Below, one piece after another: positions 1-64,000 of a stretch of DNA of 64,000 nt. This stretch comes from Acidithiobacillus ferridurans (lineage in GTDB: Bacteria; Pseudomonadota; Gammaproteobacteria; Acidithiobacillales; Acidithiobacillaceae), in NCBI RefSeq assembly GCF_003966655.1, contig NZ_AP018795.1:62001-126000 (forward strand), read 5' to 3'. Position numbers and translations under genes: made by a program. The notes under the pieces were generated by a model. It made no database searches. It was not told where the DNA came from and worked only from the letters and a program-made list of their open reading frames with translations. The stretch's first letter is position 1, and each line of letters begins with the position of its first letter.

Positions 1-204
1 CCCTTCGACATGACGGTGCTGAACGAGCTGGACCGCTTCCACCTGGTGATGGACACGATCGACCGGCTGCCGCAGACCGGCGACAAGGGCATCTACCTGA
101 AGCAGCAGCTGAAGGACAAGCTGCTCGCGCACAAGCAGTACATCGACAAGCACGGCGAGGATATGCCGGAAATCCGCAACTGGAAATGGAGCGAGCGCAA
201 ATGA
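1..204 (+). CDS. xfp: Phosphoketolase, C-terminal end (partial)
   Basis: Only the last 67 codons are in the window; the reading frame is open from base 1 to the TGA at 202-204. The residues around [19 protein letters not shown] and the end EIRNWKW match the conserved C-terminus of xylulose-5-phosphate/fructose-6-phosphate phosphoketolase (thiamine-diphosphate enzyme that splits xylulose-5-P into acetyl-P and glyceraldehyde-3-P). The protein normally has about 800 residues, so nearly all of it lies upstream. Its stop overlaps the proposed start of the H+-ATPase by four bases, which suggests cotranscription. Family assignment is firm for this short tail; substrate preference cannot be judged. 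Confidence 0.85.
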
Positions 205-3200
205 AATCCAATGCCGACCAAGGCAAGGCTCCCGAATCCAGGCCAGGATCGAAACCCGAGGCGAAGGACGATCTGAAATCCCTGCCGCTGGAGGAAGTGG
301 AGAAGAAACTCGGCTCGTCGCCGGACGGCCTCACCCAAGCCGAAGCGGCAAAGAGGTTGACCCAATATGGGCCCAACGAGATCGAAGAAAAGAAAACCAA
401 TCCTCTGCTGAAATTCCTCACCTATTTTTGGGGTCCGATCCCGTGGATGATCGAAGCCGCCGTGATCCTGTCGGCGGTAGCCCGGCATTGGCCGGACTTT
501 TTCATCATCCTGGTTCTGCTTCTGGCCAACGCCATGGTCGGATTCTGGGAGGAACACGCAGCGGGCAATGCCATCGAGGCCCTCAAGGCCAAGCTGGCGG
601 TCAAGGCCAGGGTGATACGTGACGGCAAGTGGGTCAACCCGGCGGCGCGCGAGTTGGTGCCGGGTGATGTCATTCGCATGCGCCTGGGCGACATTGTGCC
701 GGCGGATGCGCGCTTACTGGACGGCGATCCCATGTCGATCGATCAGTCCGCGCTGACCGGAGAGTCCTTGCCCGCCGAACGAAAACCGGGCGACGCGGTG
801 TTTTCCGGTTCGATCATCCGCCGGGGTGAGAGCAGCGCGCTGGTGTACGCCACGGGTGCGAATACCTACTTCGGCAAGACCGCAGAACTGGTTCAGGACG
901 CGCACACCGTTAGCCATTTTCAAAAGGCGGTGTTGAAGATCGGCAACTACCTGATCATTCTCGCGGTGGTGCTGGTGGCGGCGATCATTGCCGTCGCGAT
1001 TTACCGCGGTGACCCGATCCTTACCACGCTGCAGTTTGCCCTGGTGCTGACCGTGGCCGCGATTCCGGTGGCGATGCCCACGGTGTTGTCGGTCACGATG
1101 GCGGTCGGCGCGCGCCTGCTCGCCAAGAAGCAAGCGATCGTCAGCCGCTTGGTGGCCATCGAGGAACTGGCCGGCGTGGACATCTTGTGTGCGGACAAGA
1201 CCGGCACGCTGACCCAGAACAAGCTCACGCTGGGCGATCCGTTCAGCGTGAACAATGTCTCTGCCGAGCAGGTTATCCTCGACGCCGCACTGGCGTCGCG
1301 CGCGGACGACAAGGACACCATCGACCTGGCCGTGCTGGGCGGCCTGAAGGATGACAAGGCCCTGAAGGGCTACCAGGTGGTGCATTTCCAGCCGTTTGAC
1401 CCGGTGCACAAGCGCACCGAAGCGACCGTCAAGGGGGCGGACGGAAAACCATTCAAGGTGACAAAGGGCGCGCCGCAGGTGATCCTGGCGCTGGCGGCAA
1501 ATGCGGGCGAAGTCAAGTCCGCCGTCGACAAGGCAGTCAACGACTTTGCGGCGAGCGGCTTTCGGTCACTAGGCGTCGCCCGGGCAGAGGAGGAAGGCAA
1601 GTGGATGCTTGTCGGCGTATTGCCCTTGTTCGATCCGCCACGGGAGGATGCCAAGGCAACCATTGCCACCGCGCTGGCGATGGGCGTGCAGGTCAAGATG
1701 GTGACGGGGGACGCACTGGCCATCGCCAAGGAAACCGCCAAGAAGCTGGACATGGGCGCCAATATCCTCGATGCCTCCAGCCTCGGCGACTCCAAAAAGG
1801 AAGAGACCGCAGAGGTGGCCGAGTCCATCGAAAAGGCCGATGGTTTCGCCCAGGTGTTTCCCGAACACAAGTTCCACATCGTGGATGTCCTGCAAAAACG
1901 CGGCCATATCGTCGGCATGACCGGCGACGGGGTGAATGATGCCCCCGCGCTGAAGAAAGCCGACTGCGGCATCGCCGTATCGGACGCGACCGACGCCGCG
2001 CGCGCGGCAGCGGCCATCGTGCTGATGACGCCGGGCCTGTCGGTGATCATCGACGCGATCAAGGAAAGCCGGAAGATTTTCCAGCGGATGAACAGCTACG
2101 CGATTTACCGCATTGCCGAAACGCTGCGCGTGCTGCTCTTCATGACGCTCTCGATCCTGATCTTCAATTTTTATCCGGTGACGGCGGTCATGATCGTGAT
2201 GCTCGCCTTGCTCAACGACGGCGCCATCCTGTCCATCGCCTATGACAACGTGCATTACAGGGACCAGCCCGAGGCCTGGAACATGCGCATGGTGCTGGGG
2301 ATTGCCACAGTGCTGGGCCTTGTCGGCCCCATCGCCGCGTTTGGCCTGTTTTTCCTTGGCGATCGGGTCTATCACCTCAACCATGCGCTTCTCCAGACAA
2401 TGATGTATCTGATGCTCTCCGTAGCGGGGCATCTGACTATTTTTCAGACGCGCACGCGCGGTCCATTCTGGTCGATACGCCCCGCGCGGATTTTATGGAT
2501 GGCGGTACTCGGCACCCAAACCGTGGCGACGTTGATAGCGGTGTACGGGCTGTTCATGACACCTCTGGGCTGGAAATGGGCCGGGTTCGTGTGGGGTTAT
2601 GCACTGCTATGGTTCTTCGTGACCGACCCTGTGAAACTGCTTGCCTATCGGATTCTTGATCCAGTCAAAGCTGGAACCAAGCCCGGTTCCAAAGTCGAGG
2701 TCAAGCCGGAAGCAAAGGACAAGAGCAAGCCTGATACCAAAGCCGATGCCAAACTCGAAGTTAAGCCCGAATCCAAAGCGGAGGCCAAGCCCGACGCCAA
2801 GGACGACTCGGAACCTGACGCTAACCTCGAAACCAAAGCTGTTGACACTAAGCCTGATGCAAAGGTCGAGCAGAAGCCGTACGCCAAAGCTGAACCCAAA
2901 CCTCAAGCCCAAGCTGAGGTTGAAGCCAAACCGGCCGTCGAGCCAAAACCTGAAGCAAAAGCCAAAACAACTTCCGATCTGACACCGCAGATCGCCACAC
3001 GGGCGTATGAACTCTATGAGGAGCAGGGCCGCAGGGACGGTCAATCAGTTCAGAATTGGGATAAAGCGGAGCGGGAGATTCGGAAAGCTGATGTCAAGGC
3101 TAAGCCCGAAGCGAAAGCCGAGGCCGAGCCTGAAGCAAAGGCATCTGCCATGCCCGAAGCCAACGCCGCGGCCAAGCCAGAAGACAACGCCAGGACACCA

Positions 3201-3374
3201 ACCGATTTGACGCCAGGACTTGTCAAGCGAGTTCATGCGCTCTACGAGGAGCTTGGGCGCAAAGACGTTCAAGCAGTTGAAAGCATGGAAAAGGCGGACC
3301 GCGACAATCGGTCAGATGAAGCAAAAACTGATGCCAAGCCTGAAGACAAGGCGAAACCTGTGGACGGAGCGTAA
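201..3374 (+). CDS. Plasma-membrane H+-ATPase (P-type IIIA) with repeat and DUF2934-like tail
   Basis: A 1057-residue P-type ATPase, predicted to pump protons out of the cytoplasm at the cost of ATP. The actuator motif TGES, the phosphorylation site DKTGTLT (Asp about 332), the nucleotide-domain MVTGD and the hinge GDGVNDAP are all present, with about eight to ten membrane spans. The start at 201 is chosen because GGAG lies about ten bases upstream and the ATG overlaps the phosphoketolase stop; an in-frame ATG at 186 is possible. Known type IIIA pumps of bacteria end near residue 820. Here about 240 more residues follow: a Lys/Pro/Ala/Glu-rich repeat and two copies of a short helical motif (about 925-965 and 1000-1040) resembling DUF2934. 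Function of the core is firm; the tail function is unknown. Confidence 0.93.
2660..3365 (+). repeat. Degenerate KPxAK-type coding repeats and a duplicated helical motif
   Basis: Within the ATPase tail, short units encoding variants of Lys-Pro-(Glu/Asp)-(Ala/Ser)-Lys recur many times between about 2660 and 2960 and again at 3090-3180 and 3320-3365. Between these stretches lie two similar blocks of about 40 codons, each beginning with a Thr-Asp/Ser-Asp-Leu-Thr-Pro motif (near 2970 and 3200) followed by a Tyr/His-rich helix ending in AERE or ADRD. The second block looks like a diverged duplicate of the first together with its linker. The composition is strongly charged and probably extended in the cytoplasm. 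Confidence 0.8.
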
Positions 3375-4114
3375 TGATCATTCCGTACTGGCTCTACGTC
3401 GCCTCTATTTTCGCGCTGGTGTTCGGTTTCGCCGCCGCCGGGGTGATCATGATTGACGAGATGCGTGATCCGCAACACATGTGGATTATGAACGTCGTCT
3501 GGCCGGTCGTGGCATTGTTCGGAACGGTGCTGGCGGTCTGGGCCTATTTCCGTTATGGACGGCGCGCAACCATGGAGGCGGGCATGAACGCGAAAACCGA
3601 CGCGCGCGAGCCGTCGGGCAAGAGCGTGACGCCATTTCCCGTGATGGTCGGCAAGGCCACGCTCCATTGCGGCAGCGGCTGCACACTTGGCGATATTGGC
3701 GCCGAGTGGCTGGCCTTTGCCTTCCCCGCAATCGCCGTGTGGTTCGGTTGGCACTGGCTTTTCAGCGAGAAGCCGTTCGCCGTCTGGGTACTCGACTTTA
3801 TCTTCGCCTTCGTGATTGGCATCGCGTTTCAATATTTCACGATCGTGCCGATGCGCCATTTAACGCCGACGGAGGGAGTCAAGGCGGCGCTAAAGGCGGA
3901 TGCGCTGTCGCTGACGGCCTGGCAGATCGGAATGTATGGCTTCATGGCCTTTGCGAACCTCTATTATTTCCCACACGTATTCGGCGTCAGACTTGAAGTT
4001 GATAGCGTTGAGTTCTGGTTCATGATGCAGATTGCAATGCTGTGCGGTTTTTTTATCACCAGCTACCCGGTCAACTGGTGGCTGCTCCGCTCTGGCATCA
4101 AAGAGATGATGTGA
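3374..4114 (+). CDS. DUF4396 family integral membrane protein
   Basis: 246 residues with about six hydrophobic spans. The central block starting at GSGCTLGDI and the end SYPVNWWLLRSGIKE match the DUF4396 family, whose function is not established; a His/Cys-rich GSGCTLGD loop suggests a metal or other ligand site, but this is inference. The ATG shares one base with the TAA of the H+-ATPase gene, so the two are almost certainly translated from one message. That coupling suggests a role in the same membrane or ion process, not proven. Full-length by comparison with the family. Confidence 0.82.
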   Translation: MIIPYWLYVASIFALVFGFAAAGVIMIDEMRDPQHMWIMNVVWPVVALFGTVLAVWAYFRYGRRATMEAGMNAKTDAREPSGKSVTPFPVMVGKATLHCGSGCTLGDIGAEWLAFAFPAIAVWFGWHWLFSEKPFAVWVLDFIFAFVIGIAFQYFTIVPMRHLTPTEGVKAALKADALSLTAWQIGMYGFMAFANLYYFPHVFGVRLEVDSVEFWFMMQIAMLCGFFITSYPVNWWLLRSGIKEMM

Positions 4115-4195
4115 GGTTCATGAGAAGAATCAGAGAGATGAACCCGATAAATAAACAGCGCCTGGCAGCGCAGATGACTGACTGAGAGGATGAAG

Positions 4196-5065
4196 ATGAA
4201 GATCAAATCGCAGGATTTCTGTGTACAGGAAGGCGAACAGGTCGATTTGAATAAGTGGCCGACGCTGGTGAAACCAGCGTACAAGTCGAAAAAGGAGTAC
4301 AAAAAATGCCTTGATGAACACGTGGAGGAGCTAAGTGAGCTGCAACGCCTTCACTACGCATCCAACCGCTATGCGTTGTTGCTGATTTTTCAGGCCATGG
4401 ACGCCGCTGGCAAGGATGGCGCCATCCGGCACGTCATGTCTGGTGTCAACCCACAAGGCTGCCAGGTATTCAGCTTCAAGCATCCGAGTGCTGCGGAACT
4501 GGAGCACGATTTTCTGTGGCGCACCACGCGTGATCTACCGGAACGCGGCCGGATCGGCATCTTCAACCGGTCCTATTACGAAGAAGTGCTGATCGTTCGT
4601 GTGCATCCTGAGATTCTCCGCGGTGAGAGGCTTCCAGATGAGTTGCTCGACGAGAAAGCGATTTGGCAGGATCGATATCGATCCATCGTGGACCTGGAGA
4701 ACCATCTCTATCGCAATGGCACCCGGATCATCAAATTCTTCCTTCATCTTTCCGAGGAAGAGCAGCGCAAGCGCTTTCTCGATCGCATCGATGAACCGGA
4801 AAAAAACTGGAAATTCAGTCAGGCAGACATTGTAGAGCGGGGATTTTGGAAGCAATACATGCAGGCCTATGAGGCATGCCTGAGCGCAACGAGTACCAAA
4901 ATCGCGCCCTGGTATGTGGTTCCCGCCGACGACAAGGAGAACGCCCGGCTGATTGTTTCCAAAATTGTCCTCGATGGGCTCAATGAACTTAAGATGACAT
5001 ATCCCAAGACCACTGCAAAACGTCGGCGGGAATTGAAATCCATTCGCAAGCTGCTGGTGAAGTAA
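4196..5065 (+). CDS. Polyphosphate kinase 2 family protein
   Basis: 289-residue PPK2-type kinase that transfers phosphate between polyphosphate and nucleotides. The Walker A region DAAGKDG, the following [11 protein letters not shown] and the [10 protein letters not shown] segment are those of the single-domain PPK2 branch annotated as polyphosphate:nucleotide phosphotransferase. The ATG at 4196 is preferred over one at 4190 because GAGAGG sits six bases upstream of it and directly abuts the earlier one. The gene lies between the H+-ATPase/DUF4396 pair and a glycan hydrolase; a later ROK kinase in the same block may also use polyphosphate. Which nucleotide (AMP, ADP or GDP) is used cannot be read from the sequence. 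Confidence 0.9.
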
Positions 5066-5075
5066 CGTTTGAATC

Positions 5076-6386
5076 ATGGACTCTCAATGGAGCAGAAAAA
5101 AACTGGCCATCGAAACCGAGCTGGAAATTCTTCAGCGCGAAACATTCAGCTATTTTGTGCATGAGACCAATCCCGTCAACGGGCTGGTTATCGACAAGAC
5201 AGCGCCAGACTGGCCTGCCAGCATTGCCGCCACCGGCCTCGCCCTGGCGTCCTATCCGGTCGCGGTCGCGCGCGGCTTCATCACGCGCGCGACCGCGACC
5301 GCGACAGTCCTCGCCACGCTGAGGTTTTTCCGGGACAGCCCGCAAGGCCCCGAGCCGGACGCTACCGGCTACCACGGTTTTTATTATCATTTTCTCGACA
5401 TGCAGACCGGACGGCGTGCGTGGCAATGCGAATTGTCGACCGTGGACAGCGCCATTCTGCTCGCCGGTGCATTGACTGCCAGCGCGTATTTTGATGCGAA
5501 CACGACTGAAGAAAGGGAAATACGCGTCGTCGCTGACGCCCTTTATCGCCGTGCCGACTGGCCGTGGGCGCAAAACGGTGGTCTAACGGTTACGCACGGC
5601 TGGAAACCCGAAAGCGGATTTCTCAAATACCGTTGGGAAGGCTACGACGAGGCGCTTGTGCTGTACATCCTGGGACTAGGCTCACCCACCCATCCGCTGC
5701 CGGCAAGCAGCTACGCGGCGTGGGTTTCTACTTACGAGTGGAAAAATAACTGCGGATACGATTATCTTTACGCAGGGCCGTTGTTCACGCATCAGATTTC
5801 TCATCTCTGGATCGATTTTCGTGGCATTCAGGATGCATTCATGCGCGAAAAAGGCATTGACTACTTCGAGAATACCCGCCGCGCTACCTATGCGCAGCAA
5901 CAATACGCGATTGACAATCCGCTCAAGTTTGTAGGATATGGAAAAGACTGTTGGGGCATCACCGCGAGCGACGGACCCGGTCCCGACACCATCAAAGTGA
6001 ATGGCATCGAGCGGCAGTTCTTCAATTACCTCGGGCGTGGCGTACCGTACGGACCGGACGATGGCACCGTCGCACCATGGGCGGTGGTGGCGTCGCTACC
6101 GTTCGCGCCGGAGATCGTGTTGCCGGCAATCGACTATCTGGTGCATCACGTCGACTTGAAAAAGAGCAACCCTTACGGCTTCAAGGCGACGTTCAACCCG
6201 ACCTACCCGGACAAGTCCGCCAATCCCTACGGCTGGGTATCGCCGTGGCATTACGGCCTGAATCAAGGTCCGATCGTGCTGATGATCGAGAACTATCGTA
6301 GCGGCTTGTTGTGGCAATTGATGCGCAACTGCCCATATATTGTCAGCGGCTTACGGCGAACCGCTTTCACGGGAGGTTGGCTATGA
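5076..6386 (+). CDS. Glycoamylase-like (PF10091/GH144-type) glucan hydrolase
   Basis: 436 residues. The order of conserved segments (ETFSYFVHETNPVNGLVIDKT near residue 20, YHFLDMQTGRRAW near 105, ELSTVDSAILLAG near 125, THQISHLWIDFRG near 235, YGWVSPWHYGLNQGPIVLMI near 390) is that of the glycoamylase domain family that includes GH144 endo-beta-1,2-glucanases. Long motifs here are given only as short anchors. No signal peptide is visible, so the enzyme is probably cytoplasmic. The start lies ten bases after the PPK2 stop with no strong ribosome site. Substrate may be cyclic or linear beta-1,2-glucan, or an alpha-glucan; this is undecided. Confidence 0.8.
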   Translation: MDSQWSRKKLAIETELEILQRETFSYFVHETNPVNGLVIDKTAPDWPASIAATGLALASYPVAVARGFITRATATATVLATLRFFRDSPQGPEPDATGYHGFYYHFLDMQTGRRAWQCELSTVDSAILLAGALTASAYFDANTTEEREIRVVADALYRRADWPWAQNGGLTVTHGWKPESGFLKYRWEGYDEALVLYILGLGSPTHPLPASSYAAWVSTYEWKNNCGYDYLYAGPLFTHQISHLWIDFRGIQDAFMREKGIDYFENTRRATYAQQQYAIDNPLKFVGYGKDCWGITASDGPGPDTIKVNGIERQFFNYLGRGVPYGPDDGTVAPWAVVASLPFAPEIVLPAIDYLVHHVDLKKSNPYGFKATFNPTYPDKSANPYGWVSPWHYGLNQGPIVLMIENYRSGLLWQLMRNCPYIVSGLRRTAFTGGWL

Positions 6387-6464
6387 ATGCATCGGTGACA
6401 TGGCAATTGTGGGCAGATGGCCGCGGATACTGGTCCACTTCGGTAAATTTGGGTCAGAAGTGAG

Positions 6465-6782
6465 TCAGGCGGCCTTTTTGCAGGGCGGGTCATCGGCGTC
6501 GGCCCAAAAGGCGGGGGTGGAGCACTGGAATTTCCCGGACTTCGGGTCGAAACCCTTCCAATGGAAGATCGGTTCGATCTGCCGGCGGTTGCTGTCGAGG
6601 GAGACGATTTCGCTGGCGGTCAAGTGGGTCTCGGAAGCGAGATAGCAGCACGGTATCTTGCGCACCTGGCCGATAAACTGGCCGTGCTGACGCAACAGGG
6701 GCAAGAGCAGGCGCCGCCGCATGAACCAGGCATCCGTCAGCAGTCGAACAGGTACAGGAATGTGGGGTATAAATGCCCGCAG
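6465..6782 (-). pseudogene. DDE transposase remnant
   Basis: Minus-strand reading from 6782 to 6465 gives VRLLTDAWFMRRRLLLPLL and then QHGQFIGQVRK, the second-aspartate region of a DDE transposase. It lacks an N-terminus and the final catalytic region, and after IGQVRK the reading drifts from the usual DTALY motif, so it is a decayed fragment. The family cannot be named with certainty (IS4/IS701-like). The surrounding 6387-6987 interval holds nothing else that can be supported. Confidence 0.6.
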
Positions 6783-6987
6783 TTAGGAAATCCACTCTGA
6801 GAGGCGGAGGGCAACGAGACGATGAAAGGGCATGGTAGTGATTCCGAGAAGCCTAAAACGCTTCTCATTGCCGACCCTTTTTTACAAGGGGCGGCCGCAC
6901 GGCGCCATCACCGTGTCAAGCACTTTCGCCGGAAAAAAGGCGATAAAAAACCCGGCGGAGCCGGAGAGGTTCATACATGTCTAAACT

Positions 6988-8286
6988 TCAGCCATCAGTC
7001 CTGGTATACATGTACTCACGATTGAACGGATAGTCGCATTGCACCGCGCGCAGCTTGGCCGGGCTGGACTCGCGCGTCTCCACCACACTGTCAGGGCGCG
7101 AGCCCAGTATCTGGAACAACGACATCCAGCCCTGCTCGAAGCCCATGGCCGAACCCGCCAGGTATAGCCGGTAGGCCCGCAGGATTTTCTCGGCATGCGC
7201 CCCCAGCACCTCGCGGGCCTCCCTCTCACGAGCTTCCAATGCGTCGAGCCAGTGCCACAGAGTCTGGGCATAGTGCGGGCGCAGGCATTCGGCGTCCAGC
7301 GCTTCGAGTTTGCCGCGCGCCATGGCTTCGAGCATCACGCTGGCGTGCACGAGTTGGCCTCCGGGGAAAATGTATTTTTCGATGAAGTCGCCCATGCCGC
7401 CAGCGAGTTGGGGATTGTCGGTGCCGCCGGCAGTAATGCCGTGGTTGAGCACGAGGCCGCCGGGCTTGAGCAGTCGGTAGATCTTGGCGAAGTATATCGG
7501 CAGATTGGGCCGCCCGACGTGTTCGCACATGCCGACCGACGCCACCTTGTCGTAGGGCTGGCTTTCGTCAATGTCTCGGTAGTCTTGCAAGAGCATTTGT
7601 ACGCGGCTTTGCAGACCTTTGCGCTCGATGATCTGGTTGACATAGGTGTATTGGTTTTGGCTGAGGGTAATGCCAGTGGCGTGCACGCCGTAGTGTTCTG
7701 CGGCCCACAGCAGCAGGCCGCCCCAGCCAGCACCAATGTCGATAAAGCGCTCACCAGGCTGCAGCCGGAGTTTTTTGCAGATGTGGTCGAGCTTGGCTTC
7801 CTGGGCTTGGGCCAGGCTCATATCGGGGGTTTGGAAGTAAGCACAGGAGTAGACGCGCAGAGGGTCGAGCCAGAGCGCGTAGAAGGCGTCGGAGATGTCG
7901 TAGTGGCTTTGCACTTGTGCGGCGTCTTTGGCGCGGCTGTGGTGGCTGCGCTCCCATAAGCTGCGCTGCATGCGACCGAGCAGGTGAGGAAGCATGTTGG
8001 TGGATTCGTGGGTGGGATCGGTACCGAACAGCGCGGGCACGGCGAGCATCAAGTCGCGCAGTCGGCCCTCAATCTCCAGTCGGCCTTCGACATAATCTTC
8101 TGCCAAGCGGCCGATGGCACCCTGGGCCAGATGCATGAAGGCGCGCCCATCGCGCACGATAAAACGCAGCCGGGGTTGGGCGGCACCGATACGCTGGCCG
8201 CCAGGAAGTTGGACGGAGCACGGTAAGGGCAAGTTCGCGAGGCGTTCCTCGGCGGGCTGCAGCAGAAACCGATTGAAGAGGGGCAT
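6988..8286 (-). CDS. cfa: Cyclopropane-fatty-acyl-phospholipid synthase
   Basis: 432-residue S-adenosylmethionine-dependent enzyme that adds a methylene group across double bonds of membrane phospholipid acyl chains, a known aid to acid tolerance. Visible motifs: VQSHYDISDAFYALWLD near residue 125, the SAM-binding FIDIGAGWGGLL near 180, and SVGMCEHVG near 255, where the Cys and following Glu-His belong to the active site. The ATG at 8286 is preferred over an in-frame TTG at 8304 because AAGGAA lies just upstream. The gene runs opposite to its neighbours and stands alone. A fragment of a second CFA-type enzyme occurs near 31.5 kb. Confidence 0.95.
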   Translation of the reverse strand: MPLFNRFLLQPAEERLANLPLPCSVQLPGGQRIGAAQPRLRFIVRDGRAFMHLAQGAIGRLAEDYVEGRLEIEGRLRDLMLAVPALFGTDPTHESTNMLPHLLGRMQRSLWERSHHSRAKDAAQVQSHYDISDAFYALWLDPLRVYSCAYFQTPDMSLAQAQEAKLDHICKKLRLQPGERFIDIGAGWGGLLLWAAEHYGVHATGITLSQNQYTYVNQIIERKGLQSRVQMLLQDYRDIDESQPYDKVASVGMCEHVGRPNLPIYFAKIYRLLKPGGLVLNHGITAGGTDNPQLAGGMGDFIEKYIFPGGQLVHASVMLEAMARGKLEALDAECLRPHYAQTLWHWLDALEAREREAREVLGAHAEKILRAYRLYLAGSAMGFEQGWMSLFQILGSRPDSVVETRESSPAKLRAVQCDYPFNREYMYTRTDG

Positions 8287-8714
8287 ATATGTTCCTTTGT
8301 CCAAGGGGCATTCCAGAAGTCGAGCCTGATCTCAAGAATGCACAGGCAGAGGTCGGCTGGACAGCAGGCGTTCATGGCTGAGCGTTCTATTGCGCAGGCT
8401 CTTTGCGGATTGGTCACCCCCCTTCAAAATGCCCAGAATTTAGGCTCGGATAAGTCAACTGTCGATACCAAGCCCAGTCAGGGTCTCGGTACAGGCGTGA
8501 TTGCATAGCGCCACTTCCCGGGCCTTTATCGTGGGTGGAGATGTCCATGAGAGTGTAGATCAAAGTCTCCTCTCCGGCATACATTGCGGGCGCCGTGTCT
8601 GCTGCCCGGTGTCCACCGCACCTTCTGGGGCCAGATGCTGCGCCCGCGTGATCGGTCCGTAAACTCCGACCCCGTCCGGCGCGAAACCGGGAACCGAATG
8701 GAGCACCCCTTCCC

Positions 8715-8830
8715 ACCCTCTGCATTTTGCTTCGGTACATGGCCATGTCGGCAAGATCAATCAGTCGCCCCACATCGGCACCGTCATCCGGATAAATGCT
8801 GATACCGCTAGCTGTTGGATTACGGTTCGC
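8715..8830 (-). pseudogene. GGDEF domain fragment (diguanylate cyclase remnant)
   Basis: Minus-strand codons read PTASGISIYPDDGAD and then RLIDLADMAMYRSKMQ. This is the C-terminal quarter of a GGDEF (diguanylate cyclase) domain, where the pattern GIS-x-YP followed by ADxAMYxxK is typical. The GG(D/E)EF active site and everything upstream are absent. The rest of the 8287-9011 gap shows no recognisable gene apart from the transketolase promoter region. Confidence 0.65.
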
Positions 8831-8910
8831 TGTTGTGAGGTCGAAACATTATCCATAGAAATGATTGCACGCTATGAATATGCCGGATGGGAGTTTGAAC
8901 TACACTATGT

Positions 8911-8939
8911 TTGTTAGGACAAGGCTAGGCTTTTATAAA
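8911..8939 (+). promoter_or_regulatory. Candidate sigma70 promoter of tkt
   Basis: TTGTTA at 8911-8916 and TATAAA at 8934-8939 are separated by exactly 17 bases. They lie about 70 bases before the transketolase ATG, in an AT-rich stretch that contrasts with the surrounding sequence. The match is to the general -35/-10 consensus; no experimental support. Confidence 0.5.
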
Positions 8940-9011
8940 TAATCTATAAATGATGTTAGCCCTTCATATTTTAAATGATTCAGTAATCCTTGACCGCTCG
9001 AAGGAGTCATC

Positions 9012-11060
9012 ATGGCCAACCCACGCGATCAACTATGCATCAACACGCTGCGCTTCCTGTCTGTGGACATGGTGCAGCACGCCAACAGCGGCCATCCGGG
9101 CCTGCCGCTCGGCGCCGCACCAATGGCCTATGTGTTGTGGACGCGCCTGCTCAAGCATCACCCGGCCAACCCGCACTGGTTCAATCGCGACCGCTTCGTG
9201 CTCTCGGCCGGACACGGTTCGGCGCTGCTCTACAGTCTGTTACACCTGAGCGGTTATGACCTTGCGCTGGACGACATCAAGCAGTTCCGTCAGTGGGGCA
9301 GCAAGACGCCCGGGCATCCCGAGCGCGGACACACGCCAGGCGTGGAAACCACCACCGGACCATTGGGGCAGGGCTTTGGCAATGCGGTCGGCATGGCGAT
9401 CGCCGAGGCGCAGCTCGCGGCCCGCTACAACCGACCCAATCACGCGCTCATCGATCACCATACGTTTGCCATCGTCAGCGATGGCGATCTGATGGAGGGC
9501 GTGGCCTCCGAAGCGGCCTCCCTTGCCGGTCATCTCAAGCTCGGCAAGCTCACCTGCCTTTACGACGACAACTACGTCACCCTGGCTGCCGGTACTGATA
9601 TCAGCTTCACCGAGAATCGAGCACTGCGCTTCGAGGCCTATGGTTGGCACACCATTTCGGTGGCGGACGGTAACGATGTGGCCGCGATCGAAGCCGCGCT
9701 GACCGCTGCACGCGCGGAAACTGCACGGCCGTCTCTGATCCTGGTGCGCACCCATATCGGGTTCGGTTCGCCCGAGCAGGACAGTTTCAAGGCGCACGGC
9801 TCACCACTCGGCGTGGACGATGTGCGCAAGACCAAACAGAAGCTGGGCTGGCCGACCGAGCCGGACTTCCTGATACCGGACGAAGCACTGGCGCATTTCC
9901 GCGAAGCGGTGGAGCTGGGTGCGCAGGACGAGGCAGCGTGGGACGAGCGCATGAGTGCCTACGCCAAGGCGTTCCCGGACATGGCAGAAGAGCTTCGGTA
10001 TCGTTTGCGCGACGAACTGCCGCCGGGCTGGGACACGGACATCCCAGTATTCGAAGCCGACGCCAAGGGTCTCGCCACGCGCGATGCATCTGGCAAGGTG
10101 ATGAACGCCATTGCGCCCAAACTGCTCGCGCTTACCGGCGGCTCGGCCGACCTCGACCCGTCGACGAAAACGGCCTTGAAGGGCATGGGCGACTTCAACC
10201 CGCCGCAGCTGAATAATACAGACAAACAAGGCTCCGACAGCGCTGGCTGGAGCTACGCCGGACGCAACCTGCACTTCGGCGTGCGCGAACATGCGATGGG
10301 TGCCATCGTCAACGGCCTCGCCGCGCACGGCGGTTTTATTCCGTATGGCTCGACCTTTTTGATCTTCTCCGACTACATGCGCCCAGCTATCCGGCTGGCC
10401 GCACTGATGGGGTTGCACGTCGTGCATGTATTCACGCACGACAGCATCGCCGTCGGCGAAGACGGCCCCACGCATCAACCGGTGGAGCAACTGGCGAGCC
10501 TCCGCGCCATTCCAAACCTCATCGTGATTCGTCCCGGCGATGCCAACGAAACCGCAGTCGCCTGGCGCGTCGCACTGGAAACACGCAAGCGGCCGGTGCT
10601 GCTGGTGCTGACCCGACAGGCGCTACCCACGCTCGATCGCAGGCATTATGCCGAGGCGGATGGTTTGCGCTGTGGTGCCTATGTGTTGAGCGATGCTCCG
10701 ACCGGCAGGCCGGATCTGATTTTCATTGCCAGCGGTTCTGAAGTCGCACTGGTCGTGGCTGCGCAGCAGAAATTGCTGGGGGACAAAATCCAGGTGCGCA
10801 TCGTCTCGATGCCAAGCTGGGAACTGTTCGATGCTCAGCCTCTCGAATACCGTAACGCGGTACTGCCGCCGGTGGTTGGCGCCAGGCTCGCGGTCGAAGC
10901 CGGCGTGTCGCAGGGCTGGCATCGTTATGTCGGCAGTCACGGCGATGTGCTCGCCGTAGATCGTTTTGGCGCATCGGCTCCTGGCGAGCTTGTGATGCGC
11001 GAGTATGGCTTCACCGTCGACAAGGTTTGCGCGCGAGCAAAGGCCCTGCTGGTCGGCTGA
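9012..11060 (+). CDS. tkt: Transketolase
   Basis: 682 residues, the usual transketolase length. The enzyme moves two-carbon units between sugar phosphates in the pentose phosphate and Calvin cycles. Thiamine-diphosphate and substrate features: SGHPGLPLG near residue 27, [12 protein letters not shown] near 115, the metal-site SDGDLMEG near 156, and the catalytic-glutamate segment [11 protein letters not shown] near 422. AAGGAG lies six bases before the ATG. It is followed in the same direction by 6-phosphogluconate dehydrogenase and glucose-6-phosphate dehydrogenase, so in this locus it probably serves the oxidative pentose phosphate route; a Calvin-cycle role is possible too. Confidence 0.95.
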
Positions 11061-11192
11061 TGCGCTGTCTGCGTTGCTCTACAGCTGGATCGCAACACAC
11101 GCTTTTTCGAAACATTTTTTGTTATCGGTGGTAGCTGAAGAAACGCAGCAAGCGAGATCGGGATCACCCACCTCAAATAAGGAAACCCAAAG

Positions 11193-12212
11193 ATGCAGAT
11201 CGGAATGATAGGCCTGGGACGTATGGGCAGCAATATGGTGCGACGGCTGATACGGGGAGGACACCAATGCGTGGTGTACAACCGTCATCCCGGAGCCGTC
11301 AAGGCGCTCCACAGCGAAGGTGCCGTTGGCACGAACTCGCTTGACGATTTTGTCGCCCGTCTGACCAAACCACGCGCGATCTGGATGATGGTGCCGGCGA
11401 CGGTTGTGGATGAGGTGCTGGCGCAGCTGGTACCGCTGCTTGAAGCGGGCGATATCGTCATTGATGGTGGCAATTCCTACTACCGCGACGATATTCGGCG
11501 CGCTGCTGAATTGCAGCAACATGGGCTCCATTATGTGGATGCGGGTACCAGCGGCGGAGTCGCGGGTTTAGAACGCGGCTATTGCCTGATGATGGGCGGT
11601 GAGAAAGATACCGTCCAGCACCTTGATCCGATCTTCGCCACGCTTGCCCCCGGCCTAGGCACGGCAACTCCAACCCCGGGCCGGGACAAGCCCGCAGCCA
11701 CCGCAGATCAGGGCTATCTGCACTGCGGTCAGCACGGTGCCGGGCATTTCGTCAAGATGGTTCACAACGGGATCGAATATGGCCTGATGGCGGCGTATGC
11801 CGAGGGCCTGAATATTCTGCACAATGCCAATGTCGGCAAGCGCTCGCACGATAGCGATGCCGAGACCGCGCCGATGCGCAACCCGGAATTTTATCAGTAT
11901 GACCTGGATCTGCCCGAGATCGCGGAAGTCTGGCGACGTGGCAGCGTGGTGGCGTCATGGCTGCTTGATCTGACTGCAGCTGCGCTGGTTGAGGATGCTG
12001 ATCTCACCGGGTTCTCGGGGCGGGTGTCGGATTCGGGTGAGGGCCGCTGGACGGCACTGGCCGCTATCGATGAGGGCGTGCCGACACCGGTTATCAACGC
12101 GGCGCTGTTTGAGCGTTTTGCTTCGCGCGGCGATGCTGATTATGCCAACCGGATTCTGTCCGCGATGAGAAAGCAGTTTGGTGGGCACGACGAGAAAAAA
12201 GGCGAGCGCTGA
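11193..12212 (+). CDS. gnd: 6-phosphogluconate dehydrogenase (decarboxylating), short form
   Basis: 339 residues, matching the short YqeC/GndA-type family rather than the 470-residue enterobacterial enzyme. It oxidises 6-phosphogluconate to ribulose-5-phosphate and CO2. The N-terminal nucleotide site GLGRMGSN (residues 7-14), the substrate loop [11 protein letters not shown] near 116 and the catalytic segment with Lys188 and Asn192 ([12 protein letters not shown]) are all present. The short branch is often NAD-dependent, but cofactor preference is not proven here. AAGGAAA precedes the ATG. The next gene begins one base after its stop. Confidence 0.93.
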
Positions 12213-12213
12213 G

Positions 12214-13629
12214 ATGGAGCATACCGCAAACCGCATGATGCCGGCGGATGCGCTGGTGATCTTTGGCGTAACTGGCGATCTTGTCCACAAAATGATTTTC
12301 CCTGCGCTCTATGCGATGGCCAAGCACCGTGTACTCAACGTGCCGGTGGTAGGTGTTGCCGGTTCGAAGTTGAGCCTGGCGCAACTGCGTAAACGGGCGA
12401 AGGATAGCATCAAGCAAACCGGCAAGATCGATGACCGGGATGCCCTCGAACACCTCCTTTCCCTACTCCAGTATGTGGGCGGCGATTACAACGACCTGGA
12501 GACGTTCAAAGCCCTGAAACAGACCCTGGGCGATGCACAGCATCCTGCGCATTACCTTGCCATTCCCCCCGCACTGTTCGCGAAGGTGATCAAAGGGCTG
12601 GGTTCTTCTGGTCTGGCAGATCAGGCGCGCGTCATCGTCGAAAAGCCGTTCGGACGCGATCTGGCCTCGGCGCGGGAGCTCAACCGTATTGCGCTATCAG
12701 TGTTTAAAGAAGATTCGATTTTCCGCATTGACCACTATCTCGGGAAAGAGGCGATCATGAATATCCTTTATTTCCGATTCGCCAATTCGTTTCTCGAACC
12801 GATCTGGAACCGTAACCACGTGGCCAGCGTGCAGATCACCCTGGCCGAGGATTTCGGTGTAAAGGGTCGCGGAAAGTTTTACGAAAGCGCCGGTTGCCTG
12901 CGCGACGTCATCCAGAACCACATGTTCCAGGTTGCCGCGCTGCTGGCCATGGAGCCGCCGGCCTGTCAGGGCTATGGCGCCGTGCACAGCGAGAAAGCCA
13001 AAGTGTTTCAAGCCATGCGCCCCTTGCAGCCGGACGACATGGTGCGCGGCCAGTACGCGGGCTACCGCAAAGAGCCGGGCGTGGCGAAGGACTCGGACGT
13101 CGAGACATTCTGCGCATTGCGGCTGTTCATCGACTCGTGGCGCTGGCAAGGGGTGCCGTGGTACCTGCGTTCCGGCAAATGCCTGGCGGCAACAGCGGCT
13201 GAGGTTCTGGTGGAACTGAAACCACCGCCACAAAGGCTGTTCGACGATTCCGCACCGGCGGATGGGCGCGCCAATTACCTGCGCTTCCGGCTCTCTCCCA
13301 ACGCTGCCGTCGCCCTCGCCGTGCGCGTCAAGCGTGCTGGCAAAGAGTTCGTCGGCGACCAACGCGAGCTCTCCCTGCTGGATGAACAGCCGAACGAAGA
13401 AACACCCTACGAACGACTGCTGGGTGATGCCATGGCCGGCGATGGCGCGCTCTTCACCCGTGAGGATGCGGTGGAGGCTGCCTGGGCGGTAGTCGATCCG
13501 GTCCTTGAAACGCACCACCCGGCGCACTCCTATAAGCCGGGCAGCTGGGGACCGAAACAGGCTGACGCGCTGATTGCGGCAGACGGAATCTGGCACAACC
13601 CGAGGTTTTCTGATGTCACTTCCGATTGA
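12214..13629 (+). CDS. zwf: Glucose-6-phosphate 1-dehydrogenase
   Basis: 471 residues. The enzyme oxidises glucose-6-phosphate to 6-phosphogluconolactone and yields NADPH. The nucleotide-binding fold starts [11 protein letters not shown] near residue 16 and the signature RIDHYLGKE occupies residues 171-179, with the catalytic His and Lys. The ATG at 12214, one base after the gnd stop, is chosen because an earlier in-frame ATG at 12178 would add a poorly conserved stretch overlapping gnd by 35 bases. The next gene overlaps its 3' end by 17 bases. No separate 6-phosphogluconolactonase gene is seen in this block. Confidence 0.95.
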
Positions 13630-15436
13630 AGACTATGCCCTGATTGGCGACTGCCATACGGCAGCGCTGGTCGGCAGCGATGGATCTATCGACTGGCTGT
13701 GCTTTCCGAGATTTGATTCGGGTGCTTGTTTTGCTGCACTGTTGGGCGAGCCTGAACACGGACGCTGGTTAATCGCGCCAGTCGCAGAAGTGCGTAATAT
13801 CCGGCGCAAATATCGCCCCGGCACACTGATTCTGGAAACCGATTTCGAGGCCGACGCAGGCGCTGTGCGGATCATCGACTTCATGTCGCTCTCGGAAGAT
13901 CGTTGGGATGTCCTGCGTATCGTTGAAGGATTGCGTGGGCGAGTGGCCATGCGCATGGAGCTCATCATCCGCTTCGATTATGGTTCCATCATGCCTTGGG
14001 TGCAGCGGTCGGGCGATACGCTGCTGGCGACCGCCGGGCCGGACCGGCTGGAATTGCGCAGCGAAGTCGCCGTCCACGGAGAAAACATGAAAACCATGGC
14101 CGAGTTCCACGTGAGCAAGGGCGAGAGGATAAACTTTGCGCTCAATTATCGTCCTTCTTATGAAGCAGCTCAATCAACCATCGATCCGGAACAGGAACTG
14201 GTGGCAACCGAGAACGAGTGGCGTAAATGGTCCAAACGCTGCACCTACCAGGGACGCTGGCGCGACGCCGTCTTGCGCTCGCTGATCACTCTAAAGGCCC
14301 TGACTTATGCGCCCACCGGAGGAATTATTGCAGCGCCCACAACTTCGTTGCCGGAGCAGCATGGTGGCGTGCGTAACTGGGACTACCGTTACTGCTGGCT
14401 GCGTGATGCCACCTTCACGTTGAACGCGCTGCTGCTCGCCGGTTACCACGAAGAGGCCGTGGCCTGGCGCGAGTGGTTACTGCGCGCCATAGCGGGTAGC
14501 CCCGAAAGTCTGCAAACACTCTACAGCGTGACGGGGGAGCGGCGTCTGGAAGAATACGTGGTGGACTGGTTGCCCGGCTATGGGCGCGCGGTGCCTGTGC
14601 GGCTGGGCAACGCGGCATCTAAGCAGTTCCAGCTTGATGTCTACGGCGAAGTCATGGACACATTGCATCTGGCGCGAACCGTCGGCCTGGACCCGGAGCC
14701 GGCCGCCTGGCGGGTACAAGTCGCCATACTCCAATTCCTGGAATCGAACTGGCAGCAGCCGGATGACGGCATCTGGGAAATGCGCGGGCCGCAGCGCCAT
14801 TACACCTACTCCAAAGTGATGGCATGGGTGGCTTTCGATCGGGCGGTCAAGGATGTCGAGGCCTTCGAGCTTGACGGCCCGGTTGAGCGTTGGCGGCAGG
14901 TGCGCGATGCGATTCACGCGCAGGTTTGTTCGGAGGGCTATGATGCGCAGCGCAACACATTCGTGCAGTTCTACGGCGCGCCGCATCTTGATGCAAGCCT
15001 GCTGTTAATTCCGCAGGTGGGCTTTCTGCCATCGGACGATCCGCGCGTACTGGGTACGATAGAGGCCATCAAGCGCGACCTCGTGGTCGATGGATTGGTG
15101 TTGCGTTATAAGACCGATGCCGACATAGATGCACTGCCGTCTGGAGAGGGCGCGTTTTTGCCTTGTTCATACTGGCTGGCCGGCAGTCTTGCGTTGATTG
15201 GACGGCGCGAAGAAGCTGAAGCCTTGTTCGAGCGCCTGCTTGGCTTGAGTAACGATGTTGGATTGCTGGCGGAAGAATACGATACACGCGGGCGCTGCAT
15301 GCTGGGTAATTTTCCGCAGGCGCTGACGCACACGGCACTGATCAATACGGCCTATTTGCTGTCTATTCCAGAGGAACAGGCCAAACGCGCCAGCGAGGCA
15401 GGCGAACGGCCAGCCGCTGTGCTCCAAACGTCATGA
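13613..15436 (+). CDS. Glycoside hydrolase family 15 protein (glucoamylase/trehalase-like)
   Basis: 607 residues of the compact GH15 type often annotated as glucoamylase or trehalase. Anchors: [18 protein letters not shown] at the N-terminus, [16 protein letters not shown] near 252, the presumed general-acid region [18 protein letters not shown] near 386, and LLAEEYD with the second catalytic Glu near 550. It releases glucose from alpha-glucans or trehalose. The ATG at 13613 has GAGG upstream and overlaps zwf, indicating translational coupling; the longer start at 13574 is less likely. The gene sits between zwf and a glucokinase-like gene, a logical order for glucan breakdown into the pentose phosphate route. 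Confidence 0.9.
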
Positions 15437-15456
15437 AGCTGCAATTGGGGAAGAAT

Positions 15457-16185
15457 ATGAAGATACTTGTTATCGACGTCGGCGGCTCGCACGTCAAGTG
15501 TATCGCTAGCGGGCAAACAAATCCCGTCAAATTCAAATCCGGGCCGAAGCTGACCCCGCACCAGATGGTGCGAAAAGTTCTGAAGATCACCAAGGATTGG
15601 CAATTCGACGCGGTTTCGATTGGTTATCCCGGCGTGGTTCGCTACGGCAAGATTGTCCGCGAACCGCACAATCTGGGTTCGGGCTGGATTGGCTTCGATT
15701 TTCAAGCGGCCTTCGGGCGCCCGGTAAAGGCCATCAACGATGGGGCAATGCAGGCACTCGGCGGCTACGAAGGCGGAAAGATGCTGTTTCTTGGCCTGGG
15801 AACGGGGCTGGGATCGGCACTCATCGTCGATGGTGCGATTGCGGCGATGGAACTTGGGCATCTGCATTACTCGGAGGGGTGCAACTACGAAGACTATCTG
15901 GGCAAACAGGGGCGCAAGCGGCTGGGAAACAAGAAATGGCGTGGCAAAGTAATGGATGCCTTGGAGGGTTTCCGCAAGGCACTGTTGCCCGATTACATCG
16001 TGCTGGGCGGAGGCAATGCCGCAAAGCTGAAGCGAATGCCGCCGCAGACCCGTCGTGGCGACAACGCCGATGCGCTTCTTGGCGGTTTCCGTTTGTGGGA
16101 ACGGCAAAACCGGAATGCTGCAGGGCCAAGTGGAAATGCATGGACCTTGCCTATCTGGTTTGTTGCCAATCATGCTATCGAGTGA
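15457..16185 (+). CDS. ROK-family kinase, polyphosphate glucokinase-like
   Basis: 242 residues. The phosphate-binding loop VIDVGGSHVK at the N-terminus, IGYPGVV near 58, the INDGAMQALG segment carrying the catalytic Asp, and GLGTGLGSALI near 112 place it in the ROK family close to polyphosphate/ATP glucokinases. GGGGAAG directly upstream of the ATG at 15457 decides the start; an in-frame ATG at 15433 overlaps the GH15 stop. The last 25 residues beyond NADALLGGF look like a non-conserved tail. Product would be glucose-6-phosphate for zwf. Polyphosphate as donor is inferred from family resemblance and the nearby PPK2 gene. Confidence 0.8.
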   Translation: MKILVIDVGGSHVKCIASGQTNPVKFKSGPKLTPHQMVRKVLKITKDWQFDAVSIGYPGVVRYGKIVREPHNLGSGWIGFDFQAAFGRPVKAINDGAMQALGGYEGGKMLFLGLGTGLGSALIVDGAIAAMELGHLHYSEGCNYEDYLGKQGRKRLGNKKWRGKVMDALEGFRKALLPDYIVLGGGNAAKLKRMPPQTRRGDNADALLGGFRLWERQNRNAAGPSGNAWTLPIWFVANHAIE

Positions 16186-16362
16186 ATCCGTTGAGCGCTG
16201 CGGTGCATTTCTGCAGATGGCGCAAACAAGCACATCCTGCTTCCGCATCCGTCGCGTATTCGATTATCTGCGCATGACGAATACTCGGCGCCCGCAACGC
16301 TCGGAGGTGGCTGAGAACAAATTTACCGCAACCTATTTACTGATACAGGAATCTATGGTATG

Positions 16363-16402
16363 AGTTGTAACTCTTCAGTGGTTTACTATTATGGGGGGGT
16401 AG
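16363..16402 (+). promoter_or_regulatory. Leader of the nuo operon: small inverted repeat, possible promoter, strong RBS
   Basis: GAGTT-GT-AACTC forms a short inverted repeat at 16363-16374. TTGTAA (16365-16370) and TATTAT (16387-16392) are 16 bases apart and resemble a promoter, but its start point would fall inside the G-rich ribosome site (16393-16399), which makes it doubtful. The rest of the 16186-16409 interval contains no gene that I can support. Confidence 0.25.
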
Positions 16403-16409
16403 CTTTCGT

Positions 16410-16844
16410 ATGACCCAGCTCATCGTCGCTGTGCCTCCAATACTTTGGCCGCTAGTCGTCTATTTTTTTGTTGTTATTGCTCTCGTTGTCACGATCCTCG
16501 CTGTCTCTTCGATACTCGGCGAACGCACGATCGGCCGAGCAACCAACGACATATTCGAGTCCGGCATTGTCACGGTCGGCAATGCCCGCTTTCGCGTACC
16601 GGCAAAATTTTATCTTATCGCCATGTTCTTTGTGATATTTGATCTAGAGACGGTATATCTCTTTGCATGGTCCGTCGTTGTGCGCACGGTCGGTTGGCCC
16701 GGCTATTTTGAGGCGCTCGCATTTATCATGATGCTCGTGGCGGCATTGGCATACCTGTGGCGAACAGGGGCACTTGAGTGGGCGCCAACCGGACGTCGGC
16801 CACTGGTGGTCACCGCAGAACGACGAGGGGAAACGAAGCAATGA
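16410..16844 (+). CDS. nuoA: NADH-quinone oxidoreductase subunit A
   Basis: 144-residue membrane subunit of complex I with three predicted helices. The segments [20 protein letters not shown] and [13 protein letters not shown] are the conserved NuoA signature, the latter carrying the acidic residues near the quinone end of the membrane arm. First gene of the nuo operon. A G-rich ribosome site precedes the ATG by about ten bases. The stop overlaps the nuoB start (ATGA). Confidence 0.95.
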
Positions 16845-17479
16845 AGTGGCAATTAACTGAAACATCTAACAAGCCCCCTGAATCAATCGATACAGGGACG
16901 ATCGACGACAACGTCCGGCGCAACGTGCTGCTAACGCGCCTTGAAGATCTTGTTTCCTGGGGTCGCAAAAACTCTGTCTGGCCTTTTAACTTTGGGCTTT
17001 CTTGTTGCTATGTAGAAATGGCAACAAGTTTCACCAGCAAATACGACATTGCACGGTTTGGTTCGGAAATCATTAGAGGCAGTCCACGACAAGCGGACTT
17101 GATGGTCGTGTCAGGGACTGTGTTCATGAAGATGGCGCCCGTACTGAAGCGCTTATATGAACAGATGATGGCCCCACGTTGGGTGATATCCATGGGCTCC
17201 TGCGCTAATTCTGGGGGGATGTACGATATTTACAGTGTCGTACAAGGGGTCGACAAGATTATACCCGTCGACGTGTATGTGCCAGGTTGTCCGCCTCGGC
17301 CGGATGCCCTGTTGCAAGGCCTCATTTTGCTTCAAGAATCAATAGGAAAAGAGCGGCGTCCATTGAGTTGGACTTTAGGGCCACAGACCACAGAGCGGTC
17401 TCCGAAACCAAGCCAACGCGACTTAGATAACGCTGAAAGAATCAAAGTTACAGGTCTTAGACATATGGATAAGGTTTAA
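16841..17479 (+). CDS. nuoB: NADH-quinone oxidoreductase subunit B
   Basis: 212-residue peripheral subunit that holds Fe-S cluster N2, the last electron carrier before quinone. The adjacent cysteines in GLSCCYVEM (Cys55-Cys56), the Cys in [10 protein letters not shown] and the Cys in YVPGCPPRP are the four N2 ligands. The ATG at 16841 overlaps the nuoA stop; a longer reading from 16778 would lie inside nuoA. A 277-bp gap, not typical of this otherwise tight operon, follows before nuoCD. Confidence 0.96.
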
Positions 17480-17719
17480 GGGACATACTGCTTGAGCTGC
17501 AGATTGCCAGTTGTTTGCACAAGAGCTGATGTTGAGCACGTGAATTTACCGGATACTGATGCAAAGCGTTGACGCAATGTTAACTGGCGCACGGACACAA
17601 GACAGACTATGCCTGCAGACTGTTTTGTAAAATAGGATGCGTTAGGAGAGATGCTGGATCTCGGGGAGTTCACGCGGAACTGCATACGGTACGCCGCCCC
17701 TCGCCCTTAAAACATTCTT

Positions 17720-17735
17720 GGTGGCTCATGCCACC
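17720..17735 (+). other. Stem-loop before nuoCD
   Basis: GGTGGC-TCAT-GCCACC is a perfect 6-bp stem with a four-base loop, eleven bases upstream of the nuoCD ribosome site AGGAG (17747-17751). It lies in the only long intergenic gap of the operon (17480-17756). No run of T follows, so it is not a classical terminator; an RNA processing or stabilising element is possible. The rest of the gap shows no gene. Confidence 0.4.
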
Positions 17736-17756
17736 CGCAGAACGTCAGGAGCCACA

Positions 17757-19508
17757 ATGGGCAGTTCGGATGCCGCCATCTGCGATTTACACCGTATATT
17801 CGGGCAAGATCATTTCGTCTCGCAACCTGCATGCGATGCAGACATTCCCATGATTTGGGTCGCGAAAGATACATTTCATGCCGTGCTTCGCTACCTAAAA
17901 TCGAGCATCGACAGGCCGTACCGGATGCTATACGACATGACCGCCATCGACGAACGGGTACGCAATCACCGTGAAGGCCAGCCGCCAAGCGATTTTACGG
18001 TTGTCTATCACCTCCTATCTTTTGAGCGCAATGCCAGTCTGCGAATAAAAGTGGCCCTGCTCGGGGAGTATCCGTCGCTTCCAACCATCACCGATACGTG
18101 GCCCGCGGCAAATTGGTACGAGCGTGAGGTTTGGGACATGTTTGGCATCACGTTTGATGGGCACCTACACATGACACGACTCCTGCTCCCACCAACATGG
18201 GACGGGCACCCACTGCGCAAAGAGCACCCCGCACGCGCTACCGAGATGGGCGAGTATAGGCTCCCCGACGACAAACAGGATCGGGAACAAGAGGCTTTGC
18301 GGTTCAAGCCTGAAGACTGGGGCATGAAAAGCGGCGACGGCAATACCGACTTTATGTTTCTTAATCTTGGACCCAACCACCCCGGCGTACACGGCGTATT
18401 CCGCATTATCTTGCAATTGGATGGTGAGGAGATCGTCGACGCCGTGCCTGATATCGGGTATCACCACCGTGGTGCCGAAAAAATGGCGGAGCGCCAGTCT
18501 TGGCACAGCTATATCCCCTATACCGACCGCATCGATTATTTGGGCGGCGTGATGAATAACTTGCCCTATGTTTTAGCAGTCGAGAAATTGGCGGGGATCG
18601 TGGTACCCGATCGCGTCAAGGTAATTAGGGTCATGATGGCGGAGTTTTTTCGAATTGCGAGTCACCTCGTTTTTTACGGTACGTTTGTCCAAGACATCGG
18701 TGCCCTGTCGCCGGTGTTTTATATGTTTTCTGACCGCGAGCGCGTTTTTGACATTGTCGAAGCGATTTGCGGTGGCCGCATGCACCCGAGCTGGTTTCGC
18801 ATTGGCGGGGTCGCGCATGACTTACCGGAGGGCTGGGATCGTTTGGTGGCGGATTTTTTGACGTACTTCAAGCCGCGCATGGATCACTACGATCGCATGC
18901 TTATGGGCAATAAGATTTTGAAAAAACGCACCCAAGGGGTCGGTCAGTATACCGTGGATGAAGCCATCGAGTGGGGTGTCACGGGTGCCGGCCTGCGGGC
19001 TTGTGGCTTGGAGTGGGACTTTCGAAAGAAACAACCGTATTCCGGGTACGATCAATTCGAGTTCGACATTCCTATAGCCACGCATGGCGACTCTTATGAC
19101 CGGTGTTGGGTCCGCGTCCAGGAGCTCCGTCAGAGCGTGCGCATAATAGAGCAGTGCCTTGCCCATATGCCAGTAGGCGAATATAAGGCCCGTCACCACC
19201 TTACGACACCGCCGCTCAAAGACCACACCATGCACGATATAGAAACGCTGATTAACCACTTTTTAGGCGTCAGTTGGGGCCCAGTTATGCCTCCCGGCGA
19301 GGCATTCCAGAATATTGAGGCCACCAAGGGGGCGAATGGCTATTACTTGGTAAGCGATGGAAGCACGATGTCCTACCGCACGCGCATTCGCACACCCTCT
19401 TTCCCCCACCTGCAAATGATTCCTTTGATTTCGCGCGGATTCATGATTCCCGATCTGATCGCCACACTCGGCAGTATAGATTTTGTTATGGCCGACGTTG
19501 ACCGCTGA
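17757..19508 (+). CDS. nuoCD: NADH-quinone oxidoreductase, fused subunits C and D
   Basis: 583 residues. The N-terminal 180 residues are NuoC ([14 protein letters not shown] and [16 protein letters not shown]), the rest is NuoD, which forms the quinone site with NuoB ([38 protein letters not shown], and the C-terminal [18 protein letters not shown]). Fusion of C and D is known from enterobacteria and some other proteobacteria. The ATG at 17757 has AGGAG five bases upstream; the frame stays open back to 17718. The stop is followed at once by nuoE. Confidence 0.96.
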
Positions 19509-19516
19509 GGATGCCC

Positions 19517-19981
19517 ATGCTGACTATCGACGAACAACAGGAAATAGAGGCCCAATACCCCCGTTACGCCACCAAACAAGGGGCGAGTGTTGAGGCATTA
19601 AAAATTGTCCAACGCCGCTGTGGCTGGGTGTCCGACGAAGATGTCAAAGAGGTGGCTGCGTTTTTAGATATGCCTTACGAGGAATTGGAGGGTGTGGCGA
19701 CTTTCTATAACTTGGTGTTTAGGCGGCCCGTCGGAAGACACACCATTCTTATCTGCGACAACGTCAGTTGCTGGATTACAGGTTATCGGGCCATACGCGA
19801 TGCCCTCATTACCCGTCTGGGCGCTGAACTCGGCGAAACAACCGCCGACAAGCGATTTACTCTCTTGCCGATACCGTGTTTGGGGGCCTGCGACCATGCA
19901 CCGGCTATGATGGTCGGACTGGATCTACACGGTGACCTTCAGGTGGATCAGATCGATGTAATTTTGCAGAAATATGAATAA
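19517..19981 (+). CDS. nuoE: NADH-quinone oxidoreductase subunit E
   Basis: 154 residues, thioredoxin-like subunit binding the 2Fe-2S cluster N1a. Ligands are the two Cys in ICDNVSCW and the two in CLGACDHAP. GAGG at 19507-19510 is six bases from the ATG at 19517, so this start is preferred over the ATG at 19511 that abuts it. Overlaps nuoF by eight bases. Confidence 0.95.
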   Translation: MLTIDEQQEIEAQYPRYATKQGASVEALKIVQRRCGWVSDEDVKEVAAFLDMPYEELEGVATFYNLVFRRPVGRHTILICDNVSCWITGYRAIRDALITRLGAELGETTADKRFTLLPIPCLGACDHAPAMMVGLDLHGDLQVDQIDVILQKYE

Positions 19982-21269
19982 AAACATTATGCCATACGAC
20001 AAACCCCTTACGGCCAACATCGATCCCGGTCGTGAACCTCTTAACCTGCGGGAATATGAACAAGCGGGGGGGTATCGGGCTCTGCGTACCGCACTTCTCA
20101 GTCTGGAGCCCGCCCATATTACGAACTTGGTGCTCGATGCCGGCTTACGCGGTTGCGGCGGCGCCGGCTTTCCTACGGGAAAGAAATGGAACCATATGGA
20201 GCTCGGCAAGGACGCGCGGCACCCGAAGTATTTGGTCGTCAATGCGGATGAAATGGAACCGGGAACATTTAAAGATCGCTTCCTTTTAGAGGGGGATCCG
20301 CATCAGATGATTGAGGCGACCATCGTGAGTGGTTATGCCATTCAAGCTGATATTGCCTATATATTTTTGCGCTGGGCCTACAATCGTGCCGCGCAGCGGC
20401 TCACGAAGGCCATAGCCGAAGCCTACGACAAGGGCTACCTCGGAAAAAATATCCTGGGTTCCGGATATAGCTTGGATATCTATCTGCACACCAGTGCAGG
20501 TCGCTACATATGCGGAGAATCGAGCGCCATGTTAAACGCCATTGAAGGGAAGCGCGCCATGCCGCGCAAAGATAGCCATGCCACAGCAAGTGGCTTGTGG
20601 GGCAAACCGACTGTTGTTAACAACGTTGAAACCCTTTGCAATGTGCCGCACATCGTGAATAACGGGGTCGCCTGGTACAAGGGCCTCAGCATCACTAAAG
20701 CCGGCGGCACGAAGATCTATGGTGTGAGCGGCAAGGTGCGGCATCCGGGCGCGTGGGAACTGCCGATGGGCACTTCCATGCGTGAAATTCTTGAAGAACA
20801 TGCCGGCGGGATGCGCGCGGGACTGAAGTTTCGGGCGCTGTTACCGGGCGGCGCGTCGACCGCGTTTGTCCTTGAAGAAGGGTTAGACGTCAGCATGGAT
20901 TTTGATTCACTGCAGGCGTTGGGGAGTCGTATGGGCACCGGCACGATGATTATCCTCGATGATAAGACCTGTCCGGTGGATATGTTGGTGAGCCTGCAGC
21001 GCTTCTTTGCGCAAGAATCTTGTGGCTGGTGTACCCCCTGCCGCGAAGGGCTCCCATGGATCGCGAAAATGCTGGTTGCGATTGACGAGGGCGCAGGCAA
21101 AACAGAGGATTTAGACGAACTGGCGGTTCATGCGAAATTTTTGGGTTCCGGATATACCTACTGCGCACTGGCTCCAGGCGCAACTGCATCCCTCGAAAGC
21201 GGCCTAAAGTATTTTAAAGCCGATTTTGAACGTCATGTGCACGACAAACATTGTCCTTGGAGAACGTAA
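19974..21269 (+). CDS. nuoF: NADH-quinone oxidoreductase subunit F, with Ser in place of Glu183
   Basis: 431-residue flavoprotein subunit that exchanges electrons with NAD(P)H through FMN and cluster N3. Glycine-rich GCGGAGFPTG, the acidic NADEMEPGT (Glu equivalent to E. coli Glu95) and the N3 ligands ESCGWCTPCREG plus the later Cys in YCALAPGA are intact. At residues 180-186 the sequence is CGESSAM, where E. coli and most homologues read CGEETAL. Ser183 therefore replaces the Glu that in E. coli NuoF limits NADPH use. The rest of the protein aligns well with E. coli, so an annotation or frame error is unlikely. Confidence 0.96.
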   Translation: MNKNIMPYDKPLTANIDPGREPLNLREYEQAGGYRALRTALLSLEPAHITNLVLDAGLRGCGGAGFPTGKKWNHMELGKDARHPKYLVVNADEMEPGTFKDRFLLEGDPHQMIEATIVSGYAIQADIAYIFLRWAYNRAAQRLTKAIAEAYDKGYLGKNILGSGYSLDIYLHTSAGRYICGESSAMLNAIEGKRAMPRKDSHATASGLWGKPTVVNNVETLCNVPHIVNNGVAWYKGLSITKAGGTKIYGVSGKVRHPGAWELPMGTSMREILEEHAGGMRAGLKFRALLPGGASTAFVLEEGLDVSMDFDSLQALGSRMGTGTMIILDDKTCPVDMLVSLQRFFAQESCGWCTPCREGLPWIAKMLVAIDEGAGKTEDLDELAVHAKFLGSGYTYCALAPGATASLESGLKYFKADFERHVHDKHCPWRT

Positions 21270-23987
21270 ATGGCGACAATCTTCATTGACAACCAGCCTT
21301 ACGAGGTCTGTTCGGGCCAGAGCCTGCTTCAGCAGTGCCTAACGTTGGGTATGGATATTCCCTACTTCTGTTGGCATCCAGCACTGGGGGCAGTCGGCGC
21401 TTGTCGCCAATGTGCGGTAAAAGAGTTTCGTGATGAAAAGGACACCCAAGGACGCGTGGTCATGTCTTGTATGACGCCCATAAAAGATGGTATGCGCATT
21501 TCTGTGAACGATCCGCAAGTGCGGGAATTTCGCGCCCACGTCATTGAATGGCTTATGGAGAATCACCCCCATGATTGTCCCATCTGTGACGAAGGCGGTG
21601 AATGTCATTTGCAGGACATGACGGTGATGTCCGGTCACACTTATCGCCGGTACCGATTCAAGAAACGGACGTTTCGCAATCAGGATCTCGGCCCGTGCAT
21701 TAACCACGAGATGAATCGTTGCATTACCTGCTACCGGTGCATCCGCTTTTATCAGGATTACGCGGGAGGCCATGACCTTCGGGCCTTTGCCTCCAAAGAT
21801 CATGTCTACTTCGGGCGTCATACGGACGGTACCCTAGAAAGCGAGTTTAGTGGCAATCTTGTCGAGATCTGCCCGACCGGTGTTTTTACTGACAAGACCC
21901 TAAAAAAACACTACACGCGCAAATGGGACCTACAGACATCGCCATCGGTATGCGTCCACTGTGGGTTAGGTTGCAACATTATTGTCGGTGAACGATACGG
22001 GAAGGTACGCCGCATCTTGAATCGTTACAATGGCCAGGTAAACGGCTATTTCCTTTGCGATCGGGGCCGGTTTGGCTATGAGTTTGTCAACAACGATAAC
22101 CGGTTGCGCCAACCTTCGCTGGGCACTTATGAACGATCGGCGTTGGCGACGAAGCCGCAGACGTTGGCGGCCATGGCAGACCTTGTCCGTAACGACAGGA
22201 GGCTTATCGGTATAGGCTCGCCGCGCGCTTCCCTTGAAGCCAACTTCGCACTCAAAACACTGGTCGGCGCCGATCGGTTCTATTTAGGTACGTCGGACAC
22301 TGATACCCACCTCGTGGCGATCATCCTCGATATTCTACAGCGAAGCCCCGCCAAAATTGCCTCTCTCTACGATGTAGAGCGAGCCGACGCGGTCTTTATT
22401 CTCGGCGAGGATGTGTCCAACACCGCTCCCCGCTTGGCGCTAGCCTTACGCCAGGCCCTGCGTACCGCGTTTGGTGGACTTCTTGAAACTTTGCACATCG
22501 CGCCCTGGCTTGATCGTGCGGCGCGCCAAGCCAGCGCTTTGGAGGCCGCCTCCCCGATTTACATCGCGACCCCCAATGCCACACGTCTTGACGATATCGC
22601 AAGGGGGCTTTTTCGCGCCGCGCCCGACGATATCGCACGGCTGGGATTTGCCGTCGCCCATGAACTGAGCACCCAAGCACCGGCAGTAACGGACTTGACC
22701 GACGAGATGGGAAGCCGGGCCGCCGCGATCGCTGCGGCGCTGCGGCAAGCAAGTCATCCGCTGATCATCTCCGGGATCGGCTGCGCCAGTCCGGCAGTGA
22801 TCCACGCCGCGGCCAATGTGGTGGCGGCACTCTGCGAAATCGGCAAGGACGCCCAACTTTGTTTAACGGTCGCCGAAGTCAACAGTTTGGGATTGGCGAT
22901 GATCGGCGGACACCGCCTCAGTGAAGCCTTTGCGGTTGTCCATGAGGACGGGGCGCCAACAGTCATTGTTCTGGAAAATGACCTTTACCGGCGGGCGTCT
23001 CAGTCTTCGGTAGATGCGTTTCTGAAAGTAGCCGGTCACGTGATTGTCATCGACCACACGGCCAATAACACGACCGCCCTGGCCGATTGCCGATTGCCGG
23101 CGGCCACGTTTGCCGAAGGGTCGGGCACTTTCGTCAGCAGCGAGGCGCGTGCACAACGGTTCTTTAGTACAGTAGGGCCTAGTGAAAATGTTCAAGAGAG
23201 CTGGCGATGGGTCCGCGACATTGCCGCGATACGCGGATCTGAACCGGCGTCCGGTTGGAATCGTCTTGATGACGTGACGGCTGCTTGCGCTCAGACTGTA
23301 CCGCTACTGCATTCTATTCCCGAGGCGGCACCCAATGCCAACTTTCGGATCGTTGGGCAAAAGATCCCGCGAGAACCGCATCGCGCCAGTGGCCGCACCG
23401 CCATACACGCGCAGGAACACATAAGCGAACATCGGCCACCAACCGACCGGGATTCCCCTTTTGCATTTTCCATGGAAGGCGCCCTAAACCCGCCGCCTGC
23501 GGCGCTGATTCCGGTCTACTGGGCGCCGCGCTGGAATTCGGTGGCGGCGACCGCCAAGTTTCAGAGTGAAGTGGGGGGACCGTTGCGCGGTGGTGATCCG
23601 GGCGTACGGCTTATCGAACCGGCGCCAACGGCCATACCCATCTATGCTGTCGAGGTGCCCGCCGCATTCCAGCGCCGAAGTCAGGAATGGTTGGTGCTGC
23701 CGCTGTATTATGTGTTCGGCAGTGAAGAACTGAGCGCCCAGGCACCGGCAGTGGCGGACCGCTCACCGACGCCCTATCTCTGCTTAAACCCCGAAGATGC
23801 TGCCGCTTTTGGCGGTGCCGGGGATTGTCGGGTAGGCCTGACTATCAACGGCACTGTTTATGACCTACCCATCCAGCTTATGAACGACCTGCCCGTTGGT
23901 ATCGCCGGTTTGCCCGCCGGCCTGCCGGGTATCCCGACAGCATCGTTGCCCGCCTGGGGTACGTTGGCCCGAGGGTTGCCTCTATGA
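21270..23987 (+). CDS. nuoG: NADH-quinone oxidoreductase subunit G
   Basis: 905-residue Fe-S subunit of the peripheral arm. N1b ligands lie in the first 70 residues ([15 protein letters not shown]), the His-coordinated N5 and the N4 ligands follow ([14 protein letters not shown], then [14 protein letters not shown]). A further motif CVHCGLGC with a downstream CDRGRFG is the N7 site found in only some bacterial NuoG proteins. The C-terminal half is molybdopterin-enzyme-like and less conserved, with a long Pro/Ala-rich final part. Starts directly after nuoF; its TGA overlaps the nuoH ATG. Confidence 0.95.
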
Positions 23988-24940
23988 CCCCCATCGCCGC
24001 CGGCCTCCTAAACGTCTTCGGTATCCTTTTTGCGGTACTTGGCATGAGCGCTGGTCTGATCTGGGTTGAACGGCGTCTACTGGCATTATGGCAGGATCGT
24101 TATGGGCCTAACCGAGTCGGCCCGTTCGGCTTACTGCAAGTTGTGGCCGACATGATCAAGATATTCTTCAAAGATGATTGGATACCGGCGTTTGTCGACA
24201 AACCAACGTTTGTATTGGCACCAATGATCATTGTGATTACGACACTCCTGGCATTCGCCGTGATACCTCTGGCTCCCGCTATCGGCGTTGCTAACCTCAA
24301 CATCGGCCTTTTGTTTGTGCTCGGTATGTCATCGCTGAGCGTCTACAGTATCGTATTGGCGGGCTGGTCCTCGAATAATAAATACAGCCTTTTAGGTGCC
24401 CTCCGTGGTGCCGCTCAAATGTTAAGTTATGAAGTCTTCATGGGCCTGTCTCTACTAGGTGTAGTCGCCCTATCGGGGTCATTCAATCTCCGCCAGATCG
24501 TCGAATCCCAGAAAGGCCTGTGGTTTTGTATTCCACAGGTTTTCGGGTTTATCGTTTTCGTGATAGCGGGTATCGCGGAAGCGCGGCGACTTCCTTTTGA
24601 CCTGCCAGAGGGAGACGCCGAATTGATTGCCGGTTTTCACACCGAGTACTCAGGGCTCAAGTTCGGTCTGTTTTTTGTTGGTGAGTACATCGGCGTAATT
24701 CTTATAGCGGCCCTGATTACGACCCTTTTCTTTGGTGGCTGGCTAGGTCCGTGGCTGCCGCCTATCGTCTGGTTTCTTATTAAGCTCCTTTTCTGGATCG
24801 CCTTTTTTATTCTGTTACGCGCGGCGTTGCCGCGGCCTCGTTACGACCAGATAATGGCCTATGGCTGGAAGGTTATGTTGCCAGTTTCGTTAGGCAATCT
24901 GGCGATAACGGGTGCCGTAGTATTGGTGTTGCATCGGTAA
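23984..24940 (+). CDS. nuoH: NADH-quinone oxidoreductase subunit H
   Basis: 318-residue membrane subunit with about eight helices at the junction to the peripheral arm. The motifs [19 protein letters not shown] and [20 protein letters not shown] are the conserved quinone-chamber loops, with a typical set of acidic residues. Length and motif order are normal. The start overlaps nuoG by four bases. Confidence 0.96.
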
Positions 24941-24958
24941 TGGACAAGGATACGTCAA

Positions 24959-25492
24959 ATGATACTTGATGGCCCCATTGGGAGTTCCTTAAAAACGATC
25001 TGGGAAGTTTTACGTCACACGTTTGCACGACGCGTGACCATCCAATACCCCGATGAACAACCCTATCTGCCACCACGCTGGCGTGGGCGCATCATTCTTT
25101 CGCGTGATCCTGATGGCGAGGAGCGTTGTGTCGCCTGCTATCTCTGTGCGGTTGCGTGCCCCGTCGATTGCATTGCCTTGCAAGCAACCGAGGATTCGGA
25201 GGGGCGGCGTTATCCAGAGTTCTTTCGCATCAACTTCTCGCGTTGCATTTTCTGCGGGTTATGCGAAGAAGCGTGCCCAACATACGCCATTCAGCTTACG
25301 CCTGATTTTGAGATGTGTGAGTACGACCGAACGAACCTTGTTTACGAGAAAGAGCATCTGACTATTAGCGGAACCGGCAAATATCCGGATTATAACTTCT
25401 ACCGTGTCGCGGGCGTCGCTGTCGGCGTAAAAGACAAGGGCAACGGAGAAAATGAAGTGTCACCAGTCGACGTCAAGAGCTTGATGCCTTGA
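24959..25492 (+). CDS. nuoI: NADH-quinone oxidoreductase subunit I
   Basis: 177 residues with two 4Fe-4S ferredoxin motifs ([15 protein letters not shown] and [15 protein letters not shown]), which hold clusters N6a and N6b. The N-terminal amphipathic region and the C-terminal extension after the second motif are usual for the family. It lies 18 bases after nuoH. Confidence 0.95.
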
Positions 25493-25540
25493 TGAGGCAT
25501 CGCGTTCACGGTTGGGAATATTATTTTCAGAGGATCGTTT

Positions 25541-26044
25541 ATGGAAATCTCTTTCTACATTGCCTCTATAGTTGCTGTCGTGGCAACCGTTATGGTTATC
25601 ACCGGACTCAATGCCATCCATGCACTTCTCTATTTCGTCGTCTCGCTGCTCGCCGTGGCGGTAGTCTTTTATATCCTCGGTGCACCTTTTATCGCTGCGC
25701 TAGAGGTTATCGTTTACGCAGGCGCGATCGTGGTGCTGTTCGTGTTTGTTGTCATGATGCTCAATATCGGCAAAGAGGTCATCGCGCAGGAGTGGCGGTG
25801 GCTAACGCTAAGAATTTGGGTGGGGCCCACTATTCTCTCAAGCATTCTCTTCATTGAACTAATAGACATGCTCAGTCAGGGTGGGAACCATCCCGCAGGT
25901 CAAACATTAGTGGGACCCAAGGCCGTCGGGGTCCTGTTGTTTGGCCCCTATCTCCTGGCCGTGGAGATAGCCTCCATGCTGCTACTTGCAGGGCTCGTCG
26001 GCGCCTACCGTATCGCTCAACCCGAACGGAAAGGAGAAAGCTAA
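25541..26044 (+). CDS. nuoJ: NADH-quinone oxidoreductase subunit J
   Basis: 167-residue membrane subunit with five predicted helices. The segment ALEVIVYAGAIVVLFVFVVM is the conserved third helix, with the pi-bulge Tyr/Gly region known from complex I structures. AGAGGA lies upstream of the ATG at 25541. A different frame from 25489 is a shadow. Confidence 0.94.
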   Translation: MEISFYIASIVAVVATVMVITGLNAIHALLYFVVSLLAVAVVFYILGAPFIAALEVIVYAGAIVVLFVFVVMMLNIGKEVIAQEWRWLTLRIWVGPTILSSILFIELIDMLSQGGNHPAGQTLVGPKAVGVLLFGPYLLAVEIASMLLLAGLVGAYRIAQPERKGES

Positions 26045-26047
26045 CCC

Positions 26048-26356
26048 ATGTCAACCGTACCCATGACATACGGACTTTTTCTGGCCATGGTCCTTTTCGT
26101 GCTCGGTCTTATTTGCGTGCTTGTTCGACGCAACATTATTTTCATATTGATAGGACTAGAGATCATGCTAAACGCCTCGGGACTTGCGTTTGTGGTGGCG
26201 GGCGCACGCTGGGGGAGTGGTGATGGGCAAATTATGTTCATTCTGATTCTGACGCTGGCCGCGGTCGAAGTGTCTATTGGGCTTGCCCTCATTCTCCAGA
26301 TGGACCGGCAGCAGAAAACGCTCGATATCGATTCCATCAGCAAAATGCGAGGCTGA
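26048..26356 (+). CDS. nuoK: NADH-quinone oxidoreductase subunit K
   Basis: 102 residues, three helices. The two membrane glutamates needed for proton transfer are visible in [13 protein letters not shown] and [17 protein letters not shown] precedes the ATG. Usual length; three bases after the nuoJ stop. Confidence 0.95.
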
Positions 26357-26357
26357 G

Positions 26358-28259
26358 ATGCTAGACCTCTTGTGGCTTGTGCCGACCTTTCCGCTTCTTG
26401 GATTTTTGATCCTCTTTGTGACAGCCGGTGCGCTCAGTCGACGCGCAATTGCGATCGTCGGTGTGGGCTCGGTGGGACTGTCGATGTTGGTATTTATGGC
26501 TGTGGTCGCCACATTTCTTCACACACCCCCGCTGGGGCATGCGTATACGCAGACACTTTGGACGTGGGTCAATGTCATGGGCTTTGATCCGAAGATCGCC
26601 TTCTATCTAGATCCCCTGTCGCTCATTATGACGCTGGTGGTGACCTTCGTCGGTTTTCTTATTCACCTTTACTCTACTGAGTTTATGATCGACGACGACG
26701 GCTACAACCGCTTTTTCGCTTATATGAATTTGTTTGTCGCGTCCATGCTCATCCTTCTTTTGGCTAACAACCTGTTATTGCTGTTCGTCGGCTGGGAAGG
26801 CGTAGGCCTATGCAGCTATCTGCTGATCGGATTCTGGTATGACAAACCAGAAAACGGCGCAGCGGCCCAAAAAGCCTTTATCGTCACCCGGATTGGCGAC
26901 GTCGCCATGGCGGTCGGATTGTTTCTGCTGTTTACCCACCTGGGAACGCTCAACATACAAGAACTGATGCAGCGCGCCGTCCGCGCGTGGCCGGTCGGCA
27001 CTGATTTACCGATCGCCGCGGCTTTGCTGTTACTGGGCGGCGCCGTGGGGAAGTCTGCCCAACTTCCTTTGCAGACCTGGCTCCCGGACGCCATGGCCGG
27101 GCCTAGTCCTGTCAGCGCCTTAATCCACGCCGCGACCATGGTAACCGCCGGGGTCTATCTGATCGCCCGTATGCATGTCTTGTACGGTCTGGCGCCCTCA
27201 GTCGAACACCTTATCGCGATCGGTGGCGCACTCACACTTCTCTTGGCGGGCTTTAGTGCCTTGACGCAGTGGGATATTAAGCGCGTCTTGGCCTATTCCA
27301 CTATGAGCCAAGTGGGATATATGTTTCTGGCCAACGGGGTGGGGGCCTATTCACCGGCCATTTTTCACTTCATGGTTCACGCCTTTTTCAAGGCGCTCCT
27401 ATTCCTCAGCGCGGGCCTCGTCATCCAGGCCACAGGGGATGAGCACAACATCTTTAAGCTCGGTGGCTTACGGAAAGAGCTACCCTTTATATTTTGGCCG
27501 TTCCTTATTGGTGCCTCGACGTTAGCGGCGGTGCCCCTGGTGACCGCGGGATTCTATAGTAAAGGGTTAATTCTCCAAGACGTCTGGTCATCGACCAACG
27601 GCGGCCCGTGGCTGTGGGCCGCCGCTTGGGTTGGCGAATTTCTCACTGGCATGTATGCCTTTCGCCTCGTTTTTCTCGTTTTCTTTGGAGAATCGAAGAC
27701 CCCGATTCGGCCACAGTACCGGGCGGGCTACCGCGTAATGATCCCGCTCATCGCCCTTTCGGCACTTTGTCTCGTCGGAGGGTTTATTAACCTTCCACCG
27801 GGCCTTGGTAACACGCCGTGGTTCACACATTTCCTCCACACAGCCCTGCCACCGACGCCCAAGGTGTCCGCACACGGCGATATGGAAACCCGTTTTACCT
27901 TGATGGGACTCGCGGCCGCTGCTTCGCTCGGTGGTATTTACTCTGCCTGGCTCTTTTTCCGCCATGGTCGTGGCATGCATTGGCTTGCGAACACGGGGTT
28001 CGGTGCGGCCGTGCACCGCCTGTGGTTTACGGACTGGGGCTTTGATGGGTTATACGACCGGGCATTGGTCCGTCCGTATCGGTATTGGGCGCATCTCAAT
28101 CGTAACGACTTTATCGATAGCGTCTACGACGGCGTCGCATGGGTCACTCGACGAACTCACCGGCTAGCCGCGACGACGCAAAACGGGCAACTACGCAGAT
28201 ATACGATGGTTCTCGCCACCGGTTCCGTGATCTTTATCACTATGGTGGTCTTTCTATGA
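26358..28259 (+). CDS. nuoL: NADH-quinone oxidoreductase subunit L
   Basis: 633-residue antiporter-like proton-pumping subunit with about 14 to 16 helices and the long lateral helix at the C-terminus. Conserved parts include LLLFVGWEGVGLCSYLLIGF (key Glu), GKSAQLPLQTWLPDAMAGP with the Lys of helix 7, and the broken-helix region near HAATMVTAGVYL. The ATG at 26358, one base after the nuoK stop, is the true start; a longer frame from 26277 lies in nuoK. Its end overlaps nuoM. Confidence 0.96.
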   Translation: MLDLLWLVPTFPLLGFLILFVTAGALSRRAIAIVGVGSVGLSMLVFMAVVATFLHTPPLGHAYTQTLWTWVNVMGFDPKIAFYLDPLSLIMTLVVTFVGFLIHLYSTEFMIDDDGYNRFFAYMNLFVASMLILLLANNLLLLFVGWEGVGLCSYLLIGFWYDKPENGAAAQKAFIVTRIGDVAMAVGLFLLFTHLGTLNIQELMQRAVRAWPVGTDLPIAAALLLLGGAVGKSAQLPLQTWLPDAMAGPSPVSALIHAATMVTAGVYLIARMHVLYGLAPSVEHLIAIGGALTLLLAGFSALTQWDIKRVLAYSTMSQVGYMFLANGVGAYSPAIFHFMVHAFFKALLFLSAGLVIQATGDEHNIFKLGGLRKELPFIFWPFLIGASTLAAVPLVTAGFYSKGLILQDVWSSTNGGPWLWAAAWVGEFLTGMYAFRLVFLVFFGESKTPIRPQYRAGYRVMIPLIALSALCLVGGFINLPPGLGNTPWFTHFLHTALPPTPKVSAHGDMETRFTLMGLAAAASLGGIYSAWLFFRHGRGMHWLANTGFGAAVHRLWFTDWGFDGLYDRALVRPYRYWAHLNRNDFIDSVYDGVAWVTRRTHRLAATTQNGQLRRYTMVLATGSVIFITMVVFL

Positions 28260-29764
28260 TCCTCATTAGCCTTATCGCGGTGTTATTTGGCGGGGGGCTT
28301 CTCGCCTGGGCATTGGGACGCTGGAACCCTCAGGCGTCACGGTGGGTATCGCTGCTCGCGCTCACCACCGACCTTGTTCTGGCGTTAGACTTGTGGAAGC
28401 GGCATGCCGATGCTGTGGGGCTATCAGGAAAAGGGCCGTGGATCACAGCGGTGAACCTGGCTTGGATCCCCCAACTCGGTATTCGTTTTCATCTCGCGCT
28501 TGATGGCCTAAGCCTTCTGTTGGTCGTCCTTACGCTCTTTTTAGGCCTCATGTCGGTCGTGACGTCGTGGCGGGAAATTAAGACACATGTCGGCTTCTTT
28601 CACTTTAACCTGCTATGGGTACTCGCCGCGGCTCTCGGGGTGTTTCTTGCCCTGGATCTCTTCTTATTCGCTTTTTTCTGGGAAATGATGTTGGTGCCCA
28701 TGTATCTCCTGATTGGCATTTGGGGCCACGAAAATCGCGCTTACGCGGCTATCAAGTTCTTTATCTTTACCCAAGCAAGCGGGCTTCTGATGCTGGTCGC
28801 CATTATTGCGCTCGCAATGATCCACTATGCCGATACTGGAGTACTCACGTTTGATTACTTTCAGCTTTTGCACACGCCCCTGAGTCCAGCGATCGCGACC
28901 TGGCTCATGCTCGGCTTTCTTGCTGCGTTTCTGGTGAAACTGCCTGCCGTGCCGTTCCATACCTGGCTCCCTGACGCCCATACCCAAGCACCGACGGCCG
29001 GCAGCGTGATCCTCGCCGGGGTATTGCTACAAACGGGGGCCTATGGCTTGCTCCGTTTTATCGTGCCGCTGTTTCCGCATGCCGCTTTACGCTTTACGCC
29101 GATCGCGCTCACGATCGGTGTCATTGGTATCCTGTATGGTGCGTTTCAAGCGTTTGCGCAAACCGACCTCAAACGCCTCGTCGCATACGGTAGTGTCAGT
29201 CACATGGCGTTCATTCTTTTAGGGGTTTTTACCTGGAACGCCCTCGCGCTGCAAGGGAGCGTTATGCAAATGCTGGCCTCTGGTCTTAGCACCGGCGCAC
29301 TCTTTATGCTGGTCGGTTCACTGCAGGAACGCATTCACACCCGCGATATGACGAAGATGGGCGGGATATGGTCGATCGCACCACGCATGGGTGCCATCGG
29401 CATGTTTTTTGCTATGGCCGCTCTCGGAATACCAGGGCTTGCAAATTTCCCGGGGGAGTTCCTCACGCTGCTCGCTACCTATCGTGCACATGTGACGCTG
29501 ACGATCCTCGCCACGGCAGGGTTCGTCCCGGCAACCATCTATGCACTTACGCTCGTCCAGAAAACGTTTCACGGCAAAAAATCGCAGGATATGGTTTTCG
29601 TGGACTATTCCGTTCGGGAAATGTCGATGATGTCGGTGTTAATGTTGGTCGTCATTTGGCTCGGCGTCTACCCACAGTCGGTACTGAGCCTTGCCAGTCC
29701 GGCATTAATGGGGCTACAGCATATGGCTGCGCTACCGCATACTCTGGCGGGCACCAGGCCATGA
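28256..29764 (+). CDS. nuoM: NADH-quinone oxidoreductase subunit M
   Basis: 502-residue antiporter-like subunit, second proton channel of the membrane arm. FAFFWEMMLVPMYLLIGIWG (essential Glu) and LPAVPFHTWLPDAHTQAPT (helix 7 Lys region) are clear. The ATG at 28256 overlaps the nuoL stop by four bases; the open frame upstream to 28139 is inside nuoL. Confidence 0.96.
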   Translation: MILISLIAVLFGGGLLAWALGRWNPQASRWVSLLALTTDLVLALDLWKRHADAVGLSGKGPWITAVNLAWIPQLGIRFHLALDGLSLLLVVLTLFLGLMSVVTSWREIKTHVGFFHFNLLWVLAAALGVFLALDLFLFAFFWEMMLVPMYLLIGIWGHENRAYAAIKFFIFTQASGLLMLVAIIALAMIHYADTGVLTFDYFQLLHTPLSPAIATWLMLGFLAAFLVKLPAVPFHTWLPDAHTQAPTAGSVILAGVLLQTGAYGLLRFIVPLFPHAALRFTPIALTIGVIGILYGAFQAFAQTDLKRLVAYGSVSHMAFILLGVFTWNALALQGSVMQMLASGLSTGALFMLVGSLQERIHTRDMTKMGGIWSIAPRMGAIGMFFAMAALGIPGLANFPGEFLTLLATYRAHVTLTILATAGFVPATIYALTLVQKTFHGKKSQDMVFVDYSVREMSMMSVLMLVVIWLGVYPQSVLSLASPALMGLQHMAALPHTLAGTRP

Positions 29765-31209
29765 TAAATTCAGACGGGATCGCGCTGTTACCGCTTATTA
29801 TTCTAGGGGTCTCAGTGGTGGTTGTCATGCTCCAGATTGCCTTCTATCGGCACCACGGGACGACCCTTCTGTTAACGTTGTTGGGGCTTATCGGGGCTCT
29901 ATCCACCATACCGATGGCCTGGCATATCACGCCCATTGCTGTTACTCCGTTGTTGATGATCGATCGATACGCGCTCTTTTATGCCGCGCTTATCATCGTG
30001 GCCGCCTTTTTTATTGCCGTGCTTGCCTATGGCTATCTGGAAGAACGCCCGGGCCGTCGGGAAGAATTCTATATCCTATTATTACTGGCGACCCTGGGAT
30101 CTGCAGTAATGGTGGCGAGCAGCGATTTTGCGTCGTTCTTTCTCGGGTTAGAACTCCTAAGCGTTTCTTTGTTCGCTTTGGTTGCCTACCCCATGAGCGA
30201 GACCCTCTCGCTTGAGGCGAGCATCAAATATCTCGTACTTGCCGGTGTTTCCTCATCCTTCCTTTTGTTAGGAATGGCGTTAGTCTATGCCCAACTGGGG
30301 ACTATTCAGTTTCATCAAATCGGACTGATACTGGCAAGCAACCATTTTGCAACTGATTATTTCTGGCCGATTGGCTTGGTGATGATTGTCACGGGCGTGG
30401 GCTTTAAGCTCGCGCTAGTGCCTTTTCACATGTGGACACCTGATGTATACGAAGGCGCGCCGGCGCCGGTAACCGCCTATGTTGCCACCGTCTCCAAGGG
30501 CGCGATGCTCGCGCTATTACTCCGTTATTTTATTTTGACAGGCGCGCATCACGACTATCTGATATTTTTGGTACTCAGTACCATCGCTATCGCATCAATG
30601 TTGGTGGGAAACATTCTCGCGCTCCTTCAAAACAATATGAAAAGAATTCTCGCCTACTCGTCTATCGCTCACTTTGGCTATGTACTCGTAGCATTTCTGG
30701 CCGCAGGGGCCTTGGGCATCGAGGCGGTCACGTTCTACCTCATCGCCTACTTTGTCGCGATGCTCGCAGCTTTTGGCGTCATCACCCAATTGTCGATACA
30801 TGAGGGTGCGAAAGATCGGGCTCTTATTGAGGATTATCGCGGTCTTTTTTGGCGGAAACCAGCGTTTGCGGGCATATTCGCAATAGCGCTATTTTCACTG
30901 GCGGGCATGCCACCGACGGTCGGATTCATAGCGGAATTTTACGTGATTCTGGCCGGCGTCGCTGCGCAACTGTGGCCTTTGATTTTCGTCTTAGTGGTCG
31001 GGAATGCCATTGGTTTGTACTATTATCTTAGAATCATTATCGTTATGTTTGGGTCACCCACAACAGAAAATATCGTGCGCGATACCACGCCATTTTGGGC
31101 CGGGAACCTAGTGCTGATATCGCTCACTGTTTTAATGGTGTCGTGGGGCGTTTACCCGGACATGCTGATGCAGATCGTGAAAACGGCAGCGACAGGATTA
31201 AGTCATTGA
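29761..31209 (+). CDS. nuoN: NADH-quinone oxidoreductase subunit N
   Basis: 482-residue antiporter-like subunit and last gene of the operon. FFLGLELLSVSLFALVAYP with its Glu, and LALVPFHMWTPDVYEGAPAP with the conserved Lys region, identify it. The ATG at 29761 overlaps the nuoM stop; the open frame further upstream is a shadow in nuoM. No hairpin-plus-T terminator is seen after the stop. Confidence 0.96.
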   Translation: MINSDGIALLPLIILGVSVVVVMLQIAFYRHHGTTLLLTLLGLIGALSTIPMAWHITPIAVTPLLMIDRYALFYAALIIVAAFFIAVLAYGYLEERPGRREEFYILLLLATLGSAVMVASSDFASFFLGLELLSVSLFALVAYPMSETLSLEASIKYLVLAGVSSSFLLLGMALVYAQLGTIQFHQIGLILASNHFATDYFWPIGLVMIVTGVGFKLALVPFHMWTPDVYEGAPAPVTAYVATVSKGAMLALLLRYFILTGAHHDYLIFLVLSTIAIASMLVGNILALLQNNMKRILAYSSIAHFGYVLVAFLAAGALGIEAVTFYLIAYFVAMLAAFGVITQLSIHEGAKDRALIEDYRGLFWRKPAFAGIFAIALFSLAGMPPTVGFIAEFYVILAGVAAQLWPLIFVLVVGNAIGLYYYLRIIIVMFGSPTTENIVRDTTPFWAGNLVLISLTVLMVSWGVYPDMLMQIVKTAATGLSH

Positions 31210-31460
31210 ATCCGTCTTCGCCTTGCCGTCTTCGTGCACGCTCAAAAAACATGCGGAGCCTGTCGCGTCCGTATCGAAAGGTCAGCAGAAACCACCGCGG
31301 GCACCGACCGTGGCCCAGCGGCCTGCCTGGCGTCTTCTCCGCAGACGGGCCTCACCTTCCCATAAGGCAGACGGATCGCTACCCGCGGACCCGCTGCTGC
31401 GCTCGACGGCACCTACAGAACGCGGGTTGCCTCGCCCGTGTCGCGGGGCCTGCTTGCAGT
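31210..31460. other. Degenerate interval after nuo
   Basis: About 250 bases between the nuoN stop and a CFA-synthase fragment. Several frames are open in part because of high GC content, but none of the translations resembles a protein family that I know. It is probably eroded sequence at a rearrangement junction. Confidence 0.4.
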
Positions 31461-31679
31461 GACTTCATCGACAAGTATATCTTTCCCGATGGCGAAATCC
31501 CCCATCTGTGGCGGGTGATCCAAGATATGGCAGGACAGGATCTCGAAGTTCTAGATGTGGAAAATAATCTCCATCCCCATAGGGCGGGCGAGGCATTGAC
31601 TCCCCGGCACTGGGAACGCCGTTATCAGTATCAGAAGGACCGCTTCCGGCTGGCGGAACCGGATTGGTGTGATCTGTGA
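31461..31679 (+). pseudogene. Fragment of a CFA-synthase-like methyltransferase
   Basis: The frame reads SDFIDKYIFPDGEIPHL followed by VIQDMAGQDLEVLDVEN, the region just before the C-terminal third of cyclopropane-fatty-acid synthases (compare MGDFIEKYIFPGG in the intact cfa of this window). The SAM-binding half is missing, and after the DVEN motif the sequence stops resembling the family and ends HWERRYQYQKDRF...WCDL. The TGA at 31677-31679 overlaps the GTG start of the phosphatase, so the original operon order is partly preserved. Confidence 0.6.
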
Positions 31680-32281
31680 GTGATACTCTGCAGAGTATCA
31701 CCCTGGTGCGCCACGGAATGACCGAATGGGCAGCCGATGGTCGCCACACTTCCGTGACCGACATCGGGCTCACCCGCGAGGGTCGGGAGGAGGCTTTGGC
31801 GCTCTGGACCATCTTTCGCGATAACGGGCACCAATTTGACGGCATCTACACGAGCCCTCTGCGTCGCGCCCGCCATACGGCCATTCTGACAGGTTTCACT
31901 GACGCCGAGACGCAGAAAGAATTACACGAATGGCGTTATGGTCGCTATGAGGGTAAGACCACTCCTGAAATCCATCAAGAGGTACCAGACTGGACCATCT
32001 TTCGTTGTGGTGCTCCGGAGGGGGAAAGTCCGGAGGATATCCAGCAGCGCTGCTGCAGGTTGCTGGAAGGCTGGCAGGAACACGGGCATCACCGTGTGCT
32101 CTGTTTCTCCCACGGGCACATCCTGCGGGCTCTGGCCTGCTGCTGGCTGGAAGTCGATCTGGCCTTTGGCGATCATCTGCACCTCGATGCCGGCAGCATC
32201 TCCCAGCTGGGTCATGAGCATGACACGCCGGCCATCATCTTCTGGAACCTGCTTCCGGAACCCAATCTGCGTCCCCGGTAA
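31676..32281 (+). CDS. Histidine phosphatase family protein
   Basis: 201 residues. LVRHGMTEW near residue 11 is the phosphoglycerate-mutase-like RHG motif that is phosphorylated on His; SPLRRARHTA near 60 carries the second Arg, ELHEWRYGRYEG near 83 the acid, and CFSHGHILRA near 143 the second His. It probably removes phosphate from a sugar phosphate. The start is GTG, overlapping the preceding stop (GTGA). A 22-bp palindrome covers codons 2 to 9. It is separated from the downstream glucoamylase cassette by a transposase remnant. Confidence 0.88.
   Translation: MSDTLQSITLVRHGMTEWAADGRHTSVTDIGLTREGREEALALWTIFRDNGHQFDGIYTSPLRRARHTAILTGFTDAETQKELHEWRYGRYEGKTTPEIHQEVPDWTIFRCGAPEGESPEDIQQRCCRLLEGWQEHGHHRVLCFSHGHILRALACCWLEVDLAFGDHLHLDAGSISQLGHEHDTPAIIFWNLLPEPNLRPR
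31680..31701. repeat. Perfect 22-bp palindrome over the phosphatase start
   Basis: The left arm GTGATACTCTG (31680-31690) is followed without a spacer by its exact reverse complement CAGAGTATCAC (31691-31701). It begins two bases after the GTG start codon, so it could be a dimer-binding operator or an RNA hairpin covering the start region. The next flanking bases do not pair. Confidence 0.85.
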
Positions 32282-32669
32282 ATGGTCACCACGGCCGACG
32301 GGATAGCGGAAGTGAGCGCGGCCACAGTGATGGCGGACGATCTCTGTGGTACCCAGCGCAGCACCCTCGGCGACAACAAAAGCTGCGATTATCGTGACTT
32401 CGTCCAGGTGTTGCGGGAGAAGCACGTTACTCCCCATATGACGCGTAAGCGTCAGGGATCGGCCGTCGATGGACTTACGACGCGCCATCCTGGCTATGTC
32501 ATGAACATCAATGCTCGTCGCAGTATCAAGTCAATCTTTCGTTGTATGAAGACCGTGCGGGAAGCTATGAAAAACCCGTTACCGGGGCCTGTAGCGCGTC
32601 CATCTTCACTTCGGCGTGACGGCAACGGCCTACAACATCCTGCATATTTCTCGGCTGATGATGGCCTGA
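32282..32669 (+). pseudogene. IS5/IS1182-like transposase remnant, C-terminal, frameshifted
   Basis: The reading VTTADGIAEVSAATVMADDL, then DFVQVLREKHVTPH and GLTTRHPGYVMN, is the C-terminal third of a DDE transposase of the IS5/IS1182 kind. After MKTVRE the frame shifts, and HLHFGVTATAYNILHI resumes in another frame to a TGA at 32667-32669. The N-terminal two thirds are gone; the remnant abuts the phosphatase stop. The 32670-32847 stretch holds only the ribosome site AAGGAG of the next gene and a possible AT-rich promoter. Confidence 0.75.
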
Positions 32670-32847
32670 CAGGGATTGGCGTGCTTGACATTCGCGAATC
32701 GGTGAGAATCCTCGCCGAAACGGTACGAAGAGCCCCTGTTTCAGCATCCTGGAGCGGGGTTCTCGATTCTGGAACAGTAATAAAATGTTTTACAAAAATT
32801 TTTCAGCACGCTCTTAAACCCCGTGGTGTTGCCATAAGGAGAAAAAC

Positions 32848-35211
32848 ATGGTTCAAGTCAGCAAAGCGCCATCCGCCACTTGGCGCAACCCCGTCTGGTC
32901 AACCGCCCAGAAGTCCTGTGTGGGCACGGCTCTGGGCAATGGAAAACTCTGGTTCACCATCGGCAAGGGTATTGTCACCGAAGTATTTTACCCGCGCATC
33001 GACATTCCCCAGATCCGCGACCTCGGCTTTATCATCGCCGATGGTCAGGGATTCTGGCAGGAGTTGAAAACGCTGCCGGAACCACACCTGGAGTTGGATG
33101 ATCCCCATATTCCCCTGCCCGTCATTCGCCATCATCATGAGCGCTTTGATTTTACGCTGAAGATCTGCACCGATCCGGAGCGCGATGTACTGCTGCTCGA
33201 CTTCCGGCTGGCGGGTGATGCGGCGCTGCGGCCTTATCTGCTCTGCTCCGCCCGCCTCGGTGAAGACGCTGAAAACAATCGTGGCTGGGTGGGTGATTGG
33301 GAGGGTCGACCGGTGCTTTGGGCGGAACAGGGTCCATTTGGACTGGCCCTCGCTTGTCGCAACGTTGATGGCTACCCCGCGTTAGAACGCTGCTCGGTGG
33401 GCGAGGTTGGCAGCAGCGATCTTTGGCAGGACTTTCACCAGAACGGGCGGATGCAGTGGGATTATCAGGAGGCCGGTCCGGGTGAGGTTGCCCTCGCCAG
33501 TCGCCTGCCCCGGCAGGGCACGCTGGCCTTAGGTCTTGGCACCAGCAAAGAAGCCGCCGCCACCAACGCCTGGTCCTCCCTGGCTGAAGGCTTTCAGAGT
33601 TGCGCTACAAATTACCGTACCGGCTGGGATGCCTGGCACCAACGCCATCCGACCCCGCGCCACTTCGCCAGAAAGTTGCCCGCAGCGGCCAACGCCCTCT
33701 ATGTTCGCTCGGCCACTGTCCTCAAGGTGCATGAAGACCGCACCTTTCCCGGTGCCCTGGTCGCGAGCCTCTCGATACCCTGGGGCGAGGCCAGCGCCAG
33801 TCGTGGTGGTTATCACCTGGTCTGGTCACGGGATTTGGTAGAAAGCGCCGGGGCGTTGGTGGCCTTGGGCGCCATGACCGAGGCACGACAGGTACTCACT
33901 TACCTGATCAGCACCCAGCAAGCCGACGGTCACTGGTTGCAGAATCAATGGCTGGGCGGCAAACCCTTCTGGCAGGGTGTGCAACTGGATGAAACCGGAT
34001 TTCCCGTGCTCCTGGCCTCGCTGCTGCGCCAGTACAAGGCGTTAAACGATGTCGCCGTCACCGACATGATCACCCGTGCCCTGCACTTCATCGTCCACGA
34101 AGGACCCGTGACCGGGCAGGATCGCTGGGAAGAGGATGGCGGCGTCAATCCCTTCACCCTGGCGGTCGCCATTGCCGCGCTGGTCGAGGGCGCGGACTTC
34201 CTCGGCGGCAAAGCCAGCGACTGTGCCCTGATGCTGGCCGATTACTGGAATGCCCGACTGGAAGAGTGGACCTTCGTGCAGGGCACGGACCTTGCGGAAC
34301 GCTTCCAGGTGCCCGGCTACTATGTGCGTATTACCCCCGCGGACGTCCTGGTGCAGGATGGCGCCAAAAATGAGTGGGTGCTCATCAAAAATCGCGCCCA
34401 CGACCCCCACCTGCCCGCCTGCGAACAGGTGGCCAATGATTTCCTGCAACTGGTGCGCTACGGACTGCGCAGGGCCGATGACCCACATATCGTGGCGTCG
34501 GTTAAAGTCATGGACGGAGTGCTCAAGACCGACACCCCAAGCGGCCCGGTCTGGCACCGCTACAACGGGGATGGTTACGGCGAGCACGCCGATGGCAGCC
34601 CATTCGATGGCACTGGCATCGGCCGTGGATGGCCCTTGCTGGTAGGTGAACGGGGTCATTACGCCCTCGCCGCCGGGGAAGATGCCCTGCCCTACATCAA
34701 CGCCATGGTGGCCATGACCGGCAAGGGTGGCTTGCTCCCGGAGCAAGTCTGGGATGCGGCCGCCATACCCGAAAAGGGCTTGTTTCCCGGCCACCCCAGC
34801 GGCTCGGCCATGCCTCTGGTCTGGGCCCATGGCGAGTTCGTCAAACTCTGCCATAGCGCTGTGCAGGGTGCGCCGATAGATCGTCCGGCGAATACCTGGA
34901 AGCGCTATCAGGGTAAGGTTCCGAAGATTGGCTACCGGCTCTGGCGCCTGCGTCAGCGCCCGCGTCAACTGCTCGCCGGACAAGAGTTGCGGGTGTTATT
35001 GCAGGCGCCCTTCACCCTGCATTGGGGCATCAATGGCTGGCAGTCGGTACAGGACACCGACTCGGAAGACTGGGGCCTCGGCCATGTCGTCCTCCTACCG
35101 GTGCAGAAATTATCGGCCGGGGACAGCGTGCAGTTCACCATTCACTGGCGCACCAGCGGCGACTGGCAGGGTGAAGATTTTCATATCGATATCATTGGGG
35201 GTGCGGCATGA
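32848..35211 (+). CDS. Glucoamylase (glucan 1,4-alpha-glucosidase), GH15
   Basis: 787 residues of the large bacterial GH15 type: an N-terminal beta-sandwich domain (about 1-270, starting at GTALGNGKLWFTIGKG) followed by the (alpha/alpha)6 catalytic barrel. YHLVWSRDLVESAGALVALG near 325, DRWEEDGGVNPFTLA near 425 (general acid Glu) and LLPEQVWD near 628 (general base Glu) mark the active site. No signal peptide is seen. It would hydrolyse glycogen or starch to free glucose. AAGGAG lies seven bases before the ATG. It is the first gene of a four-gene cassette with a glucose dehydrogenase-like SDR, a GMC oxidoreductase and an MFS protein. Confidence 0.93.
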   Translation: MVQVSKAPSATWRNPVWSTAQKSCVGTALGNGKLWFTIGKGIVTEVFYPRIDIPQIRDLGFIIADGQGFWQELKTLPEPHLELDDPHIPLPVIRHHHERFDFTLKICTDPERDVLLLDFRLAGDAALRPYLLCSARLGEDAENNRGWVGDWEGRPVLWAEQGPFGLALACRNVDGYPALERCSVGEVGSSDLWQDFHQNGRMQWDYQEAGPGEVALASRLPRQGTLALGLGTSKEAAATNAWSSLAEGFQSCATNYRTGWDAWHQRHPTPRHFARKLPAAANALYVRSATVLKVHEDRTFPGALVASLSIPWGEASASRGGYHLVWSRDLVESAGALVALGAMTEARQVLTYLISTQQADGHWLQNQWLGGKPFWQGVQLDETGFPVLLASLLRQYKALNDVAVTDMITRALHFIVHEGPVTGQDRWEEDGGVNPFTLAVAIAALVEGADFLGGKASDCALMLADYWNARLEEWTFVQGTDLAERFQVPGYYVRITPADVLVQDGAKNEWVLIKNRAHDPHLPACEQVANDFLQLVRYGLRRADDPHIVASVKVMDGVLKTDTPSGPVWHRYNGDGYGEHADGSPFDGTGIGRGWPLLVGERGHYALAAGEDALPYINAMVAMTGKGGLLPEQVWDAAAIPEKGLFPGHPSGSAMPLVWAHGEFVKLCHSAVQGAPIDRPANTWKRYQGKVPKIGYRLWRLRQRPRQLLAGQELRVLLQAPFTLHWGINGWQSVQDTDSEDWGLGHVVLLPVQKLSAGDSVQFTIHWRTSGDWQGEDFHIDIIGGAA

Positions 35212-35993
35212 TCAATCTGGACTTACAGGGCCGGCGGGCGCTGGTCACCGGTGGGAGCGGTGGCCTCGGGCGGGCTATTGCCGAGACACTAGCAGCGGCC
35301 GGGGCACAAGTGGCAGTACATTACCGGAAAGGTCTGGACGAAGCCGAGGCAGTGGTCGCGGCCATTCAGAAACTGGGCGGCAGAGCACAGGCTTTCCAGG
35401 CAGATGTGTCTGATCCGGCGGCCGTGGAGAAACTGCTGCAGGAAATTGAATCCGCCTTCGGCGGCCTGGATATCCTCGTCAACAACGCCGGCATGGATGG
35501 TCCGCGCGCCAGCGTCGGCGAGGATGATCCGCAGGTATGGGAAAAGGTTCTCGCCGTCGATCTCATGGGTCCCTACTATTGCGCCCGTGCCGCCATTCCG
35601 CGCATGGAGAAGGCCAAACGCGGGGTGATCATCAATATCACCTCCGTGCATGAGTTTATTCCCTGGGAAGGCTACAGTGCCTATACCAGCGCCAAGGCAG
35701 GCTTGTCCATGTTCACCAAGACCCTCGCCCAGGAAACGGCGGATAAGGGCATCCGGGTGGTGGCTATCGCTCCCGGCGCCATCCAGACACCCATTAATCA
35801 GTCGGTCTGGGCTGACCCCCAATCCCTTAAAGACCTGGACGAGAAAATCTCCATGGGCCGTCTTGGCAGGCCCGAAGAGATTGGCAATGTGGTGGCCTTT
35901 CTCGCCAGTGATCTGGCCAGTTACATTACCGGCACCACCCTCGCGGTGGATGGCGGGATGCTGATTTACCCTGAATTCCGCCACGGCGGCTGA
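35208..35993 (+). CDS. SDR oxidoreductase, probably glucose 1-dehydrogenase
   Basis: 261 residues. The cofactor loop TGGSGGLGRAI, the NNAG motif, and the catalytic Ser and YxxxK (ITSVHEFIPW, then YSAYTSAKAG) are standard for the short-chain dehydrogenase family. SVHEFIPW and the end DGGMLIYPEF closely resemble Bacillus glucose 1-dehydrogenase, which oxidises glucose to gluconolactone with NAD(P)+. The start overlaps the glucoamylase stop (ATGA), so glucose released by that enzyme is the likely substrate. Activity on another sugar is possible. Confidence 0.88.
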   Translation: MINLDLQGRRALVTGGSGGLGRAIAETLAAAGAQVAVHYRKGLDEAEAVVAAIQKLGGRAQAFQADVSDPAAVEKLLQEIESAFGGLDILVNNAGMDGPRASVGEDDPQVWEKVLAVDLMGPYYCARAAIPRMEKAKRGVIINITSVHEFIPWEGYSAYTSAKAGLSMFTKTLAQETADKGIRVVAIAPGAIQTPINQSVWADPQSLKDLDEKISMGRLGRPEEIGNVVAFLASDLASYITGTTLAVDGGMLIYPEFRHGG

Positions 35994-35995
35994 AC

Positions 35996-37513
35996 ATGGA
36001 CGCCGATGTCATTATCATCGGCAGCGGCGCTGGCGGCGGCACCATCGCCCGCGCTCTGGCCGAAGCAGGCCTGAACATCCTCATCCTGGAGCGCGGCGAC
36101 TACCTGCCCCGTGAATGGGGCAACTGGGACGCCAGGACGGTCTTTGCCGAACATCGCTATCACACCGATGAGCAATGGCGCGATCAGGACGGCAAGCCTT
36201 TCTCACCGGTGGCCGGCTATCATGTGGGCGGTAATACCAAGTTCTATGGCGCTGCGGTACTGCGCCGCCGGGAAAAAGATTTTCACCCGCGCCAGCACCG
36301 CGATGGAGTGACGCCTGCCTGGCCCATCAGCTATGCCGATCTCGCGCCCTTTTACGATCAGGCCGAGGGCTGGTATTTCACCCACGGCACCGCCGGGTCT
36401 GATCCCACGGAGCCGCCACGCAATCCCTACCCTTATCCGCCCTTCCCGCACGAAGAAGACGTAGCTCTGGTCGATAAGGCCCTGCGCGAAATGGGCCTGC
36501 ATCCCTTTCCCCTGCCGTTGGCCCTCCACCGTCTGGAAGACGACCCCCAGCATAGTCCCTGCGTGCGCTGCCCTACCTGTGACGGCTTCCCTTGCATGCT
36601 CCATGCCAAAGGTGATGCGGAGGTCTGCGGGATCGCCCCGGCGCTGCGACACAGCGGGGTACGCCTGCTTACCGGACAGCGCGTCCGTCGCTTACAGTCC
36701 AGCAGCGACGGCTGCCGCGTGGAAAGTGTGGAAACCGATCAGGGTCGCTTCAGTGCCCACCTGGTGGTTCTCGCCGCTGGCGCCGTCAACAGTGCCGCCA
36801 TCCTCCTCGCCTCTGCCAACAAACAGCATCCCCAAGGCCTTGCTAACCGCAGTGATCAGGTGGGGCGCAACTACATGTGTCATCTCAACAGCGCCTGCAT
36901 GGCCATCAAGCCAGGCCGCGAGAACCGCACCATCTTCCAGAAAACACTGGCCATCAATGACTTTTACAATGATTCTGGTGACGCCGACTATCCCTATCCC
37001 CTTGGTCATATTCAGAGTCTCGGCAAGATTACCCCGGCGCTGCTGCATGCCCAACAACCCCTGCTGCCCATCCCAGCCAGTGCCTGGACCGCCAGCCATT
37101 CAGTGGACTGGTGGCTGACCACCGAAGACCTCCCCGATCCCGACAACCGCGTCACCCTCGACCCTGACGGCGACATCCGTTTGTACTGGAACCCCAAAAA
37201 TCGTGAGAGCCACCAACGGCTCTGCAGGAAATGGCGGCAGATACTGCATCAGGTCGGCTTTTTTGCGGTGTTTTTTCAGCCCATGGATATTTCTGCCACC
37301 GCGCATCAAGTGGGCACCTGCCGCTTTGGTAAAGATCCGACCACCAGCGTCCTCGACCCTTTCTGTAAGGCGCATGACCTGGATAACCTCTATGTGGTGG
37401 ACGCCAGCTTCATGCCCTCCATCAGCGCAGTGAATCCCTCTTTGACCATCATCGCCAACGCCCTGCGGGTGGGGGCGCAGATCAGCGCCCGCTTTGCTAC
37501 GGGAATGCCATGA
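35996..37513 (+). CDS. GMC-family FAD-dependent oxidoreductase
   Basis: 505 residues. The FAD fold begins IIIGSGAGGGTIARALAEAG, the GMC signature GGNTKFYGAAVLR is near residue 78, and the C-terminal active-site parts are HQVGTCRFG (catalytic His near 438) and NPSLTIIANALRVG (Asn near 480). A Cys-rich segment CVRCPTCDGFPC near 185 is notable; it also occurs in some bacterial sugar and alcohol dehydrogenases of this family. Substrate is probably a sugar or sugar acid given the neighbours. It begins two bases after the SDR stop and overlaps the MFS start. Confidence 0.88.
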   Translation: MDADVIIIGSGAGGGTIARALAEAGLNILILERGDYLPREWGNWDARTVFAEHRYHTDEQWRDQDGKPFSPVAGYHVGGNTKFYGAAVLRRREKDFHPRQHRDGVTPAWPISYADLAPFYDQAEGWYFTHGTAGSDPTEPPRNPYPYPPFPHEEDVALVDKALREMGLHPFPLPLALHRLEDDPQHSPCVRCPTCDGFPCMLHAKGDAEVCGIAPALRHSGVRLLTGQRVRRLQSSSDGCRVESVETDQGRFSAHLVVLAAGAVNSAAILLASANKQHPQGLANRSDQVGRNYMCHLNSACMAIKPGRENRTIFQKTLAINDFYNDSGDADYPYPLGHIQSLGKITPALLHAQQPLLPIPASAWTASHSVDWWLTTEDLPDPDNRVTLDPDGDIRLYWNPKNRESHQRLCRKWRQILHQVGFFAVFFQPMDISATAHQVGTCRFGKDPTTSVLDPFCKAHDLDNLYVVDASFMPSISAVNPSLTIIANALRVGAQISARFATGMP

Positions 37514-38655
37514 AACGCGGCACCACGGCGGTTTATGGCGCCGGTTTCCTGCAGGGGGCGGCCTTTGTCCTTATTCCTGCCCTCGGCACCACCCTGCGCA
37601 GTGCCCCCTATGACATGAGCAACACCACCTATGGCCTCCTCTATTTTCCGGAGATCATCGGCGCCATTTTGGCCGCATTAACGGCGGGCAGTGTGCACGG
37701 ACGACTGGGGAGCGCGGGGTTGTTCCGGCTGGGGGTGCTCTGTAATGCTATCGCCATGGGCTTGCTGGTTACCGCCTCCTTCACCCACGGTTTTACCATT
37801 ATCGTACTGCTCCTCGCTGAAACCTTTCTGCTCGGCATCGGCTTCGGGCTGACCAATGCCGCTATCAACCGTGCTGCCTCCCTGCTCTTCGCCGGAGCGG
37901 CGGCGGCGGCCGTCACCATCCTCAATGCCGTCATCGGTGGCGCCACCGCCATCTCGCCAATAATTCTCGCCGGCTTCCAGACCGTTTTGACCTGGGATAC
38001 CTGGCCTGCTGTGCTGCTCACTCTTTGGCTGGGGCTGATGTTATTACCCCAAGCCGGGGATTCCGAAAGTAATGAACAGGGGGGGGTGGGGGCGTGGCGA
38101 CGGTCGATGCTCCCCTTCGCCGTGGGGGTAATGATCTACGCCATCTGCGAAGGCAGTTTTGGTAGTTGGGCGAATGTGCTGGTCAGCGTTGACCGCCACC
38201 TGCCCGCGGCTACAGGTGCGCTCGCCCTGTCGGTGTTCTGGGGTGGGATGACCATCGCCCGCTTTGGCCTCGGCGCCATTCCGGATCATCTGATCCATCG
38301 TCGCATTGCTTATCTGCTGGCACCGCTGGGGATGGCCGCCTGTTTCTTCATCATCCCCCAGCTGCAGGCGGCGGCGGGGCTGCTCGTCGCTTTCACGGCT
38401 GCCGGAGTCGCCTGCGGAATCTACTATCCCTACAGCATGGCCTACGGCATTGCCGCGCACCCGCAAGAAGGCACGCAAATGGCCGGCTTACTGGTCGGCG
38501 CCCTCATGGTTGGCGAAGGCATTGGTTCTTTCGGTCTCGGCCCACTGCAACAATTGATTTCGCTGGGTAATATCTATACTTGGTCAGCGCTCTGGGCCTT
38601 GCCCCTGCTCTGGCTGGCCTGGTGGAATAGCAGAGCACCCAAAAAAACGGCTTGA
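37510..38655 (+). CDS. MFS transporter
   Basis: 381 residues, about twelve membrane helices, major facilitator type. The segment after helix 2 (GSVHGRLGSAGLFRLG) resembles the loop 2-3 signature in relaxed form. The ATG overlaps the GMC oxidoreductase stop, so it is the last gene of the glucose-oxidation cassette; import of a sugar or export of an oxidised product such as gluconate is inferred from context only. Right after the stop, the sequence turns into an H+-ATPase fragment, so the 3' side is a rearrangement point. Confidence 0.85.
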   Translation: MKRGTTAVYGAGFLQGAAFVLIPALGTTLRSAPYDMSNTTYGLLYFPEIIGAILAALTAGSVHGRLGSAGLFRLGVLCNAIAMGLLVTASFTHGFTIIVLLLAETFLLGIGFGLTNAAINRAASLLFAGAAAAAVTILNAVIGGATAISPIILAGFQTVLTWDTWPAVLLTLWLGLMLLPQAGDSESNEQGGVGAWRRSMLPFAVGVMIYAICEGSFGSWANVLVSVDRHLPAATGALALSVFWGGMTIARFGLGAIPDHLIHRRIAYLLAPLGMAACFFIIPQLQAAAGLLVAFTAAGVACGIYYPYSMAYGIAAHPQEGTQMAGLLVGALMVGEGIGSFGLGPLQQLISLGNIYTWSALWALPLLWLAWWNSRAPKKTA

Positions 38656-38656
38656 T

Positions 38657-39037
38657 GCGCTTGGCAAAGATTATTTCCAGATGGACATCGCGCATCTGCA
38701 AACGCTGATTTTTCTCAAACTGGCAATCGCCGGGCATTTGACTTTGTTCATTGCGCGGACGCACAACTCTTTTTTGAGGAAACCCTATCCCTCAACGACA
38801 CTCCTTTGGTCTGCCATTTTGACCAAGGCTGCGGCGACATTTTTCGTGGTTTACCCCATGGGTCTGGTGCCCTCTATCACCTGGGGGGAGGCTGGTGCGG
38901 TATGGATCTATTGCATTCTTTGGATATTCATTGAGGATTGGGCCAAGGTCAGGGTCTATAAGCACTTGGAGATCAATACGCCGAGGCATCAGGATTTTAT
39001 AGCGCTGACTCAAAAGAATCTCGGGCCAACGGTGTAG
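38657..39037 (+). pseudogene. C-terminal fragment of an H+-translocating P-type ATPase
   Basis: In the frame of the ATG at 38681 (and upstream of it to the MFS stop) the reading ALGKDYFQMDIAHLQTLIF and LAIAGHLTLFIARTHN matches the last membrane helices of type IIIA H+-ATPases; the intact pump in this window has [16 protein letters not shown] at the same place. Everything before the last few helices, including the phosphorylation site, is missing. It could still be translated as a 118-residue membrane protein but is most likely a relic. The 3' end overlaps the convergent LysR gene by 41 bases. Confidence 0.75.
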
Positions 39038-39920
39038 ACGAGCCCATAAGGTCCAAAAAAACCGACAAGGTACGTGAACGTCTTGCCGGATTGGGAATAG
39101 CTATATAACTCTGCCATATCAACTGCGAGGATGTGATAGGCTGAGAGATCAGGTCCCAATCTGGTCTCTGCTCAAACACGGTGCGCGTCATAAAACCTAT
39201 CCCCAAACCCGCCTTCACCATAGCGCCCACGGACTCCACATCGGCTACTTCAATGAAATGCGCAGGCAGGATATCCTTTTTTCTGAATGCCTTCTCCAGT
39301 ATCCTCCGGACTCCGGAAGAAGGTTCACGCCAGACGACAGGAAAAGGTTGCACGTCTTTCAGGCTCAGCGCCGATGCCGATGCCAGTGGATGCGTCTTGG
39401 GCATGACCGCGATGATTTCGCCTGTCAGCCATGGTTGTATTTCATAACTGTCCGGTAGATGAGGTATATCCATCTCTCCTTCAAAAAAGAAGACGTCCAG
39501 TTCGGAAAGGTTGATATTTTCCCAATAAGCCACTCCGCTTTTTATAAAGAGATTAACCCCTGGATTTTTCTTCTGAAAGCTTTGCAAATATTGTGGTAGT
39601 AAATAATTGGCGATAAGACTGGTAGAAGCGATGCGGAGTTCTCCCACTTGCAAGGATTTTTGGCGCATCAGCAGGTTCTCAATGTCTTGCAATTTCGCGC
39701 GTAATTGCCGGATATCGGGAATAAGTGCCTGCCCTGCCGGAGTCAACTGAATACCACCTCCCTCACGGACATATAAAGGCTCACCGATTTCCCGTGTCAG
39801 TTTATGCAGGCGTTCCGAGATGGCCGGTTGTCCCCGTCCCAGGCGTAGCGCGGCTTCGCTGACACTGCCGGTTTCTGCAACCGTGAGGAGGGTGAGCAAC
39901 TGCTCGGCATCTATCGTCAT
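38997..39920 (-). CDS. LysR-family transcriptional regulator
   Basis: 307 residues. The N-terminal winged helix-turn-helix (AEQLLTLLTVAETGSVSEAA and RLGRGQPAISERLHKL) is followed by a LysR effector-binding domain (about 90-300). The ATG at 39920 is chosen because GGAG lies six bases upstream; a start at 39944 would be longer with no ribosome site. The gene is divergent from the ClC gene at 40010 with 89 bases between, the usual arrangement for a LysR regulator and its target. The effector is unknown. Confidence 0.92.
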   Translation of the reverse strand: MTIDAEQLLTLLTVAETGSVSEAALRLGRGQPAISERLHKLTREIGEPLYVREGGGIQLTPAGQALIPDIRQLRAKLQDIENLLMRQKSLQVGELRIASTSLIANYLLPQYLQSFQKKNPGVNLFIKSGVAYWENINLSELDVFFFEGEMDIPHLPDSYEIQPWLTGEIIAVMPKTHPLASASALSLKDVQPFPVVWREPSSGVRRILEKAFRKKDILPAHFIEVADVESVGAMVKAGLGIGFMTRTVFEQRPDWDLISQPITSSQLIWQSYIAIPNPARRSRTLSVFLDLMGSSTPLARDSFESAL

Positions 39921-40009
39921 CGGGTTCTCCGATATTGTTTTCAATTAAGTCGATTTGATTAGGCAGCAAGAATAGCATATTTTTAAAAGTGAGTCCCCGG
40001 AGTGTACTG
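39921..40009. promoter_or_regulatory. Divergent control region between lysR-type gene and ClC gene
   Basis: 89 bases between two divergent start codons. The stretch around 39945-39985 is AT-rich and contains several T-N11-A spacings as expected of LysR sites, but no clear palindrome. It must hold both promoters. GGAG before 40010 and GGAG on the minus strand before 39920 are the two ribosome sites. Confidence 0.5.
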
Positions 40010-41854
40010 ATGGCCAACGATACGTCCCTGCCCGCCAACATGGATACCCTCGTTATGGAGCGCAATGTCAGAGGATGGCAGGGGGCGTTTCGGACGAACC
40101 CGGCCTTTCATCTGATTCTGGCGTTCTTTGTGGGGATTGTCGCGGGCTTGGGTGCGGTCGTTTTCCGGCGTCTTATCGGCCTGATGCATAATGCCTTCTT
40201 CTTCGGTCAGATTTCCTCACGCTTTGATGACTTGCAGCATTCCGCAGCCAGCTTCTGGGGTTTTGGGGTGGTGCTGGTCCCCGTTCTCGGCGGGCTTGTG
40301 GTGGTCTGGCTCGTCAGAACTTTTGCGCCGGAAGCCAAGGGGCACGGCGTACCTGAAGTTATGGATGCCATTTATTATGGGAGCGGCGTTATTCGGCCCG
40401 TGGTGGTTCTGGTGAAGGCGCTCGCGTCTTCTATCAGTATCGGCAGTGGCGGATCGGTAGGACGGGAGGGGCCGATTATTCAGATCGGAGCCGCCTTCGG
40501 CTCCAGCCTGGCCCAGTGGTTGCGGTTGCAAGAATGGCAGAGACTGGGACTGATTGCGGCGGGAGCGGGCGCCGGTATTGCCGCAACATTCAACACCCCG
40601 GTGGGCGGCATATTGTTTGCGATCGAGCTTATGCTGGTGGAAGTCAGTGCACGGACCCTTGTTCCGGTCATGATCGCCACAGGTACCGCCGCCTTCGTAT
40701 CACGCCTATTTCTGGGTAATTATCCGTCGTTTATCATCTCTCAGCATATTATCGACCAGACGCTGCACCAAAGTGCCAGTGCCTATGCCGCCTATGTTCT
40801 GCTCGGTCTTTTGACGGGCGGGGCCGGTCTGCTGTTCACAAGCAGTCTGTATTGGACCGAGGATCGCTTTGAACACTGGATCAAAAATCCCTACGCACGA
40901 CATGCTGCAGGCATGCTAGGCGTGGGCTTGGTCATTTATTTCATGATCACCTTTACCGGTCATTACTACGTGGAAGGTGTGGGTTATGCGACGGTTCAGG
41001 ATATCCTCGACGGCGTCATTACGCAGCCCGGTTTTCTCCTGCTCCTGCTTTTACTGAAAATACTGACTTTTTCCGTTACGCTGGGTTCCGGTGGGTCGGG
41101 CGGTGTGTTCTCTCCCGCGTTGTATGTCGGAGCGGTGCTGGGCGGGCTATATGCCGTCATCGCCAATCATTTACTGCCGGGAATCGGGATCAGTATGACC
41201 ATCGCGGCCGCCTTGGGAATGGCCGGGATGGTCGCCGCATCTACCGGTGCCGCCGTTACTGGTGCCGTGATGATTTTTGAAATGACCAGCGACTACCACA
41301 TTATTATTCCCTTGATTATCGTCGCCTCTCTGGCCTTTGGGGTCCGTCGATTGATAACCAGGGAGACGATTTACACGCGCAAACTGATCCGCCGCGGTCA
41401 TTTCATCCCTGAGGCGCGGCACAGCAACCTCTACCTGATGCGCCCGGCTGGAGAGTTTATTGAAACCCCGCTGATCCGCGTAAAAGGTGGCCGGACGCTG
41501 GCGGATATCTCGGTGCTGCTCCATCGCGGCCGTGAAATACCACACATCCTGATCGTCGAAGGGACGCAACCCCGTGCGGTACTGACCGCCCCGCGCGTAC
41601 GTGAGCTGCTGCGACACCGACAAACCTCGACCCCCATAGAAAATCTGGCCAGCGAGGATTGGTTCAGCGTGCTCCTGGACTGCCAGCTATATGATTTGGT
41701 CGCACGGTTTCGCGACACACGTCAGGAATGCGCACTCCTCTGCCGTGTCAATCCACCAGAACATCACGAAGATGTGGTGGCCATCGTAACCGTGGAGGAT
41801 GTGTTAGCTTACGCCTCCCTGCCCGTGCGCTTACTTCGCCCTCACACAGCCTGA
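40010..41854 (+). CDS. ClC-type chloride channel/transporter with C-terminal regulatory domain
   Basis: 614 residues. The ClC core covers about residues 30-440: GHGVPEVMDAIYY, GSGGSVGREGP with the gating Glu, FNTPVGGILFAIELM, and GSGGSGGVFSPAL. The C-terminal 170 residues look like a CBS pair in diverged form. Compared with E. coli ClcA, the central chloride-binding Ser (in GSGIP) is His, and the internal proton Glu203 is Leu, so coupling to protons is uncertain. In acidophiles chloride movement is tied to reversed membrane potential and acid resistance. GGAG precedes the ATG at 40010. Followed by the b561 gene at a 16-base distance. Confidence 0.93.
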   Translation: MANDTSLPANMDTLVMERNVRGWQGAFRTNPAFHLILAFFVGIVAGLGAVVFRRLIGLMHNAFFFGQISSRFDDLQHSAASFWGFGVVLVPVLGGLVVVWLVRTFAPEAKGHGVPEVMDAIYYGSGVIRPVVVLVKALASSISIGSGGSVGREGPIIQIGAAFGSSLAQWLRLQEWQRLGLIAAGAGAGIAATFNTPVGGILFAIELMLVEVSARTLVPVMIATGTAAFVSRLFLGNYPSFIISQHIIDQTLHQSASAYAAYVLLGLLTGGAGLLFTSSLYWTEDRFEHWIKNPYARHAAGMLGVGLVIYFMITFTGHYYVEGVGYATVQDILDGVITQPGFLLLLLLLKILTFSVTLGSGGSGGVFSPALYVGAVLGGLYAVIANHLLPGIGISMTIAAALGMAGMVAASTGAAVTGAVMIFEMTSDYHIIIPLIIVASLAFGVRRLITRETIYTRKLIRRGHFIPEARHSNLYLMRPAGEFIETPLIRVKGGRTLADISVLLHRGREIPHILIVEGTQPRAVLTAPRVRELLRHRQTSTPIENLASEDWFSVLLDCQLYDLVARFRDTRQECALLCRVNPPEHHEDVVAIVTVEDVLAYASLPVRLLRPHTA

Positions 41855-42056
41855 CAAAAAGGAGACTTTCATGCAGGAAACATCATGGAATAGTGGAACG
41901 AGGTGGTTGCATATGGGATTGTCAACCACATTGACTTTTGAATTGTTCGAAGGCTTTTGGACCTCTGACCCGAATACTAGGATGTACTTCATTATTCACG
42001 AATGGGTTGGGCTTTTGGCCGCTGCCGTCCTATTGGTAGAGTGGTTATGGATTTAT

Positions 42057-43677
42057 CCTAAAAAAAGCAGTTAAGGTCCGGCAAGTGCCGGAAAAGTCCC
42101 CGGCGGTGACCATGGTGATCGCGTAATTTGCGCAACGATGTAGCTCACGAGGAGGTCCCAGGGCTGGTGTTCCAGGAACTGCTCCGCAGTCTCCCGAACT
42201 ATCCGCAACCCTCTACGGATATTCTCAATTCCGCGCTCCACCTTTTTCTGCGCGGCATGCATGGGTGTCAGAAAAAGATGAATCTGTCCAGCGTGTTTGG
42301 TGCTGCGACCTATAGCGGAGAGCAGCAATGGACGACTGGTGATGGCTTCTCTCCGTGACCCCGGAAAAGCCAGTCGGGAATACCAGCTCCACCAGTTGTA
42401 GACCAGCCCCACGGCACGCGCGGAGAGCCGACAACGGGCCAGATCACGAGTGGTGTACCCGCCCCATCCCCACTGGTTCTTGAGTTCGTCAAAACCGTTC
42501 TCCGCATCGGCCCGGTCGCGGTACAACTGCGCGATACTCAGAATGCCTTCTTGGATATCCGTCACCAGTACGGCGTATTCGTAGACCTTGGTCTGGCGAC
42601 GGTCCACGAAAGCAAATTCCAGCTGGCCTTGATGTTCCTGGGTGGCGATTAGATGGTCTTTGAGTAGGCGACGGAGAATGACTACCCGGCGGCTCTGCTG
42701 CCACCCGGCCAGTTGAATCGTGTCTTCGCGGCCTTCCCAGCCTTGTCCTGCATCCGCCCAGTCACGGCGGGTAAATTCCCGCTGTAACAGGCGCTTGACC
42801 CGGGGCGATTGACGCAATTTGAAGAGATAGGACTGCTGCCGCGCTTCCATCTCGCGGATAACCGCATCATTGCCAAAGCCACAGTCGCCACGGACCAGAT
42901 AAGGACGCTGTTCGGCACTCAGGGTGTCCAGTACGCGGTTCAGCCCCGGTTGGGCATGGTTGGAGGCCGTGGTGTTGCCGGCTGTCACTTCTACATCCAG
43001 CAATAGCCGCAGATTACCGACCCAGTACGCATGATAGGCATGGGATGGACGCCCCGGTTTGTGCGGATTGTAGCCTACTTCAGCCCCTTGCTGATGCCCG
43101 AATAACGTTTTGATGGTGGTGTCGATATCAAGAATCCAAGGCGTGTCACAGGCTGCCTTTGCGCTTTTGAACAAGTGCTTGCGCATCCATTCGGTGCCTT
43201 CGCCTTCGGGGATTTTACCCAGCGCCCGGCGCAGGGCGTCTTCGCTGACGATCTTGCTCATCCCCAGAATCTGCGGACTGACACCATCACTGCGTAATCC
43301 AGTGACATGTGCATAGCGTCGGTGACCCGCCAGTATGGAGAGATCCCAAGTGCCCAATACATCGCGCTTCTTGGGTGCGTTGGGGCTGTTATAGATCAAG
43401 GGACATTCTTCTACCCAAGCATCAAACAAACCACTGACTTTCTGAAACTCGGCAAAGAACACCAACTGGCCAAAGGGAGTGGCTGCCGATTCCTTATCCC
43501 AGGATACCTGAACACGACCGCCCATCGTATCCACAATCATGCTCTGTATAGCCTCAGGAATGGGCTTTTGGGGCCGCTTAGTGCGTTCACCCATTGGGTG
43601 AGCCTCCAACACAGGGGAAAAATCAATCCTATCAGAGGAATCCTGCCAAATCAGCAGGGGTAACTGCCGAATTTAGG
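42057..43677 (-). mobile_element. IS1380-like insertion sequence, complete, 1621 bp
   Basis: Ends are read directly: the left starts CCTAAA-AAAA-GCAGTTA and the right, in reverse complement, CCTAAA-TTCG-GCAGTTA. A 5-bp target duplication TTTAT flanks both sides (42052-42056 and 43678-43682). Length, end sequence beginning CCT and the encoded transposase fit the IS1380 family. The target gene can be rejoined exactly, so this insertion is recent. Confidence 0.9.
42071..43594 (-). CDS. IS1380-like transposase
   Basis: 507 residues filling nearly the entire element. The DDE core is recognisable: ILDIDTTIKTLFGHQQGA (first Asp, near 185), YLVRGDCGFGN (second Asp, near 255) and DRADAENGFDELKNQWG (Glu, near 385), with GYNPHKPGRPSH between. 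The ATG at 43594 has GGAGG eight bases upstream; alternative GTG/TTG starts lie slightly upstream. Intact and probably active. Confidence 0.9.
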   Translation of the reverse strand: MGERTKRPQKPIPEAIQSMIVDTMGGRVQVSWDKESAATPFGQLVFFAEFQKVSGLFDAWVEECPLIYNSPNAPKKRDVLGTWDLSILAGHRRYAHVTGLRSDGVSPQILGMSKIVSEDALRRALGKIPEGEGTEWMRKHLFKSAKAACDTPWILDIDTTIKTLFGHQQGAEVGYNPHKPGRPSHAYHAYWVGNLRLLLDVEVTAGNTTASNHAQPGLNRVLDTLSAEQRPYLVRGDCGFGNDAVIREMEARQQSYLFKLRQSPRVKRLLQREFTRRDWADAGQGWEGREDTIQLAGWQQSRRVVILRRLLKDHLIATQEHQGQLEFAFVDRRQTKVYEYAVLVTDIQEGILSIAQLYRDRADAENGFDELKNQWGWGGYTTRDLARCRLSARAVGLVYNWWSWYSRLAFPGSRREAITSRPLLLSAIGRSTKHAGQIHLFLTPMHAAQKKVERGIENIRRGLRIVRETAEQFLEHQPWDLLVSYIVAQITRSPWSPPGTFPALAGP

Positions 43678-44274
43678 TTTATGCGGATGGGCAGTCGTCC
43701 ATTCTTTTCCCATGGAACGCTAACGGGTTATCCATGATAAAAGCGGACATGACCACCCTATTTAAAGGGAGGCTGCCGCAGGCAGGACGCACCGTTGGTT
43801 TGCCTGGTTTCTGGCATGGTATTGGGATACTTACCATGACCGCATTAGCCATTACCGGTGTGCTTATTTTCCTCGTAATACCCGGTGGGCGCGGCGCATC
43901 CTCGTCCCCTGCTGGAGCCGCTGCTTTTACCACGCTTTCTGGCATCCATAGATACATTTCTTATATGGCATGGGTTTATTGGATTGGTCACGTTTCAGCA
44001 GCTATTCTCCATCAAGTAAAGGGTGATCCTGTCTTTCGTGCAATTTTTATTGGTACAATAAAGGCTGCAAATGATAGGCGTTAGCTGGTCCCATGGGGAC
44101 TGGATCTACCCACTCGATCTGACGATGGACCCGATATTTGTTAAATTTTTAGTGCGGAAGTGGCGTTTCAGCTTGCAATTCTTGATGTATTTTATTGGAG
44201 AACCATTTGTGATGCTTCGTTGTCTTAGGCTTTGAGTTAATTTTGTTTCCAACAAACATATAAGGAGAACAAGT

Positions 44275-45666
44275 ATGGCCGCAGTGCAAAACGTGCTGGA
44301 GCGACGGGAACGTCGCTCTATTTTCGCCTTGGCCGGGATTTTCGGTCTGCGTCTTTTAGGTTTGTTCCTGGTATTACCGGTCTTCTCTGTCTATGCCCAT
44401 GGATTGCATGGGGCTATGGAGCATCCGGCCCTTATCGGCATCGCCTTGGGCGCCTACGGTTTGACCCAGGCGATGTTCCAGATTCCCTTTGGCAAACTGT
44501 CCGATAAATGGGGGCGGAAACCAGTCATCGCCGCTGGATTGGTAATCTTCGCTATTGGCAGCGTCATCGCCGCCCAGGCCACCAGTATTGAATGGCTGCT
44601 GGTAGGGCGCATCGTTCAGGGAGCCGGAGCGGTGGCCGCCGCCATCATCGCATTGACCGCCGACCTGGTGCGTGAGGAGCGCTGGACGAAGGCCATGGCC
44701 ATCATCGGCATCACCATTGGCATAAGTTTCAGTGTTTCGTTGGTGCTTTCCGCGCCGTTGGCGCATTGGATTGGCGTGCAGGGGATTTTCTGGGTGACAG
44801 CGGCGCTCTCCATTCTTGCCATCGGTGTTTTGTATAAGGTAATACCGGAAGTCCCGGCACGCTTTCACCGCGACGCTGAGATGAATCCGGCAGTCCTTGG
44901 AACCGTGTTGCGGGATCCGAATTTATTGCGTCTGAATTACGGCATCTTTGCCCTGCACACCGGGCTGACCGCTATTTTTGTGGTCTTGCCCCTGGTTCTG
45001 GTGGATTCCCATCATCCACTCTTATCTCAGGCCGACCAGTGGATGCTGTATTTACCGGTGATGTTGCTTTCCTTCGTGGCTATGGTGCCTTTCATCATCG
45101 TGGGCGAGGCCAAACGCAAGCTCAAGGAAGTATTTGTCCTGGCCGTTGCCATTCTCGTGGCTTCCGTAGTCTGGATGGCGCTCTCCGGCCATAATATTTG
45201 GTCTATCGCCATCGCCCTTTTTCTGTTCTTTGTGGGTTTCAATATCCTCGAAGCGAGTTTGCCTTCCCTAGTCGCCAAGTTTTCACACCCCGGAGCCAAG
45301 GGGACCGCGACGGGAGTCTATACGACTGCTGAATTCTTCGGGGCCTTTTGTGGCGGGCTCCTCGGAGGTTTGCTCTATTTGCCAGGTCAGCGCAACTACA
45401 GTGACGTCTTCTGGGCGGTTGCCGTTATTTACCTGATTTGGCTGGTGGTTGCCTTGACCATGCGATCTCCGCGTTATGTGGCGACGCGGATATTTCCATT
45501 ACCCGATGGTGATAGGGATATTGACGGCCTGACACAGCGACTCCTGCAGTTGCCGGGTGTGGCGGAGGTGGCCGTATTCCCGGATGAAGGGGCGGTATAT
45601 TGCAAGGTGGAAAGCAAAGTCTATGACGAGGAGCGTTTGCGCGCGATCATCACAGCTACGACTTGA
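44275..45666 (+). CDS. YajR-like MFS transporter with C-terminal ferredoxin-like domain
   Basis: 463 residues. Twelve helices of the major facilitator type, with the motif A form GKLSDKWGRKPVI after helix 2, then a soluble domain of about 65 residues (from FPLPDGDRDIDGL to the end) with a beta-alpha-beta-beta-alpha-beta pattern. E. coli YajR has the same layout, a YAM domain after helix 12. Drug or proton-coupled export is likely; substrate unknown. AAGGAG is seven bases before the ATG. A strong hairpin follows the stop. Confidence 0.88.
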   Translation: MAAVQNVLERRERRSIFALAGIFGLRLLGLFLVLPVFSVYAHGLHGAMEHPALIGIALGAYGLTQAMFQIPFGKLSDKWGRKPVIAAGLVIFAIGSVIAAQATSIEWLLVGRIVQGAGAVAAAIIALTADLVREERWTKAMAIIGITIGISFSVSLVLSAPLAHWIGVQGIFWVTAALSILAIGVLYKVIPEVPARFHRDAEMNPAVLGTVLRDPNLLRLNYGIFALHTGLTAIFVVLPLVLVDSHHPLLSQADQWMLYLPVMLLSFVAMVPFIIVGEAKRKLKEVFVLAVAILVASVVWMALSGHNIWSIAIALFLFFVGFNILEASLPSLVAKFSHPGAKGTATGVYTTAEFFGAFCGGLLGGLLYLPGQRNYSDVFWAVAVIYLIWLVVALTMRSPRYVATRIFPLPDGDRDIDGLTQRLLQLPGVAEVAVFPDEGAVYCKVESKVYDEERLRAIITATT

Positions 45667-45681
45667 ACAGGCTGTAACAAC

Positions 45682-45705
45682 GGGTGGCGTGGATTGACGC
45701 CACCC
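45682..45705 (+). terminator. Hairpin after the YajR-like gene
   Basis: GGGTGGCGT and ACGCCACCC form a perfect 9-bp stem with a GGATTG loop, 16 bases after the stop codon. AACAGG and CCTGTT outside it can pair as well. No T tract follows, so it may act as a weak or factor-assisted terminator or protect the mRNA end. Confidence 0.55.
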
Positions 45706-45738
45706 TGTACCTGTTATGGTCAAAGATGGGGGGTGATC

Positions 45739-46077
45739 ATGGAATCAGAGGCAAAAACGGTAGAACCAAAAGACCATGTGAGCGGTGATAATCTGGAAAA
45801 ACTCTCTCACCGGATGACGAGAGTCACTGAAGAGGCTGAGCTGACATTGGCCGAAACAACAAAGGCTGTGGTTTCCTTGACCGCTGTGATGGAACTCATT
45901 CGCTCTCAGGCGGCAAATGTGGAAAAAATGGCCGAAGAAGTCAGTGAATTGGCAGGCATGGCACAAAAACGGGCAGAATCGGCCAGAACATTTAGCATGC
46001 TCGCCACGATTTCGAGTACGATCTGCACCGGTCTTGCTGTGATCTTGCTGGTCCTGCTGATCCAGGTTAAAGGCTAG
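45739..46077 (+). CDS. Small tail-anchored-like membrane protein (unknown)
   Basis: 112 residues. The first 85 are charged, with heptad-like spacing of Leu, Val and Ala, consistent with a coiled coil; one hydrophobic helix (TISSTICTGLAVILLVLLI) lies at the end followed by only QVKG. I do not recognise a family. A run of G lies five bases before the ATG at 45739. The general plan resembles the next small gene, but the sequences are not obviously related. It lies between a transporter and a ClC gene. Confidence 0.65.
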   Translation: MESEAKTVEPKDHVSGDNLEKLSHRMTRVTEEAELTLAETTKAVVSLTAVMELIRSQAANVEKMAEEVSELAGMAQKRAESARTFSMLATISSTICTGLAVILLVLLIQVKG

Positions 46078-46187
46078 GTAAATGCCAAAAGCGGCAATAA
46101 ATCCGCCCAAACCACCTGCGGCAACAGATTGAAACGCTGGATAAATAGGGGCCTCGTTATGAGTGATATGGAAAGGGAGCAGTCATC

Positions 46188-46520
46188 ATGAGCGTCAAAG
46201 AATCGTCAATTCCGCAGCAGTCTATTGCATTAGAGGTAGATGTTATAGCGCAGAGGCTACCTCCTTTGGCGAAATCAATGATGAAGCATGTGGCAAATGC
46301 CAGCCACCCTATGGCGGAAGCCGCCCTGATTATGAATGACATAAAATCTCAGCTATATTCCATAAATACCGCGCTGAAATTAGTTAAACCCGTGGCGAGG
46401 GTGGTGGTAAAAGCGACCAAACAAAGTCAGACTTGGAGCCTTGCCGCAGTTGTGGCCGCCAAGATTAGTGTGACAGTCATGCTATTTGTTTTTATTTTTT
46501 TAGGGTTCCTGCTGTTTTAG
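46188..46520 (+). CDS. Small single-span membrane protein (unknown)
   Basis: 110 residues, mainly helical N-terminal part with a basic stretch (KPVARVVVKATKQSQ) before one C-terminal membrane helix ending in Phe. GGGAG lies eight bases before the ATG. No family recognised. It precedes the second ClC gene by about 150 bases, which contain no other gene. Confidence 0.6.
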   Translation: MSVKESSIPQQSIALEVDVIAQRLPPLAKSMMKHVANASHPMAEAALIMNDIKSQLYSINTALKLVKPVARVVVKATKQSQTWSLAAVVAAKISVTVMLFVFIFLGFLLF

Positions 46521-46668
46521 CAGTTTTCCCGGAAATGCTAATGATATTGCTGTCAGTGCATACAGCACGGCAGCCGAAGGCGAACTATCGCAGGTGCAAC
46601 CAGGAAAAAATAGAGTTCTCTCTAAATGCAGACAATGATCTTGTAGTGCCATTGCTAAAAGGATAATT

Positions 46669-48549
46669 ATGACGGCAGATCGGTCGCGAATAGGTGTCAG
46701 GACCTACGTCGACAGCCTCAAGAGACTATTCGGTGGGTTTTTTGGCAACGGCTCCATCGGCGAACTAAGGTCGTGGCTTCTGAGCCACAATCCCATCATG
46801 CAGTTTTTCATGGCTCTTTTCGTCGGGATCGTGGCTGGAATAGGAGCGGTCGCCTTCCGGCGCCTGATCGCTTTCTTTCATAACCTGTTTTTTTTCGGTC
46901 GAATTTCCTTCGTCTATAATTCACTTGAGCACACGGCCACTAGTGTATGGGGACCATTCATCATTCTGGCACCGGCCTTGGGAGGACTATGTGTAGCCTG
47001 GATGATCCAGAAGTTTGCTCCGGAAGCCAAGGGGCACGGCGTACCGGAGGTAATGGACGCCATATATTACAAGAGAGGCCTAATGCGCCCTCAGGTCGTG
47101 CTGATTAAAGCCGTTGCCTCGGCACTGAATATCGGCTCGGGCGGTTCGGTTGGGCGCGAAGGTCCCATCATTCAGATGGGCGCAGCCTTCGCTGCCAACT
47201 TGGCAAGCTGGTTGCGCCTGGAGGAATGGCAGCGTTATGCCCTGATCGCTGCCGGGGCAGGTGGCGGGATCGCTGCCACATTCAACACCCCTATCGGCGG
47301 GGTGCTGTTCGCTGTCGAGCTTATGCTTCCAGAGATTAGTGCCCGCACCCTGGTGCCGGTTATGATAGCGACTGGAACAGCGACTTATATCAGCCGTATT
47401 TTTCTCGGTCACCACCCCTCCTTCATCATCCCCACCCTGCACATTGCTGCGACCGCCCAAACATCACCCACAGCTTTCGCTGCCTACCTCTTGCTTGGGA
47501 TAGTGATCGGACTGGCGGCGTGGGTATTCATGCGTTCGATCTATCTTTTCGAGGATATATTCAACGCAGTTCCGGGTAACTATTACACCCGCCATGTACT
47601 CGGTATGCTTCTGGTTGGAGTAACCATATATCTGCTTGAGCGCTTCACCGGTCATTACTACGTAGAGGGTGTGGGCTATGCTGCCGTGCAACAGGTGCTT
47701 ACCGGACAGCTCCTGTTGCCGGGCCTGTTGCTGATCCTGGCCCTGCTCAAGCTTATGGTTACCGCACTGACCCTGGGATCAGGTGGTTCGGGAGGGATTT
47801 TTTCACCGTCATTGTTCATTGGAGCGACCGTCGGCGGCGCTTTCGTGGTACTTGCACATCTGCTATTCCCCGCACTCAGCCTCAACATCACCACCGCAGC
47901 AGCGCTGGGTATGGCCGGTATGGTCGGCGCCGGAACCGGCGCCGCATTAACGGGTGCAGTGATGATTTTTGAAATGACAAGAGACTATAACATCATGATA
48001 CCCCTGATTGTTGTTGTCTCTGTGTCCTATGGAGTGCGTCGGCTAATCACCCCCGATACCATATATACGATCAAGCTCATTCGCCGCGGCCACTCCATTC
48101 CAGAGAGTCGGCAAAGCAATCTTTATCTTTCTCTCCAAGCAGCCAGTTTCATCCGAATCCCGTTTGTACGACTTTCCGCTGATGCAGACTGGTCGTCACT
48201 CCTGAACCGCCACAGATTCAGACAACAAGCTCATGTGCTGATTGAAGAGTGTGGGCATATCGTAGGCGTGATTCCGGCCGAGAAGCTTGCCGCCCATCGA
48301 CGCTGTGGCGCTGGTGTTGGTGCCTTGGCTGGGGAGGTACGTCGTGATCTGTGCCTGATCGATGATCAATCGCTGTTGGTCGACTTACTGGCGAAAATGC
48401 GTGATGACGGCTGCGAAATATTTGTCCTCAGTCGCAACAAGAGCGCAGATCCCACCGATGTCACCGATATCCTGACCTGGAACGATATCGTTCGTGAAGG
48501 CTGCCTGCCAGAGAATCTGCACCCAACTGTAGTACCAAAGACTACCTGA
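46669..48549 (+). CDS. ClC-type chloride channel/transporter, second paralogue
   Basis: 626 residues, clearly a paralogue of the protein at 40 kb over its full length, with the shared segments GHGVPEVMDAIYY, GSGGSVGREGPIIQ, FNTPIGGVLFAVELML, FTGHYYVEGVGYA and GSGGSGGIFSP. An extra N-terminal stretch of about 35 residues is present. It has the same substitutions as the first copy: His in place of the central Ser and Leu in place of internal Glu203. The C-terminal regulatory region is more diverged. AAGGA precedes the ATG. Confidence 0.93.
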   Translation: MTADRSRIGVRTYVDSLKRLFGGFFGNGSIGELRSWLLSHNPIMQFFMALFVGIVAGIGAVAFRRLIAFFHNLFFFGRISFVYNSLEHTATSVWGPFIILAPALGGLCVAWMIQKFAPEAKGHGVPEVMDAIYYKRGLMRPQVVLIKAVASALNIGSGGSVGREGPIIQMGAAFAANLASWLRLEEWQRYALIAAGAGGGIAATFNTPIGGVLFAVELMLPEISARTLVPVMIATGTATYISRIFLGHHPSFIIPTLHIAATAQTSPTAFAAYLLLGIVIGLAAWVFMRSIYLFEDIFNAVPGNYYTRHVLGMLLVGVTIYLLERFTGHYYVEGVGYAAVQQVLTGQLLLPGLLLILALLKLMVTALTLGSGGSGGIFSPSLFIGATVGGAFVVLAHLLFPALSLNITTAAALGMAGMVGAGTGAALTGAVMIFEMTRDYNIMIPLIVVVSVSYGVRRLITPDTIYTIKLIRRGHSIPESRQSNLYLSLQAASFIRIPFVRLSADADWSSLLNRHRFRQQAHVLIEECGHIVGVIPAEKLAAHRRCGAGVGALAGEVRRDLCLIDDQSLLVDLLAKMRDDGCEIFVLSRNKSADPTDVTDILTWNDIVREGCLPENLHPTVVPKTT

Positions 48550-48966
48550 TGGCACTTTCATCATTTCTGCTCAAGCGCTTACCCAGACAACGAAGCAGGG
48601 TCCAACCGGCCCCCGGCGGCAGCCTGGGTTGTGGACGGCAAGCTGCGACGTGTCGCGTCTGGTCGTTACGCAGTATCGAGCCGTCCACAAGGCTGTGGAG
48701 TTTATGGGTAAGGCGGTGTCTCGGTATCTTATGTCTTGGAACCAGCCGTACAGGTTGGTACCCTTCGGTTGATCTCCGGAGCGAGGCAAGATAGATTCTT
48801 AGCAGCCTAAGGACTTGATCCTGTACGACAGATTAATCACTTGCCTCACCTTTGCCACCAGTTCGGACGGTATCCGAGGCCTGTTTAGCGCATGAGCCTG
48901 TACAGATAAGGTTGAACCGGCATTGCCCCTTGAGATCGACATCATTTCTTATGATTGGAGGCGGTT
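48550..48966. other. Non-coding stretch before the IS110 transposase
   Basis: No complete gene is seen. At 48665-48685 it carries GTTACGCAGTA-N-CGAGCCGTC, a near copy of 52363-52383. A plus frame through it reads VVTQYRAVHKAVEFMGKAV, which looks like a protein end but matches no family I know. TCGGA-CGGTA-TCCGA at 48863-48877 is a small perfect hairpin. The 3' portion (about 48750-48966) is probably the left end of the IS110 element, which in this family can encode a structured guide RNA. Confidence 0.45.
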
Positions 48967-49935
48967 ATGACGCACACTATTCTTCATGTCGGTATTGATC
49001 TCGCCAAGCGGAAATTCGATGTGGCCTTGCTGAATGCAGACGGTAAGTATCGCAGTAAAGTCTTCCCCAATACCCCACAAGGGTTTGATCTGTTACATGA
49101 CTGGCTGAGCGAGCATGACGCGCTGGAAGCCCATCTTTGCATGGAAACAACGGGGGCTTACGGCCGTGACCTGGCCCGATTCCTCGCCTATCACAAGCTC
49201 TGGGTGAGCGTGGTCAATCCTGCCCAGATCCATGCCTTTGGCAAAACTGAACTGGTCCGTGCCAAGACGGATAAGGCCGATGCGCGTCTCATTGCCCGAT
49301 ATTGTAAAACCCATAATCCTGCTCAATGGATACCGCCTGCTGATGAAGTTGAAATACTTCAGGCGCTCGTTCAACGGCTTGATGATTTGCTAACGTTGCA
49401 GAACATGGAAAACAACCGCTTGGAGAATGCGGAGCTTCCCGCAGTGCCTTCCATACGTAAAATTCTGACGGTTGTCTGTCAGGAGATAGAGACCATTCGC
49501 CGGCAAATTCAGGAGCACATTGACGATCATCCAGACCTTCATTCGAAAAAGGAACTGCTTTTAAGCATCCCTGGCATCGGTGAGGCTACTATTGCCACGC
49601 TGCTAGCCTTTCTCAGCCCCTTTGAACGATTCGTGTCACCGAAACAGATGGTTGCTTATGCTGGACTGAATCCCAGAATTCGACAGTCTGGGCAATGGAA
49701 TGGGAAGACTTCCATCGCCAAGACGGGCAATTCCCAGCTACGCAAGGCCCTTTATATGCCCGCCGTTTGTGCAAAACGCTTCAACCCCGTCGTTGCGGTC
49801 TTTTGTGAACGATTGCTCGCTCGTGGAAAGTGCCAAATGCAGGTGATTGTTGCCGCCATGCGTAAACTGCTGCATATCGTTTATGGAGTACTGAAATCTG
49901 GTCGGCCGTTCAGTTCTGAAATAGCGCTTGCATAG
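48967..49935 (+). CDS. IS110-family transposase
   Basis: 322 residues. The N-terminal RuvC-like DEDD domain begins HVGIDLAKRKFDVALL and includes METTGAY and KTDKADARLIARY; the C-terminal part contains LLSIPGIGEATIATLLAFL and AYAGLNPRIRQSGQWNG, followed by the Ser-containing region KTGNSQLRKALYM. These are typical of IS110 recombinases. GGAGG lies five bases before the ATG at 48967. The 3' end is cut close by an IS1182 element that begins about 12 bases after the stop. Appears intact. Confidence 0.92.
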   Translation: MTHTILHVGIDLAKRKFDVALLNADGKYRSKVFPNTPQGFDLLHDWLSEHDALEAHLCMETTGAYGRDLARFLAYHKLWVSVVNPAQIHAFGKTELVRAKTDKADARLIARYCKTHNPAQWIPPADEVEILQALVQRLDDLLTLQNMENNRLENAELPAVPSIRKILTVVCQEIETIRRQIQEHIDDHPDLHSKKELLLSIPGIGEATIATLLAFLSPFERFVSPKQMVAYAGLNPRIRQSGQWNGKTSIAKTGNSQLRKALYMPAVCAKRFNPVVAVFCERLLARGKCQMQVIVAAMRKLLHIVYGVLKSGRPFSSEIALA

Positions 49936-49947
49936 GGCCCATCAAGA

Positions 49948-51494
49948 CAGCCTGTCGGGCTTTCACGGGCCAGCCTATTGATGTATAGTTATTTATAATT
50001 CAATATGATGAGTGAACGATGGCCCACTTTATCGACCCCGACCGCAAGACCAGTTATCTCCTGCCTCCGTCCATGGAGGACTGGTTACCCGAAGGGCATC
50101 TTGCCCGTTTTATCGTCGAGGTGATTGAGCAGCTGGACCTCTCCCGATTGGTTAAGCAATATGCTGGCCGAGGCTGTAAGGCCTATCATCCGGCAACATT
50201 GCTGGCGATTTTAGTCTACGGTTATGCCAACGGGGTGTTCTCCAGCCGCAAGCTGGAACAGGCCACCTATGATTCTGTAGCCTTCCGTTATCTCGCTGCA
50301 GGCGGCCATCCCGATCACGACACGCTGGCGAACTTCCGCCGCCGTTTCCTGGGTGAGCTGCAAAACCTGTTCGTACAGGTGCTGGAACTGGCACAAGAAA
50401 TGAAGCTGCTGAGGGTTGGCCGGGTTTGCCTGGATGGCACCAAGATCCACGCCAACGCCTCCAAACATCAAGCCCTGTCCCACGGACATATCGAACAGAT
50501 GGAGCGGCAACTGAAGGCCGAAGTGCGGGAATTGTTCGCGCTGGCAGAGCAAGCAGATCAGGCAGTCATTCCTGATGGCGTGAATCTGCCGGAGGAAATA
50601 CGTCGCCGCGAAGACCGGCTGGTGGTGATGGCCGCCGCCAAGGCCAAGATTGCCGAATGGGTTCAATCCCGTTATGAAAAGGAAAAAATCCTTTACGACG
50701 AGAAAATGGCCCGCCGCGCTGAACGTGAAGCAACCGGCCAGAAACGTCTGGGCAAAGAACCCAAAGCACCCGATCCCGCCCCGAAAGCGCAGGATCAGAT
50801 CAACCTCACCGATGAGGAATCCCGCATCATGCCGGTCTCGGGTGGCGGCTTTGAGCAGTCCTATAATACCCAGGCCGCCGTCGATGACCAGACCATGCTG
50901 GTGGTGGCCACGGGTGTCAGCCAGGCACCAAATGACAAAGAGCAGGTACTCCCCATGCTGGCGACGCTGCAAACCCAAGCTGCGGTATTGGGTCCCATAG
51001 AGACGCTCGTTGCCGACACTGGCTACTGCAGTGAAAAGAATGTCGAAGCGTGTGAGGCGCTGGGCATCACCCCCTTTATTGCCGTGGCCCGGGAAGATCA
51101 CCATCCGGACTGGCGACAGCGGCATACCGAGCCTGAAGAATTGGCTGAAGATGCCACCCTGATGCAGGCCATGATTCATCGTCTGAAGACCCAGGCTGGC
51201 CGCAGCGTTTACCGGCTACGCAAGCAAACGGTAGAGCCCGTCTTCGGCATCATCAAATCGGTGATGGGGTTTCGGCAGTTCTCATTGCGCGGCCTGCGCC
51301 AGGTACAGGGGGAATGGAGCCTTGTTTGTCTGGCGTGGAATATAAAACGTATGGCCGTATTGCGCCTGTAGGGCAGGAAAATGAAGAAAATAGCAAAATA
51401 TAGGGCAATAATGGGTAAAATCACCCAAAAAAGGTGTTTTCAAAAAAACCTGGGCGAAAATGGGCGGCAGTCGTGAGCTAAGCCCGACAGCTGC
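49948..51494 (+). mobile_element. IS1182-family insertion sequence
   Basis: Bounded by imperfect inverted ends: left CAGCCTGTCGGGCTTTCACG from 49948, right (reverse complement) CAGCTGTCGGGCTTAGCTCACG ending about 51494. They share an 11-base core CTGTCGGGCTT. I found no convincing target duplication, which is common in this family. About 1.55 kb with a single transposase gene. Confidence 0.75.
50019..51371 (+). CDS. IS1182-family transposase
   Basis: 450 residues. N-terminal part: FIDPDRKTSYLLPPSMEDWL and YHPATLLAILVYGYANGVFS, typical of IS1182. The DDE residues are in VCLDGTKIHANASKH (near 140), ETLVADTGYCSEKN (near 330) and VEPVFGIIKSVMGFRQF (Glu near 410). A charged spacer near 215-260 separates the first two. 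Intact; it follows the left inverted repeat by about 50 bases. Confidence 0.93.
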   Translation: MAHFIDPDRKTSYLLPPSMEDWLPEGHLARFIVEVIEQLDLSRLVKQYAGRGCKAYHPATLLAILVYGYANGVFSSRKLEQATYDSVAFRYLAAGGHPDHDTLANFRRRFLGELQNLFVQVLELAQEMKLLRVGRVCLDGTKIHANASKHQALSHGHIEQMERQLKAEVRELFALAEQADQAVIPDGVNLPEEIRRREDRLVVMAAAKAKIAEWVQSRYEKEKILYDEKMARRAEREATGQKRLGKEPKAPDPAPKAQDQINLTDEESRIMPVSGGGFEQSYNTQAAVDDQTMLVVATGVSQAPNDKEQVLPMLATLQTQAAVLGPIETLVADTGYCSEKNVEACEALGITPFIAVAREDHHPDWRQRHTEPEELAEDATLMQAMIHRLKTQAGRSVYRLRKQTVEPVFGIIKSVMGFRQFSLRGLRQVQGEWSLVCLAWNIKRMAVLRL

Positions 51495-51538
51495 TAGGTG
51501 ATGTGTTGTCATTATTGACATCGCCGCCACGGAATTAC

Positions 51539-51838
51539 ATGATAGCCTCCATGAAAGCCACCTTGATCACCAGCTTCAAGGATGTTGCGCCGAACGGCGA
51601 TCTCATGGAGATGGTGGTGTGGCGCGTACCAAAGCCTGTGCCGCCATGTGGGCACAGCTTCAAGTACCGGCTGGTCTACGTGGTCAACGGCACAAGGGTG
51701 ATCGGCTATGACAACGAGCGTGGCAAGGGCGACCATCGTCACGTCACCGGCGAGGAAAATGAATATACGTTCACCAGTGTGGACCAGTTGATTGAGGATT
51801 TCATCGCGGAGGTGGAACAATGGAAATGCGAACACTGA
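51539..51838 (+). CDS. tumE: TumE-family toxin
   Basis: 99 residues. The pattern RLVYVVNGTRVIGYDNERG followed by GKGDHRH and SVDQLIEDFIAEV is that of the TumE (DUF6516) toxins of type II toxin-antitoxin systems. ATG at 51539 is the first plausible start after the IS1182 end; another ATG is at 51551. A TTGACA-like box lies at about 51515. The stop overlaps the next gene by 19 bases, the usual toxin-first order for this pair. The cellular target is not known. Confidence 0.8.
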   Translation: MIASMKATLITSFKDVAPNGDLMEMVVWRVPKPVPPCGHSFKYRLVYVVNGTRVIGYDNERGKGDHRHVTGEENEYTFTSVDQLIEDFIAEVEQWKCEH

Positions 51839-52176
51839 CCATTACCGTACAACCGGACTGGAAAGCAGCCCTACGCGCTGCGGGTAAAGCTGCGCAGGCG
51901 GAAACCTACCAGGGGGAAACCCTGAACTTTGAATCGCCGGATGTGTTCCTGGGCCGACTGACCGCGCTACGATGGTCTCTGGTGCGTCAGATCATGAGTG
52001 CGGGGGAAGTATCCATCAGGGAGCTGGCCCGGCGGGTAGGCCGGGATGTGCGTCGCGTTCATGACGACGTGCTGGTGCTCGCCGAACTCGGACTGATAGA
52101 GCGCACGACCAGCGGCGGGGTGCGCTGCCCGTTCGCCGACATTCATGTGGATATGCACTTGCGCAAGGCGGGATAA
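51820..52176 (+). CDS. tumA: TumA-family antitoxin, winged-helix DNA-binding protein
   Basis: 118 residues. The N-terminal half begins MEMRTLTITVQPDW and the C-terminal half is a helix-turn-helix of the MarR/HVO_A0114 kind (SIRELARRVGRDVRRVHDDV, then LAELGLIERTTSGG). GGAGG lies about seven bases before the ATG. It would bind and neutralise the TumE protein and repress the pair. Overlap with the toxin gene supports coupling. Confidence 0.82.
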   Translation: MEMRTLTITVQPDWKAALRAAGKAAQAETYQGETLNFESPDVFLGRLTALRWSLVRQIMSAGEVSIRELARRVGRDVRRVHDDVLVLAELGLIERTTSGGVRCPFADIHVDMHLRKAG

Positions 52177-52197
52177 CGCGGTGACGGAGAAAGGAAT

Positions 52198-52374
52198 ATG
52201 ACACGGCGCATGATTGTACAGACAACCGATCCTTATCAAATCCAAGAGGTCATTGAAAAGGATGGGCGGATTCATTGGGAGATTTTTGGTCCCTATGGAT
52301 TTCTCAGTGATCATACATCGTTAGCTGATGCGGAAGCGAAGATAAAGGATCTCACCAAAGGTGTTACGCAGTAA
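52198..52374 (+). CDS. 58-residue protein of unknown function
   Basis: A short frame with a good ribosome site (AAGGA, four bases before the ATG at 52198), 21 bases after tumA. It encodes MTRRMIVQTTDPYQIQ, a central IHWEIFGPYGFLSDH and ends DLTKGVTQ at TAA 52372-52374. No family recognised. The last codons form part of the sequence repeated at 48665, where the frame continues as VTQYRAV rather than stopping, so this ORF may be a truncated form of a longer gene. Confidence 0.45.
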   Translation: MTRRMIVQTTDPYQIQEVIEKDGRIHWEIFGPYGFLSDHTSLADAEAKIKDLTKGVTQ

Positions 52375-52695
52375 CGAGCCGTCTGCAAGACGGTAATCGG
52401 GCTGGTGCATGTGTGAGTACGGTCAAAGATATTGATGGCCTTGGATACGCTGATGGTCACGTAGCGTGAGGGGCTGGGGGTAAACCCCCTCGAAGAACTT
52501 GAACAAACGCGCCTGTTGGGGAGTGTCATTTTCCAGCCAAGAAAAGGACCCCGCCAGTGTGCCATAACCTTCTGCATGATCCCAAAATATTTCAGTTGTT
52601 GTACCGCGTTGATGAGGCCTTTGCCGAAGAAGCCAGGACCACCCGGTGTGGCTGTGGTGGGAAGTGGCATCGGGCAGACTACCCGCGCAAGCCCA

Positions 52696-54623
52696 CCCGA
52701 GTTCGACAGTTGATCTCGCAACTAATTGATATCGCCAATAGAAATTTCAAAGCGCTCCACTACAACAGCGTCAGTTGCTGAGACGCGGCTGGTTTTTTTA
52801 CCCGGAGGGCATGCAGAACCTCGCTTTGACATTTCTGGATGGAAGACACCCCGGATACGGGTGGGGCGCCATTGAGACGAACGCGGTGATGCTGAATGCG
52901 GCGGAGTTGCTCCAGGGCCCGTTCCGGCGTCAGCCCGGTGTGAGCAGCACGTAAACGACTGCGCATGACTCTATGCAGAATCAGCGCCATGAAACAAATC
53001 GCTGCGTGCGCCCGTATCCTGTCGGGCAGGCGGTGGTAGACCGGACCGATCTCCAGTTCGGATTTGAGCACCTTGAAGCCCCGCTCGATATCGGCGAGAG
53101 ACTTGTAGCGCGCGACGATTTCTTCGGGGGATAGATCTTGCACATTGCTCACGAGCAGAAGCTTGCCATCCATGCGTTCCGCCAGCGTTCGTGCGCCCTC
53201 GTCGATATCGTAGCTAAACTGCTGTGCGGCCATATCGACTTGGATGATGCGCGACAAATGCGCCTCGCAGACGGCATGGTAGAAGCGTGCCTTGGCACCG
53301 CTGTCGGAGAGTTTGCGGCCCCGGTGTTTCTTGCCGTCGTCCTGATCATCCAGTTTGCCGGCCCACTGGTCGCCCTGGGTAATCAGCGCTTCGATCCGCG
53401 CGTTTCGTTTGGTGGTCTGGTCCGCCGCCGTAACCGGATTGTGGGCGATCACCAGCCGCAGGTCGTTCCAAGTGCGCTCGCCGATGACTTCTTCGGTGGC
53501 CGTGTTGCACAACTCCCGCTGGAAACTATCCAGCAGGGCGGCAAATTCATGATAACGTCGCCCGGGTACGGCCAGGATAAACTCCAGAGCCTGCCCGTTA
53601 GCCAGCCGGATCGCCTGCAACGCCTCCAGATTGTCCAGACTCAACAACCCGCGATCCGCGATGAGCACCAGGCGCCGCACTGTCGGAAAGCGCTCCAGCA
53701 CTTTGCCCAGGGTCGGCAGCAGCGTTTTGGTCTCTGCGGTGTTGCCATCGAAGACCTCATGGTAGATCGGCAAACCCTCTGCAGTCTGCACGACCCCCAG
53801 CATGAACTGGCGAGCGATTAGAGCTTCCTTGGCCATCCCGAATTGCCGGACGTCCTGGGGAACCGTGACGAGGCCTTCACTGCGGATCGTGGTGAGGTCA
53901 TAGAAGACCACGGACAGGTTCTGATCGATCAGGGGGCGCAACAGACCGGCTACCACAGCATCTACGGCACGTTGTTGCTCCATCAGGGCATCCATGCTGC
54001 GCAGGAGTTGCTGGTGGGTAATCGTTGTCACGGTGACATCCGGCAAGGCGACGGTTTCCACCCAGCGCAGTACGCCCAGTTTCGATTCGGGATCGCAGAG
54101 CCGGTTGAGGACCATCACCCGTATCAGAGCTTCCACATCGGTCGTATGGCGCGTCTTGCGGAATACCCGGCGCAGAGCCCCGAACCCCAGTTCCTTCCAC
54201 AGTTCAGTCAGGGTCCAGACATCGCCAAAGGCACGCGCCGTTTCAAAAGCGATGGATGGTGAAGAAATCGTTGACGTCGGGGTGGGTACCTGGCCGCTGA
54301 CCTTCATCAGGCCCTGAATCACGGCATTCAACTGACTGTCGACCTGATCCAGCCGCCCAAGTGTGGCGACGGTACGCTTTTTGACCTTTCCGGCATCATC
54401 CCGGTAGGACTCAACAAGCTGGACATAGCGGCGGCTGCCGGAGGTGGTTATCTTCACATGCATGCCGCCACTTTATCAGCGTTCATAGGCATGTCAATAA
54501 AAGAGCCTAAGTGATAAAACGTGCCACCACAGAAGTTTTAGAAAATAGGCGCTGAAACCCCTATGAATGCTGGGGCGACGTTACGAAATTGACGATTTTT
54601 GCCGATGAACTGTCGAACTCGGG
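52696..54623 (-). mobile_element. IS1634-like insertion sequence, complete, 1928 bp
   Basis: Ends are explicit: the left begins CCCGAGTTCGACAGTT at 52696, and the right, in reverse complement from 54623, begins with the identical 16 bases. A 6-bp duplication AGCCCA flanks the element (52690-52695 and 54624-54629), consistent with the IS1634 family. A diverged partial copy of the same element lies at 58.8-59.1 kb in the opposite orientation. Confidence 0.92.
52760..54463 (-). CDS. IS1634-family transposase
   Basis: 567 residues. MHVKITTSGSRRYVQLVESY at the start, the DDE parts VVFYDLTTIRSEG (near 190), LVLIADRGLLSLDNLEAL (near 270) and SLADIERGFKVLKSELEIGP (near 460, Glu), and PDRIRAHAAICFMALIL toward the end are the standard IS1634 arrangement. 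The frame is uninterrupted and the element ends are intact, so the copy is probably functional. Confidence 0.93.
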   Translation of the reverse strand: MHVKITTSGSRRYVQLVESYRDDAGKVKKRTVATLGRLDQVDSQLNAVIQGLMKVSGQVPTPTSTISSPSIAFETARAFGDVWTLTELWKELGFGALRRVFRKTRHTTDVEALIRVMVLNRLCDPESKLGVLRWVETVALPDVTVTTITHQQLLRSMDALMEQQRAVDAVVAGLLRPLIDQNLSVVFYDLTTIRSEGLVTVPQDVRQFGMAKEALIARQFMLGVVQTAEGLPIYHEVFDGNTAETKTLLPTLGKVLERFPTVRRLVLIADRGLLSLDNLEALQAIRLANGQALEFILAVPGRRYHEFAALLDSFQRELCNTATEEVIGERTWNDLRLVIAHNPVTAADQTTKRNARIEALITQGDQWAGKLDDQDDGKKHRGRKLSDSGAKARFYHAVCEAHLSRIIQVDMAAQQFSYDIDEGARTLAERMDGKLLLVSNVQDLSPEEIVARYKSLADIERGFKVLKSELEIGPVYHRLPDRIRAHAAICFMALILHRVMRSRLRAAHTGLTPERALEQLRRIQHHRVRLNGAPPVSGVSSIQKCQSEVLHALRVKKPAASQQLTLL

Positions 54624-54689
54624 AGCCCAGAGGCTGTTTACGGGGTTTCAGAATGCGGTACGCCTCGCGCTTCAGTTTCTGCTGCAGGA

Positions 54690-54922
54690 GAGAGTTTTTC
54701 CGAACTGCGACCGAATCGCCAGCGCTGCAGCTTGGCGATGGTGCTTTCCAGGCGGGCGATGGTTTCATCGCGCAGGGCGATAGCCAGTTCCTGTTGGGCG
54801 ATATACCGGGCGCGTTCTGCCCATTCCGCTTCCTTTTCCTGTTGCGTCTGCAGCAGGCTCAGCACCAGAGCGCGCAGCGCTTCTGGCTCTGTAGGAATGG
54901 GGGTGGAAGTCCTTGGATTCAT
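54690..54922 (-). pseudogene. tnpC: IS66 transposase TnpC, N-terminal fragment
   Basis: About 78 residues of the leucine-zipper N-terminus and the first conserved motif remain (EALRALVLSLLQTQQEKEAE, then AKLQRWRFGRSSEKLS). Full IS66 TnpC proteins have about 500 residues with the DDE domain later. The frame runs on briefly into foreign sequence to a stop at 54638. Confidence 0.75.
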
Positions 54923-54967
54923 GGAAGAATAGTACCAGAAATGGGGTCTTTATACAAGCAATTCCAG

Positions 54968-55318
54968 TCACTTACAGCAGTGTAGGCGTGCATTTTTCAA
55001 GGGTCGGCAACGGGGTCCACGGCCCCCCTCCACCAGCATCGCCCACTGCGCGGCCGATAGCTCTACGGTGCCCGTATCGGCTCTGGGCCAGTGCAGTCGC
55101 CCCTGATCCAGGCGGCGGTAGATAAGCCAGAAACCCAAACCGTCCCAGAGCAAGAGCTTCAGACGGTCACCGCGGCGATTGCGGAAGACGAAGGCGTGGC
55201 CGCAAAAGGGATCCGCTGCCAGTACCCCCTGCACCTTGGCCGCCAGCCCATCAAAGCCCAGCCGCATATCCACGGGTGCTGCCGCCAGCCAGATGCGGCT
55301 GCCCGGACTCAACCACAT
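54968..55318 (-). CDS. tnpB: IS66 accessory protein TnpB
   Basis: 116 residues, the normal size. PVDMRLGFDGLAAKVQGVL and AFVFRNRRGDRLKLLLWDG are the IS66 orf2 signature. Its start overlaps the end of tnpA. Not needed unless a complete element is present elsewhere. Confidence 0.9.
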   Translation of the reverse strand: MWLSPGSRIWLAAAPVDMRLGFDGLAAKVQGVLAADPFCGHAFVFRNRRGDRLKLLLWDGLGFWLIYRRLDQGRLHWPRADTGTVELSAAQWAMLVEGGRGPRCRPLKNARLHCCK

Positions 55319-55638
55319 GGGCTTTCGAGGACGCGCACCAAGGTTTGCAACCAGCCGGTATCCATCGGCCCCGTCAGTTTCAGACTGCGGCCCGACAACA
55401 GCATAATCTCTACCGGCGAAACAGACGGCCGGACCGGCGCCAGAGTGACTGGCAAAAACCCCTTGGTCTTATGGACTATTGGCCGCGGTTCTACCGCATC
55501 GGCAAATCGCTTGCGCCAGTAATGCAGCGTGGCTACGGCGAGCCCTTCCTGCGCACAGTAATTCTTGACGGAAAGACCGCTCGCCTGAAATCCATCTACT
55601 TGTTGCCGCCAATAAGCGGCCTTCTCGTTCTTCGTCAT
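55309..55638 (-). CDS. tnpA: IS66 accessory protein TnpA
   Basis: 109 residues. The N-terminal helix-turn-helix (SVKNYCAQEGLAVATLHYWR) is typical of IS66 orf1 proteins. AGGAGG lies seven bases before the ATG at 55638; a GTG at 55644 is the alternative. Overlaps tnpB by ten bases. Confidence 0.88.
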   Translation of the reverse strand: MTKNEKAAYWRQQVDGFQASGLSVKNYCAQEGLAVATLHYWRKRFADAVEPRPIVHKTKGFLPVTLAPVRPSVSPVEIMLLSGRSLKLTGPMDTGWLQTLVRVLESPCG

Positions 55639-55818
55639 ATCCACCCCTCCTCGCTGAACGCGGATCAGGATCGGTCAGGTCAGAAAGTTTGGGAAGGTGG
55701 GTTGCCTAAACGCTTACGCCCAGGGGTTGCCGCAGCCTTCAGGATGCAGTTTTTGCGTAAGGTACCCCGCCGGGTTATTGGCCACCCGAGTACGGAGATG
55801 ATCATGCGTTGTCATTTT

Positions 55819-57192
55819 TTAATTGTGGTGGAAGTGCCCGTCGTCCTGACTTTTTTGTGTCGGTGGTGTCTGCTCCAGATCGGTGACGGCCTGTTTTAAA
55901 TCCTTCAACAGCAAATCTGCCATATCCCGGGAAAACCCCTCGCGAATGACCATCCGTAATACGGCCAATTTCGTGGCGTCTTCCGGCAAGGTATAGGCTG
56001 GCACCTGCCAGCCACGCATCCGTAACTGTCGCGACAAGTCGAATACCGTGAAGCGTGAACTGTCTTTGAGCCGCATGGCGAACACCGGAATACTGCTACC
56101 GTCACTGAGCAGCACGAAGGGACCCATGCGGGCAATACTCCCAGAAAGCCACAAGGCCGTATCACGTAGATTACGCATAATCCGCGTGTAACCCGCGCGG
56201 CCTAAGCGCAGCAGGTTGTAGTACTGACCGATGATCTGATTGCCCGGACGTGAAAAATTGAGGGTAAAGGTGGGCATGTCTCCGCCCAGATAATTGACAT
56301 GAAATACCAACTCCTCAGGCAGGTGGGCTTCGCCACGCCAGAGAGCCCAACCCACGCCCGGGTATACCAAACCATACTTATGGCCTGATGTGTTAATGGA
56401 AACGACATTAGGCAGACGAAAATCCCAAAGCAGATCCGGCTGCAAAAAAGGCGCGACAAAGCCTCCGCTGGCGGCATCCACGTGGATGGGCACCTGCAAA
56501 CCGGTCTTCTGGTTGTGGACAACCAGTGCGTCATGTATTTCGGCAATAGGGTCGAATTCACCGGTAAAGGTCGTCCCCAACACCGTCACCACGCCAATGG
56601 TGTTTTCATCTACCAGTGCCAGCACTTCCTCTGATTTAAGGGTGTAACGATCCTCATGCATCGGGATATAGCGCGGCTCCACCTCCCAATAGCGACAGAA
56701 CTTTTCCCAGACCACTTGCACACTGCGACCCATCACCAGATTGGGGGTGGCTGCCGATGCCCCTGCCTTCTCACGACGCTTACGCCAGTTCCACTTGAGC
56801 GCCATGCCGGCCAGCATGACCGCCTCACTGGAGCCTATGGCAGAAACACCCACCGGGTGTTCATCCGGATGCGCATTGAATAAACGGGCCAGCATATTTA
56901 CACAGCGCGTTTCGATTTCCGCCGTCTGAGGATATTCATCTTTGTCGATCATGTTTTTATCGAAAGTTTCTGCCATGAGCTTTTCGGCTTCCGGCTCCAT
57001 CCAGGTGGTAACGAAAGTGGCCAGGTTCAGGCGGGCATTACCATCCAGCATCAACTCGTCATGGATGAGCTGATAGGCGGTCTGGGCGGGCATCTCGTTG
57101 TCTGGCAGACGGTATTTAGGAATCGTATGGTCCATAGTGCGTGAACCATAAGCAGGAGTAAGATTGCTATCTTCGGTGAAGTGTTTAACCAT
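55819..57192 (-). CDS. gadB: Glutamate decarboxylase
   Basis: 457 residues. The pyridoxal-phosphate Lys is K272 in NTSGHKYGLVYPG; VHVDAASGGF supplies the cofactor-binding Asp and the N-terminal region YGSRTMDHTIPKYRLPD matches bacterial GadB. The enzyme consumes one cytoplasmic proton per glutamate converted to GABA. The C-terminal tail is longer than usual and ends in HFHHN; in E. coli a His near the C-terminus closes the active site at neutral pH. AAGGAG lies eight bases before the ATG. It follows gadC in the same direction after 61 bases. Confidence 0.95.
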   Translation of the reverse strand: MVKHFTEDSNLTPAYGSRTMDHTIPKYRLPDNEMPAQTAYQLIHDELMLDGNARLNLATFVTTWMEPEAEKLMAETFDKNMIDKDEYPQTAEIETRCVNMLARLFNAHPDEHPVGVSAIGSSEAVMLAGMALKWNWRKRREKAGASAATPNLVMGRSVQVVWEKFCRYWEVEPRYIPMHEDRYTLKSEEVLALVDENTIGVVTVLGTTFTGEFDPIAEIHDALVVHNQKTGLQVPIHVDAASGGFVAPFLQPDLLWDFRLPNVVSINTSGHKYGLVYPGVGWALWRGEAHLPEELVFHVNYLGGDMPTFTLNFSRPGNQIIGQYYNLLRLGRAGYTRIMRNLRDTALWLSGSIARMGPFVLLSDGSSIPVFAMRLKDSSRFTVFDLSRQLRMRGWQVPAYTLPEDATKLAVLRMVIREGFSRDMADLLLKDLKQAVTDLEQTPPTQKSQDDGHFHHN

Positions 57193-57253
57193 GCAGTAAC
57201 TCCTTAATTATACGATGGTGGCAGTACCTTGAAGACAGTGGGTGTTCAGCATT

Positions 57254-58701
57254 TCAGATGGACGCCTTCGCAGAAGGGAGGTGCCGGAAGCGATACAGCA
57301 GTAGTGGGCACAGGACCATGACCGCGAGAGATCCCAGTATGGCTGGGGCATAAATGCCTTCCCGCATATGTCCTGGCGGAATTAATCCAATGAAGAGACA
57401 GGTGAGTGATGTCAGAAAACCGGTACTGGCAACTAACCAAAGACCCCAATTGCGTCCCCCGGGTACACGATAAGGGCGCCGTACATCCGGATGGGTATAG
57501 CGTAGCCGTATAGCTGCTGTAAAAAGCAATAAATACATAAAGCAATACAACACCACCGCGAGTGAGGTAAGCAGCAGAAACGCCATGTTTACCGAAGGCA
57601 TCACGAGAATGAGCAGGGCCACGGTGCTCATGAAAACAGCCTGAACCAGAAGCAGGTTGCGAGGAACCCCATGCTGGTTGGCTTCCTGAAATGATGTAGG
57701 CAAAATTCCAGTACGGGAAGCGGCCCATATTCCCTTGATAGGCCCCAAAATCCAGGTGCTTACCTGTCCAGCAGCGCCAAAAGCTATGAGTATGGCGGCG
57801 AAAGGCAACAACATGCCCAGATGCCATGCGGTAAATAGGTGTTGAAGTGCCTGTACCGTGCCGGACACCATATTTAGCCGGGTGGCAGGCACTACGATAG
57901 CGACCGCGAGTCCCCCAGCAGGGTAATGATAAAGCCGATGATGGCGGCAGCGAATACGGCAATGGGGTAATTGCGTTGCACGTTTTTGACTTCTCGGGCG
58001 TGCCCAGCGGATACCTCAATGCCCACCACCCCGAAAATGAAACTGAGAAAGAGTAAAAGATGGTGTTGCGGATTCAAAAGCGGCAACCAGTTGTCCGGGG
58101 TGAGCGCTAGGTTCAGATGAACAGGATGGTCAGTGATCACGTAAACAATGGCCATGACAATTAAAACCAAGCTGGGAACCAGCACCCCGCTGCTCAGGCA
58201 TACCGCCGAAATGATGCCAGAAGCGCGGGTGCCTCGGAGATTCGCTAAGGTGGCAACCCAGTATACCAGGATGATCACGCTGAAAACGAACCAGCGGTTG
58301 CTAGCGAACTGCGGTGCAAAGGCGTAGCTCAGGCTTGCGGCAATATAAGCAAGAATAGATGCGATACCAAATACGCTCTGAACCCATTGCAGCCAGACCG
58401 CCGTAAAACCCCATTGCGTTCCATAGGCCTCTTCCACCCAGTGAAATACCCCATTTTTAGGCCATGTGGTGGCGAGTTCCGCAGCCACCAATGCTATGGG
58501 TACCAGGAAAGCAAACACAGTGACGATATTGAAAAAGATCATTTGCAGACCGGTAGCAGCCATCATTGGCATGTTGCGCAGAGTAAAGAAGAGCGCCGCA
58601 GTCATCATGGTGAGCGTCACGATCCCAAGGTTTTGGCCACTCGACGGCGTTGCCGGGGTGGCACTGCATATCAATGAAGGCTGTGAGTCTTGATCCACCA
58701 A
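57254..58701 (-). pseudogene. gadC: Glutamate/GABA antiporter, frameshifted
   Basis: Two adjacent frames together form an APC-type antiporter of 482 residues with about twelve helices. The first frame (58701 to about 57892) ends ITLLGDSRSLS at a stop; in the next frame the expected continuation LAVAIVVPATRLNM follows. The break lies at a run of five G on the coding strand (57912-57916 on plus as C). One extra G would restore GGLAVAIV. The start is TTG at 58701 with AAGGAG six bases upstream (a GTG follows directly). The restored protein lacks the long C-terminal plug known from E. coli GadC. It may be a real mutation, a phase-variable run or a base-calling error. Confidence 0.88.
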
Positions 58702-58796
58702 TGTAAACTCCTTGGTAGTGCCTGGATGAAAAGTGGCTTTCTATTCGGTAAGGCTATGCGTTAGTCTGTCGCTATAACATAGACGCCTTGATCTGG

Positions 58797-59098
58797 TCCA
58801 GCTGTTTCATGGCACTGATTCTACATTGGGTCATGCGCAGTCGTTTACGTGCGAGTTACACCGGACTGCGCCAGAACGGGCCTTTGGAGCAACCCCGCCG
58901 TATTCATCATCACCAGACTCGTCTCAACGGCGCCCCACCCGTATCAGGGGGTGTCTTCCATCCACGAGTGTCAAAGCGAGGTTCTGCATGCCATCCGGGT
59001 AAAAAACCAGATGCGTCTCAGCAACTGACGCTGTTGTAGCGGAGCGTTTCGATATTTCTATTAGTAACATCAATAAGTTGCAAGATTGCTGTCGAACG
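58797..59098 (+). pseudogene. IS1634 transposase remnant, C-terminus and right end
   Basis: From 58797 to 59039 the reading CFMALILHWVMRSRLRASYT, GLRQNGPLEQPRR and ASQQLTLL is a diverged copy of the final 80 residues of the intact IS1634 transposase. The following 60 bases also match that element's end region up to CTGTCGAAC. It is on the opposite strand from the intact copy. Upstream (58702-58796) lies the gadC promoter region, without clear boxes. Confidence 0.8.
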
Positions 59099-59283
59099 CT
59101 GGCGCCTCGGAAAGGTTCACTCCCTGTGAATTGACCAAAAATATGCTAACATTAAACTAATGGAGGAGCGTACGTTGGCACGGGCACGAGAGCCATAAGG
59201 TTTTCGTATATGATTGGGGGCGCAACAACGCTATAACTTATTAGACAACGTTTCACGTCTCCACAGAACAGGAGGGCATGAAA

Positions 59284-59508
59284 ATGTCAAAGTCTGCAAG
59301 CAACGCAATAAATTATTTTTTAATTTTTAGTATCACTCCCATGGTTGCGTTAATCGTGTATATTTCATTCCAAGCATTTGGGATAACCATTAGCCTTATG
59401 TATGTCCTGTACATGCTGTTATTAATTCTTTTTATAAAGATCATTCTCGCTGGCGCGATTATTGGTGCTTCTAAAACAACCGGTCTCTCTCTATTTAAGG
59501 ACCGTTGA
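59284..59508 (+). CDS. Small two-helix membrane protein (unknown)
   Basis: 74 residues with two hydrophobic helices (about 10-30 and 36-60) and a short basic tail. AGGAGG lies eight bases before the ATG at 59284 and only two before one at 59278, so the later start is preferred. No family recognised. AT content is above that of the neighbours. Upstream, 59099-59283 contains no gene that I can support. Confidence 0.55.
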   Translation: MSKSASNAINYFLIFSITPMVALIVYISFQAFGITISLMYVLYMLLLILFIKIILAGAIIGASKTTGLSLFKDR

Positions 59509-60028
59509 CACCAACCTTGCCTGAAAGACGAGGATTACTTTCTGTAGATAACGGCACACGGCAGCCTTTATTGTCGGTCGTTATCGCTATGAGAAACCTC
59601 GAATAGCGAAAGCTTTGCCATTTCCAGGAAGATTTTATGCGTTATCAATACATTTTGTTGGCGATTTATATGGTTTTTTAAATGTTTGCGGATTTTGGAC
59701 GGGTTGCCCCCTACCAAGTCACTTCCTGTTTTGGCAAGCAGGTAAAGTGTCGCATGTTATAGGCCAGATTCTTCATCCTAATCTTGAAGCTGGTCATTTT
59801 TTGCTCGTCTGTAAAGATTTATGTCAACAGCAGGATATGCAGGCTGAAAGCTGAATGTGAGATGGACCGGGTTTCCATCATCTTGAGAAATATCAAAAAT
59901 AGAGCCGTTATGCAGATTGTTGGAGAAAAGCTAATTATCATTTCTGGCAAGCATGCATCGCATTTCTGTTTCATGACCGCCGTAATTCTGACTGCTTATT
60001 TGTTGAATCACGTCAATCAAGGAGAGGA
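59509..60028. other. Non-coding or unassigned stretch
   Basis: Two overlapping frames are open here (59615-59854 and 59784-60032), the second with a hydrophobic end, but neither has a convincing ribosome site or a family match. The second would overlap the following lipoprotein gene by four bases, so a small real gene beginning near 59862 cannot be excluded. Confidence 0.3.
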
Positions 60029-60430
60029 ATGATGAAAATACCTGATTTCCGGAAAGAGGAATCTGTTCATAATAATCAAGCGGTCCTTTTCGCGTCGCCG
60101 GCGTTCGGATCGCGTGATCACACCGGTGCTGATTTATGGAGTGTCCAAAACCTGCGATGGCAAAAATTCCTGACACTACTTGCGACCGGCCTGCTTGTCA
60201 CTGGTCTGGCTGGATGCTCTTCTTCCACACATGCAGGGCAGGGACCTTATTCTGGACATAACGCCACCTGGTTTGCGCGGGGCAAAAATGCGGATGCTTT
60301 ACATACTCAAATGGTGTGGTGTGCCAAAAATAACCCACAAATGACGGTTTCCTCGTGCGCTGCAGCCAAAAAGGGATATACAATGATTGGTGGCCATTGG
60401 AATCAAAGTGTGATCGATATGCTCAAGTAA
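60029..60430 (+). CDS. EexN-like small lipoprotein
   Basis: 133 residues. A hydrophobic stretch leads to the lipobox-like VTGLAGC, so the mature protein would be a lipid-anchored envelope protein of about 72 residues. The mature part has two Cys spaced as in EexN-type entry-exclusion lipoproteins (DALHTQMVWCAKNNPQ, then VSSCAAAKKGY). The N-terminus before the hydrophobic stretch is unusually long (about 45 residues), yet no better start codon is present in frame. AGGAG lies a few bases before the ATG. The family call is moderate. Confidence 0.6.
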   Translation: MMKIPDFRKEESVHNNQAVLFASPAFGSRDHTGADLWSVQNLRWQKFLTLLATGLLVTGLAGCSSSTHAGQGPYSGHNATWFARGKNADALHTQMVWCAKNNPQMTVSSCAAAKKGYTMIGGHWNQSVIDMLK

Positions 60431-60673
60431 CTATTGCAAGGCGTGTATCCACCCATTAGAGACGGCTACTGGTCGCAGGTGTCCCTGACAAAACCTGGAA
60501 AATTCTTTGCTACACTTCAAGGGGTGGGAATCGAGGTATTCACCACACAACGCCTGCGAGATGCAATGGCTGATGACACGCAACCTGCCGTACTCCGCCA
60601 GCGCATAAGTGGATTACCGTCTGCCTTCGCCCATACCGCTGCCTACGCTTTCTGAAGATGGTGGATACGTACC

Positions 60674-61942
60674 ATGACCATAGATACCGTCTTATCCGGA
60701 GTCCCGGATGTGGTCCTCGACCCACCGCATGGTGTGGAGATCTGTCCTGATTGCGGATTGGTGCAACACTTACCGCCTATTGAGAACAGAAGTCGATTGT
60801 TGTGCCCGCGCTGCGGACACATCATGGAGCGCACCGCGGGCCGCAGCCTGAATGCGGCCTTGGCCATTACCCTCTCTGCCCTGTTTCTGCTCATTCCCGC
60901 CAACTTTCTACCACTGCTGAAGGTGAACATTTTTGGGGTTCATCACCAAAGCGTCCTCGCCTCAGGCATCTGGGGCGTGGCAGAGCAGGGTTGGCCGCTG
61001 GTAGCCCTCATCCTTGGCGCAGAGTTGCTGGCCCTACCTCTTCTGCGCTTCACGACCTTGGGCATCGTGCTCCTGGAACTTTATGTGGGCCGTAATCCAT
61101 ACTGGCTGGGCAAGATGTTCCGCTGGTCGGAACAAATCGATCAATGGGCCATGCTGGATGTGTTTCTCATTGGTTTTGGTATTGGTTACGAGCGTGTGGC
61201 GCCGTTTCTGCCTATTGAGGTGGGTATTGGCGGCTGGTGTGTCATTGTTCTAGCCTTTCTCACCATGGTAACGCGCGCCACCCTAGAACGCCGGGAAATC
61301 TGGCGACGAATCGGCCCGACTTATGAATCGATATTTCCGGAAATCGAGCATATCGGCTGCGCCTTTTGCGGTTTACCGGCACCTACGCATCATGAAGGCA
61401 AAGACTGCCTGCGCTGCGGCACCAAAGTCTGGCGATACCAGCCCAATGCGACCATGCGTACCCTGGCTTTGACACTGGCCGGTTTTTTTTGTTATCCCTT
61501 TGCCTACATCTACCCTATGGAGTACAACTATCAATTAGGCCGTTTGCAGGGATACACCATCATGACCGGCGTCATGAAACTCGTTGACGCCCATTTTCTA
61601 TTATTTGCGATTATTATTTTCTGTGCCAGCATTGTGATTCCATTTCTTAAGCTTTTCATGCTGAGTTGGTTTTTTATATCTATTCACCATCGCTCGACAA
61701 AGCTGTTACGCCTCAAAACCCATGCCTATCGTATTATCAAAGCCATCGGACGCTGGTCCCATGTGGATGTGTTTACGGTGACCGTGTTTTTACCGCTGAT
61801 GCATCTCTCCGGCCTGCTGGCCGTTTATGTGGGCTACGCCTTACCGGCCTTTCTGGCGGTGGTGATACTCACCATGATCGCTACAGACGTTTTCGACCCG
61901 CGCGTGCTTTGGGCGGAATACGAGAGAATACATCATGCCTGA
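60674..61942 (+). CDS. pqiA: PqiA family inner-membrane protein
   Basis: 422 residues with two PqiA units, each a zinc-ribbon followed by four helices. The first ribbon is CPDCG (near 24) with LCPRCG (near 43); the second is CAFCG (near 229) with CLRCG (near 246). PqiA is the membrane partner of the PqiBC lipid-transport machine in the cell envelope. The ATG at 60674 is the first suitable one; a possible promoter with TACACT lies near 60510. Its stop overlaps pqiB. Confidence 0.9.
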   Translation: MTIDTVLSGVPDVVLDPPHGVEICPDCGLVQHLPPIENRSRLLCPRCGHIMERTAGRSLNAALAITLSALFLLIPANFLPLLKVNIFGVHHQSVLASGIWGVAEQGWPLVALILGAELLALPLLRFTTLGIVLLELYVGRNPYWLGKMFRWSEQIDQWAMLDVFLIGFGIGYERVAPFLPIEVGIGGWCVIVLAFLTMVTRATLERREIWRRIGPTYESIFPEIEHIGCAFCGLPAPTHHEGKDCLRCGTKVWRYQPNATMRTLALTLAGFFCYPFAYIYPMEYNYQLGRLQGYTIMTGVMKLVDAHFLLFAIIIFCASIVIPFLKLFMLSWFFISIHHRSTKLLRLKTHAYRIIKAIGRWSHVDVFTVTVFLPLMHLSGLLAVYVGYALPAFLAVVILTMIATDVFDPRVLWAEYERIHHA

Positions 61943-63599
61943 ACTTGCTACCCCTCCTGCAAAATTACAGCGCACCCGCTGGCCGGGCCTGATCTGGGCC
62001 GTGCCGATTGCCGCCTTGGCCATTGTCGGATGGCTAGCCTTGCGCAGCTATATGGCGCAAGGCCCTTCGGTAACGGTACGCTTTAACACCATAGGTGGCA
62101 TCAAACCTGATCATACCGTTGTCAAGTATCGCGGCGTGATCGTGGGTCATGTCAACGCCGTGCGACTCTCCAAATCCCTTGACGAAATATCTGTGACCAT
62201 GCGTTTTGAGCCCTATATGGCTGGTCATTTAGGCAAAGGAACCCGCTATTGGATAGGCGGTGAGTCAGTAAGTTTCGCCAATCTGAGCTCCTTAAAATCC
62301 CTGATCTCCGGACCATACATCGGTATTGACCCACACCCAGGCCATACCGTCACACCTGTTGTTGGCCTGAATCAGGAACCCGTTTTGAAGAGTGAGCCTA
62401 AAGGAGTCACCGTTGTCTTAAAGGCCAAGGGACTGGGTAATATTTCTCGAGGCGCGCCTTTGTTTTACAAAGGCTATAGAATCGGTGAGATTCGCGGCGA
62501 AGCCATGCTGCCCGATGGGAGCGGATTTGACATTTACGCGTTTATTCCTGAGAAGTATCTTAAGCTTATAAACAGTCGAAGTCGCTTCTGGAGTTCCGGC
62601 GCCATTGGCGTGCGTTTGTTTGGAACCCATCCCGGGGTACATGTGCCGGCCATTCCCGCGCTGCTGAGTGGGGCTGTCACCTTGTCCACCCCGGAATCAG
62701 GGAATGCCGTGCATGATAACGAAACGTTCCCACTTTATGAAAATGCGGCCGCCGCGCGCAGTGCGCCCGACCGGTATGCCGTGCCTTACCGGCTGGTGAC
62801 GACGGGTGGCCCGCAAGGCTTGATTGTTGGTGCTCTGGTCCTGCTCGAAGGTGCGCGGGTAGGCAGCGTAACCCAGGTGCATATGTACTATGATACGCTT
62901 CACCATGTCCTGCGCACGGATATACTGATTGCGCTTGACCCAAAGCGTATCCCCCTCAGCAAGGGAAGCATCTGGCGTCTCAACGATCCGCAAACCCAGA
63001 TGAATAGTCTCCTGCGCCACCTGATTGCTCATGGTCTACGAGCCGAATTAAGTAGTGAAGTCCCTTTGCTTGGTCCCAAATTGATTACCCTCAATCAAAT
63101 CACGGGTGCCCCTCCGGCACGATTACTCGCGGGCAACCCGCCACAAATCCCGATGGTCAGCAGCGTCGGCATTCATGACATCGTTAAGCATATCAATGCC
63201 GTGATGCAGCAAATTCATGAAATGCCCTTACCAGAAATCGCGCGAAATATTCATACGCTCACTGCCAAACTGGCGCAACTCAGCCGTTCTCCCCAAACCC
63301 GGCAGACCCTAAAGCATCTGGATCAAAGCATGACTCATTTGGATCAATTGATGCAGACTGCCAATGCGCGACTGCCGGACATTCTGAAGACACTTCATGA
63401 CACCGTGCAGCAGGCGGATGAAGCGCTCCATGCCAGTAACGCCCTCTTACACAGTGGCGGCGCAGCGGCCAGCAATCCTGAGTCGACCACCCTGCCGCAT
63501 ACGCTCTACGAGCTTTCCCGGACGGCGCAATCCCTGCGCGCCCTGCTGGATTACCTGGACAGCCATCCCAACGCCCTCGTTTTTGGAAAAAGACCATGA
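61935..63599 (+). CDS. pqiB: PqiB, MCE-domain lipid transport protein
   Basis: 554 residues. One N-terminal membrane helix (about 18-38) is followed by three MCE/MlaD domains (about 45-140, 160-225 and 285-385; conserved starts such as VTVRFNTIGGIKPDH and VTVVLKAKGLGNISRG) and a long helical tail to the C-terminus. In E. coli the PqiB hexamer forms a needle across the periplasm for phospholipid movement. Overlaps pqiA by eight bases and pqiC by four, so the three are translated together. Confidence 0.92.
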   Translation: MPELATPPAKLQRTRWPGLIWAVPIAALAIVGWLALRSYMAQGPSVTVRFNTIGGIKPDHTVVKYRGVIVGHVNAVRLSKSLDEISVTMRFEPYMAGHLGKGTRYWIGGESVSFANLSSLKSLISGPYIGIDPHPGHTVTPVVGLNQEPVLKSEPKGVTVVLKAKGLGNISRGAPLFYKGYRIGEIRGEAMLPDGSGFDIYAFIPEKYLKLINSRSRFWSSGAIGVRLFGTHPGVHVPAIPALLSGAVTLSTPESGNAVHDNETFPLYENAAAARSAPDRYAVPYRLVTTGGPQGLIVGALVLLEGARVGSVTQVHMYYDTLHHVLRTDILIALDPKRIPLSKGSIWRLNDPQTQMNSLLRHLIAHGLRAELSSEVPLLGPKLITLNQITGAPPARLLAGNPPQIPMVSSVGIHDIVKHINAVMQQIHEMPLPEIARNIHTLTAKLAQLSRSPQTRQTLKHLDQSMTHLDQLMQTANARLPDILKTLHDTVQQADEALHASNALLHSGGAAASNPESTTLPHTLYELSRTAQSLRALLDYLDSHPNALVFGKRP

Positions 63600-64000
63600 A
63601 CCTCAAAATGCTGCCGCTGCTGCTCGGTGCCGCCTGCGGACTCAGTGCCTGCGCCTCTGTACCCACGCAATATCTGACTTTGACGCCAGAGACCCAGGCG
63701 GCCCGAGAGGTGTCCTTCGGTACCTTGCAGGGTAAGGGACTCCCCTTGCTGGTCGCCCACGTCCAGATGCCGGCGGATCTGGATCGCCTCTATCTCACCC
63801 GCGAGCAGAGCAGGAACCGTTTTAACGTCGCTGATCACGTCCGCTGGATCGCGCCCTTGAGCGGAATGGCCCAACGGGTATTGGCCCAGGATATGGCGGC
63901 CGTCCTTCCGCACAAGACAGTGTTCATGCCGGGCGATCCCACCCCACCGGGGTCCTACCTGCTCCTGCGGGTGGTCGTTCAGCGCTTTATGCCGACGGAT
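63596..64000 (+). CDS. pqiC: PqiC-like lipoprotein (partial)
   Basis: The first 135 residues; the gene runs past the window end. A lipoprotein signal (LLLGAACGLSAC) is followed by QYLTLTP and a domain of the ABC-type transport auxiliary lipoprotein family (LDRLYLTREQSRNRF, WIAPLSGMAQRVLAQD). It would sit in the outer membrane and receive the PqiB needle. The start overlaps pqiB (ATGA). Confidence 0.88.
   Translation, partial: MNLKMLPLLLGAACGLSACASVPTQYLTLTPETQAAREVSFGTLQGKGLPLLVAHVQMPADLDRLYLTREQSRNRFNVADHVRWIAPLSGMAQRVLAQDMAAVLPHKTVFMPGDPTPPGSYLLLRVVVQRFMPTD

Follow-up and report, generated by a model that had tools for sequence, protein, structure and literature searches.

A variant NuoF in a second complex I of Acidithiobacillus ferridurans and its possible use of NADP(H)

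Complex I is generally regarded as NADH-specific, and its NADPH-accepting forms have been made by mutation. In NuoF, the nucleotide-binding subunit, an acidic residue at position 183 (E. coli numbering) is tied to NADH specificity, although it is no requirement for membership of complex I. A nuo cluster of Acidithiobacillus ferridurans encodes a NuoF with serine at this position, which raises the question of whether a natural complex I may accept NADP(H). The cluster lies within the window, i.e., the whole stretch of 64,000 nucleotides that was analysed (positions 62001-126000 of a genome consisting of a single contig of 2,921,399 bases).

The complex I encoded in the window

A profile search of the genome yields exactly two matches to the Complex1_51K family, one in the window and one at 577 kb. 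The window nuo cluster is the second, E. coli-type complex I of A. ferridurans: all 13 genes (A, B, CD, and E-N) are open between window positions 16410 and 31209, the full NDH-1 subunit set is present, and the gene order as well as the NuoCD fusion match those of E. coli complex I (NuoA-N). The preliminary description had treated the cluster as the ordinary complex I of an acidophile, a setting that does not hold, since the other NuoF of the genome (L052, at 577 kb), with its CGEETAL and KPPFP motifs, keeps Glu183. The features of the region, in window coordinates, are as follows.

9012..13629, + strand: transketolase, 6-phosphogluconate dehydrogenase, and glucose-6-phosphate dehydrogenase genes (context, upstream of nuoA)
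13574..16185, + strand: a trehalase-like gene of family GH15 and a ROK gene resembling polyphosphate glucokinase (context; both score under the curated cut-offs of the NCBIfam models bearing these names)
16410..16844, + strand: nuoA
16841..17479, + strand: nuoB (start not settled)
17718..19508, + strand: nuoCD, a fusion of the E. coli type (true start possibly inside)
19511..19981, + strand: nuoE (four cysteines in 2Fe-2S spacing)
19974..21269, + strand: nuoF, nucleotide-binding 51-kDa subunit of 431 amino acids (Complex1_51K and NADH_4Fe-4S domains)
21270..23987, + strand: nuoG
23984..26356, + strand: nuoH, nuoI, nuoJ, and nuoK
26358..31209, + strand: nuoL, nuoM, and nuoN (starts not settled)

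Directly 3' of nuoN, an open reading frame (31095-31679) resembles, over a stretch of its length, the C-terminal region of cyclopropane fatty acid synthase; the match lies far under the curated cut-off, and the frame is possibly a remnant.

The window NuoF is at most 52% identical to its matches in 16 congeners, and no other NuoF match above that value was found in the 17 genomes of the genus searched (its own included). It is 92% identical to a MAG protein (L001), encoded on a contig of 3,935 bases with a coverage of 2.0 in its title and a possible mis-binning, 69% identical to the NuoF of a genome from the same order (G030), and 66% identical to that of a Nitrospirae MAG. The GC content amounts to 0.541 in the window nuo cluster, 0.601 in the sugar genes just upstream, and 0.576 in the ordinary nuo cluster. 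The low identity to congeners, the high identity to the MAG and G030 proteins, and the GC difference suggest that the window complex I was probably acquired horizontally by A. ferridurans. Plasmid relatives were set aside: none of the 124 plasmid records at E ≤1e-100 reaches 60% identity, and the one that was read carries Glu183. Bacteroidota relatives were set aside as well: a match at E ≤1e-120 occurs in 3 of 247 genomes, centre included, and the two new ones have Glu183.

Residue 183 and the linked changes in the nucleotide pocket

Over residues 3-419, the window NuoF and its E. coli counterpart share 51.7% identity. The Fe-S cysteines, the catalytic Lys, and Glu95 are common to both proteins; Ser183, Cys61, and the KDSHA loop set the window protein apart. 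The relevant elements of its nucleotide pocket are located as follows.

20154..20156, + strand: Cys61 (codon tgc), replacing the Arg of GRGGAGF (E. coli Arg62) in the alignment
20184..20186, + strand: Lys71 of the xKW motif, kept (Lys in 200 of 200 readable rows); equated by motif with the essential Lys157 of FdsB
20241..20264, + strand: NADEMEPG, including Glu95, on the nicotinamide side of the pocket, kept in the alignment (Glu95 adjoins the nicotinamide, according to the available sections of PMC6560083)
20511..20531, + strand: CGESSAM, residues 180-186 (tgc gga gaa tcg agc gcc atg)
20520..20522, + strand: Ser183 (codon tcg), replacing in the alignment the specificity Glu (E. coli Glu183, FdsB Glu259)
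20568..20582, + strand: KDSHA, residues 199-203, replacing KPPFP in the alignment; the loop is one residue shorter

A renewed reading of the translation confirmed the location and numbering previously given for CGESSAM, and alignments with PDB sequences bear out the claim that Ser183 stands at the position of E. coli Glu183 (Glu185 in Thermus Nqo1). The substitution proved to be rare. Residue 183 was compared in 201 distinct NuoF proteins (222 loci, drawn from the best matches of genome searches and from stretches picked from hit lists, and hence a sample in which the window protein's relatives weigh heavily). It is Glu in 183, Asp in 15, Ser in two, and Ala in one; an acidic residue is thus found in 198 and an uncharged one in only three, all from one clade. 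An earlier count of 123 distinct proteins had given 105, 15, two, and one, respectively. The two Ser183 proteins are those of the window and of the MAG, and the Ala183 protein is that of G030. Sequencing error was rejected as the source of Ser183, given the serine in the MAG protein and the alanine in G030. Nor is Ser183 a rule of the genus: in other Acidithiobacillaceae, the NuoF copies read (some second copies and the partial matches in G002 and G015 being left out) have Glu or, in a second complex I, Asp. A variant and a Glu183 NuoF are both encoded in A. ferridurans (G000), G030, and the MAG genome (G451).

The Asp183 type belongs to the second complex I of other Acidithiobacillaceae; its 15 distinct proteins (L026-L039 and L044) share 46-52% identity with the window NuoF. 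In many of these organisms it also has Cys at 62, KKPPHIS or KKPPHIA, and NLDETEPG instead of NADExEPG. Like the window protein, it represents a second copy with an Arg62-to-Cys replacement and His at the KPPF Phe position; unlike the window protein, it retains an acid at 183.

Residue 183 co-varies with the rest of the pocket. The pairs of residues 183 and 62 in the 201 distinct proteins are Glu/Arg (180), Glu/unreadable (3), Asp/Cys (15), Ser/Cys (2), and Ala/Met (1), i.e., Arg62 is kept in all 180 readable Glu183 proteins and missing from all 18 others. The KPPF Phe position, occupied in the window protein by His202 (FdsB Leu279 by counting), is Phe in 160, Tyr in 20, and His in three of the Glu183 rows, His in both Ser rows and in all 15 Asp rows, and Arg in the Ala row. 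A candidate positive group for the 2'-phosphate at this position is His202 in the window and MAG proteins and Arg in G030. The residue preceding the catalytic Lys is basic in all three proteins, although Lys is found there in nine Glu183 rows too. On the nicotinamide side, Glu95 is present in 199 of 200 readable rows (Asp in the remaining one), and the NuoF Fe-S cysteines are intact in the window protein.

How the changes are distributed was assessed on 96 positions with a conservation of at least 93% in a set of 106 Glu183 rows, one of them from E. coli. At 12 of these positions the window protein departs: 61, 112, 115, 135, 183, 184, 186, 200-203, and 406. Seven departures fall within the segment 183-203, which holds 12 of the conserved positions (hypergeometric P 4e-5, for a segment picked with the data in view); together with residue 61, the segment accounts for eight of the 12. 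Ser183 belongs to a set of joint substitutions and is no lone change. In L216, from a genome (G945) of the same phylum as the Nitrospirae MAG (G452), CGEEATMM and KPPHLS were observed: Glu183 is kept, with differences in the three residues that follow and in the loop.

In the reconstructed trees, the Ser and Ala proteins group in a single clade (SH-aLRT 99 with 124 rows; 95/99 with 50 rows), and the Asp183 proteins are found on a separate branch. A single origin of the Ser, Ala, and Asp proteins together is not rejected (p-AU 0.134); both topology tests concern these three types jointly, and the support for Ser plus Ala is that of the drawn tree.

Nucleotide specificity suggested by homologues

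The Glu183 variants of E. coli complex I engineered by Morina in 2011 reportedly show a shift towards NADPH. The loss of Glu183 is common to these variants and the window NuoF; the latter differs in being natural, in the additional alteration of Arg62 and the KPPFP loop, and in carrying Ser rather than Gln or His.

A larger set of substitutions is available for FdsB, the NuoF homologue in the formate dehydrogenase of R. capsulatus (available sections of PMC10671435, the source of all FdsB data given here). The wild type has no NADP+ activity; its Glu259 contacts the ribose 2'-hydroxyl, and its Lys157 is essential. Replacement of Glu259 by Arg, Lys, Gly, or Gln (with His added in the discussion) resulted in NADP+ activity, as did L279R and K276A, whereas Asp at 259 gave none. 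The single mutants showed weak affinity, combinations were no better or not expressed, and the NAD+ Km of Glu259 variants was up to 62 times higher. The same source cites E. coli complex I, in which Glu to Gln or His also favoured NADPH. These variants support the earlier proposal that position 183 acts as a gate between NADH and NADPH.

By motif counting, Glu259 corresponds to Glu183, Leu279 to the KPPF Phe, and Lys276 to the KPPF Lys. On this equivalence, the window NuoF would combine a permissive change at the main gate with His at the second position, both lysines being kept, and the G030 protein would carry permissive changes at both (Ala183 and Arg). The two positions altered in the window protein are those of the FdsB Glu259 and L279R variants, which reduce NADP+; FdsB, however, is part of a soluble formate dehydrogenase with engineered changes, whereas the window NuoF belongs to a natural complex I, and Ser at 259 and His at 279 lie outside the substitutions reported in the available sections of PMC10671435. 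The gain of NADP+ activity with Gly, Gln, Arg, or Lys at Glu259 and with L279R, but not with Asp, tips the balance slightly towards acceptance of NADP(H) by the window complex I, whether the enzyme is dual or NADP(H)-preferring and in whichever direction it runs. A truly NADP(H)-preferring natural complex I is a more tentative proposition.

With Ser183, Cys61, and the KDSHA loop, the window NuoF has a remodelled pocket where the adenosine moiety of the nucleotide binds. With Glu183 lost, the 2'-phosphate would no longer be repelled and NADP(H) could be accepted; electrons would travel between NADP(H) and quinone by way of FMN and the Fe-S chain, accompanied by the proton pumping usual for complex I, and the ordinary complex I, if intact, would handle NADH. 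The proteins of A. ferridurans, the MAG, and G030 might constitute a natural clade of NADPH:quinone oxidoreductases, marked by a joint switch of Glu183, Arg62, and the KPPFP loop; beside an NADH complex I, such enzymes would establish a direct coupling of the cell's NADPH pool to the quinone pool and the proton-motive force. The odds lie somewhat against this fuller picture. The presence of His202 without a new Arg in the window loop counts against NADP(H) use; three Glu183 proteins also have His there.

The strongest competing explanation is that NADH specificity is essentially retained, the ribose contact being rebuilt by Ser183, Cys61, and the new loop (with lower affinity or different regulation) and no useful NADPH activity being gained. 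It can draw on the intact catalytic residues and on the second complex I of the congeners, in which Arg62 gave way to Cys and the Phe to His, while an acid, Asp, stayed at 183; the pocket can evidently be remodelled with the acid retained. The Asp183 enzymes are probably of the NADH type by analogy with the Asp variant of FdsB, so that the two changes they share with the window NuoF do not by themselves mean NADPH. In the window clade, however, the acid is wholly lost, and the uncharged Gly and Gln did confer NADP+ activity on FdsB, with the raised NAD+ Km noted above, and an essentially NADH-specific enzyme is rather unlikely.

Decay of the nucleotide site, or the use of another electron donor, with Ser as drift in a redundant copy, would agree with the complex being a second copy and with the additional loss of Arg62 and the loop. 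Against it, all 13 nuo genes are open, NuoF preserves its Fe-S ligands as well as Lys71 and Glu95, and most conserved-position departures are confined to residue 61 and the 183-203 segment. Between the window and the MAG, dN/dS is 0.11 for nuoF, with Ser183 unchanged, and 0.12 for nuoG (first 499 codons), values which, with caution over the MAG contig, indicate that the variant nuoF is under purifying selection. This reading is improbable.

Among the matches listed in a search of open-licence papers, neither a natural NADPH complex I nor this second operon was found; nothing on NuoF nucleotide specificity was found in the available parts of PMC10482914 and PMC10715153.

Genomic surroundings and NADPH metabolism

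The genes upstream of nuoA connect the locus with sugar and pentose-phosphate metabolism and lean slightly towards oxidation as the direction of the complex. The link is loose. The sugar genes and nuoA are separated by 224 bases with one promoter-like match on the + strand (two sites in the stretch, 0.8 expected). Pentose-phosphate neighbours were found near nuo in none of five relatives, four of which are readable only 4.7-7 kb upstream; a conserved pentose-phosphate/nuo unit was rejected on these grounds, G030 alone being readable on both sides and the MAG contig being too short. The idea that the 'YNR' motif of Gnd is an unusual NADP switch paired with nuo was discarded, as Asn-Arg is present in 24 of the 29 homologues read. 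In Zwf, an Arg serves as the 2'-phosphate contact; the window Zwf has GVAGSK and lacks this Arg. Its zwf type occurs only in A. ferridurans among the 36 genomes searched (own included), the next best match being 41% identical. The window zwf (12178-13629) has a 95% identical, N-terminally truncated copy about 58 kb away (L195, at 132.8 kb), near repeated open reading frames resembling mobile-element genes by eye, and an 89% identical fragment at 1.977 Mb.

A route from sugar through NADPH to quinone is therefore attractive but weak in view of the GC difference, the gap with its promoter-like match, the relatives lacking such neighbours, the common Gnd motif, and the Zwf without Arg. The missing Zwf Arg, the GC difference, and the unshared neighbourhood also count against NADPH use by the window complex.

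In favour of some NADPH role counts the apparent lack of transhydrogenases: no match to PntB was found in the A. ferridurans genome (4 of 14 control genomes match). The model for the soluble transhydrogenase gave 18 weaker matches to related flavoproteins but none over its cut-off, which only 1 of the 14 controls passes. Other sources may also supply NADPH, e.g., a group 3b hydrogenase, which is taken here to be linked to NADP. An enzyme of this group is named in the A. ferridurans announcement (PMC6256440).

The proposal that the complex runs in reverse and reduces NADP+ for CO2 fixation, a special case of NADP(H) use whose probability overlaps with it, fits a chemolithotroph with Calvin cycle genes (PMC6256440) in which no PntB match and no soluble transhydrogenase over the cut-off was found. 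It is nevertheless quite unlikely. The only GAPDH match in the genome carries VNDL, presumably an NAD-type motif, which deprives a role in carbon fixation of support; moreover, the genes upstream serve sugar catabolism, which speaks for oxidation no less than for reverse flow, the genome holds an ordinary complex I gene cluster as well, and the sequence bears no known mark of direction. Of the preliminary reading, the proposed use of NADP(H) has been strengthened by the linked changes and the homologue mutants, but its attribution to the ordinary complex I, to reverse flow, and to carbon fixation is not supported.

Compared with G014, the ordinary nuoF has one base fewer in a G run near its start, which puts it out of frame, and the ordinary gnd (L186, at 2.907 Mb), beside an open ordinary zwf, is split over two frames; for each of the two, the window cluster holds an open counterpart. 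The assembly was built solely from PacBio reads (PMC6256440), so that these breaks may be artefacts. Should the nuoF break be genuine, the window complex I would be the sole working one and more likely to need NADH too.

The co-variation at residues 62, 183, and 203 provides a simple signature by which others may search for further members. If the NADP(H) reading is true, evolution would have made the same switch as the engineered mutants, a ready enzyme would be available for the engineering of NADPH supply, and redox balance would have to be redrawn for acidophilic lithotrophs that have yielded neither of the two kinds of transhydrogenase sought.
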